DNA of 41,420 nt from a virus, in the IMG/VR virus record IMGVR_UViG_3300023184_000249, positions 1 through 41,420 of that record; one strand, 5' to 3'. Positions 1-41,420 of the stretch are shown piece after piece. The notes under the pieces are model-generated. The model was not told the origin of the DNA and did no database searches. It saw nothing but the letters and a program-made list of their open reading frames with translations. The position numbers and the translations under genes are program-made. Positions within the stretch are counted from its first letter, which is position 1. Every line of letters begins with the position of its first letter.

Positions 1-492
1 GCTTAACTGCCCGCCATCTACATATAAATTTTGACTGTCAAACAGTGTGTACGGCTCGCTCACACGCAGTCGACCAAATGCATCAAGATTGGTTCCTGTT
101 ATGGCAACGTTTGCATTGCCTCCGGTGATGGTGGCATTTACATTGCCGTCTATTGTGATTGATCCGCCGCCATCCACCACAGTTACGTTTGATGTAACAC
201 TTGATACTACCACTGTACCCGACACTACAGCATTGGTATTGCCTGTTACTACCCAAGGATCAGTGCCTTGGAACACAGTGACATTGCCTGAATCTATAGT
301 CACAGGCAAGGTATTGCCTGATATGTCTACATTTCCCAAACTACCAATGCCCACGTTGCCTACTGTGACATTGCCAATGAGCGCCGCGTTGGTTCGAACA
401 AATACTTGGCCTGTAATTGTGTTTAATTCTAACGCTTGATTAATATTCCGTAGATACCACGGTGCTACTTCGGTTGGTTCTGGGTATGACAT
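1..492 (-). CDS. Virion structural protein, 3' end cut by the window edge
   Basis: This frame starts at an ATG at 492 and stays open to the window edge, giving 164 codons with no stop. The start overlaps the stop of the preceding gene as TAATG. After an N-terminus beginning MSYPEPTEVAPWYLRNI the protein is a run of beta-type, Gly/Asn/Val-rich segments (GNVTVGNVGIG, SGNTLPVTID). It then shows FGRLRVSEPYTLFDS near residue 145, a box that recurs in virion structural proteins of T4-like aquatic phages. I infer a structural, possibly fibre- or spike-type, component. The C-terminal part is not visible, so its exact role cannot be named. It is the last visible gene of a minus-strand train. Confidence 0.75.
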   Translation of the reverse strand, partial: MSYPEPTEVAPWYLRNINQALELNTITGQVFVRTNAALIGNVTVGNVGIGSLGNVDISGNTLPVTIDSGNVTVFQGTDPWVVTGNTNAVVSGTVVVSSVTSNVTVVDGGGSITIDGNVNATITGGNANVAITGTNLDAFGRLRVSEPYTLFDSQNLYVDGGQLS

Positions 493-875
493 TATCGTGG
501 ATATCCTTTGAATGATTTAACTGGACTTTGAATACCAGTATCCTGAGGTTCTGAACTTTCGGGTGTGCTGACTAACTTTTTGTTGGGTGGTTTTCCAATC
601 ATTTCCAAGCCACGATCTATCACCTGTGACACTGTGTCATTGAAACCCACTACCACAGCATCATTGCTGAAAGCGGTACTGGTAGCCCACTCTTGGTCAA
701 ACACTGCTGTTGGATCTTGTTCGGCTCGTGCTCGAGCAAATGCCACACCCAAGCGATACACCTGATAAGGATCACTTGATTTGACATCCGGAAGTATATA
801 GGTATACTTCATTGGATCTGCGTAAAACGGATTTAACTCGGACTGACTTTCAACTATGAATTCTCTGGCTCTCAT
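492..875 (-). CDS. MRAREF-family small protein 1 (putative capsid-targeted internal protein)
   Basis: This protein has 127 aa. The start at 875 is chosen because it begins with the family box MRAREF and overlaps the previous stop as ATGA; a longer upstream frame would run into the neighbouring gene. The N-terminus MRAREFIVE followed by S fits a prohead-protease propeptide (cut after I-x-E), like MKTYQEFIAE of the T4 internal proteins. The middle has the YQVYRLGVAFA segment typical of this family. The C-terminus is SPVKSFKGYPR, shared with the three paralogues upstream. Function is unknown. Packaging inside the head and ejection with the DNA is inferred from the leader only. Confidence 0.75.
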   Translation of the reverse strand: MRAREFIVESQSELNPFYADPMKYTYILPDVKSSDPYQVYRLGVAFARARAEQDPTAVFDQEWATSTAFSNDAVVVGFNDTVSQVIDRGLEMIGKPPNKKLVSTPESSEPQDTGIQSPVKSFKGYPR

Positions 876-1243
876 CTGGGATACCCCCGGAATCCTTCTA
901 TGGGGCTTTTGGCATTGCCACCTGGTGGTTCTTGACTTCTTAGATCGCCATGATTTAGATCTTGCCACTCTGCGCCCACTGCCCGATAGGCCTGCTTCAA
1001 CATGTTTTGTTCTTGTTGAGTGTAAGGATGTGCTGTTTTTCTTTTGCCGTACCAACTTTTGGCATCAAGATCCAGTGGTTCATTTGTGCCATTGGCCATG
1101 GCAGTGGCCATCATGAGCCTGTATGATGTATAGTCCCCACTGATATGCTCGCCATCACCAAACGTGTGCAGTCCCACTGTGGGATAGCGAAAATCATCGC
1201 TGATGCTGCCGTTGTGTTCTTTAAGAAATTCTCTGGCTCTCAT
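872..1243 (-). CDS. MRAREF-family small protein 2 (putative capsid-targeted internal protein)
   Basis: This protein has 123 aa. Its start overlaps the stop of the upstream paralogue as ATGA, and its own stop overlaps the next start in the same way. The N-terminus MRAREFLKE followed by H matches the [L/I]-x-E cleavage pattern of T4-type prohead proteases. The middle contains DYTSYRLMMATAMA and PYTQQEQNMLKQAYRAVGA, which aligns with the YT..E....A.K.VGA stretch of paralogue 3. The C-terminus is SPIEGFRGYPR. No enzymatic motif is visible. It is probably translated by coupling with its neighbours. Confidence 0.75.
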   Translation of the reverse strand: MRAREFLKEHNGSISDDFRYPTVGLHTFGDGEHISGDYTSYRLMMATAMANGTNEPLDLDAKSWYGKRKTAHPYTQQEQNMLKQAYRAVGAEWQDLNHGDLRSQEPPGGNAKSPIEGFRGYPR

Positions 1244-1638
1244 CTGGGATATCCTTTGAAGCCAGTTACTGGACTTGTTTTTTGCACATAGTCTGCTTCT
1301 CGACTGCGATTGTCTGTGAGTTTGTTGACTCTTCCAGCCCCCACACTCTTGGCAGCGGCGTTGATGATGTCCATTTCAACGTCGGTGTAAGTTGCCAACA
1401 GTGGATCGCCAGCAAATGCGCCAGCAGGGTCTGTGGGGAAATCTGGTGCTCCTGCCATGGCTAGACTAAAACGCCATTGTGTATAGGGGCTGCCACCTTG
1501 TTTGGTCATTGATATATCAGGCATGCTGATGGCACCTTTGATGGCACTAGCATGGCTTTTGGGCAATTTCTTTGCGTCAGCAGGCACATCTTGGGCTGAT
1601 CCAAATCTTGCTTCTGATACAAATTCTCTTGCTCTCAT
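1240..1638 (-). CDS. MRAREF-family small protein 3 (putative capsid-targeted internal protein)
   Basis: This protein has 132 aa. The start overlaps the stop of the Ntn-hydrolase gene as ATGA. The N-terminus MRAREFVSE followed by A is the same leader type, although V rather than L/I stands at P3. The middle shows PYTQWRFSLAMAGAP and TYTDVEMDIINAAAKSVGA, then SREADYV. The C-terminus is SPVTGFKGYPR. Paralogue 4 shares the SREpDYV..TSPV..F.GY.R tail, so both ends are conserved while the middle is more variable. Function is unknown. Confidence 0.75.
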   Translation of the reverse strand: MRAREFVSEARFGSAQDVPADAKKLPKSHASAIKGAISMPDISMTKQGGSPYTQWRFSLAMAGAPDFPTDPAGAFAGDPLLATYTDVEMDIINAAAKSVGAGRVNKLTDNRSREADYVQKTSPVTGFKGYPR

Positions 1639-2513
1639 TTTACATCTCGCATTCTCATGTGTCCAAACGGTGGGTCACCACGGGTGTTTTGCCACAGTGC
1701 CCGATTGCTCATGATTTCCACCCATACATCAGTGTTGGGTTGATTCAATCCCCAGAAATCAAATTGCAAATGACTACTGATCGGCCGGCAATACAGTGTG
1801 TTTTCTGCAGGTACACACAACTGCTGACTGGTAGTACGCATTTTTTTCTGCTCTGTGCTGGTGCGCATTATATTTAGTTGCGGATCCTTCAAGTACACTT
1901 GACACATTCCATCCACTAGATCTTCTGGTTCTTCAGCAGTGGCCACCACTGCTTCAGCCAGAGCCAGACGGCTTTCACTTGAAATTCTACTCAGGGTATT
2001 GCTTCGATTGTTGGGTTCACGTTGATAACCTGTGTCTGGCATCCAGATGCCATGATTGGTTCTGGCCACCATGTCCGAGCGTGGTATTTCTTTCACTACT
2101 GATTCAAAATCACGTTTGCCATCCCAGTCACTGGCTTCTATTAGATACAGGGTTTCTTGGTCAAACACAATGGTACAACCGCCTAGTTTTCCGTCTAATA
2201 GCACTTGAACAGCATCAGGCACTGTGTGTTGTAGTAGGGCCTTGGCAATCACTTGGCCATCAGGGCTGATTTCTGCTGTGCCGGCTTCCACTTCTGATTC
2301 GTCATCATACACATCCAAACTGGTGTTTAGGATACTGATACCATGATTGTTGATGCCTTCTTTGTAGCCAGTGATTTGATCATGCATCATCATGCGTTGC
2401 ACGTCGTGGCTGGTATCTTCAATAAAGTCCAAGACAGGAGTATAGTTGCGGTCGCGATTTTTTGCACCAGCCCAGCCAATGTCAGGGAAGTACTTGGCTA
2501 CGATCACGCACAT
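1635..2513 (-). CDS. N-terminal-nucleophile hydrolase (choloylglycine hydrolase / acyltransferase C45-like)
   Basis: This protein has 292 aa and begins Met-Cys, so removal of Met1 would expose Cys2 as the nucleophile, as in conjugated-bile-salt hydrolases, penicillin V acylase and NRDE-type proteins. Supporting motifs are AGAKNRDRNY (Asp21), NNHGISILNTSLDV near residue 57, ARTNHGIW near residue 152 (the Asn that helps form the oxyanion hole in this clan), and SRISSESR as a possible substrate-binding Arg. The family cleaves or transfers linear amide bonds; the substrate here is unknown. It has no capsid-targeting leader although its flanking genes do. The start at 2513 lies two bases after the preceding TAA, and the stop overlaps the next ATG. 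Confidence is high for the fold and low for the substrate. Confidence 0.7.
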   Translation of the reverse strand: MCVIVAKYFPDIGWAGAKNRDRNYTPVLDFIEDTSHDVQRMMMHDQITGYKEGINNHGISILNTSLDVYDDESEVEAGTAEISPDGQVIAKALLQHTVPDAVQVLLDGKLGGCTIVFDQETLYLIEASDWDGKRDFESVVKEIPRSDMVARTNHGIWMPDTGYQREPNNRSNTLSRISSESRLALAEAVVATAEEPEDLVDGMCQVYLKDPQLNIMRTSTEQKKMRTTSQQLCVPAENTLYCRPISSHLQFDFWGLNQPNTDVWVEIMSNRALWQNTRGDPPFGHMRMRDVK

Positions 2514-2515
2514 GA

Positions 2516-2902
2516 TTATCTCTTGTAGCCTTGGAACGACCTAACAGGACTGGTGTTGTTTACATAGTCAGGTTCACGACTGCCTTTGCTGATTGCGTCC
2601 TTGGGCTTCATGCCCAGTTTTTTCATAATTGCAGTGAGTTTTTTGCGATCGTGTTCGGTATAGGCACTGAAGATGGGCAGGTTTCCAAAGAAGTTGATGT
2701 CATCAGTTTTTTCCAGACGATCAAGATCCATGCCAGCAAGACTTGCTATGCGGTAGAAATCATAATATCGTCCAATATACAAGTCACCGTGATTGTCGGG
2801 ACTTACCATGCCAGGATGTGCGGTTTCGAATTCATGTGCGGCAGCGGCTCTAGTGCCGCCCCGTACTCCGTTGCCTTCTGTAATGAATTCGCGGGCTCTC
2901 AT
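2516..2902 (-). CDS. MRAREF-family small protein 4 (putative capsid-targeted internal protein)
   Basis: This protein has 128 aa. A GTG six codons upstream is also in frame, but the ATG at 2902 is preferred. It yields the family N-terminus MRAREFITE followed by G, and it sits one base after the upstream TAA. The middle has DLYIGRYYDFYRIASLAGMD and SAYTEHDRKKLTAIMKKLGM, then SREPDYV. The C-terminus is SPVRSFQGYKR, the most divergent of the four tails (K in place of P). No catalytic motif is visible. It is separated from the other three paralogues by the Ntn-hydrolase gene. Confidence 0.75.
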   Translation of the reverse strand: MRAREFITEGNGVRGGTRAAAAHEFETAHPGMVSPDNHGDLYIGRYYDFYRIASLAGMDLDRLEKTDDINFFGNLPIFSAYTEHDRKKLTAIMKKLGMKPKDAISKGSREPDYVNNTSPVRSFQGYKR

Positions 2903-2903
2903 T

Positions 2904-3227
2904 TTAGATGCCGTTGACACCTGCTGTGGCTGATGAGGCTGTGCCTAGTGCAGTGGCTGAGAAGCCAGAGCCTGTGATAATGTTTAGATAGTTGCCTGCA
3001 CCAACATAATATTGTGCTACTGAGTCACCAGGAACCACAATGGCATTGGCATACAAGTTGCCAGTGGGTGTGCTCATTGTGGCATTGGCCGGCACGCCAT
3101 TGGCCTGCACATAAGTCAGTTGCACTGCTGACACTTGAAATGTGACATTGGCAGTGGTTGTAGAAAATTCTACTTTATCTGTGGTCCACAGCACGTTACC
3201 TGTGGTGTTGACAACTTGAATAGCCAT
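2904..3227 (-). CDS. Small beta-rich protein, probably structural
   Basis: This protein has 107 aa with no Cys, few charges, and many Thr, Val, Ala and Gly residues (TTANVTFQVSAVQLTYVQ, AQYYVGAGNYLNIITGSGF). That composition suits a small beta-sandwich virion or decoration-type protein. The start overlaps the previous stop as TAATG, and the stop lies one base before the next ATG. It lacks the capsid-targeting leader seen in its neighbours. No family is recognised with confidence, so the structural role is inferred from composition and context. Confidence 0.6.
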   Translation of the reverse strand: MAIQVVNTTGNVLWTTDKVEFSTTTANVTFQVSAVQLTYVQANGVPANATMSTPTGNLYANAIVVPGDSVAQYYVGAGNYLNIITGSGFSATALGTASSATAGVNGI

Positions 3228-3406
3228 TATTTTGATTCCTTGGTTAAGTCTGCTACAGCCACTGGGTGATAGAGATTGACAGTTTGTGTGATCACGCCTG
3301 GTATCATTGCCGGCTGATTACGTACCTCTGCAGGTGTTGGTGCCGGTGGATGACGTTCTGCCAGACGAGCCATTGTTTGTGCATAGGTTTGATATTGTTC
3401 GGTCAT
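3227..3406 (-). CDS. Small hypothetical protein
   Basis: This frame encodes 59 aa from the ATG at 3406 (MTEQYQTYAQTMARLAERH), six bases after the upstream stop. An in-frame ATG at 3427 would add seven residues and overlap the upstream gene by 16 bases; neither start has a strong ribosome-binding site. The protein is helical at the N-terminus, then Pro-rich (PPAPTPAEVRNQP). MARLAE followed by R would fit the [L/I]-x-E cleavage pattern, but it is not a clear leader. Function is not recognised. The tight overlap on both sides supports it being real. Confidence 0.5.
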   Translation of the reverse strand: MTEQYQTYAQTMARLAERHPPAPTPAEVRNQPAMIPGVITQTVNLYHPVAVADLTKESK

Positions 3407-3411
3407 AGTGG

Positions 3412-3912
3412 TTACCACTTTCGACATGACCAGTAACGAGCCGAGGTACGAGGTCCAGGATTCTCACAATGGTGTCTTGCTCTAAAACTCTTGCGACGAG
3501 CAGGGTTGGATTTCTTAATACGCATGGTCTTTTGTCCAGCACGTTTTGCTGAAGTGCCACCGTGACCAAAGTTAACTTTTTTAATGTTGCCTGTTTTGGG
3601 ATCTTTCACAAACACTTTGAATTTTTTTACATCCCCTCGCATGGGCTTGCCTAGCGGCACATTATGACCATGATACTTGGCTTCGTCCATGTCTTCATCT
3701 TCGGTGAGATTGTGATCAATCAAGTCCCAAGATTCCAATAATGAATAAATGTCTTCAGTGCTGTCCAACAGGATATCACCCACGTCATCTTGATCCATGA
3801 CATAGGTTTCAAGCAAGGTGCCATCTTCCAGTTCAAAGGCAAACACATCACCAGTTCTTGGGCGATGTTGTTCCACTTCGGCTTCTGTCAAGTAATCAAG
3901 TAGCGTTTTCAT
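3412..3912 (-). CDS. Conserved phage protein with capsid-targeting-like leader and RARHxC...WSC tail
   Basis: This protein has 166 aa. The start at 3912 gives MKTLLDYLTE followed by A, very close in length and pattern to the T4 internal-protein leader MKTYQEFIAE, with L-T-E at the cleavage position. An acidic middle (residues about 15-80) is followed by a basic C-terminal domain: PLGKPMRGDVKKFKVFVKD, then NPARRKSFRARHHCENPG and ARYWSCRKW. I have seen this basic box in many T4-like aquatic phage proteins, but no function is assigned. Two Cys and a His could bind metal. Cleavage and head location are inferred from the leader. Confidence 0.7.
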   Translation of the reverse strand: MKTLLDYLTEAEVEQHRPRTGDVFAFELEDGTLLETYVMDQDDVGDILLDSTEDIYSLLESWDLIDHNLTEDEDMDEAKYHGHNVPLGKPMRGDVKKFKVFVKDPKTGNIKKVNFGHGGTSAKRAGQKTMRIKKSNPARRKSFRARHHCENPGPRTSARYWSCRKW

Positions 3913-3913
3913 A

Positions 3914-6190
3914 TTAGATCTTGAAGTTAGCAAACTCTGCCATCAGGCTTTCTTCCATTTTTTTATCTTCTGGCTTTTTGCCTGTGGCAGGAACACCTGT
4001 TTTCTTTTGCAAGTCTCGGATCATTTCTTCGTCTGAACCATGACCCAGTTTCTCAAGGCCTTTTTTCACAATGTCTTTGACTGTGTCAACAACACCTTCT
4101 TCGACTGCTTCTTCTTCCTTCATAGTGCGTTCCCAAGGCTTTAGTTTGCTTTGGTCAATGCCGGCCATTTCAATCATGCGAGCCAGTTCAGCGTCTTCTT
4201 CTTTGACCTGTACTGCTGTGACAGGTACTGTGGTTTGACCATCACCGGCTATGGTAGTCTTGGGCTTGTTCAGGCCACCTGAGTATTGCAAGGCATCGTC
4301 ACTGTATTCAGTGTCAGTTGGCCAGTCAGGCTTGTTCTCTGTGGCAGTGACATCACCGTAGGCTTCTTCCACTGCTTCGTCGCAACCGCAATCAACTGAA
4401 CCGCAGTCTGGGCAAGGCTCTTGATGACCGTGTCCACCACCTGTCAACCCTGCACGTGCCAACAATTGTGCCAACATTTCTGCATCCTCGTCGGCTGCTG
4501 TCACAGTGATGTTCTTGTGTGAACCGTTGTCATCGTTGGTCATTGATACATTGATGCTCATTGATTCAGCAATCATGTTTTCAACTTCACGATTCATGCT
4601 GTCGTAGATGCCTTTGCCAATTTGCAGGCCGCCTTTGCTCTTTTTAGGAGCATCGCCGCCGGTGGCAACTGAACCACTAGTAGTAGTTTCATCTACTTTC
4701 TTTTCTTTACGATCTTTTTTGTCATCATACTCGATGTCTTTGGTCACTCGTTTACCGGCTTTTTCTGCGCGGTTGTCGTCTTTGCCTTTGTGGCCTTCAT
4801 CGTACTCGATGTCTTTGGCCACTTTGCGACCTGCACGTTCAGCACGTTGATCTTCTTTGTCTGTGGACTCTTCTTCCACTTTACCAGCATTGTGTGCTTT
4901 CCAGGCCGCACCGTAGGCTTTGCGCTTTTCAACATCTGTCAATTTGCCATCCTTGGCGTAACCAGCCTTGATATGCTTGACCATGCGTTCGGCCTTGGCG
5001 CCAGGGGGTGCCTTTTCGTCAATCTCTTGATCGTCACCTTGTTGATTCTGCATGTAGTCATCCACAGCAGTCATCATGCCTTCAATCTTGGCCAACTTGG
5101 CTTGTACCCATTCTGGCAAGTTGTCGTTGTCGCCTAGGATCTTTTCCAGGGCTTGAGCATGACGCACAATGGTCTTGATGTCATCTTTGGCCATGGCACC
5201 TTCACGATCGTATTCACCTGAATCATGTGGTTCAATCATGAACTCCATGTCGCCTTCTTTCACGCGGCCACCTTTGTGCTTGTAGGCCTTGGCAGTCACA
5301 CGCTCTGGGCCTTTTGGTGCGCCTTTTGGACGACCGGCTTTACGCTTTTCACCAGTGGGTTGTTCATCTGTTTCATCATCATAACGACGTGTGGCACGCA
5401 CACCAGTGGCAGTAGTTTCAATATCATGACGTGCGCCACGACGGACATCACCTACCTTGGGACCCATGCGCTTTTTAACGTCACGTTCCATTTCGTCCCA
5501 GCCTTCGTCGGCCATTTGTTTTCTGCCACTCAATGCATTCTTCATGGCTTCAGCAGCCACATCGCCTAACATTTCGTCAACTTCTTTTTTGGCGCCGGCA
5601 ATTTTGTCAGCAAAAGTGATTTTGTCTTTGGGAGGTGCCAAGGCAGCAAATGATTTTTGCTTGGCAGTCATTGGCATACCGCCTTCTTCTTTGACAGGAT
5701 ATGTTTTGCCATCTACACTAAACGTATCTCGGTGTTGTGCTTTGGCCTTGGCCAATTCACCTGAGAACTCGTTGCCTTCTTCCATATCGGCCTCGTCCAT
5801 CTTGTTATAGCGATTGCGAATCTGGTTCATTTTTTCTTTACCGGCATGCTCACGGCCTGCTTGTTGCAATGCCTTCATGCCTTCTTTGCCGTACTTCTTG
5901 TCGCCAAGATAAGCCTGTAATGCACTTTCTTCAACATCTTCTTTAGCATGACGCAGTTTTGCCAACACAGCGCCAGCAACTTTTTCGCCACGCTCTTTGG
6001 AACCATAACGCTCACCTGCTGACTTGGCAATTTGTGCAAATTGCTTGCCTGGCTTGCCAATGTCTTTGCCGGCACGTGCCTTTGTAGCAGAGTAATCACC
6101 TGTGGCACGTTCAGCAACTGCACCTTCTGAGAGAGTTTGTTTTTGGCTTAATTCAGCCATGCGTTTGTTTAAGTCGTAAAAAAATGTCAT
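3914..6190 (-). CDS. Large charged internal-head-type protein with AT-hook and Cys cluster
   Basis: This protein has 758 aa. The ATG at 6190 is chosen because AGAGGAT lies ten bases upstream and it follows the previous stop by four bases; a longer frame would intrude into the upstream gene. It is Lys/Glu/Asp-rich and largely low-complexity. Features are QTLSE followed by G near residue 22 (an L-x-E cleavage pattern), an AT-hook-like KRKAGRPKGAPKG near residue 285, a duplicated acidic/basic segment (VAKDIEYDEGHKGKDDNRAE and VTKDIEYDDKKD), a Cys cluster CPDCGSVDCGC near residue 595, and SLMAE near the C-terminus. I infer a DNA-associated core or internal protein of the head. No enzyme motif is seen. 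Confidence 0.65.
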   Translation of the reverse strand: MTFFYDLNKRMAELSQKQTLSEGAVAERATGDYSATKARAGKDIGKPGKQFAQIAKSAGERYGSKERGEKVAGAVLAKLRHAKEDVEESALQAYLGDKKYGKEGMKALQQAGREHAGKEKMNQIRNRYNKMDEADMEEGNEFSGELAKAKAQHRDTFSVDGKTYPVKEEGGMPMTAKQKSFAALAPPKDKITFADKIAGAKKEVDEMLGDVAAEAMKNALSGRKQMADEGWDEMERDVKKRMGPKVGDVRRGARHDIETTATGVRATRRYDDETDEQPTGEKRKAGRPKGAPKGPERVTAKAYKHKGGRVKEGDMEFMIEPHDSGEYDREGAMAKDDIKTIVRHAQALEKILGDNDNLPEWVQAKLAKIEGMMTAVDDYMQNQQGDDQEIDEKAPPGAKAERMVKHIKAGYAKDGKLTDVEKRKAYGAAWKAHNAGKVEEESTDKEDQRAERAGRKVAKDIEYDEGHKGKDDNRAEKAGKRVTKDIEYDDKKDRKEKKVDETTTSGSVATGGDAPKKSKGGLQIGKGIYDSMNREVENMIAESMSINVSMTNDDNGSHKNITVTAADEDAEMLAQLLARAGLTGGGHGHQEPCPDCGSVDCGCDEAVEEAYGDVTATENKPDWPTDTEYSDDALQYSGGLNKPKTTIAGDGQTTVPVTAVQVKEEDAELARMIEMAGIDQSKLKPWERTMKEEEAVEEGVVDTVKDIVKKGLEKLGHGSDEEMIRDLQKKTGVPATGKKPEDKKMEESLMAEFANFKI

Positions 6191-6194
6191 GTTA

Positions 6195-6803
6195 TTATCC
6201 TCTTGGGTGTGAGCCTGTTGCTGGCTTTGGTGGACGCTTGATGTTGGCAAAAGGACTGGTATCCTGTTGTGCTATATCATTTGTGGTTTTTGCAGGAGGT
6301 GTCTTGCCTCCAGCCACTGTAAAGTCTGAACGATACTCGTTCTTTAATACTGCATGTTGATATGGATTGGCCGAGTAGTCTTGGCTCAAGGCCTTTTGTT
6401 CTGCATCAGGTGCAGGATAATCTGTGTCAGCAATCAAGTCCGTGTTCTGTGCTGTGATGTCTGCAATCTCTTTGGCAATGCTGTCATCATAGGCCGCTGT
6501 TTGCAGTGTAATGCGGTTGGGGTTGAAACCCAACAACTGTGCCAACTGCTTGATCTGTGGCTCAATAGCAGGGTATCTAAAACTCACATCCATGAAAGTC
6601 ATGCTTTCATTTTCTGCGCCCGGAAAGTCTTTCAGCAACTTTTGCACAGGTGTGGTTTTTGGGCGACTCATTTTGACAATGTCAAACTGCGCCATTTTTT
6701 CTTCGAGATTTTTTACAAAATCAGGTGGCACTTCACCTAGGATTTTGATCCTATAGTCATATGTGCGCTCAGATTCTGCTAGATATTGATGAAATGTTTT
6801 CAT
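6195..6803 (-). CDS. Conserved T4-like phage protein with capsid-targeting-like leader
   Basis: This protein has 202 aa. It begins MKTFHQYLAE followed by S, the closest match in the window to the T4 internal-protein leader (M-K-T-aromatic-x-x-aromatic-I/L-A-E). After the leader comes TYDYRIKILGEVPPDFV and a compact alpha/beta region (residues about 10-100), then a Pro/Thr-rich tail ending in GSHPRG. It resembles a conserved protein of aquatic T4-like phages whose function I do not know. A late promoter lies just upstream, with AGGACC as a weak ribosome-binding site. It heads the cassette of leader-bearing genes running to 492. Confidence 0.7.
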   Translation of the reverse strand: MKTFHQYLAESERTYDYRIKILGEVPPDFVKNLEEKMAQFDIVKMSRPKTTPVQKLLKDFPGAENESMTFMDVSFRYPAIEPQIKQLAQLLGFNPNRITLQTAAYDDSIAKEIADITAQNTDLIADTDYPAPDAEQKALSQDYSANPYQHAVLKNEYRSDFTVAGGKTPPAKTTNDIAQQDTSPFANIKRPPKPATGSHPRG

Positions 6804-6820
6804 GTCGAGGTCCTATATGA

Positions 6821-6828
6821 TATTTATT
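6821..6828 (-). promoter_or_regulatory. T4-type late promoter (AATAAATA)
   Basis: On the minus strand this reads AATAAATA, one base off the T4 late consensus TATAAATA. It overlaps the stop codon of the small terminase gene and lies 17 bases before the ATG at 6803. It is the last late promoter seen before position 1, so it may drive the whole 492-6803 cassette. Confidence 0.6.
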
Positions 6829-7309
6829 CTTTTTTGGCGATTGTGCGTCTGTCGCCGATCAAGCGTTCCAAAATTTCGTTGCGATCCAGCACATGGCCTT
6901 GGCCAGCATGTGTGGGTGCATCGTCAGTGTTTTGTTGATCAAGTCGTGCTTTTTTCAACTGTAGATCAATCACCTTTAGTTTTTTGTTGAGTTTGGCTGT
7001 TTTGGCGGTGAGTGCATGGCCCAACATTGTGCCGGCTACGCCAAAGATTTCTGCGGCAAATCGTGAATCAACATTCATCCCGAGTGTCATGAGTTCATCA
7101 AAACTGTCTGTGGCTTTTTTTGCTAGATCGTCCATTTCCGCATCGCTGGCGCTGAGATCACGTACACCTGGCAGGGCCGCATCTATCTTGTCAATAGTAT
7201 CGTCTATTTCTGCAATGTAGGTGCGTGTTTGTTCCACTGTGGGCGCATCTTCAGTCTCTGGTGTGTCGTTTGGCGGTAAGTCGAAAAGTTCTTGAAGTTT
7301 GCGGGTCAT
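6824..7309 (-). CDS. gp16: Terminase small subunit (gp16-like)
   Basis: This protein has 161 aa, close to the 164 aa of T4 gp16. It is mostly helical: an acidic N-terminus, a predicted coiled-coil region (TRTYIAEIDDTIDKIDAAL, then DLAKKATDSFDELMTLGM), the segment RFAAEIFGVAGTMLGHALTA that corresponds to the EVaaqLlkt... helix of T4-like small terminases, a Lys-rich helix, and a C-terminal LDRNEILERLIGDRR. In this family the oligomer recognises DNA and stimulates the packaging motor gp17. No gp17 gene follows in this window. The assignment rests on length, helix pattern and position near tail genes, not on an alignment. Confidence 0.65.
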   Translation of the reverse strand: MTRKLQELFDLPPNDTPETEDAPTVEQTRTYIAEIDDTIDKIDAALPGVRDLSASDAEMDDLAKKATDSFDELMTLGMNVDSRFAAEIFGVAGTMLGHALTAKTAKLNKKLKVIDLQLKKARLDQQNTDDAPTHAGQGHVLDRNEILERLIGDRRTIAKKE

Positions 7310-7313
7310 GCCA

Positions 7314-7321
7314 TATTTACC
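7314..7321 (-). promoter_or_regulatory. T4-type late promoter (GGTAAATA), four bases before the start codon
   Basis: The minus strand reads GGTAAATA, two bases off TATAAATA. Only four bases separate it from the ATG at 7309, so transcription starting about six bases downstream would begin at or just inside the start codon. Confidence 0.45.
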
Positions 7322-7340
7322 GCTTGCCCATAGGTGGTGG

Positions 7341-7772
7341 CTATTTGCTACCGTTTCTAAACATTTGATCTTCGGTTATGACTCTAAACATTAGACCATT
7401 TTTTTTGGCCCATTTTGTTGCGGCGTCCCATTTGGCGTAGTTCACAGCAACCACAGCACGATCTCTCGAACTCATTTTTTCTTCTATCACGCTTTGTTTC
7501 TTGGGCTTGATTTCTATCAATTCAGCCTTGACTTGATTATCTCGGGTTCTATAGGTCATCAAGATATCGGGTATGTATTGGCTGGGCTTGCCTGTTATGG
7601 GATTGCGATAGGGTATTACTATGCTTTCACTTGCCCACTGTAGCACAGCATCATTTGAGTCACAGAATTTGAAAAAGGCATGTTCCCAACCGGATCTATA
7701 TCTTGGTGTGCCCTTGCCAATATACTTGGCTGGATTCTTTAAAACATAGGTTCCATTGGCCCAACGACTCAT
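7341..7772 (-). CDS. gp4: Head completion protein (gp4-like, nuclease-fold)
   Basis: This protein has 143 aa; T4 gp4 has 150 aa. The pattern matches the family well: GTYVLKNPAKYIG at the start, then YRSGWEHAFFKFCDSN, VLQWASESIVIPYRNP, YIPDILMTYR and AELIEIKPKKQ. Glu near residue 30, Asp in YIPD and the E-I-K motif make a plausible restriction-endonuclease-type (D...ExK) centre. In T4 this protein finishes the filled head before tail joining. The start overlaps the previous stop as ATGA, so translation is probably coupled to the upstream 120-aa gene. Confidence 0.85.
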   Translation of the reverse strand: MSRWANGTYVLKNPAKYIGKGTPRYRSGWEHAFFKFCDSNDAVLQWASESIVIPYRNPITGKPSQYIPDILMTYRTRDNQVKAELIEIKPKKQSVIEEKMSSRDRAVVAVNYAKWDAATKWAKKNGLMFRVITEDQMFRNGSK

Positions 7773-8131
7773 GCCAACACATTTCTTGCGGTGTAGTAGT
7801 TGGGAGTGACTGGTGCCCCAAAGCCCAACAATGTGCTACCACTTCGCATGCTGTTGAGATAGTAGCACAAGGTCTGTGTGAGTGTGAGTGAATCTTGTCC
7901 TTGAATACTTTGCAGTATGGTCAACACCGGCGTGCCAGTTTCGTCTGCAATTCTAAACAAGGCCACTGTGAAATTGCCTGCAGCCGCATCTGTGGTAAAC
8001 ACACTTTTGAGATAACTGTACACAACATCATATTCTTCCACACTCACGTACTGTTCATAACTGTAGAATCCGTCAAAGATTCTTACGGTTAGGTCATTGT
8101 TTTGATTTGGTGTGTTTACTGAGCCGCCCAT
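7769..8131 (-). CDS. Conserved small virion structural protein of T4-like aquatic phages
   Basis: This protein has 120 aa. Recognisable stretches are RIFDGFYSYEQYVSVEEYD, YLKSVFTTDAAAGNFTVALF and QTLCYYLNSMRSGSTLLGFG. They resemble a small structural protein found beside gp4 in T4-like cyanophages. The start at 8131 has GAGGAT upstream, two bases after the previous TAA, and the stop overlaps the gp4 start. The exact position in the virion is unknown. Confidence 0.65.
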   Translation of the reverse strand: MGGSVNTPNQNNDLTVRIFDGFYSYEQYVSVEEYDVVYSYLKSVFTTDAAAGNFTVALFRIADETGTPVLTILQSIQGQDSLTLTQTLCYYLNSMRSGSTLLGFGAPVTPNYYTARNVLA

Positions 8132-8133
8132 GA

Positions 8134-9282
8134 TTATCCTCGTCCATAACCAGGGCTTCTAGGAAAAACAAAGCCTCCTGATCCTGCCTGTTGTTGTCTC
8201 ACAGCACCTGGTATGCTGTTACGAAGCACACTCTTCACAGCCGCATTGGCTTCTTCATTTACCACGCTCTTTATGTTGGCACCTTTGAATGTGTTGTACA
8301 CCGTGCCTGCTTTTTGTATGGCACCAATTGGGTCAAAACTATCTGTTTGCAAATCACGCACTATACCAATACCAGCATCCAACAAACCGCCTTGACCCAG
8401 CACAGTTCTTGTGCTGCCGGGTCTGGCCAAACTGGATCTAATGTTGTCATAATGTGCAGGATCAGCAAAGCCTTTAACATTGGTGTCCGATCTTGACCCA
8501 CCAATAGCACCTGCATAATACTTCACAGTTTCGTATTCCACAGTCATGCTGTTTTCCATGATACCACCGCCTTCACTGTAGTTGTACTGATCATGCTTCC
8601 ACTCTTTGATCAAGGGATTGATCAGCACATAACTGGCAAATTTGTGTTGGTCCATGCCGTAGATGGTGATGTCTCTAAAGAAGGGTGGTTTTCCTGACGT
8701 CTGGTCTGCACCTAGATTTCCACTGGCACCTGCCGCACCTTGCATGAATGATTCTCCAATGTAGCCCCAATCATTCACGGGTCTATTGTTGGCATAGATG
8801 TCTCTGGAGTTGTAGGAAAAACCAGGTTGGTTGGCCACCTGACCTGCACTGCCATTCTGGTTGGGTGCTGATCCGTACTGCTGATTGGGATCTTTGTAGT
8901 AGTATGAATAATAGTTGTACCACAGCATGCGACTGAGATCTCCACCATCGTCGTGAAAAGTCATGGTCACTGGCAAATAGTTGATTTTCTTTTGTATTAT
9001 TCTTTTGCGATTGTATTGATTCAGTGTTTCAGTATCAAGACTGTAGGTTGGTAATTGTATGGTTTTGACCAATAGTCCTAGTTCTGCTTGACTACTGCTG
9101 GGAAAGATATTAGAGAGAACAGGTATTTCTGTGGTGTTGAGATTGAAGTAAACATGAAATAAGAACTTGTTGCGTGGAGCAAGTTCGTATCCATTGGTCC
9201 TAAAGGTCTTGCTGGCATGGGCATAATCTTTGAGACCTTGCCCTCCAAAAAAACCTGTCAGGAAATCCTGACCCCAAGACAT
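8134..9282 (-). CDS. Tail tube-like / baseplate tube-initiator-like protein
   Basis: This protein has 382 aa. The N-terminal half has a tube-fold signature: TNGYELAPRNKFLFHVYF, LLVKTIQLPTYSLDTETLNQ, then INYLPVTMTFHDDGGD, followed by a Tyr-rich loop (WYNYYSYYYKDP). The C-terminal part contains PLIKEWKHDQYNYSEGGGI and a Gly/Ala-rich helical tail. It is encoded directly after the gp19 tube gene with AAGGAAG before the ATG at 9282. Both T4 gp19 and the tube initiator gp54 share this fold. I favour a gp54-like or accessory tube role, but a second tube protein is possible. Confidence 0.6.
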   Translation of the reverse strand: MSWGQDFLTGFFGGQGLKDYAHASKTFRTNGYELAPRNKFLFHVYFNLNTTEIPVLSNIFPSSSQAELGLLVKTIQLPTYSLDTETLNQYNRKRIIQKKINYLPVTMTFHDDGGDLSRMLWYNYYSYYYKDPNQQYGSAPNQNGSAGQVANQPGFSYNSRDIYANNRPVNDWGYIGESFMQGAAGASGNLGADQTSGKPPFFRDITIYGMDQHKFASYVLINPLIKEWKHDQYNYSEGGGIMENSMTVEYETVKYYAGAIGGSRSDTNVKGFADPAHYDNIRSSLARPGSTRTVLGQGGLLDAGIGIVRDLQTDSFDPIGAIQKAGTVYNTFKGANIKSVVNEEANAAVKSVLRNSIPGAVRQQQAGSGGFVFPRSPGYGRG

Positions 9283-9294
9283 ATCAGTGCTTCC

Positions 9295-9936
9295 TTACTG
9301 GGCTGCCTGAGCAGTACCAGCGCCAGTCACAACATCATTCACAGTTCTAGCAATGATAGTTCCAACACCAGTACCGTTGGGTGTCTGGTTGGCGTTGTCG
9401 TACACAATGGTCAGTGCAATGGTCATTGGATCATTGGTGCCATAGTTGGCATCAGCGTAGTCTACTGAACCCAGATAGCAACCATACAGTTCCCAGGTTT
9501 CTAGCACTATGGGTGTGGCAGCACCGTTGCCACCATCCAGCACTTCAAATCTGGTGGTAAACTTGTAGTCAATGCCCGAAGACGCAGATGCCATTTCCAA
9601 GAAGTCCATTTGCTTTTGCAGTTGCTCACCTACCAATTTACTCACCTGTCCTGAAGCGTCATCTCGCAAGGTGCAGGTGACATCCGTCCAGTGCGGCTTT
9701 CCACTCAGTTTGAGTTCACTGTTGTAGATGGGCAAAACAATGGGATCAAAGTTCACTGTGGGACGCTTGAAGTCCATGACCTGTTTGGTCAATTCTGTTC
9801 TAGGTGTACTCACACCAAGATTTTCAAATACCACTCTAAAGCGGTATTTGAGTTTGGGCATGAGCATGCCCTGATTGCTTGCGCTTTGATCGCTTGCCAG
9901 GGGCACTGTCATTCTTGTTAATGATGCAACGGCCAT
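9295..9936 (-). CDS. gp19: Tail tube protein (gp19-like)
   Basis: This protein has 213 aa, longer than T4 gp19 (163 aa). The tube fold is visible: PKLKYRFRVVFENLGVS, KQVMDFKRPTVNFDPIVLP, LKLSGKPHWTDVTCTLRDD, and the C-terminal LETWELYGCYLGSVDYADA followed by PMTIALTIVYDNA. It stacks as rings inside the sheath. A perfect late promoter and an AGGAG ribosome-binding site precede the ATG at 9936. It lies downstream of the sheath gene, as in T4, but is separated from it by a strong terminator, so tube and sheath are transcribed independently. Confidence 0.85.
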   Translation of the reverse strand: MAVASLTRMTVPLASDQSASNQGMLMPKLKYRFRVVFENLGVSTPRTELTKQVMDFKRPTVNFDPIVLPIYNSELKLSGKPHWTDVTCTLRDDASGQVSKLVGEQLQKQMDFLEMASASSGIDYKFTTRFEVLDGGNGAATPIVLETWELYGCYLGSVDYADANYGTNDPMTIALTIVYDNANQTPNGTGVGTIIARTVNDVVTGAGTAQAAQ

Positions 9937-9956
9937 ATCTGTATCTCCTATATGAT

Positions 9957-9964
9957 TATTTATA
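9957..9964 (-). promoter_or_regulatory. T4-type late promoter, exact consensus TATAAATA
   Basis: The minus strand reads exactly TATAAATA, the only perfect copy noticed here. It lies 20 bases upstream of the tail tube ATG at 9936 and directly after the sheath terminator. An AGGAG site lies between promoter and start. Confidence 0.85.
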
Positions 9965-9976
9965 TCATTTCAGACC

Positions 9977-10006
9977 AAAAAAAAATGGGGTGTTGCCACC
10001 CCATTT
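9977..10006 (-). terminator. Rho-independent terminator after the sheath gene
   Basis: On the minus strand a perfect ten-base stem (AAATGGGGTG / CACCCCATTT) with the loop GCAA is followed by a run of T. It sits 18 bases past the gp18 stop and isolates gp18 from gp19. Confidence 0.85.
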
Positions 10007-10024
10007 CCTTGTCTAGCGACATCG

Positions 10025-13000
10025 TTAGACTGCTTGTGCCACTGCTGTTTGGCCGGCTGCAATTTCGCCTGTGTTCTTGAGGCGAACTGGAATATAGATA
10101 AATTCCACTGCCTTGACAGGTTCGATTGCAATGTCCACCCACAGTTCATTGGCATCAATTCTGGCAGGTGTGTTGTTGGTGTCATCACACACTACTAGGT
10201 AATCATAGAGGCCACGTTTGGCCACCAAGTCAATCATGAGACTGGTCACAGCATTCTTGATCTCATCGCGGGTGATTTGATCATTGGGTTCAAACAAGAA
10301 CTGCTTGCCAATTGACTCAAGTCTGTTGCGAATAAACACCACCAGGCGTGCCACATTGATACGATCCAGGCTCGTGGTTGCTGTTTGAGTAGTCTTGTTA
10401 CCAAAATTGGTGATGCCCACTCCAGGAACGAATGTGATTGGGTTTACATTATTTTGATACAGAACATCACGTAGCCCTTGATTCACACCCAGGGTCACAA
10501 ATTCACCTGTTTGTGCATTGATGTAGCCAATTTGATCTGCATTATCAACAACACCACGACGTGTACCTGCAGGTGCCAACCATGGGTAAGCCACCTCGTC
10601 GTTGCGAATAATAGTGCGAACCATCATGTGACTTGGCGCTGTGACCACTGCTGATCCTGACAAGTCGGTGGTTTGACAACTAGGCCAGAACACGCCCACG
10701 TAAGGTGAGTCTACTGTGAGTCCATCTCCTGTAGCATATCCTGCACCGCCATTGTTGGTTGCCCAACTCACAATGTCTGCACCTGTGGCTGGCAGTCGCA
10801 TGGGTGTATCACCCACAACAAACACAGTGTTGTTGCGCTCGTTGCTGAGTGCCAACATGTTGGGAATCAATTCTGGGTAACTGGTACATGCGCTCAAGTT
10901 GAATTGATTTTGTTCTTCTCTAATGGTCACACTGGTGTCGATTCCAGATTTGAGTGCTGCCACGATCAATTCACGCTGAGCAAAACGACCCATGTTTGGT
11001 GATCCGTCAGCACGGTTGCCACTGGCTGTGACCCAACTATTCACTTCTAACTCACTCCAATAAGTGGTATTGGTAGGCACTGTTGCCAAAGGAGGAGTTG
11101 CTGTGGCCACATACAAAGTAGTGTTGTACAACACCTGATCTCCTATGGCATACTGAGTAGATGCGCTCCAGGTGTTGTAGGCAAAATCAGTTGCATTGAA
11201 ATAGCCTGCCTGGAAACTCTTGACATTGAATCCTGAACGGCGTGTGTTAAACAACAACATTCCGGTTGGATACAAGGTATAGTCTGGAGCATCAATGTCC
11301 AGGTAGTTGCTGGTCAGCAAACTTGTGATGGTAGGCAATGCACCTGTGATGGGATTCACAGTGCCTGTTGAACTCCAACGTGCATCTGCAAACAACACAC
11401 CATTCTGTGTGGTTTGATCTGTGTTGTCTAGTGTGATCCACTGATCAACGCCATCCACCACACTCCAGCGATTGATCACTGGGTACAGTTCCAGATTGCT
11501 GGTGTCAATCCAGATGTCGCCATACTCAAGTGCTGTGTTATCTGTCTGTGTGGTAGGTGCTGTGGCACTGATAATTGGACCTGTAGCATTGGTCAGGCTC
11601 AAGTTGAAACCACGTATGTCATTGGTTTCATTCTGATAACCAACCCAGCCTGTGCCACTTTGAATCATGATGTCCACTTGATTGGTTGCTGAGTAGTACC
11701 AGTAACGGCCATCTGCAGGGTCTTGATCAGGAGCAGTTGCGCTGGCTGTGTAAGTGGCTGCCACCCAACCGCTGAGATTTAACCAGGTGTCATTGGCAGC
11801 AGTGATTGGCACCGTGGTATCTGTGTCAAGATACACTGTTCTACATCCTGTGACAGTTGTATTGAATCCTGCGGCAGTAACTGGAGTTGATGTTACATTT
11901 TGCAACAAAATCACACCACCTTGTGTTTGAGTCAACACAATGTATCCATTGCTGTCAATGCTGGCAGAGACATTGGGTACTGCGGCTGCACTAACGGCTG
12001 TCACAAAGTCGGCAGGTGTTGTACCAGCAAGTGTGGCCAACACCGGTGTGGTCAATGTGGTGCTATTGGCAGTTGACGTCATTATATAGAACTGATCGCC
12101 TATGCCAAAAGTGGCTGCATCATCATCGCCGGTGATTACTGTGGCTCCCAGTGCCGATCTTTCAAATACCTGCAGGGTATAAGTAGGATTAAAAGGGTAA
12201 TTACTGGTAGGACCGCCATTAAGTTCAGGGCTCACATTGTACTGAGTGTAAGTTGTTCCGGCTGGAATTAATTTTCCTCCGCCAGTGGCATCCAAAGTTG
12301 CATTTGCACTCCAGTCGTTGGCATACACTGTGGCACTTTGTTGAACAAAAGCAGCCAATGCTGTAGAATATTTCTTTACAATCATGCTTGTGCCAAGATT
12401 CACACTGTTGGTTTTGTTCCATACACTGCCTGTAGGACGTGGAGTTGCACCTGTTGAATTCCAGCGTGGATTTTGATAACTGGGACTCTGTTGCAATTCA
12501 GGGGCAAAGAATGCAGTATTGGTTGTTAATCCTAAAGTGGTTATCAAACCTGAGGTACTGCCCACGCTGTTGATCACAATAATACCATCATCAGCAGTTG
12601 ATCCATCTGCTGTTGCAAGAGCATTGGCAAACAAACACAACTTGTTGTCAATTACCGCGCTGTACACACCAGTGATAGCGGCTGTGTTGATAGCGGCACT
12701 GAGTCCTGCCATGTCATTGTTGGGAGCAACAGGAACTGTGACAGTGGTACCATTGATAACCAATGTGTTGCCAGCATTGAGATCGGCTGTAACAGCATTG
12801 GCACCCGTGATAGTGGGATAACTCAGTTTCCAGGCATTGCTTCCAACCAATACCCAGGTGTTGTAGAGATCAGACAGTGCAGTTGCACTTGTTTGTGAGG
12901 TTGTTGCCGCACCGTTCTTGAGATAAACAGGATTGGCTGTGTTGGTTGCGACAACAGCATAGTCTCCAATACTGCCGTAATCGTCCACAGGAACACCACT

Positions 13001-13513
13001 GCTCAGATACACAGTATCAGTGATAACACTTGGTACCATGTTTGAGAATGCGCCAGTTGTTGAGTTCCATTCAAAAATACCCCACAATGTGTTGGCTGTG
13101 TCTAACCAATATGTGCCGTTGTCTGGCTCGCCTGTGGGACGTACCAAACTGGCTGTGAGTTGTGTCAAATCAATGTCGCAACGCTGTACATAAGCACGAT
13201 TGGTAACACCCAAGGCACTATAAGCGGCAAGTAGTCCGTACTCATTGAGTTCATAACCATTGATTGGAGTACCAATGGTGGTCTTGTAAAAGAATGGATT
13301 GCCAAATGTAGCAGTCAAATCTCGTTGACTGGTAATCAAATAGGCCTTGTTGGCATTGGCCTTGAGTGTGCCTGCGGCTACACCCACTCCTGATCCTGAT
13401 ACTTTGTCTTGCGCTGTGGCAATCAAAAAGTATGGTACCGAATTTGTTGCGGCTGAAAGATAGTTGCTTTCGTCTACGATGGTGACCTGTACACCTGGTG
13501 ATGTGAGTGCCAT
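10025..13513 (-). CDS. gp18: Tail sheath protein (gp18-like), greatly enlarged
   Basis: This protein has 1162 aa against 659 aa for T4 gp18. The N-terminal sheath domain (MALTSPGVQVTIVDESNY, residues 1 to about 118) and the conserved C-terminal core (residues about 960-1150; QTATTSLDRINVARLVVFIR, FEPNDQITRDEIKNAVTSLM, VEFIYIPVRLKNTGEI) are intact. Between them lies a long Thr/Trp-rich insertion with repeated small modules (GTYWLDTANTLWGIFEWN, DGRYWYYSATNQVDIMI, EYGDIWIDTSNLELYPVINR). A carbohydrate-binding-like segment (TWSASTQYAIGDQVLY ... YWSEL) sits near residues 770-815. AAGGAGC and a late promoter precede the start. It forms the contractile sheath; the insertion would decorate the outer tail surface. 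Confidence 0.85.
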   Translation of the reverse strand: MALTSPGVQVTIVDESNYLSAATNSVPYFLIATAQDKVSGSGVGVAAGTLKANANKAYLITSQRDLTATFGNPFFYKTTIGTPINGYELNEYGLLAAYSALGVTNRAYVQRCDIDLTQLTASLVRPTGEPDNGTYWLDTANTLWGIFEWNSTTGAFSNMVPSVITDTVYLSSGVPVDDYGSIGDYAVVATNTANPVYLKNGAATTSQTSATALSDLYNTWVLVGSNAWKLSYPTITGANAVTADLNAGNTLVINGTTVTVPVAPNNDMAGLSAAINTAAITGVYSAVIDNKLCLFANALATADGSTADDGIIVINSVGSTSGLITTLGLTTNTAFFAPELQQSPSYQNPRWNSTGATPRPTGSVWNKTNSVNLGTSMIVKKYSTALAAFVQQSATVYANDWSANATLDATGGGKLIPAGTTYTQYNVSPELNGGPTSNYPFNPTYTLQVFERSALGATVITGDDDAATFGIGDQFYIMTSTANSTTLTTPVLATLAGTTPADFVTAVSAAAVPNVSASIDSNGYIVLTQTQGGVILLQNVTSTPVTAAGFNTTVTGCRTVYLDTDTTVPITAANDTWLNLSGWVAATYTASATAPDQDPADGRYWYYSATNQVDIMIQSGTGWVGYQNETNDIRGFNLSLTNATGPIISATAPTTQTDNTALEYGDIWIDTSNLELYPVINRWSVVDGVDQWITLDNTDQTTQNGVLFADARWSSTGTVNPITGALPTITSLLTSNYLDIDAPDYTLYPTGMLLFNTRRSGFNVKSFQAGYFNATDFAYNTWSASTQYAIGDQVLYNTTLYVATATPPLATVPTNTTYWSELEVNSWVTASGNRADGSPNMGRFAQRELIVAALKSGIDTSVTIREEQNQFNLSACTSYPELIPNMLALSNERNNTVFVVGDTPMRLPATGADIVSWATNNGGAGYATGDGLTVDSPYVGVFWPSCQTTDLSGSAVVTAPSHMMVRTIIRNDEVAYPWLAPAGTRRGVVDNADQIGYINAQTGEFVTLGVNQGLRDVLYQNNVNPITFVPGVGITNFGNKTTQTATTSLDRINVARLVVFIRNRLESIGKQFLFEPNDQITRDEIKNAVTSLMIDLVAKRGLYDYLVVCDDTNNTPARIDANELWVDIAIEPVKAVEFIYIPVRLKNTGEIAAGQTAVAQAV

Positions 13514-13538
13514 TTTGGCTCCTTATAAAACTTAAAGA

Positions 13539-13546
13539 TATTTATC
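13539..13546 (-). promoter_or_regulatory. T4-type late promoter (GATAAATA) for the sheath gene
   Basis: The minus strand reads GATAAATA, 25 bases upstream of the gp18 ATG, with an AAGGAGC ribosome-binding site between them. It is paired back to back with a plus-strand late promoter at 13599. Confidence 0.75.
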
Positions 13547-13578
13547 GTAACCGATCAAAACTACCCCAGTTGTGTTGC

Positions 13579-13590
13579 CCTTTATAAAGG
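13579..13590. repeat. 12-bp perfect palindrome between divergent late promoters
   Basis: CCTTTATAAAGG is a perfect palindrome lying between the minus-strand late promoter of gp18 and the plus-strand late promoter of the Zn/HNH-like gene. It could be a protein-binding site or chance. Nothing else in the sequence decides this. Confidence 0.3.
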
Positions 13591-13598
13591 TTCGGTCT

Positions 13599-13606
13599 GA
13601 TAAATA
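13599..13606 (+). promoter_or_regulatory. T4-type late promoter (GATAAATA), five bases before the start codon
   Basis: GATAAATA ends at 13606 and the ATG begins at 13612. With the usual late initiation about six bases after the octamer, the first transcribed base would be the A of the ATG. No ribosome-binding site is present. Confidence 0.65.
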
Positions 13607-13611
13607 AGTAC

Positions 13612-13956
13612 ATGAGACCCATTTGTGGAGCATGTAAGCAACGCCCAGTGGCTGTGAACTACCGTCGCGGTGAAACAGTCTATTATCGCAACCGATGCGA
13701 TCATTGTATACGTCGTGGGCGCCGAGAAAAAACACCAGTAGCACGTTGGCAATCAGCCGGTTACCGGAAAAAGACTCAGTGCGATCGCTGTGGGTTCAGG
13801 TCAAGATACGCCAGCCAATTATTAGTGTATCACGTGGATGGACGCTTGGCCAACACTGAACTATCTAACCTACGAACAATTTGTCTAAACTGCGTGGAAG
13901 AAATCAAACGGCAGACTGTGCCTTGGCGACCTGGAGACTTGCAAGCAGATCATTGA
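13612..13956 (+). CDS. Zinc-binding HNH-like conserved phage protein
   Basis: This protein has 114 aa with four CxxC pairs: C5/C8, C29/C32, C57/C60 and C91/C94. The segment LVYHVDGRLANTELSNL between the last two pairs has the H...N...NL layout of HNH/His-Me zinc proteins (His74, Asn86). The first half is very basic. Similar proteins occur in T4-like cyanophages without a known role; nuclease or nucleic-acid binding is inferred. It lies alone on the plus strand, and its last 53 bases overlap the 3' end of the convergent dNMP kinase gene. It appears to be expressed from a near-leaderless late transcript. Confidence 0.75.
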   Translation: MRPICGACKQRPVAVNYRRGETVYYRNRCDHCIRRGRREKTPVARWQSAGYRKKTQCDRCGFRSRYASQLLVYHVDGRLANTELSNLRTICLNCVEEIKRQTVPWRPGDLQADH

Positions 13957-14569
13957 CTTGTTGATACAAGTCATCCACTGTGTTGTTGTTGTCAAGCACA
14001 GCATCAAATTGTGTACCTACCCAGGCAGTTTCTGAGGCATGAATACCAAGTTTTTCAAGTTTTTTGTGACTTAGTGCCCAGGTTGAGTTGCCATTGGGTC
14101 CACGGTTCACACTTACAGCCGCATCGTACCAAGAGGGCTCGGGCCCACGCACCACACGAATTACACGCCCACCGGCACGTTTGATAGCGCGAATTTCGTT
14201 GGGAAAACGACAGTCAGATATTACAACGTCATCTTGGCTGTTGCGTAGTTTGTTTTCCAAACTGGCAATCCAGATGTCATCATGAAACCCGGCTCTGCAC
14301 ACTTCAGTGCCCCAGTACTGTAGAATCCAGCGTGGTGTCAGTGTGGGCATGTTTAGGCGTTCGGCCCACCAAGGATCCACTCGCTCACGCCATTCACGGG
14401 CCTGTTTGGTGCGTCCTTCCAGCAAGGTGCGGTCCCACCCAAACACCTGTGCCACAGCATCTTTTAGTGTTGATGCAAAACTTTCTCTACGAAAACCGTG
14501 AAAGTTGGTGAGATAATCAGCAATGGTATCTTTACCACTTGATATAAAGCCACACACCCCAATGATCAT
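13904..14569 (-). CDS. gp1: Deoxynucleoside monophosphate kinase (T4 gene 1-like)
   Basis: This protein has 221 aa. The N-terminus MIIGVCGFISSGKDTIADYL carries the P-loop variant typical of phage dNMP kinases (G-x-x-x-S-G-K-D). Later stretches FASTLKDAVAQVFGWDRTLL, TPRWILQYWGTEVCR, VISDCRFPNEIRAIK and the Arg-rich GGRVIRVVRGPEP match the family. It phosphorylates dNMPs to dNDPs for phage DNA synthesis. The start overlaps the exonuclease stop as ATGA, with AAAGGAA upstream. The two genes form a nucleic-acid-salvage pair under a sigma70-type promoter, embedded between late structural genes. Confidence 0.9.
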   Translation of the reverse strand: MIIGVCGFISSGKDTIADYLTNFHGFRRESFASTLKDAVAQVFGWDRTLLEGRTKQAREWRERVDPWWAERLNMPTLTPRWILQYWGTEVCRAGFHDDIWIASLENKLRNSQDDVVISDCRFPNEIRAIKRAGGRVIRVVRGPEPSWYDAAVSVNRGPNGNSTWALSHKKLEKLGIHASETAWVGTQFDAVLDNNNTVDDLYQQVNDLLASLQVAKAQSAV

Positions 14570-15090
14570 TTGAGTTCCTTTACGTTTAGATATTTAAGAC
14601 AGTTTTGAAGCATGCTGATTTGTCTGCGACAGTCTTCCAAGGCATGATGTGTGGTAGGAGGAATGGATTGTTCGGGCCACAAACTAAACACCGTACGACT
14701 GTCACGCACCTGATAATATTTCCAAGGTAAAGATTTGCCATAACTCTTGTAGGCATGCTCTAGAATGTTCATGTCGTACGTGGGACCTTGACTCCAGATC
14801 AACGTGGAGTGCCAAATCAATCTGGCCAATTCTTCTAATGCTTGATCAAGAGGGATTCGATTCTGTTCGTTGAATGCTTCTTCCCTAGCATGTTCGGGTT
14901 GAGTTGCCCACCATGCAATAGTACCATCATCAATAGCACGGTTTTCCTGGCTTTCCAGTGTAACTCGGGCATAGTAATGCTGAGCATAATACCCTGAGCC
15001 AAAAGGATCAAACGCCTGTGCGGCTATAGTTAGAATAGTGGTATCAGGTCCTGTTGCCAAGCCCTCAAGATCAATCATTAGGTGTGCCAT
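14566..15090 (-). CDS. DEDD-family 3'-5' exonuclease (DexA / Rv2179c-like)
   Basis: This protein has 174 aa from the ATG at 15090. An in-frame upstream start would precede the predicted transcription start, so the ATG is preferred. The DEDDh residues are visible: D-x-E in MIDLEGLATG, Asp in GPTYDMNILEHA, and H...D in HHALEDCRRQ. The pattern fits T4 DexA-like exonucleases and the Rv2179c-type family, which trim DNA or RNA from the 3' end. It is coupled by an ATGA overlap to the dNMP kinase, suggesting nucleotide recovery from host nucleic acid. RNA versus DNA preference cannot be told. Confidence 0.8.
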   Translation of the reverse strand: MAHLMIDLEGLATGPDTTILTIAAQAFDPFGSGYYAQHYYARVTLESQENRAIDDGTIAWWATQPEHAREEAFNEQNRIPLDQALEELARLIWHSTLIWSQGPTYDMNILEHAYKSYGKSLPWKYYQVRDSRTVFSLWPEQSIPPTTHHALEDCRRQISMLQNCLKYLNVKELK

Positions 15091-15096
15091 GTGTGA

Positions 15097-15125
15097 ATTA
15101 TAGCACAAACTGAATAAATTGTCTA
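15097..15125 (-). promoter_or_regulatory. Sigma70-type promoter for the exonuclease-dNMP kinase pair
   Basis: On the minus strand TAGACA (15120-15125) and TATAAT (15097-15102) are 17 bases apart, with an extended TGC before the -10 box. The ATG at 15090 is six bases downstream of the -10, so the transcript would start at or next to the ATG. No late octamer is present. Confidence 0.75.
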
Positions 15126-15132
15126 TTGCGTT

Positions 15133-15900
15133 TTAGCCAATCACAAAGGTCAGCGGTTGTGATCCATCCACGTACATAACCAGTTCCTGGATCTTGGCAT
15201 CCATTTGAGTCTGGGCTTCGGCTTTGAGAGCCGCACCATTTAGAGTGCCGCCGCCTTGTGGTCCGGCAATGGTGCCAAACTTCTCACGTGCTTCACCAAT
15301 GATCATTTTGCAGGCCGCAACCATGTAGTCCCGAATCCATTGTTGAATTTGGTAATCACTCAACAATTGGATTTCGGGTTTGAGATTGTAGGTCCAAAGC
15401 AACACCACTTCGCCACCACCAGGGGGGCTACGGATCAGTTGCAATTTCTTGGTCACTGGATTCCAGGTGTAGTTTAGGTAGCCACCAAACATACGTGCGG
15501 CCAGTTCAACATATTGGCTGTAAAAATCATAAGTGGCCAAGCCACCTGCTTGGTTGAAGTTGATCAAGTACACGTTCATTTGTGCTTGACTGAACGGATC
15601 AAAGTTTGATCCAAAAGGTCCTGTAGCAATACCAAATGTGCGTCTAAATATCTGTCGCACACTCTGCACTTCTTGCGGCAAGGTATAGATGTTTACCTGG
15701 TTGACCAACTGCATGAAACTGTAACTTTCTTCATACGCATTGTTGGCTCGCTGTCTGTAAGTGCCAATGGTGCGCTGATAAGCGGCTTCGTAGTGTGCAG
15801 GATCCAGTTCAAGATCCACAATCTGATCGCCCAAGGTCAGGCGTACATAATCGTACAATTGGGATTTGAGTGTGGTTAAACTATCTTGGGTTTCTGACAT
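15133..15900 (-). CDS. gp13: Neck protein (gp13-like)
   Basis: This protein has 255 aa from the ATG at 15900, which has GAGGT upstream; a TTG four codons earlier is less likely. Typical segments are LTTLKSQLYDYVRLTLGDQ, the helix YEAAYQRTIGTYRQRANNAYE, INIYTL-type strand VNIYTLPQEVQSVRQIFRRT, and the C-terminal YQIQQWIRDYMVAACKMIIG helix. In T4, gp13 and gp14 seal the filled head and dock the tail. A late promoter lies 15 bases upstream. Its partner gp14 is about 2.5 kb away on the opposite strand, unlike the adjacent 13-14-15 order in T4. Confidence 0.75.
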   Translation of the reverse strand: MSETQDSLTTLKSQLYDYVRLTLGDQIVDLELDPAHYEAAYQRTIGTYRQRANNAYEESYSFMQLVNQVNIYTLPQEVQSVRQIFRRTFGIATGPFGSNFDPFSQAQMNVYLINFNQAGGLATYDFYSQYVELAARMFGGYLNYTWNPVTKKLQLIRSPPGGGEVVLLWTYNLKPEIQLLSDYQIQQWIRDYMVAACKMIIGEAREKFGTIAGPQGGGTLNGAALKAEAQTQMDAKIQELVMYVDGSQPLTFVIG

Positions 15901-15915
15901 TGGGTACCTCAATGG

Positions 15916-15923
15916 TATTTATC
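15916..15923 (-). promoter_or_regulatory. T4-type late promoter (GATAAATA) for gp13
   Basis: The minus strand reads GATAAATA, 15 bases upstream of the gp13 ATG at 15900, with GAGGT between them. Confidence 0.7.
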
Positions 15924-15949
15924 CAATGATGGCTGCATCAAACAATGCA

Positions 15950-17155
15950 TCAAAATTCCAATTTGAACACTGTTTTTAATTCATCTTGTATGTGTTTGGG
16001 CAAATAACCACAATCCTCTATAGAATCACACGGTGGCCACGAAGAGTCTTTAATAGTTTGATAATAAAATTGCCATGACAAATAATAAGGACTAATTCTT
16101 TTACACAAAAAATTGCCCAAGTCATTTACAATCCCATATTCAGTAAACAGGATTTTGATTAAGTTGCGGTAGTGATTTACCAATTTGTATAAAGTTTGGA
16201 CATTTTGCCTGACCAAATAATCTATCTCTTTTATTTGCGACATTGATGGATCAAAGTTTTTGACATTGTCCACTATGGCATCTAATCTTGTGGGCAAACA
16301 AGCAATATTGCAATATTCAGGAATAGAAAAATATTCATCAAACGTGTGAAATCCCATTTTATTCAAATGCTGTGTGTGCCCTTGTGATCCTGCTATCAGA
16401 AAAGGATGATGATTCAAAATTGCCCTGTAAATTTTTTCAGTGTTCCACGGAAGAGTATCATTGTGCGTTTCGGACACTATGCTGATATTGGTACTTGCAT
16501 ACATATTTGCGTCAAAAGGAAAACCCCCATAATGCCCATTGGTGGGAATTACTTGATCTGGCTGTCGTTTATACTCATTGAGAAACAATCCAAGATCATG
16601 TACATCAGTATCTTTTGATAGATATTTTTTGGAATCCTCCAAAGAAATATCATCATAAAATGACCAAATTGATCTATCAAAATTCAATAATCCTTGTTTA
16701 TAAAGTTTATACAATAATCCTATTCTGTGTGGTTTTTGTGATTTGCCCATCAAGAACAAAAATTTTTTATTATAATGATGCCAATCTGCATTGAGAATTT
16801 GAGTGGGCTTGTTGCATTCATCAAATGCCCGTAATAGGAAAAAATCAATAAATGTACAATTATCAAACTCAGACAAAATTGATTGTTTATCTAAACCAAC
16901 TATGAAATGAACTGGGATTCCGATGTCTTGACATTTTTTTTGAAAGTAACGAAAATTTTCAATGACTGTGGTTGATGTATTCTGTTCCCACAACACAGTT
17001 CCTATGATCAAGATATCTAATTTTTTAATATGTATTGATTTTTTTACCGACAGAAGTTGTGCATCTATTGTGGCATCCACCAGGCGGCGTTGATCAATGT
17101 TATGCAAATCAACAAACTGTAGATATTCTAAATCCACTGGATATGCATTTACCAT
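15950..17155 (-). CDS. Glycosyltransferase-like protein (fucosyltransferase-type C-terminal pattern), AT-rich insert
   Basis: This protein has 401 aa. The start at 17155 gives MVNAYPVDLEYLQF and overlaps the preceding stop by seven bases; a longer frame intrudes into the neighbour. A Rossmann-like strand LDILIIGTVLWEQ near residue 60 is followed by KFLFLMGKSQKPHRIGLL. A C-terminal motif ISIVSETHNDTLPWNTEKI then HPFLIAGSQGHTQHL resembles the nucleotide-sugar region of GT10-type and related phage glycosyltransferase-like proteins (E...T/NTEK, P-F-L-I-A-G). The gene is visibly richer in A and T than its neighbours, suggesting recent acquisition. Acceptor and donor are unknown. Confidence 0.6.
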   Translation of the reverse strand: MVNAYPVDLEYLQFVDLHNIDQRRLVDATIDAQLLSVKKSIHIKKLDILIIGTVLWEQNTSTTVIENFRYFQKKCQDIGIPVHFIVGLDKQSILSEFDNCTFIDFFLLRAFDECNKPTQILNADWHHYNKKFLFLMGKSQKPHRIGLLYKLYKQGLLNFDRSIWSFYDDISLEDSKKYLSKDTDVHDLGLFLNEYKRQPDQVIPTNGHYGGFPFDANMYASTNISIVSETHNDTLPWNTEKIYRAILNHHPFLIAGSQGHTQHLNKMGFHTFDEYFSIPEYCNIACLPTRLDAIVDNVKNFDPSMSQIKEIDYLVRQNVQTLYKLVNHYRNLIKILFTEYGIVNDLGNFLCKRISPYYLSWQFYYQTIKDSSWPPCDSIEDCGYLPKHIQDELKTVFKLEF

Positions 17156-18285
17156 GATTTTAGAATGATCAAGTTTTCGGTCCCGCGTCCGTTCCAAGCA
17201 GTTTCTGTGGCCTTGATGTCTTTGAATATCTTGCGGGCGGCTGGCTTGCCCGCGGCCTGTACCGCCTTCACAACATCCCCAGGTTTGCGCAGAGTTTTTT
17301 GCTGTGTTTCCACGGTGCTGAATCCAATGATTGAGTTGTTTTTGACAGTAAACGCCTGTGTGTGGCTGTCTGCCACAAGGTGGATCAACTTGCGTTTTTT
17401 AGTGTCATACAACCAGGCTTCGGCCCGGTCTACTAGACTAGCGGCTGGCAATGATTTAAGTTTGAGTTCAGCAAACTCTGCCATGATCTTAAACTTGGCC
17501 GCACGTTTTTCTGGTGGCACTGCTTTGACTTTTCTTGGTTTGCGTTCCACTTTCTTGATCTGTACATAAGCACCACAGTCGTTGATCACTGCTTCGCAGA
17601 ACTTGATACAATTACGCAATTGAATTTTTGTCAAGAAACTGTAGGCTTCTACCAGTTGCGAATCCCGGCCATCAACAGCCTGTTCAAATTCTTCAAGCCT
17701 GGCTTTCCAGTGGTGACTGATAACACTGATCATTTGCGGTGCTACATTCATGCCACGAATCACCATAATAGGTTTGAAGTCTGCCGACATTTTTGCGCCT
17801 GATGTGACAAACTCATCAAACATGGCCTCCAGTTCTGCACTGCATTCGCTGACTTTTTCACGAAGACGATCTTGTATATTGGGACGGGCAGGCTCATCGT
17901 CTGGTGTTGGTGCTTCTGCCCGAATTTCTTGTTTGACAGCCACAAGTTCTGCAATCAGGTTGTCCAATTGTATTTGTTCATGATCGCTCAATTGCAAGCC
18001 CATCATGCTCATACGGCATAGCCAACCTGTGGTCAGTCGCATTTGGCTGTCTGGAAGAGTACGAATTTGTCGTGCCTCCTTGCTTTTTTCATGCTGGTCC
18101 AAATAAGCCACCACAAAGTCTTTGGCTTCTTTTTTGCCATAAAAATAATTGTACCAACCAAACGCATTGCTTAAAGCACTGATCCGCCCTTCTGTGGGCT
18201 GGACTCGCCAGGTGGGCTCTAAACCCACATATTTGGTATCAGGGCTACGAGGGTTCAAGGGTTTAAGTGTGGCAGTGGCTTTCAT
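17149..18285 (-). CDS. Conserved phage protein of unknown function, sigma70-promoted
   Basis: This protein has 378 aa. The ATG at 18285 is preceded by GGAGGACCC, a near-perfect ribosome-binding site. An in-frame start at 18357 would lie upstream of the predicted promoter, so it is rejected. It is a mixed, mostly helical, Lys/Arg-rich protein: GWYNYFYGKKEAKDFVVAYL near residue 45, a long helical middle, KKVERKPRKVKAVPPEKRAAK near residue 250, and a C-terminal RPFQ-like Lys-rich region ending in GRGTENLIILKSW. No catalytic motif is recognised. The strong host-type promoter suggests early expression, unlike the surrounding virion genes. Confidence 0.7.
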   Translation of the reverse strand: MKATATLKPLNPRSPDTKYVGLEPTWRVQPTEGRISALSNAFGWYNYFYGKKEAKDFVVAYLDQHEKSKEARQIRTLPDSQMRLTTGWLCRMSMMGLQLSDHEQIQLDNLIAELVAVKQEIRAEAPTPDDEPARPNIQDRLREKVSECSAELEAMFDEFVTSGAKMSADFKPIMVIRGMNVAPQMISVISHHWKARLEEFEQAVDGRDSQLVEAYSFLTKIQLRNCIKFCEAVINDCGAYVQIKKVERKPRKVKAVPPEKRAAKFKIMAEFAELKLKSLPAASLVDRAEAWLYDTKKRKLIHLVADSHTQAFTVKNNSIIGFSTVETQQKTLRKPGDVVKAVQAAGKPAARKIFKDIKATETAWNGRGTENLIILKSW

Positions 18286-18307
18286 GGGTCCTCCAAAGTA
18301 TGCTGTA

Positions 18308-18336
18308 ATTATAGCATCAACTGGTTTTTTGGTCAA
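18308..18336 (-). promoter_or_regulatory. Sigma70-type promoter (TTGACC - 17 - TATAAT)
   Basis: On the minus strand TTGACC (18331-18336) and TATAAT (18308-18313) are separated by 17 bases, with TGC just before the -10 box. It lies upstream of the GGAGG site and ATG at 18285. It faces away from the late promoter of gp14 in the same divergent gap. Confidence 0.85.
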
Positions 18337-18354
18337 GTAAACAAAAGTATTACC

Positions 18355-18362
18355 CATAAATA
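18355..18362 (+). promoter_or_regulatory. T4-type late promoter (CATAAATA) for gp14-gp15-Nudix
   Basis: CATAAATA ends seven bases before the gp14 ATG at 18370, so the predicted leader is only about two bases. No ribosome-binding site is visible between them. Confidence 0.65.
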
Positions 18363-18369
18363 CTAGACT

Positions 18370-19743
18370 ATGCCGCGACTAAGTTTATACAGGCCCAACA
18401 GAACAGCCGACTACCAATTTTTCGATAGAACAATATCGGAGATGTATCAGGTGGGCGGCGTGGACATGTATTTGCACAAATACCTGGGCCCACTGACCAA
18501 CGACAATACCGGGGACAATGATGCTACCCTGCCCAAGTACTCAGAATCAAATCCACTTTTTATTGAAGATTTGTTATTGTTAGAAAATCGAGACCGCAAG
18601 TATGACCCGGACATCTACGTCATGCGTGGCGTATACAACACACAAGACATTGATTTTGATCTCACACAATTTGGCTTGTTCTTGAACAATGATACCATAT
18701 TCATAACATTTCACTACAACAACATGATTGACACCATTGGTCGCAAACTCATGAGTGGTGATGTGCTGGAACTGCCCAACCTGCGTGACTACAACCCACT
18801 CAACGAAACTATTCCTCGAGCCTTGCCCAAGTTCTATGTAATTCAGGATGCGGCATTTGCGTCTGAAGGTTTTAGCCAAACTTGGTTACCTCACTTGTGG
18901 CGAGTTAAATGCACACCCATGGTCAATGCTCAAGAATTCAATGAGATTACCAAGGAACCTTTTGAACCCATCAACATTTGGGACAACGGAAACTTTTATC
19001 CAGGTGGTACCACTGTGCTCTACGGCGACAAATATTATATCAGTACTCGAAATGTGCCTCCTGGTACGGATATTACAAATACCCAATATTGGCAAGAAAA
19101 ATCCAACCCTGCTACACTAGCAGACCGGATGAGTACCAGACCCAAGGACTTGGAAATCAATGACGCTATATTGATTCAAGCCGAAGCAGAGATACCCAAG
19201 TCCGGTTTTGATGTTGTGAAATTTTATATTGTGGCCACCAATCCTGATGGTACCCCTGCCAATCCCTCCACGGCCACTTATACCGCAGACTATACCTTAA
19301 CCGATGCATCAAGAACAGTGGCCAACGAAGGCAATTCTCCACGCGGAGATGGATATACCGCAGGTTATCTCACAGGCGATGGTCGCGCACCCAATGGTTT
19401 GCCCGTCACTGCCGGTGTGAATTTTCCTGTGAATCCCATTGCTGGACAGTATGCATTGAGACTGGATTACTTTCCCAATCGACTATTTCGCTACAATGGC
19501 AGATCTTGGGTCAAGATTGAAAGCGATGTACGCACACAACTCACACCTGGATCCACCAACAATACTTTACGGTCGAGTTTTGTCAACAATACATACACTA
19601 CGCCGACCACAGACATGGGCAACATTCCAAGTCGCCAAAGTTTGAGTCAGGCCCTGCAACCCAATTTGAGCAACGGTGACGATGGTGGCAACAAGCCAGC
19701 CAATCCCTATCCTCCAACTCAACCCTATCAACCGTCCAGTTAA
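18370..19743 (+). CDS. gp14: Neck protein (gp14-like) with C-terminal extension
   Basis: This protein has 457 aa against 256 aa for T4 gp14. The N-terminal part follows the family pattern: a helix with TISEMYQVGGVDMYLHKYL, FIEDLLLLENRDRKYDP, then SGDVLELPNLRDYNPL and LPKFYVIQDAAFASEGFS followed by WLPHLWRVKC. This corresponds to the E-G-D-x-I/L-Y-F-P ... F-x-I-x-x-V region of gp14. Near residues 200-245 a small Trp/Tyr module (GGTTVLYGDKYYISTRN ... YWQEKS) resembles carbohydrate-binding family 5/12 repeats. The C-terminus is Pro/Asn-rich. It joins head and tail with gp13. It is followed three bases later by gp15. Confidence 0.7.
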   Translation: MPRLSLYRPNRTADYQFFDRTISEMYQVGGVDMYLHKYLGPLTNDNTGDNDATLPKYSESNPLFIEDLLLLENRDRKYDPDIYVMRGVYNTQDIDFDLTQFGLFLNNDTIFITFHYNNMIDTIGRKLMSGDVLELPNLRDYNPLNETIPRALPKFYVIQDAAFASEGFSQTWLPHLWRVKCTPMVNAQEFNEITKEPFEPINIWDNGNFYPGGTTVLYGDKYYISTRNVPPGTDITNTQYWQEKSNPATLADRMSTRPKDLEINDAILIQAEAEIPKSGFDVVKFYIVATNPDGTPANPSTATYTADYTLTDASRTVANEGNSPRGDGYTAGYLTGDGRAPNGLPVTAGVNFPVNPIAGQYALRLDYFPNRLFRYNGRSWVKIESDVRTQLTPGSTNNTLRSSFVNNTYTTPTTDMGNIPSRQSLSQALQPNLSNGDDGGNKPANPYPPTQPYQPSS

Positions 19744-19746
19744 TCT

Positions 19747-21150
19747 ATGCAACAATATTTTTTCGACGAACAGTTACGCAGATATCTGCTACAGTTCACA
19801 CGCATGGTCAGTTTGTTTCAAGTGGAGTATGGCCGCAACGAGCAAGGAACTACAGACTTGATCCGCGTTCCTGTGCGTTATGGCGATGCTACTCGTCAGG
19901 CCGCCACAATCATGCAACAAAACTCAGCCAATGCCTTGCCATCAACTCCGCTGATGACTTTTTACATAACTGCACTTGATTATGATCGTCCCAGAATGCA
20001 AGAGCCGTATCATGTGAACAAAATGCAGGTTCGTCAACGCACTTATGATGCTGCCACAGACTCCTACGAAACCACACAAGGCAATGCATTCACAATCGAA
20101 CGCTTGATGCCTGTGCCATATCGTATGACCATAAACTTGGACATCTGGACATCAAACACCAACCAAAAAATGCAGTTGTTTGAGCAGATTGCCACCTTGT
20201 TCAATCCTAGTTTGGAAATTCAAAGTTCAGAAAACTATATCGACTGGACCAGTTTGAGTGTGGTAGATTTGGAAAAAGTCAACTGGACATCAAGAACCAT
20301 ACCTGTAGGCACAGAAAATCCCATAGATATCATGACCATAACATTTGGTATCCCTATTTGGATCAGTTCACCTGCCAAGGTCAAGAAACTGGGCGTGGTC
20401 GAACGTGTGATTGCATCAATATTTGATGCCAATGGTGATGCTGCCAATGCCATATTAGACAACGATCTGCTGTTGGGAACACGCCTCAAAGTCACGCCTT
20501 GGAACTATCAAGTGGTGTTGTTGGATGGCCAACTGCAAATTTTACAGCCAGCAGAAGTGGTAGTGCCCAACAGATTGAGTTTGTCACCTTTCACATTCCC
20601 CATTGTTGAAGATCCCCAGATAACTTGGCCTGCTGTGATTGAAGCATATGGTGTGCTTAGACCCGGGGTTAGTTATATTACCCTAGATAATCCTTGGAAT
20701 CCAGATTCCAGCATTGTGGGGACTATTACACTTAATCCTGCCGATGATCGACTGCTGATATTCAACATTGATCCTGACACTGCTCCACAGAATACATTGT
20801 TGCCTGTAGACTCAGTAATCAATCCTTTGCTGTCTGGTCCTGGTGATGGACTTGACAGCAGTCTGTTGGGTCAAAGATACCTGTTGACCGAAGCAACAGG
20901 CAATTCCTCAAACAGTCAAAATCCCAGTGCATGGTTGGGCACCGGAGGACAGCCCTTGTTGGCCAACGCCAATGACATTATTGAATTTGATGGCGTACGA
21001 TGGATCATAGCATTCAACAGTGTGACAGACACAGAAGTGCAATACGTGACCAATCTGACCACTGGTATACAGTACAAGTGGACTGGAGATGCCTGGGTTA
21101 AAAGTATTGATGGCTTGTATGCTGGGGGCTCGTGGAACCTCATATTATAA
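19747..21150 (+). CDS. gp15: Tail completion / sheath stabiliser protein (gp15-like)
   Basis: This protein has 467 aa against 272 aa for T4 gp15. The N-terminus matches the family closely: QQYFFDEQLRRYLLQFTRMV corresponds to the YFYNSSFRRYATLMGDLF region of T4, followed by LIRVPVRYGDATRQAATIMQ. Later PVPYRMTINLDIWTSNTNQK, MQLFEQIATLFNPSLEIQ and PIDIMTITFGIPIWISSP complete the domain. T4 gp15 caps the sheath and tube before head joining. An extra C-terminal 200 residues end in a Trp-rich WTGDAWVKSIDGLYAGGSW segment. The start is three bases after gp14, so the genes are co-transcribed. Confidence 0.8.
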   Translation: MQQYFFDEQLRRYLLQFTRMVSLFQVEYGRNEQGTTDLIRVPVRYGDATRQAATIMQQNSANALPSTPLMTFYITALDYDRPRMQEPYHVNKMQVRQRTYDAATDSYETTQGNAFTIERLMPVPYRMTINLDIWTSNTNQKMQLFEQIATLFNPSLEIQSSENYIDWTSLSVVDLEKVNWTSRTIPVGTENPIDIMTITFGIPIWISSPAKVKKLGVVERVIASIFDANGDAANAILDNDLLLGTRLKVTPWNYQVVLLDGQLQILQPAEVVVPNRLSLSPFTFPIVEDPQITWPAVIEAYGVLRPGVSYITLDNPWNPDSSIVGTITLNPADDRLLIFNIDPDTAPQNTLLPVDSVINPLLSGPGDGLDSSLLGQRYLLTEATGNSSNSQNPSAWLGTGGQPLLANANDIIEFDGVRWIIAFNSVTDTEVQYVTNLTTGIQYKWTGDAWVKSIDGLYAGGSWNLIL

Positions 21151-21560
21151 AGGCTGTTGGTGTTTGGTTCTATTGCGCCAGAACACAACGCTATCTGTAT
21201 CTCTTAAGAAACGACACCAAGTATCCCGACACCTGGGGTCTGGCTGGGGGCAAGGTAGAGTCAGGAGAAAGTTTGCTGGCCGCAGTTGAGCGTGAATGCA
21301 CCGAAGAACTGGGTTCAGTACCTGACTACGAAAGACTCATACCCATAGAAAAATTCACATCACCTGACGGTGCATTTGAATATCATACTTTTTGGTGCAG
21401 AGTGGAATATGAGTTTGTGCCTGATCTAAATCATGAACACACTGGCTATGCCTGGATTGAATCTGGACGTTGGCCAAGACCTTTGCATCCTGGTTTATGG
21501 AACACTGTGAATTTGGATGCTGTACAACAAAAACTTCAGCAGGTAGAACACTCTTTATAG
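21132..21560 (+). CDS. Nudix hydrolase
   Basis: This protein has 142 aa from a GTG at 21132, overlapping the gp15 end by 19 bases; no better start is visible in frame before IIKAVGVWFYCARTQRYLYL. The Nudix box is clear: GKVESGE then SLLAAVE and RECTEELG, matching G-x5-E-x7-R-E-U-x-E-E-x-G. The family hydrolyses nucleoside diphosphates linked to another moiety, such as oxidised nucleotides, sugar nucleotides or NAD-type molecules. The substrate is unknown. It is the last gene of the plus-strand gp14-gp15 operon and converges with a fibre gene, overlapping it by six bases. Confidence 0.9.
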   Translation: MEPHIIKAVGVWFYCARTQRYLYLLRNDTKYPDTWGLAGGKVESGESLLAAVERECTEELGSVPDYERLIPIEKFTSPDGAFEYHTFWCRVEYEFVPDLNHEHTGYAWIESGRWPRPLHPGLWNTVNLDAVQQKLQQVEHSL

Positions 21561-22604
21561 TCTACCAACCACAACTTCGATTGTGCCCACATCTGAGCCT
21601 GAATAACTTTCTACTGCCTTGCCAATGATCACGCCGGGTTGATACTGTGACATGTCTAGGCGTTCGGCAACACCAGCACGATTGCTTGACACCACACGAT
21701 CACCTGCTGAGATTGGTCCAATTACACGACACGGCACACGGCCAATCAAGCCAACTTCCACAGTGAATTCTGATTGCAAGCCTGAATTCATAACGTGTGC
21801 TGGGTGCGTAGATACTACACCTGCTATCTTGGTGTCGTGACTCACAGTGCTCATTGTAACCTCTTGGTTGCCACCAAACACCAGCACAGTACCCGGAGGA
21901 TAGGGTGCATCACTTTTGTAAACCTCAGCCAAGTCAGCATACAGTGCAGTGGTGGCTTGAGCAAACAGTCTATTGAAATAGTTGCTGGCATTGCCAATAT
22001 TGGCTGTGGCATTGGCTGTACTGGTTTGTATGTTACCAGAAACAATCAGTACGCCACTGCCTGCGGCGGCTGTGCCATTGATGATCACGTTGGCATGGAC
22101 AGCGTTGCCTGTTGAACTCATTAATCCAGCAGTTAGAATGTTACCACCAATCACGTTGGCAGTTACACTGAGAATACCTGCAGGTATGTTGGTTTGTCCA
22201 GTCCCGTTTGGATTCAAATTAATGTTGCCATTACTGCTGGTATTGATCCAAAGTGCGCCACTGTCAACAATGTTACCGGTTAAACTATGATCGCCACCTG
22301 TTATAAGAGCGCCGGTTGCTGATATTAATCCGCCAGTTAGCAGATTACCACCGGTTACGTTGGCTGTGACTGAAACTACTGAACCCAAATGACTTGATCC
22401 TGTCACTGTACCAGTTGCGCTTATCAATCCTGCTGTGAGCAAATTACCAACAGTGGCATTTCCAGACACTGTGATAGCAGACGGGGCAATAGTACCAATA
22501 ATGTTTCCGCCATAGATGTTGCCAGTAGCAGAAATAATACCGCCGCTGGATATAATATTGCCTGTTGCTGATATTCCTGTTGTGCCGTCTAGTGATAATG
22601 ACAT
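21555..22604 (-). CDS. Short repetitive tail-fibre-like protein with conserved C-terminal domain
   Basis: This protein has 349 aa. It starts MSLSLDGTTGISATGN and runs through about ten fibre repeats (NVTGGNLLTGGLISATG type). From about residue 210 it has a non-repetitive C-terminal domain: YFNRLFAQATTALYADLAEV, YPPGTVLVFGGNQEVTMS, AGVVSTHPAHVMNSGLQ, ISAGDRVVSSNRAGVAE and VIIGKAVESYSGSDVGTIEV. The same domain ends the 1916-aa fibre. It probably forms a trimeric fibre or accessory spike. A late promoter and AGGAA precede the ATG at 22604. It could be an independent short fibre or a unit that adds to the neighbouring 1386-aa protein, which lacks this domain. Confidence 0.75.
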   Translation of the reverse strand: MSLSLDGTTGISATGNIISSGGIISATGNIYGGNIIGTIAPSAITVSGNATVGNLLTAGLISATGTVTGSSHLGSVVSVTANVTGGNLLTGGLISATGALITGGDHSLTGNIVDSGALWINTSSNGNINLNPNGTGQTNIPAGILSVTANVIGGNILTAGLMSSTGNAVHANVIINGTAAAGSGVLIVSGNIQTSTANATANIGNASNYFNRLFAQATTALYADLAEVYKSDAPYPPGTVLVFGGNQEVTMSTVSHDTKIAGVVSTHPAHVMNSGLQSEFTVEVGLIGRVPCRVIGPISAGDRVVSSNRAGVAERLDMSQYQPGVIIGKAVESYSGSDVGTIEVVVGRL

Positions 22605-22622
22605 AAACTCTATTCCTGATTG

Positions 22623-22630
22623 TATTTATG
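22623..22630 (-). promoter_or_regulatory. T4-type late promoter (CATAAATA) for the 349-aa fibre gene
   Basis: The minus strand reads CATAAATA, 18 bases before the ATG at 22604 and overlapping the 3' end of the 1386-aa fibre gene. Confidence 0.65.
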
Positions 22631-25600
22631 GTGCGTAAACATACAAGGTTGAACTATCGGGCACCGTGATATTGTAACTATTTGCAAGAGTGACAGGCCC
22701 TAGCAACAGTGCATTTACAGCATCTGCTACGGCCACATTGGCACTCAACGTTTTGGGCCCTGCAAATGTGCCATACATGGTCAAACTGCCCAGATTCACA
22801 ACCACAGTATTTGACGCACCTGCAACATTGAAAGTGATGTTGCCCGAGGCTTGGGGTATGGAAATAGTTGTGGCCCCATTGGCAATTTGGCTGGCAGCAC
22901 CCACATTTAGTCCGGTCAAGAAGGCGCCATTACCAATATAGTAATTGCCTGTGATATTGCCGGTGGCCGAAACCTGCCCTACTGTTGTGAGATTACCGCC
23001 GATCACATTGGCTGTAGCACTAACCAACCCTCCTGTAAGCAAGTTACCACCTGTTACATTGCCGGTGGCAGTGACAAGGCCTGCTGTGAGAATATTGCCA
23101 CCTGTTACGTTGCCTGTCACGGTGGCCAAACCTGCTGTGCGTAGATTGCCTGCATCCACGTTGCCTGATGCTGATATTAGACCGGTGACCAATACTCCTG
23201 TTGAAGTAACATTGGCTATGGCAGTGTTGGCAGCCCATAACAATTGATAACCATTCTGTGCGGCACTGCCTCTTACGTATTGAGTAAAACTGTCCCACCC
23301 GGTACCCACATAGTTGAGACCAAATCTTGCCACTTCAGTTCCTGTAGCATTACTGGCTACGCCATTTTGTGAGGTCAGTCTAAAGTTGACATCAGATCCT
23401 GATGTGAGTCTGGCTGTAACTGCATTGGCTGTGGTACTTGTGGCAAACAGGGCTGATCCCTGTAGATTACCACCTGTGATATTGCCAGTGGCTGATATCA
23501 AGCCTGCTGTTAATAAATTGCCCCCAGTTATGTTGCCTGTCACATTGTCTGAACCACTGATGGAGATATTACCACCGGTGATGTTTCCTGTAACAGTCAA
23601 GAGCCCACTTGTCAACAAGTTGCCGCCTGTAACATTACCTGTTGATGTGATCAAACCAGCAGTGGTTAGATTACCACCAACAACGTTGGCTGCACTAGTG
23701 ATGGTTGATGTTGCTGAAATCAATCCGCCAGTTAGTAAGTTGCCACCTGTCACGTTTGCCGTTACACTCACAACCGCACCCAAATGACTCAATCCAGTTA
23801 TAGTTCCAGTGGCTGATATCAAGCCAGCGGTTAGTAAATTACCACTAACTACATTAGAAGTCACACTCAGTATACCAGTGGGAATATTGGTTTGTCCAGT
23901 ACCATTGACATTAAGGTTAATATTGCCATTGGCCAATGTGTTGATCCATAAGGTACCTGTGTCAACAATATTGCCAGTTAAGGAGTGATCTCCACCTGTG
24001 GTAATTGACCCTGCGGCCGAAATCAATCCAGCAGTCAGTAAATTACCACCTGTGATGTTGGCTGTCACACTTACTACTGAACCCAAGTGACTTGATCCAG
24101 TAACAGTGCCTGTGGCACTGATCAAACCACCTGTCAAGATATTGCCACCTGTGATGTTGGCTGCTGAGGTAATTGTTGAGGTTGCTGATACAAGGCCACC
24201 AGTTAGTATGTTACCACCGGTGATGTTGCCAGTTGATGTGATCAAACCAGCAGTGTTAATATTTCCACCAATCACATTGGCAGCACTAGTGATTGTGCTA
24301 GTGGCTGATATCAAACCTGCTGTGAGAACGTTGCCACCTGTGATATTGGCTGTTGCACTCACTTGACCTGCTGTGGTCAAGTTACCGCCTATAACGTTGG
24401 CAGCACTAGTGATTGTGCTAGTGGCTGATATCAAACCTGCTGTGAGAACGTTGCCACCTGTGATATTGGCCGCACTTGTGATTGTTGATGTGGCTGAGAT
24501 CAAGCCTGCAGTTCTCAAGTTTCCAGCATCAACGTTGCCAGTTACATTCAAACTTGTGCCAGTTGCGACACCAATGTTGGGTGTGGTTAAATTGGCCGAC
24601 GCTTTAACAATTATGTTGCCACCAGCATCAAACGCAGTGGTAGTTCCGTCTGTTTTGGCATTGATTACTGTGCCTGCTAGGCTGATACCTGCTGAAGTAT
24701 TTGCTGTATATGTTTGGCTGGTGCTAAAAGTAGCAAAAGTTATATTGCTTGTGCCAAATGTGATTGTTCCTGAAGGTGCATTGACCACAAAAGCCGCACC
24801 AGCATTGACATTGCCATTTGTGACAAAGAAATAGTCGTTGATGCTAAATTGTTCTGTGCTGTTGGCACCATACTCATCAGTGTCAGTTGAACGCACAATA
24901 TTAGTGGCATTGGCCCAGGTGTAAACACCATTGAATACTGCGTTGCCTTCGTTCTTGACCAAGATACGTGTGCCCACACTTTGCACGTTGCCTGTATCAA
25001 TTAGGTTAAATGTGCCTGTAGTGGTCAACTTGGCACCAATACCATTGGCCACGCCATTGGGTTGGGTATAACTTATAGTACCACCTGTAGTATTGGCCAT
25101 GGTATCTGTACTGGCCACATATACAGACTGATGATAAGTGATGCCTGTTGTGGCCACTGTGTCCACATACAGTTTGGTTGCCGCGTCGCCATCTTGTGCT
25201 GGACTTGCTAAGTTGTTGATGTAGGTATTGGCACTCAGAACAACGTTACCGGCTGGGTTCAAGTTGATAGCACCTGATGCAGTGCTCAAGGTTAACGCAC
25301 CCGAAGTGGGTCTCACAGTGCTAGTATTAACATTACCTGCAATCACATTGCCAGTAGCACTTATCAAACCGCCAGTTAAAAGGTTACCACCAGTTATGTT
25401 GGCTGCCGAGGTGATTGTTGATGTGGCCGAAATCAAACCGCCAGTTAAAAGGTTACCACCAGTTATGTTGGCTGTAACACTCACAATACTGCCTGTATGG
25501 CTTGCCACATTCACTATGTTGGTGAACATGCCATTATTGGCAGTGACGTTACCAGTAACTGATACAATACTGCCAGTGAAACTGGCTGTGTTGACTATGT

Positions 25601-26786
25601 TGGTGAACATGCCATTATTGGCAGTGACGTTACCAGTAACTGATACAATACTGCCAGTGAAACTGGCTGTGTTGACTATGTTGGTGAACATGCCATTATT
25701 GGCAGTGACGTTGGCAGTGACAGATACTAAACCACCTGTGAGGATGTTGCCACCTGTAATGTTGGCTGTCACACTTACTACTGCGCCTAAATGGCTCGTA
25801 CCAGTCACTGTACTTGCGGCACTGATCAAACCACCTGTGAGTACATTACCGCCTGTGATGTTGGCTGCTGAGGTGATAGTCGACGTGGCCGATACCAATC
25901 CACCAGTTAATATATTGCCACCTGTAATATTGGCAGCACTGGTAATAGTAGATGTTGCACTGATCAATCCAGCAGTTAGCAAGTTGCCACCTGTGATGTT
26001 ACCAGTGGCAGTCACAACGCTACCTATAAGTGTTGATCCAGTTACTGTACCTGTTGCCGAAACAAGTCCATTAGTTAATATATTGCCACCTGTAATATTG
26101 GCAGCACTTGTAATTGCACTTGTTGCAGATATTAAGCCACCGGTGAGTACATTACCGCCGGTGATGTTGGCAGTTACTGAAACAACTGAACCCAAATGAC
26201 TTGAGCCGGTTATGGTACCAGTTGAACTAATCAAGCCACTTGTTAAGAGGTTGCCGCCAGTTACATTGCCTGCGGCGCTGACTATACCACCTGTATCGAC
26301 ATTGCCTGCTGACAAGTTTCCTGTAGTGGCAGTGCCCAGTGTAGTGGCTCCTGTGACACTGAGTGTGCCAGTAACACTTACCAATCCTGCTGTGAGAATG
26401 TTGCCGCCAGTGATGTTGCCTGACGCTGATACTACACCTGTAACATATTCACCTGTGGTAGCAAATACTGCTACATTACCTGTGCCGCCAACACCAACTG
26501 TGACATTGCCACCTGAACTACCAACAGTGACATTACTGGTGCCATTAGAGATGTTGCCAGGATTTAGGGTAATTCCGGTCAGTTGTGACCCGTTACCAAT
26601 AAAGTAATTGCCTGTTATGATGTTGCCAACCGCCGAGATATAGCCGTTGGATGCCAAAGTATTGGCTGTGATGATGTTGGCCGTGGACAATATACGTGTC
26701 CACGTGTTGCCCACGTTGGAAAACTGATATGTTATGTTGTTAACAACAGCAGTTTGGCCGTTCGTCGGCGATACTGGAAAGGCCAT
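22626..26786 (-). CDS. Giant repetitive tail-fibre-like protein (1386 aa)
   Basis: The N-terminus FPVSPTNGQTAVVNNITYQF is shared with the 1916-aa fibre and probably attaches it to the virion or partner. Then come many repeats with the core NITGGN-(I/L/V)-LT-(A/G)-GL-(I/V)-SAT, in units of 17, 23, 27 and 33 residues. A globular block (about residues 480-750) begins QDGDAATKLYVDTVATTG and includes GTRILVKNEGNAVFNGVYTW and EQFSINDYFFVTNGNVNAGA. More repeats follow. The C-terminus is a different domain ending KTLSANVAVADAVNALLLG then NSYNITVPDSSTLYVYAP. AAAGGAT precedes the ATG, and the stop of the upstream fibre is ten bases away. It is probably receptor-binding; no polysaccharide-cleaving motif is seen. 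Confidence 0.8.
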   Translation of the reverse strand: MAFPVSPTNGQTAVVNNITYQFSNVGNTWTRILSTANIITANTLASNGYISAVGNIITGNYFIGNGSQLTGITLNPGNISNGTSNVTVGSSGGNVTVGVGGTGNVAVFATTGEYVTGVVSASGNITGGNILTAGLVSVTGTLSVTGATTLGTATTGNLSAGNVDTGGIVSAAGNVTGGNLLTSGLISSTGTITGSSHLGSVVSVTANITGGNVLTGGLISATSAITSAANITGGNILTNGLVSATGTVTGSTLIGSVVTATGNITGGNLLTAGLISATSTITSAANITGGNILTGGLVSATSTITSAANITGGNVLTGGLISAASTVTGTSHLGAVVSVTANITGGNILTGGLVSVTANVTANNGMFTNIVNTASFTGSIVSVTGNVTANNGMFTNIVNTASFTGSIVSVTGNVTANNGMFTNIVNVASHTGSIVSVTANITGGNLLTGGLISATSTITSAANITGGNLLTGGLISATGNVIAGNVNTSTVRPTSGALTLSTASGAINLNPAGNVVLSANTYINNLASPAQDGDAATKLYVDTVATTGITYHQSVYVASTDTMANTTGGTISYTQPNGVANGIGAKLTTTGTFNLIDTGNVQSVGTRILVKNEGNAVFNGVYTWANATNIVRSTDTDEYGANSTEQFSINDYFFVTNGNVNAGAAFVVNAPSGTITFGTSNITFATFSTSQTYTANTSAGISLAGTVINAKTDGTTTAFDAGGNIIVKASANLTTPNIGVATGTSLNVTGNVDAGNLRTAGLISATSTITSAANITGGNVLTAGLISATSTITSAANVIGGNLTTAGQVSATANITGGNVLTAGLISATSTITSAANVIGGNINTAGLITSTGNITGGNILTGGLVSATSTITSAANITGGNILTGGLISATGTVTGSSHLGSVVSVTANITGGNLLTAGLISAAGSITTGGDHSLTGNIVDTGTLWINTLANGNINLNVNGTGQTNIPTGILSVTSNVVSGNLLTAGLISATGTITGLSHLGAVVSVTANVTGGNLLTGGLISATSTITSAANVVGGNLTTAGLITSTGNVTGGNLLTSGLLTVTGNITGGNISISGSDNVTGNITGGNLLTAGLISATGNITGGNLQGSALFATSTTANAVTARLTSGSDVNFRLTSQNGVASNATGTEVARFGLNYVGTGWDSFTQYVRGSAAQNGYQLLWAANTAIANVTSTGVLVTGLISASGNVDAGNLRTAGLATVTGNVTGGNILTAGLVTATGNVTGGNLLTGGLVSATANVIGGNLTTVGQVSATGNITGNYYIGNGAFLTGLNVGAASQIANGATTISIPQASGNITFNVAGASNTVVVNLGSLTMYGTFAGPKTLSANVAVADAVNALLLGPVTLANSYNITVPDSSTLYVYAP
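24277..24470 (-). repeat. Two identical 74-bp repeats, 120 bp apart, in the 1386-aa fibre gene
   Basis: Bases 24277-24350 and 24397-24470 are identical. Both encode the same fibre unit (AANITGGNVLTAGLISATST). Identity at silent positions points to recent duplication or gene conversion and not to protein selection alone. Confidence 0.85.
25513..25710 (-). repeat. 81-bp tandem repeat in the 1386-aa fibre gene
   Basis: Copies begin at 25513, 25594 and 25675 with an exact period of 81 bp; the third is partial. Each encodes a 27-residue unit of the type NVTANNGMFTNIVNTASFTG. A diverged copy precedes them. The near-perfect identity suggests recent expansion. Confidence 0.85.
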
Positions 26787-26796
26787 TCTCTATCCT

Positions 26797-29700
26797 TTAA
26801 TGCTTGCCAATTACGATTTCAATTGTGCCCTTATCACCATCAAAGTCTTGTAACGCCTTACCAATCAAGGTACCTACACCAGGATTGGCTTCGGCTCGCG
26901 CACCACCAGCACCATCAGATACCATGGCATCTCCTTTGCGTACAGTTCCCGAAACTTGAACTGGAACTCGACCAATCAAGGCCACTGTGACCACATGTTC
27001 ACCTTGCAATCCTGCATTCATCAAGTGAGCAGGATTTGTTGAAACCACACCAGCAACCCGTTTGCTGGAATCCTGTGTACTTATGGTAACTTCTTGGTTG
27101 CCACCAAAATCCAAAACTGTGCCTGGTGCATAATCTGCATCACTCACATAGTTTTCTGCCAAGTCGGCGTAAAGTGCTGTGGTTGCCTGAGCAAACAATC
27201 TGTTGAAATATGTGGTCGCTGATCCAATGTTACCCACTGCATTGGCTGCACCATTCACAATGGCTGTTGCGGCTGATCCTGAGTTGACAGTGAGTATACC
27301 GGCTGTGGTTAGGTTACCGCCAGTGATATTACCAGTTGCACTTATCAATCCACCTGTCAGAATATTTCCACCTGTAATGTTACCGCTTGCACTGACCACA
27401 CTTCCTGTTATACTTGGTGATGTGCCTTGTAGCACGGTGGTACCACCTTGTGGGTTTGTGATTGTTATAGCAGTTGTGTTGGCTGAAATTTGGGCATTGC
27501 CCAGATAGATGGTGCTGTTGCTCAACCATAGGTCTTTCCAGCGTTGTGAAGTTGAACCCAGATCAAATGTAACGTTTGAACTTGGCAATAAATTACCAAT
27601 CACGTTTCCACCTATACTGAGTGCTCCGCCTGTGACCAGATTTGCACCAACCACATTACCTGCAGAACTCACTAGGCCAAATGCGTTAAAAGTATTTGCA
27701 TAAACGTTGCGGAATCCTTGACTGGTGGAGCCAATGTCATATGTTATATTAGCATTGGCCAACAAACTGCCTGTGATTGATACGTTGGCTACGACTCCGC
27801 CAGCAAATGCTGGACTTGATATGTCTACCCAATAAGGTGTGGTTCCATCACTGAGATACTCATACAGCACATCGGTTGAGGTGTTATACCACTGCCATCC
27901 ATTGGCAGGACTTGCAGGAGGGGTTGTAGATGCTGTGTAATTGACACCAAATACAATCGCTTGACCATTGGCATAGAAGTAGTTGTTGCTGAGTATGTTA
28001 CCACCAGCAATGTTGCCTGTGGTTGTTATCAATCCAGCAGTGTTAATGTTGCCTCCGGTGACATTACCAGTGACACTTACAACACTACCCAAGAAACTTG
28101 ATCCAGTTACCGTACCAGTTGCTGATAGCAATCCACCTGTGAGTAAGTTTCCACCAGTGATATTGGCCGCACTAGTTATTGTTGAAGTGGCCGAAATCAA
28201 TCCACCTGTGAGTACATTACCACCTGTGACATTGCCTGTAACTGAAACTACGGTACCTGTGTGACTTGGTGCATTTACTATAGTGGTTGCTATCACATTG
28301 TTGGCGTTGACATTGGCTGCACTGGTTATTGCACCAGTTGCTGATACCAGTCCGCCAGTTAAAATGTTTCCACCTGTAATGTTGGCTGCTGATGTAATTG
28401 TTGAAGTGGCTGAAATCAGGCCACCTGTTAGCAAATTACCACCCGATATATTACCAGTGGCAGTGACAACTGAACCAATCAAGGTGGAACCAGTTACGGT
28501 ACCAGTTGCTGATAGCAAACCGCCTGTCAGAAAGTTACCACCTGTGATATTGGCAGCACTGGTAATAGTTCCTGTTGAACTAACTAGTCCTCCAGTTAAA
28601 ACATTGCCACCTGTGACATTGCCACTCACACTGAGTAACCCAGTTATGTATTCCCCTGTTGTGGCAAATACTGCTACATTTGATGTACCGCCCACACTTA
28701 CTTGTACGTTACCATTGGCAACAGGAATAGCAACATTGCTTGTTCCATTGTTTATGTTGGCCACACTGGTAATCACTCCAGTCAAGAATGCACCATTGCC
28801 TAGAATATAGTTGCCTGTTACGTTGCCTGTGGCAGATATCAGTCCGCCAGTTAAAATATTACCACCTGTAATATTGGCAGCACTGGTAATAGTTCCTGTT
28901 GAACTTACCAGTCCTCCAGTTAAAACATTGCCACCAGTTATATTGGCCGCACTAGTGATAGTTGATGTGGCTGAAATCAAGCCACCTGTTAGTAAATTGC
29001 CACCCGATATATTGCCAGTGGCAGTGACCACTGTACCGATTAAAGTGCTTCCAGTGACTGTACCGGTTGAACTGACCAAACCACCTGTCAACAAGTTTCC
29101 ACCTGAGATATTGGCCGCTGATGTTATGGTTGACGTGGCCGAAATCAAGCCACCTGTCAATACGTTGCCACCTGTGATATTGGCTGTAACACTTACCACA
29201 CTTCCCAAAAGGCTTGATCCTGTTATGGTGCCTGTTGCTGATACCAGTCCACCAGTGAGTATGTTGCCACCAGACACGTTGGCCGCACTGGTGATGGTTG
29301 ATGTGGCAGATATCAACCCACCAGTTAAAACATTACCGCCGGTGATGTTACCACTTGCTGTGACCACCGACCCAATCAAAGTACTTCCAGTAACAGTTCC
29401 TGTGGAACTAATCAACCCACCTGTAAGAACATTACCACCTGTAATATTTCCTGTGGCAGTAATCAAACCACCGGTTGTGAGATTTCCACCTGTGATGTTG
29501 GCTGTGGCACTTACCAAACCACCTGTTCGCAGATTACCTGCGTCAACGTTGGCGGTTACGTTCAGACTTGTGCCAGTTGCCGCACCAATGTTGGGTGTTG
29601 TGAGATTGGCCGATGCTTTGACAATTATGTTGCCACCAGCATCAAATGCTGTGGTATTTTGATCTACCTTGGCATTGATAACAGTGCCTGCCAAACTGAT

Positions 29701-32547
29701 ACCAGCCTGAGTATTGGCTGAGTAGGTCTGGCTGGTACTGAATGTGGTAAATGTGATGTTTGAGGTACCAAATGTGATTGTGCCCGAAGGTGCATTGACC
29801 ACAAAGGCTGATCCTGCATTGACGTTACCATTAGTGACAAAGAAGTAGTCGTTGATGCTGAACTGTTCAGCACTGTTGGGACCGTATTCGTCAGCGTCTG
29901 TGGAACGCACAATGTTGGTGGCGTTGGCCCAGGTGTACACTCCATTGAATACTGCATTGCCCTCGTTCTTGATTAAGATACGTGTGCCTAGAGTTTGAAC
30001 GTTGCCTGTGTCAATTAGATTAAACGATCCTGTAGTGGTCAACTTGGCGCCAATACCGTTGCCTGCACCATTGGGTTGAGTGTATGTAATCGTACCGCCG
30101 GTGGTATTGGCCATGGTATCTGTACTGGCCACGTACACTGGTGAGTGATATGCAATACCACTTGAACTCATGGTATCTACATAATACTTGCTGGCTGCGT
30201 CACCGTCTTGTGTCGGAGTTTGAACGTTGTTGATGTAGGTATTAGCAGACAATACAATGTTGCCTGCTGGGTTTAAATTGATAGCGCCAGATGCAGTGCT
30301 CAGTGTCAGCGCACCTGAAGTGGGTCTCACAGTACTGGTGTTGACGTTGCCTGCAATTACGTTGCCTGTGGCTGAAATCAAGCCCGCAGTGTTGATGTTA
30401 CCACCTTGTACGTTGCCGGCCACACTGGCCAAACCAGAGGTCAGCAAATTACCGCCAGAGATGTTGCCTGTGGCAGTTACCAAGCCACCTGTGTTTAGAT
30501 TACCACCTGTAACATTGCCAGTTACACTTACTGTAGAACCAGTAAAACTGGCTGTGTTTACTATATTGGTAAACATGCCGTTGTTGGCTGTTACATTGGC
30601 TGCGCTGGTGATAGCACCTGTGGCTGAAATCAGACCACCTGTCAGGATGTTTCCACCAGTGATATTGGCTGCCGAAGTGATTGTAGAAGTGGCACTAATT
30701 AGTCCACCTGTCAACACATTACCGCCTGTTACGTTTCCAGTTACTGAAGCAAGTCCCCCTGACAGCAAATTGCCACCAGTGATATTGGCCGCACTTGTGA
30801 TATTACCAGTGGCAGTTATCAAACCACCTGTGGTAATATTGCCACCTATCACGTTGGCTGTGGCGCTGAGTGTGGTGCCCGATATTACATTTGCACCAGA
30901 AATATTGCCGCCTGATCCACTGGTGCTGATATTTCCAAATGTACCATTACCTGTTGCGCTGATCAAACCACTGGTGAGTATGTTACCACCTGTGATGTTG
31001 GCAGCACTGGTGATGGTTGAGGTGGCTGAAATCAGGCCACCTGTTAGTAAATTACCACCTGATATATTACCAGTGGCAGTGACCACTGAACCAATCAAGG
31101 TTGATCCTGTCACAGTGCCTGTGGCACTTACAAGTCCTCCTGTAAGTACATTCCCACCTGTGACATTTGCTGTGGCAGAGACAAGCCCACCTGTTAATAC
31201 ATTACCGCCTGTGACATTGCCACTCAAGGAAGCCACTGTGCCCAAGAAACTGGAACCTGTTACGGTACCTGTAGAACTGATTAATCCACCTGTAAGTAAA
31301 TTACCACCTGTAACATTGCCACTTACACTTAGTAAACCAGTGACATACTCACCTGTTGTGGCAAACACTGCCACGTTGGCCACACCGCCTACACTCACAG
31401 CCACATTGGCATTGGCGGCATAGATGCTTACGTTGGAAGTTCCGTTATTGATGTTTGCTACTGAAGTAATGACACCACTTAAAAAAGCGCCGTTACCCAA
31501 AATATAGTTGCCGGTCACATTGCCGGCGGCACTCACTTGACCGGCAGTTAAAACATTGCCTCCTGTGACATTGCCAGTGGCTGTAATTAATCCTGCTGTA
31601 GTTAAGTTACCACCTGAGATATTCCCTGTGGCGGTGACTACTGTGCCGATTAGAGTTGATCCTGTCACAGTTCCTGTTGCGCTGACCAAACCACCTGTCA
31701 ACAAGTTTCCACCTGAGATATTGGCCGCACTTGTGATGCTTGAGGTGGCCGAAATCAAGCCACCTGTCAACACATTACCACCTGTGACGTTGGCAGTTAC
31801 GCTAACAATAGTACCTGTAAAACTTGGTGCATTCACAATTGTGGTTGCTATCACATTGTTGGCATTGACGTTGGCCGCCGAGGTAATAGAACCAGTTGCT
31901 GAAACTAATCCTGCCGTAAGGACATTACCACCAGTTATGTTAGCGGCGCTAGTGATTGTACTTGTGGCACTTATCAGTCCACCTGTTAATACATTACCAC
32001 CTGTGATGTTACCACTTGCTGTAACAACCGAACCAATCAGTGTTGATCCTGTTACAGTACCTGTGGCAGAAATCAAGCCTGCTGTACGTAAATTTCCTGC
32101 GTCAACATTGCCTGTAGCAGTTACAAGCCCACTAGTTCTTAAATTTCCACCATCTATGTTGCCACTTGCGCTTAAAACACCTGTGATATATTCACCAGTT
32201 GTGGCAAATACCGCAACATTGGCGGTACCACCCACTGTGATAGCAATGTTGCTGTTGGCGGCTGCCGCAATGTTTGAGTTACCGGCAGTGATAGGAAAAC
32301 CAGCACTGGTAGCAGTAACACCTGTTAATTGTGATCCGTTACCAATAAAGTAGGCACCAGTTATGTTGCCTACAGCGTCGATTGTTGTGCCAACTGTGAG
32401 CGCACCATTTACAGCAATAGTATTGGCTGTGATAATGTTGGCTGTGCTTAGAATTCTGGTCCACGAATTAGTGGCGCTGGAATATTGATACGATACCTGA
32501 TTTACTACTGCTACTTGTCCGTTTGTGGGCGATACTGGAAATGACAT
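26797..32547 (-). CDS. Giant repetitive tail-fibre-like protein (1916 aa)
   Basis: The N-terminus FPVSPTNGQVAVVNQVSYQY matches the 1386-aa paralogue. Dozens of NITGGN/LTGGLISAT repeats follow, broken by GNYILGNGAFLSGVIT-type spacers and VAVFATTGEYVTGLLSVSG boxes. The shared globular block (QDGDAASKYYVDTMSSSG ... FSINDYFFVTNGNVNAGS) lies near residues 730-1000. Towards the C-terminus comes TPPASPANGWQWYNTSTDV with PYWVDISSPAFAGGVVANVS, then the terminal domain YADLAENYVSDADYAPGTVL, AGVVSTNPAHLMNAGL and GDKGTIEIVIGKH. AGGAGC and a late promoter precede the start. At 1916 aa it would be a very long fibre. Role in host binding is inferred. Confidence 0.8.
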   Translation of the reverse strand: MSFPVSPTNGQVAVVNQVSYQYSSATNSWTRILSTANIITANTIAVNGALTVGTTIDAVGNITGAYFIGNGSQLTGVTATSAGFPITAGNSNIAAAANSNIAITVGGTANVAVFATTGEYITGVLSASGNIDGGNLRTSGLVTATGNVDAGNLRTAGLISATGTVTGSTLIGSVVTASGNITGGNVLTGGLISATSTITSAANITGGNVLTAGLVSATGSITSAANVNANNVIATTIVNAPSFTGTIVSVTANVTGGNVLTGGLISATSSITSAANISGGNLLTGGLVSATGTVTGSTLIGTVVTATGNISGGNLTTAGLITATGNVTGGNVLTAGQVSAAGNVTGNYILGNGAFLSGVITSVANINNGTSNVSIYAANANVAVSVGGVANVAVFATTGEYVTGLLSVSGNVTGGNLLTGGLISSTGTVTGSSFLGTVASLSGNVTGGNVLTGGLVSATANVTGGNVLTGGLVSATGTVTGSTLIGSVVTATGNISGGNLLTGGLISATSTITSAANITGGNILTSGLISATGNGTFGNISTSGSGGNISGANVISGTTLSATANVIGGNITTGGLITATGNITSAANITGGNLLSGGLASVTGNVTGGNVLTGGLISATSTITSAANITGGNILTGGLISATGAITSAANVTANNGMFTNIVNTASFTGSTVSVTGNVTGGNLNTGGLVTATGNISGGNLLTSGLASVAGNVQGGNINTAGLISATGNVIAGNVNTSTVRPTSGALTLSTASGAINLNPAGNIVLSANTYINNVQTPTQDGDAASKYYVDTMSSSGIAYHSPVYVASTDTMANTTGGTITYTQPNGAGNGIGAKLTTTGSFNLIDTGNVQTLGTRILIKNEGNAVFNGVYTWANATNIVRSTDADEYGPNSAEQFSINDYFFVTNGNVNAGSAFVVNAPSGTITFGTSNITFTTFSTSQTYSANTQAGISLAGTVINAKVDQNTTAFDAGGNIIVKASANLTTPNIGAATGTSLNVTANVDAGNLRTGGLVSATANITGGNLTTGGLITATGNITGGNVLTGGLISSTGTVTGSTLIGSVVTASGNITGGNVLTGGLISATSTITSAANVSGGNILTGGLVSATGTITGSSLLGSVVSVTANITGGNVLTGGLISATSTITSAANISGGNLLTGGLVSSTGTVTGSTLIGTVVTATGNISGGNLLTGGLISATSTITSAANITGGNVLTGGLVSSTGTITSAANITGGNILTGGLISATGNVTGNYILGNGAFLTGVITSVANINNGTSNVAIPVANGNVQVSVGGTSNVAVFATTGEYITGLLSVSGNVTGGNVLTGGLVSSTGTITSAANITGGNFLTGGLLSATGTVTGSTLIGSVVTATGNISGGNLLTGGLISATSTITSAANITGGNILTGGLVSATGAITSAANVNANNVIATTIVNAPSHTGTVVSVTGNVTGGNVLTGGLISATSTITSAANITGGNLLTGGLLSATGTVTGSSFLGSVVSVTGNVTGGNINTAGLITTTGNIAGGNILSNNYFYANGQAIVFGVNYTASTTPPASPANGWQWYNTSTDVLYEYLSDGTTPYWVDISSPAFAGGVVANVSITGSLLANANITYDIGSTSQGFRNVYANTFNAFGLVSSAGNVVGANLVTGGALSIGGNVIGNLLPSSNVTFDLGSTSQRWKDLWLSNSTIYLGNAQISANTTAITITNPQGGTTVLQGTSPSITGSVVSASGNITGGNILTGGLISATGNITGGNLTTAGILTVNSGSAATAIVNGAANAVGNIGSATTYFNRLFAQATTALYADLAENYVSDADYAPGTVLDFGGNQEVTISTQDSSKRVAGVVSTNPAHLMNAGLQGEHVVTVALIGRVPVQVSGTVRKGDAMVSDGAGGARAEANPGVGTLIGKALQDFDGDKGTIEIVIGKH

Positions 32548-32566
32548 TCTGGCTCCTGCTATGTGT

Positions 32567-32574
32567 TATTTATG
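32567..32574 (-). promoter_or_regulatory. T4-type late promoter (CATAAATA) for the 1916-aa fibre gene
   Basis: The minus strand reads CATAAATA, 19 bases upstream of the ATG at 32547, with AGGAGC between them. It lies just past the stop of the 110-aa gene. Confidence 0.7.
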
Positions 32575-32583
32575 CCAAAAAGA

Positions 32584-32916
32584 CTAAATTCTTTTCAGCC
32601 ACTCTTCGCGAGTCATTTGTGGTGGTGGGTATTTGACCTTGATTGACCGTATTTTTTCCGCCATAGCAGGCGGAAAAACACCTGCATGATATAATGCATC
32701 CAACTGATCTTCAATACTAGGATACTCTCTAGCACGATTTCTACGATATTCATTGAGATCGTCTTCGTATTGCAAACGCTGTTGTTCTGCTAGAATTTGA
32801 TCTTCTGTTATGGGCGCAGTTGGCGGGTTGATCCAGGTCACTTCACCATTGCCCACAGCAATAGATACTTGTGCCCCAGGCACTAGATTTTGTATGGCTT
32901 GCATTTTGCTGATCAT
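32584..32916 (-). CDS. Small tail-fibre-associated protein (XkdW / fibre-assembly-like)
   Basis: This protein has 110 aa. It starts with an ATGA overlap with the 1063-aa fibre gene, and GGAGA lies upstream. The C-terminal half is helical and contains YRRNRAREYPSIEDQLDALY followed by AEKIRSIKVKYPPP. This Y-P-S-I-x-D-Q-L-D-A-L box is common in small proteins encoded beside phage tail fibres (XkdW-type). I infer an assembly or chaperone role for the fibres on either side; there is no direct evidence for it. Confidence 0.6.
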   Translation of the reverse strand: MISKMQAIQNLVPGAQVSIAVGNGEVTWINPPTAPITEDQILAEQQRLQYEDDLNEYRRNRAREYPSIEDQLDALYHAGVFPPAMAEKIRSIKVKYPPPQMTREEWLKRI

Positions 32917-35900
32917 GCGGCAATCTCCATGGCTATGAGCCAGATATTGGTGCTGGTTAATGTGCTTGAGGCATTACTGATTTTTTGTTGTAATTTGTAG
33001 GTCACAGCACTGGTTGTGCCTGGACTGTCTTGATATGAATATGCGATGCTGCCTGCACCCCCTATACCACCACCTGCAATGTTACTTCCATAGTTTTGTA
33101 TCTGCAGACTAATGCTGGGGCTTCTGACCAACTGTGTGTCTGCTGTTACATTGGCTCCAGCCACAGCAGTAAAACTTGTGGTTCCAGTTGCCAAAAGCAC
33201 AATACGGCTGGTCACACTTGATGGTGTGATAGTTACTGTGGCCAAACTCACATCTACATAAGTAGTACTGTTGGTTATACTACCACCCAGGCTAGAACTC
33301 ATCACAGTTTGAATCACCGATCCTAGAGGCATGCTTGATGCGGCAAAACGTCGGTAAGTTGTTATGTACTGATTGCTGTCCACGCTGAGAGCATTGGTGC
33401 CATTAGTCTGCAAGTTTATAGCAGTTGTATTGGCCAATACACTGGCTGTAACAGTATCACTGCGTACCTGACCTGCCACAACATTGCCTGCCACAACATT
33501 GCCTGCCACGCTGACAGTTTGCAAGAAAGCAGTGTTAAAATATGAACTGGCGTTACCGATGTTAAATGACACATTGGCCACTGGCAACATGTTTCCCGAT
33601 ATAGCCACATTGGCCACTACACCACCAGCAAATGCAGGTGAATTGCTATCAACCCAATATGTGCTAGTGCCATCGCTGATATATTCATACAACACATCAT
33701 TGGTAGTATCATACCATTGATCCGCTACGCTAGGAGAGGGTGGAGGTGCTACATTGGCTGTGTAAATAATGCCAAATGGTACAGGTGCACCATTGGCATA
33801 ATAATAATTGTTAGTGAGTATGGCACCTGTATCTATATTGCCTGTGACACTGAGATTGGCCAATGTTCCAACTGTGTTAACTGTTACGTTAGAAAGTTGG
33901 CTACCGTCGCCGATGAAATAATTTGCTAAAACATTACCAGTAGCACTTATCAGTCCAGTGACATATTCTCCTGAAGGAGTAAACAATGCTACATTACTGG
34001 TACCATTGAGATTGATACTGACATTACCATTAACTCCAAGCACCTTGACATTACTTGTGCCATTGTCAATTGACGAACCACCTGAAGAAATAATACCCGT
34101 TAATTGACTACCATTACCAAAATAGTATTGTCCAATAATATTGCCACCTGCTGATATTCTACTATCAACATTAATATTTCCAGCATGTACGTTGCCAGTG
34201 TCTACGTTACCGCCTGTAATATTGCCAGTGGCTGTGATGTATCCGGTGGTTAGTAAATTACCACCCTGCACTTGTCCTGTAGCACCTACAATGTAAGATG
34301 TAATTGTTCCGCCAGGAGCATTGAGATTGCCGCCCTGAATATTGCCTGTGGCTGAAACTTGTCCGCTAGTTGTGACATTACCAGTAACAACATTGGCTAT
34401 TGCTGTAACTGTAGTTCCTGTAACTGTGGTCCCAACTATGTTGTTGCCTGTGATATTTCCACCAGCACTAATAGTTGTTGTTACTGTGACTGTGTTGGCA
34501 TTGACTCTACTAGCATCAACGTTGCCACCAGTTATATTACCTGTAGCCGATATCTGTCCCGAAGTTTGTAAATTACCACCAGTAATCGTGGCTGTGGTTG
34601 AAACTGGGCCAGTAAGGCTTACCAAGTTCCCTGTGTAAGTGGGCAAGAAGGCTGCCACGTTGGCATTTGAGTAATTGCCAGCAGGTAAATTTGTGAGTTG
34701 ACTGCCGTCTCCAATGAAGTATGCGGCAGTTGTGATATTGCCTGTGGCACTCACTGGACCACTAACTGTTACATTACCGGCATTTACTCTGCCAACATCT
34801 ACATTGCCACCTGTGATGTTGCCAACTATGGAGATGTTGCCACCCACAATGTTGGCCGTGGTTCTCAACAGGCCTGTTAGACTTGGTATGCTTCCTGTAT
34901 AAGTAGGAAGGTATGCGGCCACATTGGCGTTTGAATAGTTACCGGCAGGCAGGTTTGTGAGTTGACTGCCATCACCAATAAAGTACGCACTGGTTGTGAT
35001 GTTGGCCACTGCTGATATTAAACCACTGGCAGTGATATTGGCCGCGTTGATTCGATTGGTATCAAGATTGGCCGCAGTGATATTGCCTGATGCCAATATT
35101 GTGCCTGAGGTTTGTAAGTTACCGCCAGTGACGTTGGCCGTGGTTGTGACTGGGCCTGTGAGGCTCGCTAAATTGCCTGTATAAGTGGGCAAGAAAGCAG
35201 CCACATTGGCATTGCCATAGTTGGCATTGATACCAGTTAGTAAACTGCCGTCACCAATAAAGTAACTGCTGGTGGTGATGTTGCCAATTGCACTTATAGT
35301 TGTGCCCACGGTGACATAACCAGCGTTTAATCTACCAGTAGCAACATTGCCACCAGTGATGTTGCCTGTGGCAGAAATCTGTCCTGCGGTTCGTAAATTG
35401 CCACCTGAAACGTTGGCAGTGGTTGTGACTGGTCCCGTTAAACTGACCAAGTTGCCTGTGTATGTGGGCAAGAAATCTGCTACATTTGAGTTGCCGTAAC
35501 CAATGTTGATGCCTGACAGTAGCGCACCGTTGCCTAAAATATAGTTGCCAGAGATATTGCCAGTTGCACTTACCGTACCAGCAACATACACGCCTGTATC
35601 AGCAAAGGTCACAACATTGCTGGTGCCATTGACTGTGACAAAGATATTTGACCCTGGGCTAGGTATCAAGATATTGCTAGTGCCGTTGACCACTTCACTG
35701 CCTGTGGTGGCCACAATACCTGTGAGTTGACTGCCGTTGCCAATGAAATAATTGGCTGTGATGTTGCCTGTTGTGGTTATACCACCCGTTGTGTCAATGC
35801 CACCTGTGCCCAGATACACGGAGTTGAAACGCAGGCTGGGTGTACCTATGTCATAAACGTCATTTAGCCTTGGAAACAAGGTGTTGTTGAACTGCACACG

Positions 35901-36104
35901 CCCAATGCCAGACGGACTTAGAATCAAATTGCTGTTGAGAACAGTGGTGGTAATTGTGTTATTGGCAATTTGAATGTTGCTGAGTACCGGGCCAGCCGCA
36001 AAAATCTGATTGAAGTTTTCGTTGGTATAGTCAAATGCCGTGCGTAACGGATCGCCTTGCCCGTCATCGGGAACTGCGCCAATGTCAATGATGTACTGTG
36101 CCAT
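32913..36104 (-). CDS. Repetitive tail-fibre-like protein (1063 aa)
   Basis: The N-terminus AQYIIDIGAVPDDGQGDPLR followed by TAFDYTNENFNQIF is a known opening of T4-like aquatic phage fibres. VQFNNTLFPRLNDVYDIGT leads into repeats separated by NANVAAFLPTYTGNLASLTG boxes and SAYFIGDGSQLTNLPAGN boxes, a different periodicity from the two giant neighbours. Near residue 830 it has PPPSPSVADQWYDTTNDVLY and TYWVDSNSPAFAGGVVANVA, as in the 1916-aa fibre. The C-terminal 130 residues are a separate beta domain ending NIWLIAMEIAA, which is probably the distal tip. A late-type promoter lies upstream. Confidence 0.75.
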   Translation of the reverse strand: MAQYIIDIGAVPDDGQGDPLRTAFDYTNENFNQIFAAGPVLSNIQIANNTITTTVLNSNLILSPSGIGRVQFNNTLFPRLNDVYDIGTPSLRFNSVYLGTGGIDTTGGITTTGNITANYFIGNGSQLTGIVATTGSEVVNGTSNILIPSPGSNIFVTVNGTSNVVTFADTGVYVAGTVSATGNISGNYILGNGALLSGINIGYGNSNVADFLPTYTGNLVSLTGPVTTTANVSGGNLRTAGQISATGNITGGNVATGRLNAGYVTVGTTISAIGNITTSSYFIGDGSLLTGINANYGNANVAAFLPTYTGNLASLTGPVTTTANVTGGNLQTSGTILASGNITAANLDTNRINAANITASGLISAVANITTSAYFIGDGSQLTNLPAGNYSNANVAAYLPTYTGSIPSLTGLLRTTANIVGGNISIVGNITGGNVDVGRVNAGNVTVSGPVSATGNITTAAYFIGDGSQLTNLPAGNYSNANVAAFLPTYTGNLVSLTGPVSTTATITGGNLQTSGQISATGNITGGNVDASRVNANTVTVTTTISAGGNITGNNIVGTTVTGTTVTAIANVVTGNVTTSGQVSATGNIQGGNLNAPGGTITSYIVGATGQVQGGNLLTTGYITATGNITGGNVDTGNVHAGNINVDSRISAGGNIIGQYYFGNGSQLTGIISSGGSSIDNGTSNVKVLGVNGNVSINLNGTSNVALFTPSGEYVTGLISATGNVLANYFIGDGSQLSNVTVNTVGTLANLSVTGNIDTGAILTNNYYYANGAPVPFGIIYTANVAPPPSPSVADQWYDTTNDVLYEYISDGTSTYWVDSNSPAFAGGVVANVAISGNMLPVANVSFNIGNASSYFNTAFLQTVSVAGNVVAGNVVAGQVRSDTVTASVLANTTAINLQTNGTNALSVDSNQYITTYRRFAASSMPLGSVIQTVMSSSLGGSITNSTTYVDVSLATVTITPSSVTSRIVLLATGTTSFTAVAGANVTADTQLVRSPSISLQIQNYGSNIAGGGIGGAGSIAYSYQDSPGTTSAVTYKLQQKISNASSTLTSTNIWLIAMEIAA

Positions 36105-36123
36105 AGATTAGAGTCTCTGAGTG

Positions 36124-36131
36124 TATTTACC
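36124..36131 (-). promoter_or_regulatory. Late-type promoter (GGTAAATA) for the 1063-aa fibre gene
   Basis: The minus strand reads GGTAAATA, two bases off consensus, 19 bases before the ATG at 36104. It lies in the short gap after the 195-aa gene. Confidence 0.5.
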
Positions 36132-36162
36132 GTAATCAAACACACCCAGTGTTTGGCATTTG

Positions 36163-36750
36163 CTAGAGATCTTGACCAGTTTGCACTCTATCCTGAAACA
36201 TCAGCATGGGTATATGAAGGAAATTGTTGAAAACTTTCAAGTCCTTGATGTCTGCTGTGGTGACACCGCACACACGCACAAAGGTTGTTTGAGGGAAATC
36301 TCTAGCAATTGTGCATAACTGTTTGACCCAATTGCCTGTGTAGGTGGGTGCGGCGTCAGATTTCTTGTAGTGATCGGTTCCAGCATATACATTATTGAAC
36401 TTGTGATTCAGTGTGGGGCCCAGGTCAAATCCCAAAAGATACACTGTTTGATGTCCATCCAGTGCTGCCAGTGCCACAGCAATAGGTCCAGAACTGTTGC
36501 CGTGATATTTGTTGGGCACAGGCAATGCACCCAGTGCTTTCATGGGTTTTCTAGTGTGAAATCTATGGTGGGCACTGTAGCCACGGTTTTGAATCTCTTC
36601 TGCAATGGGTCGATCTGTAGCCACAAGACAATCAGGCTCAAAATCTCTGTAGAGTCCGTTGCAACCATAGATCTTGCCCAAGGGTCTCAACTGATTTAGA
36701 TCCTGTGCCTGCCGGCTCACACCGTTGCCCAATACAAATGCTAGAGTCAT
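36163..36750 (-). CDS. Sialyltransferase/Maf-like Rossmann protein (putative glycosyltransferase)
   Basis: This protein has 195 aa. The N-terminus LAFVLGNGVSRQAQDL and then IYGCNGLYRDFEPDCLVATD reproduce the GNGPS-L ... CN-x-F ... D layout of GT42 sialyltransferases and Maf/DUF115-like proteins. SSGPIAVALAALDGHQTVYL-LGFDL resembles the later TSG...A..A..LGYKEIYLSGIDF region of those enzymes. It is shorter than most, so it may be a minimal domain or have lost activity. GGGGGA serves as ribosome-binding site and lies inside the terminator hairpin of the upstream gene. Function is inferred from motif layout only. Confidence 0.5.
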   Translation of the reverse strand: MTLAFVLGNGVSRQAQDLNQLRPLGKIYGCNGLYRDFEPDCLVATDRPIAEEIQNRGYSAHHRFHTRKPMKALGALPVPNKYHGNSSGPIAVALAALDGHQTVYLLGFDLGPTLNHKFNNVYAGTDHYKKSDAAPTYTGNWVKQLCTIARDFPQTTFVRVCGVTTADIKDLKVFNNFLHIPMLMFQDRVQTGQDL

Positions 36751-36780
36751 AAAAAATCCCCCTTGTAGTTAGCAAGAGGG
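36751..36780 (-). terminator. Terminator hairpin that also carries the next gene's ribosome-binding site
   Basis: On the minus strand CCCTCTTG and CAAGGGGG form an eight-base stem (one G-T pair) with a seven-base loop, followed by A and six T, then directly ATG. The 3' arm of the stem is the Shine-Dalgarno of the gene starting at 36750. Confidence 0.7.
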
Positions 36781-36798
36781 ATGTGAGAGTGATACAAA

Positions 36799-37629
36799 TT
36801 AACTTGTGACGTTGACCACTTGAGCCAATTGCAGTGAACCATTGTTTGCATCCACACCGTTGATAATTTCTGCACCAGACCATGTGACTGTTCCTTCGTC
36901 TGTGAAGAAGTTGGTTGGGTAGAAGTTTTCACTTGAGTAGATGTTTTCACCATCATTTGAGTTGCTGTAGTTGCCATAGGTCATGCCGTTCCAGTCACGA
37001 ATCCACTTGTTGGTGATATAACTGGCATATACTGCACTTGAATCGCCTACTGAGTATTCAATACTCATGTTACCGGCTGTTGGGCTGCCTGTGTTTGACA
37101 ACACGCAGACACCAACTGGATAGCCTTCACCTGTTCCCGATCCCACTGCTACCGCAGTAAAGATGTCGCCAACTGCCGCATCAGCACCAGCACCACAAGC
37201 CTGCCAGTTGGTTGTGCCAAGTGTGGAGATTTGATATGCTTGTCCAACAATAAAACTTTCATCTGCTGTGGCACTGGCTGTGTAGGCCACCAAGAACTTG
37301 TGCGCACCTTTCTGACGTATGATGCGTCCGTTGCCAGCACTGGTACTGCTTCCATCTGCAAGACTGATATTGACCTGTGCCAAGATCTCTGGGAATGTGG
37401 CACTGGCTGTGCTGGTAGTAGGTGAACCGCCAACCACACCCAAGAATTGGTTGGAATTCAGTGTGTCTGCTGAATTGTATGGTGTTGCTGGTGATGTCAA
37501 ACTGCCAAAGTTGGGATAACCTGCGTCGGTCAAGACATTTTGGTTGTAGGTGGTTACTTCGGGATTGGAACCGGTAACTGTGCTACCAGAACCAATGTTG
37601 GTTTTTTGAATTTTGAGTGCTCTTCCCAT
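36799..37629 (-). CDS. Virion structural-type protein of T4-like aquatic phages
   Basis: This protein has 276 aa. The ATG at 37629 is chosen because AAGGAG lies nine bases upstream; a longer frame has no such site. It begins MGRALKIQKTNIGSGSTV. A domain near residues 125-175 (FIVGQAYQISTLGTTNWQAC then GDIFTAVAVGSGTGEG) matches a small module repeated in many phage structural proteins (V-G-x-x-Y-x-I-x-x-x-G-T-T...G.GTG). The C-terminal part is Asn/Ser/Tyr-rich. It lies downstream of gp23 in the minus-strand order, with its own late-type promoter and a long hairpin-rich leader. The exact role is unknown. Confidence 0.65.
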   Translation of the reverse strand: MGRALKIQKTNIGSGSTVTGSNPEVTTYNQNVLTDAGYPNFGSLTSPATPYNSADTLNSNQFLGVVGGSPTTSTASATFPEILAQVNISLADGSSTSAGNGRIIRQKGAHKFLVAYTASATADESFIVGQAYQISTLGTTNWQACGAGADAAVGDIFTAVAVGSGTGEGYPVGVCVLSNTGSPTAGNMSIEYSVGDSSAVYASYITNKWIRDWNGMTYGNYSNSNDGENIYSSENFYPTNFFTDEGTVTWSGAEIINGVDANNGSLQLAQVVNVTS

Positions 37630-37712
37630 TTGATTTCTCCTTATAGAAGCCCCATGCGGGTTCCAGCCGCTACGCAGTGGTACTGCATAAAACGCACTAT
37701 TGCGTTGACAAG

Positions 37713-37720
37713 TATTTAGC
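37713..37720 (-). promoter_or_regulatory. Late-type promoter (GCTAAATA) with long structured leader
   Basis: The minus strand reads GCTAAATA, two bases off consensus. The ATG at 37629 is about 80 bases downstream. The leader contains AACGCA-ATAG-TGCGTT and GCAGT-ACC-ACTGC hairpins before the AAGGAG site. Confidence 0.5.
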
Positions 37721-37755
37721 ATGACACAGTTTATTTTGCTGGGCACAGTGGGTTA

Positions 37756-37763
37756 CTTAAATA
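37756..37763 (+). promoter_or_regulatory. Late-type promoter (CTTAAATA), five bases before the start codon
   Basis: CTTAAATA ends at 37763 and the ATG is at 37769, the same spacing as at 13606/13612. The predicted first transcribed base is the A of the ATG. No ribosome-binding site is visible. Confidence 0.5.
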
Positions 37764-37768
37764 TCTTC

Positions 37769-38926
37769 ATGACCACAGACGATCTAATTGCCTCGGGCAA
37801 CCTGGCCAGAGAACAACACCAACCTGCTCAGGCCATAGCCCTCTATGCACAGGCTTTTGTGCAAGATCCCAACTGTTTTGCAGGCTTCAACAACTATGGC
37901 AATGTGTTGAGAGAAATGGGCCATGCACAACGTGCCATACCTTTTTTGGAAACTGCTAGACTGATAGATCCTGCCAGTGTCACAGCCGAATTCAATCTGG
38001 CCGTGGCACATCTCATGCTGGGCAATTATGAACCAGGTTGGCGCTTGTATGAAAGTCGTTGGCGCTACGAACACTTGGAGGGTACCAAACCTCAACTGCC
38101 TAGACCTGAGTGGGCCGGCGAAGACCTGCGTGGCAAAACCATCTTGGTCATAGGCGAGCAAGGACTGGGAGATCAAATTCAATTCTTGAGATTCTGCGGC
38201 AATTTGCAGGACCTGGGTGCCAAAATTCGCCTGCATGTGAGTCCCAGTATCAAGCCCTTGTTGATCAACACGCCACCTGCTATACTGAGTGTTACCAGCA
38301 ACACCGAAGATGTCATAGGCGAATTTGACTACTGGGTAGCCATGATGAGCCTGCCTAGAATCTTGAACATGCGCTTGGAAAATGTACAACACTATTTGCA
38401 GTATGTGCAACCTGATCCTGAGCGTGTGAAAATCTGGGCTGAGAGATTGGGCATTCCCAAAACTCGCATGAGAATTGGTGTGGCATGGTCAGGCCGTAGA
38501 GACTCCTGGATCAATCAACACAAGAGCATGCCAGCCGAAACCATGGCCGAACTTGTAAAAAAGTTTCCTGAACACCAATGGATCAATCTACAGGTGGATG
38601 CCAGTGATCAAGACACAGAGGTCATCAAGGCCGCAGGCGTAGAATGTTATCCTGGTACCATAAACGATTTTGCTGACACAGCCGCACTCATGCATCACAT
38701 GGATCTTGTGATCAGTGTGGACACAGCAGCCGCACACCTAGCAGGTGCCATGGGTCGTCCGGTATGGATTCCGCTCAATGCCTACGGGCACTGCTGGCGC
38801 TGGATGCAGAATCGTGATGATTCACCTTGGTACACCACTGCTAGACTGTTTCGTCAAGAACGCTACGGCGACTGGTCAGCACCCATGTCCAAGATTGAAA
38901 AGTTCTTGGGATTTTTTAAGATCTAA
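37769..38926 (+). CDS. TPR-containing glycosyltransferase (GT9/heptosyltransferase-like)
   Basis: This protein has 385 aa from MTTDDLIASGNLAREQ at 37769; an in-frame start 16 codons earlier would lie upstream of the predicted promoter. About three TPR repeats occupy residues 1-110 (QPAQAIALYAQAFVQDPNC, NYGNVLREMGHAQRAIPFLE, FNLAVAHLMLGNYEPGWRLY). The transferase domain then has ILVIGEQGLGDQIQFLRFCG, MRIGVAWSGRRDSW and DLVISVDTAAAHLAGAMGRP, the usual GT9-type nucleotide-sugar signatures, and ends WTxxxY-like SPWYTTARLFRQ. It could modify virion proteins or host surface sugars. It sits alone on the plus strand among minus-strand genes, as an acquired cargo gene would. Confidence 0.85.
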   Translation: MTTDDLIASGNLAREQHQPAQAIALYAQAFVQDPNCFAGFNNYGNVLREMGHAQRAIPFLETARLIDPASVTAEFNLAVAHLMLGNYEPGWRLYESRWRYEHLEGTKPQLPRPEWAGEDLRGKTILVIGEQGLGDQIQFLRFCGNLQDLGAKIRLHVSPSIKPLLINTPPAILSVTSNTEDVIGEFDYWVAMMSLPRILNMRLENVQHYLQYVQPDPERVKIWAERLGIPKTRMRIGVAWSGRRDSWINQHKSMPAETMAELVKKFPEHQWINLQVDASDQDTEVIKAAGVECYPGTINDFADTAALMHHMDLVISVDTAAAHLAGAMGRPVWIPLNAYGHCWRWMQNRDDSPWYTTARLFRQERYGDWSAPMSKIEKFLGFFKI

Positions 38927-38947
38927 AAAAAGCACCCCTTGGGGTGC
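38925..38947 (-). terminator. Minus-strand terminator hairpin
   Basis: On the minus strand GCACCCC and GGGGTGC form a hairpin followed by seven T. On the plus strand there is no T run after it, so it acts mainly on minus-strand transcripts. It overlaps the last bases of the plus-strand glycosyltransferase gene. Confidence 0.75.
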
Positions 38948-38977
38948 CAAACTTCCCATCCCAGGGGAGTTGTTAGA

Positions 38978-38985
38978 TATTTATT
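38978..38985 (-). promoter_or_regulatory. Orphan T4-type late promoter (AATAAATA)
   Basis: The minus strand reads AATAAATA, one base off consensus. The next minus-strand gene is more than 1.3 kb away, and a terminator lies only about 30 bases downstream, so any transcript would be about 45-50 bases. Confidence 0.4.
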
Positions 38986-39063
38986 CGGGCACGGCATTGG
39001 TCACCGTGGCGATCATACTGCAATCTCGCCTTTTATATAACAAATATTCAACAAAAATAAAAT

Positions 39064-39090
39064 AAAAAACCCGCCGAAGCGGGTTTTTTT
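39064..39090. terminator. Bidirectional terminator downstream of gp23
   Basis: AAAAAACCCGC and GCGGGTTTTTT form an eleven-base stem. On the minus strand the loop is TTCG, a very stable tetraloop. It can end both the gp23 transcript (minus) and read-through from the glycosyltransferase (plus). Confidence 0.9.
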
Positions 39091-39115
39091 GGAGTTGCAA
39101 AGCAACAAGTCCTTC

Positions 39116-40327
39116 TTAGGAGAACGACAAATTGCTGACGGCAATTTCTCCCACATAATCTCCGGCATTGCCGAAACTTGATGCGGTATTAGTGAGTTCG
39201 ATAAACCCGTAACGTGTCATAAATGATACGACTGGTTCAAAGGTTGTTGGATCCAACACAACACCGCTTGACATCAATGGGATGTATGGGCAGTAGAATG
39301 CTGGAGCGTCTGCTTCGCTTGAACCCTTGTAACCAACCAACACAGGAGTTGTGTCACTTGCATAAGAGTCAACAAACACACGCATAGCGCCGTTCAATGT
39401 ACCAACAAACTTGGTGTTTGTAGGTGCTTCGAATGTACCTTCTGTAGTACGTGCAAAAGCACTAGTGGTTGCAGATTGCAACACTGTCAAACTTGCAGAT
39501 GAAACAACAGCATAGTTACCTGCGCCACGACGTGTACGTTGGGCGATCAAGTTAGCAACACGGTTGATCAAAACTGCCAATGCGGCATGTTCGTCACCAA
39601 CGAATGTAGCAGTACCTGAAACGGTTGCTTGGTTGTATGTGTACTCAGTTGCGGCCAAACTGCGGAGACTCAAAAGAATCTCTTGGTCAATTTCAGCAGT
39701 GATCTCTTGAGCCAAAGCAGCCATGATTTCGGCTTCTACGTCGATACCATGCATTGCTTGTGCGTCTTGAGCGGCTTCAAATGTCCAACGTGCTTGCAAC
39801 TTGCGAGTCTTGGCTTCAACAGCCTGCTTCAAGATTTGCACGCTAATTTGACGACCACCACTACCTTCTAACACAGATGTATTGGCACCAGTGTAGATGT
39901 TTTGTGTTGGGTCAACAGTACCTGCTGTCACACTTGATGCTGAAGAATATGCTTGAGCAATCAAGAATGGGCTCAACGCTTCTTGGCCAGCGGCAGTGCT
40001 GGTAGCGGCTGCTGAGTTGTCAGTCATGGTGTTGGCATAACGCACACGCAGTGTGTGGATCTGACCAACTGGGCCTGTCATGGGCTGAACGCCTACCAAC
40101 TCGTTAGCGATAACTGTTGGCATCACACGACGGATAACTGGCAAAATCACACGGTTCAGCGTTGCAATGTTGCCACTGCCTGTTGAACCAGAACTTGCGT
40201 TTTCCTTCAAGTACTTGCGAGTGTTTTCTAAGATAACACTCATTGAGTTGCGCTTGGAACCGTTCAAACCTTCAAGCAATGCTTCTTTGGTCTCGCCCCA
40301 GCGACTTTCTAATAGTTGTTCTGACAT
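39116..40327 (-). CDS. gp23: Major capsid protein (gp23-like)
   Basis: This protein has 403 aa, shorter than T4 gp23 (521 aa). The N-terminal region (MSEQLLESRWGETKEALLEG) leads to VILENTRKYLKE followed by N, where L-K-E near residue 42 is a likely prohead-protease cut. Then NRVILPVIRRVMPTVIANEL, VGVQPMTGPVGQIHTLRVRY and later ARWTFEAAQDAQAMHGIDVE with EITAEIDQEILLSLRSLAA are typical of T4-like capsid proteins. The C-terminal domain has PAFYCPYIPLMSSGVVLDP and TRYGFIELT. It forms the head shell. AAGGAG precedes the ATG, and the gene follows gp22 by 24 bases, so both share a transcript. Confidence 0.95.
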   Translation of the reverse strand: MSEQLLESRWGETKEALLEGLNGSKRNSMSVILENTRKYLKENASSGSTGSGNIATLNRVILPVIRRVMPTVIANELVGVQPMTGPVGQIHTLRVRYANTMTDNSAAATSTAAGQEALSPFLIAQAYSSASSVTAGTVDPTQNIYTGANTSVLEGSGGRQISVQILKQAVEAKTRKLQARWTFEAAQDAQAMHGIDVEAEIMAALAQEITAEIDQEILLSLRSLAATEYTYNQATVSGTATFVGDEHAALAVLINRVANLIAQRTRRGAGNYAVVSSASLTVLQSATTSAFARTTEGTFEAPTNTKFVGTLNGAMRVFVDSYASDTTPVLVGYKGSSEADAPAFYCPYIPLMSSGVVLDPTTFEPVVSFMTRYGFIELTNTASSFGNAGDYVGEIAVSNLSFS

Positions 40328-40351
40328 TTCTGTCTCCTTTTCCTTGGTTTT

Positions 40352-41420
40352 TTAGAGGCCTGCCAGGCGCTTGATAGCAATAACGTTGCTGTTGTCAGCA
40401 TCGTTATCTTCTCTAGGGCTTTGGACAGTTTTATCACCAGTCACTTCCGACACACTTTCAACAATCACTTTGCGGCTATTTGTTGATCTGCCTTCGGCCA
40501 GCACTGCTGGTAGATACTTTTCGAATGCGTTTTTCAAACGTGCTGTTTGTACGCTTTCAAGTAAATTACGCATGGTTTCACGCTTCTCTTCATTGAGAGG
40601 TGCGAGCAATTCTTCCATGGTGTTTTGACGCACATTGGATTCCTTGATAATACGTATTTCACGTTCTTTGGACTCAACCAGAGTTTTTGCTCTCTGTGTG
40701 AGTTGGATGGCTTCACTCAATTGATGATCTTTGTGTGCAATCATGTTTTGCAGTTTACGAACTTCGGCTTTCTCATTGAGATGAGTAGCACCAAATTCGG
40801 CTGCGTATGCTTCAAAGATTCTACGACCAAAGTTGTTCTCGCGAGCAACTCGGATGTCTTCATGCAATTGTGTGAGTTCCGCCTTGAGGTGACGGCTAAC
40901 AGCCTGGCTCATCTTTTCAGCACTTTCCTTGACGAAACGTGCTTTGAGACCTTCCAGTTGACCACGTGCTTCACGCACCAAACGAACCTTGGTTTCCACC
41001 ACGTCACGCTTGTCTTGTGAGAATTCTTGAATTTCACGGGCCAGGGCATGCACCACAAAGTTTTCTAGTTTGGCTAGTCCTTCTGTGTGCATCTTGCGAT
41101 CTTTGCGCAGTTCGCCGATTTCTTCTGCCAATTTTGTGACCATGAAGTTGTTAAACTTAGTAGCATCTTCTTTGATCTTGGTTTGGAACTTCACGCGGTC
41201 TTCAGCCAGCGCCTGCTTTTCAGCAGCCACGGCTTGTACTTCTGCGGTAAGACCTTCTGTTACCATTCGGTCTAAGGCTTCCACCATCACTGACTTGTCA
41301 TGTTCATAGCGTTGCGCAAATTCCTCGCGGAGTTCTGCGCGAACCTGTTCACGTGCTTCAGTAAGTTTGGCATCCCAAGCCTCACTGATAGCACTGCGAG
41401 TTTCCTCGTTGATCAGTTCG
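40352..41420 (-). CDS. gp22: Prohead core scaffolding protein (gp22-like), 5' end outside the window
   Basis: The frame is open to the window edge; the visible part starts at 41419 (INEETRSAISEAWDAKL) and has 355 residues. It is almost entirely helical and highly charged: AREQVRAELREEFAQRYEHD, then VQAVAAEKQALAEDRVKFQT, a long coiled-coil region and MEELLAPLNEEKRETMRNLL. VLAE followed by G and VIVE followed by S near the C-terminus fit the [L/I]-x-E or related cut sites by which T4 gp22 is degraded in the maturing head. It builds the inner core around which gp23 assembles. The prohead protease gene is expected beyond the window. Confidence 0.9.
   Translation of the reverse strand, partial: ELINEETRSAISEAWDAKLTEAREQVRAELREEFAQRYEHDKSVMVEALDRMVTEGLTAEVQAVAAEKQALAEDRVKFQTKIKEDATKFNNFMVTKLAEEIGELRKDRKMHTEGLAKLENFVVHALAREIQEFSQDKRDVVETKVRLVREARGQLEGLKARFVKESAEKMSQAVSRHLKAELTQLHEDIRVARENNFGRRIFEAYAAEFGATHLNEKAEVRKLQNMIAHKDHQLSEAIQLTQRAKTLVESKEREIRIIKESNVRQNTMEELLAPLNEEKRETMRNLLESVQTARLKNAFEKYLPAVLAEGRSTNSRKVIVESVSEVTGDKTVQSPREDNDADNSNVIAIKRLAGL

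What the first reader, a model, noticed from the sequence alone, without database searches (positions are those of the whole stretch)
492..6803. Cassette of seven proteins with capsid-targeting, protease-cleavable leaders
Seven products in this minus-strand train start with closely similar short leaders: MKTFHQYLAE, MKTLLDYLTE, MRAREFIVE, MRAREFLKE, MRAREFVSE, MRAREFITE, and a longer one reaching QTLSE in the 758-aa protein. T4 internal proteins carry the leader MKTYQEFIAE, which targets them into the prohead and is removed by gp21 after [L/I]-x-E. The match in length, charge, aromatic position and final E suggests that this phage packs a set of proteins in its head and injects them with its DNA. 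Such ejected cargo in T4 counters host restriction, so these could be uncharacterised anti-host effectors. The leaders are seen directly; cleavage and ejection are inferred.
Basis: partly seen in the sequence, partly recalled or inferred. Interest (0 to 1): 0.8.

Follow-up and report, generated by a model that had tools for sequence, protein, structure and literature searches.

The report
Head-packaging address tags on phage cargo
Seven neighbouring proteins of an uncultured giant T4-like phage begin with a short tag that very probably sends them into the growing virus head and is then cut off, and the same kind of tag sits on many unrelated enzymes in related phages, so virus-delivered proteins could be picked out from sequence alone.

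Summary
The leaders are real. Six of seven are near-textbook (4x MRAREF[I/L/V]xE, MKTFHQYLAE, MKTLLDYLTE); the 758-aa one is weaker. Such N-termini occur far above shuffled expectation in related genomes. In 95 MRAREF-family homologues not selected by leader, identity is 94-100% at positions 2, 3, 5, 6 and 9 and drops to about 10% right after E9; rare exceptions keep an [I/L]xE nearby. The tag sits on about 30 clusters of unrelated bodies (ADP-ribosyltransferase, DUF6267, nucleotidase), and DUF6267 occurs with different tags or none. Relatives encode a gp21 protease, and the window's gp23 has a matching site. Independent test with a fixed pattern: cyanophage S-CREM2 has four tagged proteins among 206, all four in its published virion proteome (0/154 undetected, p=0.0037). 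The same test is not significant in S-SCSM1 or PA5oct, and the distant PA5oct orthologue of the 202-aa protein is in virions but lacks the cleavage Glu. Packaging is well supported; cleavage and injection are inferred; anti-host action of the window's own proteins is untested. A new variant of T4's capsid-targeting system, with an abundant orphan cargo family.

The parts
6195..6803 (-). 202-aa protein; leader MKTFHQYLAE (nt 6774-6803), predicted cut E10|S11; C-terminal tail SPFANIKRPPKPATG
   Evidence: M1, K2, F4, Y7, E10 and S11 invariant in the 17 aligned relatives; PA5oct orthologue is MS-positive in the virion but reads MKSFRDYYDAS (no Glu); helix 4-11 precedes the first strand (residue 15) and has lower confidence than the domain
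3914..6190 (-). 758-aa protein; long leader MTFFYDLNKRMAELSQKQTLSE (nt 6125-6190), predicted cut after E22
   Evidence: QTL[STA]E or NLAE kept in relatives despite insertions before it (RTQTLTE, QQNLAE); weakest of the seven
3412..3912 (-). 166-aa protein; leader MKTLLDYLTE (nt 3883-3912), predicted cut E10|A11; phrog_7595 domain
   Evidence: orthologues MKTLRDYLAE, MKTLKDYLVE, MKTLKDYLTE
2516..2902 (-). MRAREF-family protein, leader MRAREFITE (nt 2876-2902), tail SPVRSFQGYKR
1240..1638 (-). MRAREF-family protein, leader MRAREFVSE (nt 1612-1638), tail SPVTGFKGYPR
872..1243 (-). MRAREF-family protein, leader MRAREFLKE (nt 1217-1243), tail SPIEGFRGYPR
   Evidence: AF2 model: first ten residues are the least confident (pLDDT 54), body has helices 37-49 and 76-89; no PDB match
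492..875 (-). MRAREF-family protein, leader MRAREFIVE (nt 849-875), tail SPVKSFKGYPR
39116..40327 (-). gp23-type major capsid protein; predicted maturation site KYLKE42|N43 (nt 40202-40213 for YLKE), the same kind of site as the leaders
   Evidence: Pfam Gp23 2e-97; alignment with relatives and T4 gp23, all aligned relatives have LxE there
40352..41420 (-). gp22-like scaffold protein, cut by the window end; gp21 protease lies just upstream in the relatives examined and falls outside the window
   Evidence: gp21 of relative G006 = Peptidase_S77 3.9e-24
1635..2513 (-). 292-aa protein without leader inside the train, N-terminal MCVIVAKY, weak similarity to AAT-type Ntn hydrolases
   Evidence: PF03417 E=0.0087, below cut-off; no PDB sequence match
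2904..3227 (-). 107-aa protein without leader inside the train
3227..3427 (-). 66-aa protein without leader inside the train

Best explanation
The leaders are prohead-targeting propeptides of the T4 internal-protein type. During head assembly each leader, probably as a short helix, binds the scaffold core and recruits its protein into the prohead. The phage's gp21-type protease then cuts after the Glu of [I/L/V]xE, as it cuts the major capsid protein, and frees the mature protein inside the head, to be delivered with the DNA. Shown here: the leaders, their conservation ending at the Glu, their modular use on unrelated bodies, gp21 in relatives, the matching gp23 site, and, for related leaders in a cultured phage, presence in virions. 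Inferred: targeting, cleavage and delivery in this phage. What the MRAREF bodies do in the host is unknown.
For: Enrichment over shuffles. Among 95 MRAREF-family homologues recognised by body only and not used to choose the locus, pairwise identity at positions 2, 3, 5, 6, 9 is 1.00, 0.98, 0.98, 0.98, 0.94 and falls to 0.09 at position 10. Exceptions keep the motif elsewhere: MRAREFVIQE|S and MRAREFVSAKITE|T; the 758-aa leader keeps LxE despite insertions. 110 tagged proteins fall into 30 body clusters, including ART-PolyVal 4.7e-14, DUF6267 1.1e-32, NT5C 4.4e-7, GNAT 5e-4. DUF6267 carries MRAQEFLFE, MKFTQFLAE, MLTLINFSKYITE, MYNDLLVE or no leader in different phages. Portal-protease-scaffold-capsid operon in relatives and Peptidase_S77. 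gp23 site KYLKE|N in the window; S-CREM2 GLLTE|A and S-SCSM1 SFLAE|A near the corresponding place in their gp23. Virion proteomics: S-CREM2 4/52 virion vs 0/154 undetected with the pattern fixed, p=0.0037; the four are SAM hydrolase, APH-like kinase, cytidylyltransferase and a 78-aa protein (PMC10665884). S-SCSM1 NMNAT MKSFLQFLKE is annotated as virion protein. PA5oct orthologue of the 202-aa protein is MS-positive. T4 facts: first 10 residues of IPIII suffice, processing depends on residues 8 and 10, foreign cargo is delivered (PMC9026906).
Against: The pattern is not enriched among virion proteins of PA5oct (2/93 vs 2/153) and not significantly in S-SCSM1 (1/48 vs 2/225); pooling all three gives p=0.010 and the two cyanophages p=0.005, resting on few proteins. 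Orthologues of the 202-aa protein in PA5oct and Phosso lack the Glu. MRAREF leaders lack an aromatic residue at position 4. Val at P3 is common (25/95) although T4 sites favour Leu/Ile. The S-CREM2 authors note that abundant infection proteins could co-purify with virions. No MS data exist for any phage with the MRAREF family, which gave no match in the 50,697 phage records.
Confidence: 0.78

Rival explanations
1. The leaders are integral N-terminal helices of ordinary structural or scaffold-associated proteins and are never removed; their likeness to T4 leaders reflects binding to the same core only.
For: In PA5oct and Phosso the 202-aa orthologue keeps the helix but not the Glu, and PA5oct's is in the virion. 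The leader aligns without gaps into these orthologues.
Against: E9 is kept in 92 of the 95 unbiased MRAREF homologues with a recognisable leader while the next residues are free; lost sites are regained nearby; the leader is the least ordered part of the AF2 model; one body family (DUF6267) exists with different leaders or none.
Confidence: 0.13
2. The tag is a recognition peptide for another late-infection partner (a chaperone, a replication or transcription complex, a membrane), not for the head.
For: Some tagged genes in cyanophages lie next to replication genes; part of the tagged set are metabolic enzymes.
Against: Site and spacing match T4 capsid-targeting sequences and the phages' own gp23 sites; all four tagged S-CREM2 proteins are virion proteins; the window train directly follows neck, sheath and tube genes.
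Confidence: 0.06
3. Chance or paralogy: the four MRAREF leaders are alike only because the genes are duplicates, and the others match by coincidence.
For: The four MRAREF proteins are true paralogues.
Against: Leader conservation far exceeds that of the bodies and ends sharply after E9; shuffles give 0.00-0.025 per genome against 1-6 seen; the same leader occurs on about 30 clusters of bodies.
Confidence: 0.03

Closest known systems
T4 internal proteins IPI, IPII, IPIII and their capsid-targeting sequence (MKTYQEFIAE)
   Same: Short leader with a basic start, ending in aromatic-[I/L]-x-E; one leader shared by unrelated bodies; gp21-type protease encoded in the lineage; multicopy variable cassette
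   Different: The MRAREF version is one residue shorter with no aromatic at position 4; bodies unrelated in sequence; two of the four MRAREF bodies are acidic to neutral rather than basic; conserved C-terminal tail that I know of in no T4 IP
T4 Alt (virion-packaged, injected ADP-ribosyltransferase)
   Same: A relative of the window phage carries an ART-PolyVal domain behind the MRAREFIAE leader, matching the Alt logic of a tagged, injected ART
   Different: Small stand-alone ART domain of the polyvalent-protein type; not found in the window itself
Polyvalent proteins (Iyer et al. 2017, PMC5512222)
   Same: Overlapping domain set in relatives: ART-PolyVal, a weak Kinase-PolyVal hit, and an 826-aa multidomain protein
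   Different: The passages read here do not describe a common N-terminal packaging tag for them
Virion enzymes of T4-like cyanophages (S-CREM2, S-SCSM1; PMC10665884, PMC9602691)
   Same: SAM hydrolase, APH-like kinase, cytidylyltransferase/NMNAT found by MS and, as shown here, carrying the same kind of leader
   Different: Leader is MKxFxxFLxE rather than MRAxEF[I/L/V]xE; those papers left open whether and how the enzymes get into virions
phiKZ/SPN3US head proteins with propeptides cut after Glu
   Same: Ejected head proteins processed by a gp21-related protease
   Different: Different phage lineage; according to PMC9026906 their propeptides carry several cleavage sites

Membership tests
T4-type capsid-targeting sequence / internal head protein | N-terminal leader of about 10 residues ending in [I/L]-x-E | tested here: met
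   Three of the four MRAREF leaders, MKTFHQYLAE and MKTLLDYLTE meet it; MRAREFVSE has Val at P3; the 758-aa leader is 22 residues
T4-type capsid-targeting sequence / internal head protein | Residues important for targeting in IPIII (positions 4 and 7) present | tested here: inconclusive
   F4/Y7 and L4/Y7 in the two 10-residue leaders; MRAREF leaders keep the aromatic before P3 but have no aromatic at position 4
T4-type capsid-targeting sequence / internal head protein | Leader conserved while attached bodies are unrelated | tested here: met
   110 tagged proteins in 30 body clusters; DUF6267 with several leaders or none
T4-type capsid-targeting sequence / internal head protein | gp21-type prohead protease encoded by the phage | tested here: met
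   Met in relatives (Peptidase_S77 3.9e-24); the window itself ends inside gp22
T4-type capsid-targeting sequence / internal head protein | Same site type in the phage's own gp23 | tested here: met
   KYLKE|N in the window gp23 and LxE in aligned relatives; the cut itself is inferred by homology
T4-type capsid-targeting sequence / internal head protein | Protein present in the virion | tested here: inconclusive
   No MS data for this phage; related leaders: S-CREM2 4 of 4, S-SCSM1 1 of 3 and PA5oct 2 of 4 pattern matches are virion proteins
T4-type capsid-targeting sequence / internal head protein | Leader removed by the protease during maturation | not testable with these tools
   Needs N-terminal peptides from virions
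T4-type capsid-targeting sequence / internal head protein | Injected into the host and active there | not testable with these tools
   Needs a delivery assay
Polyvalent / ART effector proteins | Recognisable ART or other effector domain in the window proteins | tested here: not met
   No Pfam domain above cut-off in the seven; present only in relatives

The most novel reading that the evidence does not exclude
T4-like jumbo phages and cyanophages share a general, modular address-tag system that loads a large and changing set of enzymes (ADP-ribosyltransferases, kinases, SAM hydrolase, cytidylyltransferase, acetyltransferase, and a very abundant orphan family with a second, C-terminal tag) into their heads for delivery to the host, so that the injected proteome of uncultured phages can be read from N-termini.
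Probability: 0.5. Interest if true: 0.82.

Novelty: new variant of a known kind. Interest (0 to 1): 0.64.

Why it matters
How cyanophage and jumbo-phage enzymes come to be in virions was left open in the papers that reported them. A nine- or ten-residue tag that predicts packaging would turn that question into a sequence search and a simple fusion experiment. It also flags an orphan protein family, with at least 357 relatives in viral contigs but no match in cultured phage records, as probable head cargo, and suggests where to look for counter-defence and take-over proteins in uncultured phages.

Tried and rejected
Enrichment of the leader among PA5oct virion proteins: none. The same test in S-SCSM1: direction right but not significant, one enzyme. 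Looser patterns in S-CREM2 lose most specificity. Fold search of the MRAREF model: no PDB match, pTM only 0.52. Model of the 202-aa protein: low confidence, pTM 0.47. Search for the MRAREF family in cultured phages: none. Superoxide dismutase and nucleotidase proteins in relative G004 (MRDIITLLEE, MRIRELLEE) were considered as tagged cargo, but their leaders fit less well, so the argument does not rest on them. Counting the 292-aa protein as an eighth cargo protein was rejected: it has no leader. A literature search for a description of such leaders in jumbo phages or cyanophages found none, but the held library covers only open-licence papers. Supplementary tables (Atu_ph07 and S-SM1 proteomes) could not be read.

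Full report
What the window is. The window is a 41.4-kb virus record from a T4-like jumbo myovirus lineage. Its major capsid protein is of the Gp23 family, 60-65% identical to those of PA5oct, Vibrio phage 2.275.O and Rak2-like phages, and 81-100% identical to many uncultured contigs. The finding lies directly after neck, sheath, tube and head-closure genes on the same strand.

The observation. The seven N-termini are as described. Four belong to paralogues (MRAREFITE, MRAREFVSE, MRAREFLKE, MRAREFIVE) that share not only the leader but also a C-terminal tail SP[V/I]xxF[K/R/Q]GY[P/K]R. Three genes of the train have no leader. A fixed N-terminal pattern is found 3-8 times per related genome where shuffled N-termini give 0.2-0.9, and a tighter one 1-6 times against at most 0.025.

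Conservation stops at the Glu. Using an HMM built from the bodies without the first 12 residues, 201 non-redundant family members were found in the fetched loci and genomes. Of these, 95 show the leader, and 92 have Glu at position 9. Pairwise identity at positions 2, 3, 5, 6 and 9 is 0.94-1.00, at positions 4 and 8 below 0.2, and from position 10 on about 0.1-0.3. Members that lost Glu 9 can keep an [I/L]xE close by: MRAREFVIQE and MRAREFVSAKITE. The 758-aa protein keeps QTLxE or NLAE in relatives in spite of insertions before it, and the 166-aa protein reads MKTL[R/K]DYL[A/V/T]E. This is what a protease site, rather than a fixed structural element, should look like.

The leader is modular. 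Of 110 tagged proteins collected, 60 belong to the MRAREF family and the rest to 29 other body clusters, some of which may be distant relatives of each other or chance matches. Recognisable bodies include ART-PolyVal (4.7e-14), DUF6267 (1.1e-32), NT5C (4.4e-7) and an acetyltransferase. DUF6267 proteins carry MRAQEFLFE in an uncultured phage, MKFTQFLAE in Stenotrophomonas phage DLP6, MLTLINFSKYITE in phage Melnitz, MYNDLLVE in HTVC008M, and nothing in several cyanophages.

The machinery. Relatives encode the order portal - small core proteins - protease - scaffold - capsid protein. The protease is Peptidase_S77, the T4 gp21 family (3.9e-24). The window stops inside the scaffold gene. The window's capsid protein has KYLKE|N in its N-terminal region at the place where a gp23 propeptide is expected to end, and the leader ends YLTE, YLAE and FLKE match it.

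Test on published virion proteomes. With the pattern fixed, cyanophage S-CREM2 has exactly four matching proteins among 206 of 50 aa or more, all four detected in virions (PMC10665884 Table 3): SAM hydrolase, APH-like kinase, cytidylyltransferase and a 78-aa protein. None of the 154 undetected proteins match (p=0.0037 for all virion proteins, 0.00035 when only the 26 non-structural or unassigned virion proteins are compared with the undetected ones). In S-SCSM1 the only matching virion protein is the NMNAT enzyme, with two short non-virion open frames also matching (p=0.44). In PA5oct there is no enrichment (2/93 vs 2/153). Pooled over the three phages p=0.010, over the two cyanophages 0.005. 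So the pattern works well in one phage, agrees in a second, and says nothing in the third, where no MRAREF-type leader was seen. The PA5oct orthologue of the 202-aa protein is nevertheless MS-positive, without the Glu.

Mechanism. The T4 precedent is strong: ten N-terminal residues of IPIII are enough to bring foreign proteins into the head, processing depends on residues 8 and 10, and packaged proteins are delivered to the host (PMC9026906, PMC3012670). The most likely reading is that the window proteins are recruited into the prohead core by their leaders, trimmed by gp21, and delivered with the DNA. Shown: anatomy, conservation, modularity, presence of the machinery in relatives, virion presence of related tagged proteins. 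Inferred: targeting, cutting and delivery in this phage. Unknown: what the mature bodies do.

What differs from T4. The MRAREF leader is one residue shorter and lacks the position-4 aromatic residue. The family carries a conserved C-terminal tail, with an alternative ending KKN[K/R]YG[V/I] in a minority. A related tail ends the 202-aa protein, and a scan of about 1,600 genes of the window and seven related genomes found this tail pattern only in those two families (the pattern was drawn from them, so this is descriptive). It could be a second signal.

Noticed in passing
window 1635-2513 (-): 292-aa protein starting MCVIVAKY, weakly like AAT-type Ntn hydrolases (PF03417 E=0.0087), without a leader inside the leader train; an N-terminal nucleophile would not tolerate an uncut leader.
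   Followed up: partly
window 492-2902 and 6195-6803 (-), C-termini: Conserved C-terminal tails SPxxF[K/R/Q]GY[P/K]R and SPxxxIKRPPKPATG shared by two leader families; minority members elsewhere end in KKNKYG[V/I]. Possibly a second targeting or processing signal.
   Followed up: partly
L203 10175-10201 start (-), and L388, L389, L385: DUF6267 proteins carry different leaders or none in different T4-like phages; in S-SCSM1 a block of neighbouring genes (89-93, with the NMNAT) is annotated as virion proteins.
   Followed up: partly
L391 7704-10313 (-), S-CREM2 gp12: Cas9-like virion protein with an extended N-terminus ...PLRFASFMAE|AAVD that looks like a longer leader.
   Followed up: no
L102 507-4060 (record G004 120507-124060, -): Neighbouring genes for a kinase-like protein (MRATEFITE), an iron superoxide dismutase (MRDIITLLEE) and a 5'-nucleotidase (MRIRELLEE); only the first has a good leader.
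   Followed up: partly
window 22626-36104 (-): Very long repetitive proteins rich in GNITGGN-type repeats (1386, 1916 and 1063 aa), probably tail fibres.
   Followed up: no
window 37721-38926 (+): 401-aa protein with tetratricopeptide-like and glycosyltransferase-like sequence features on the opposite strand next to the capsid gene.
   Followed up: no
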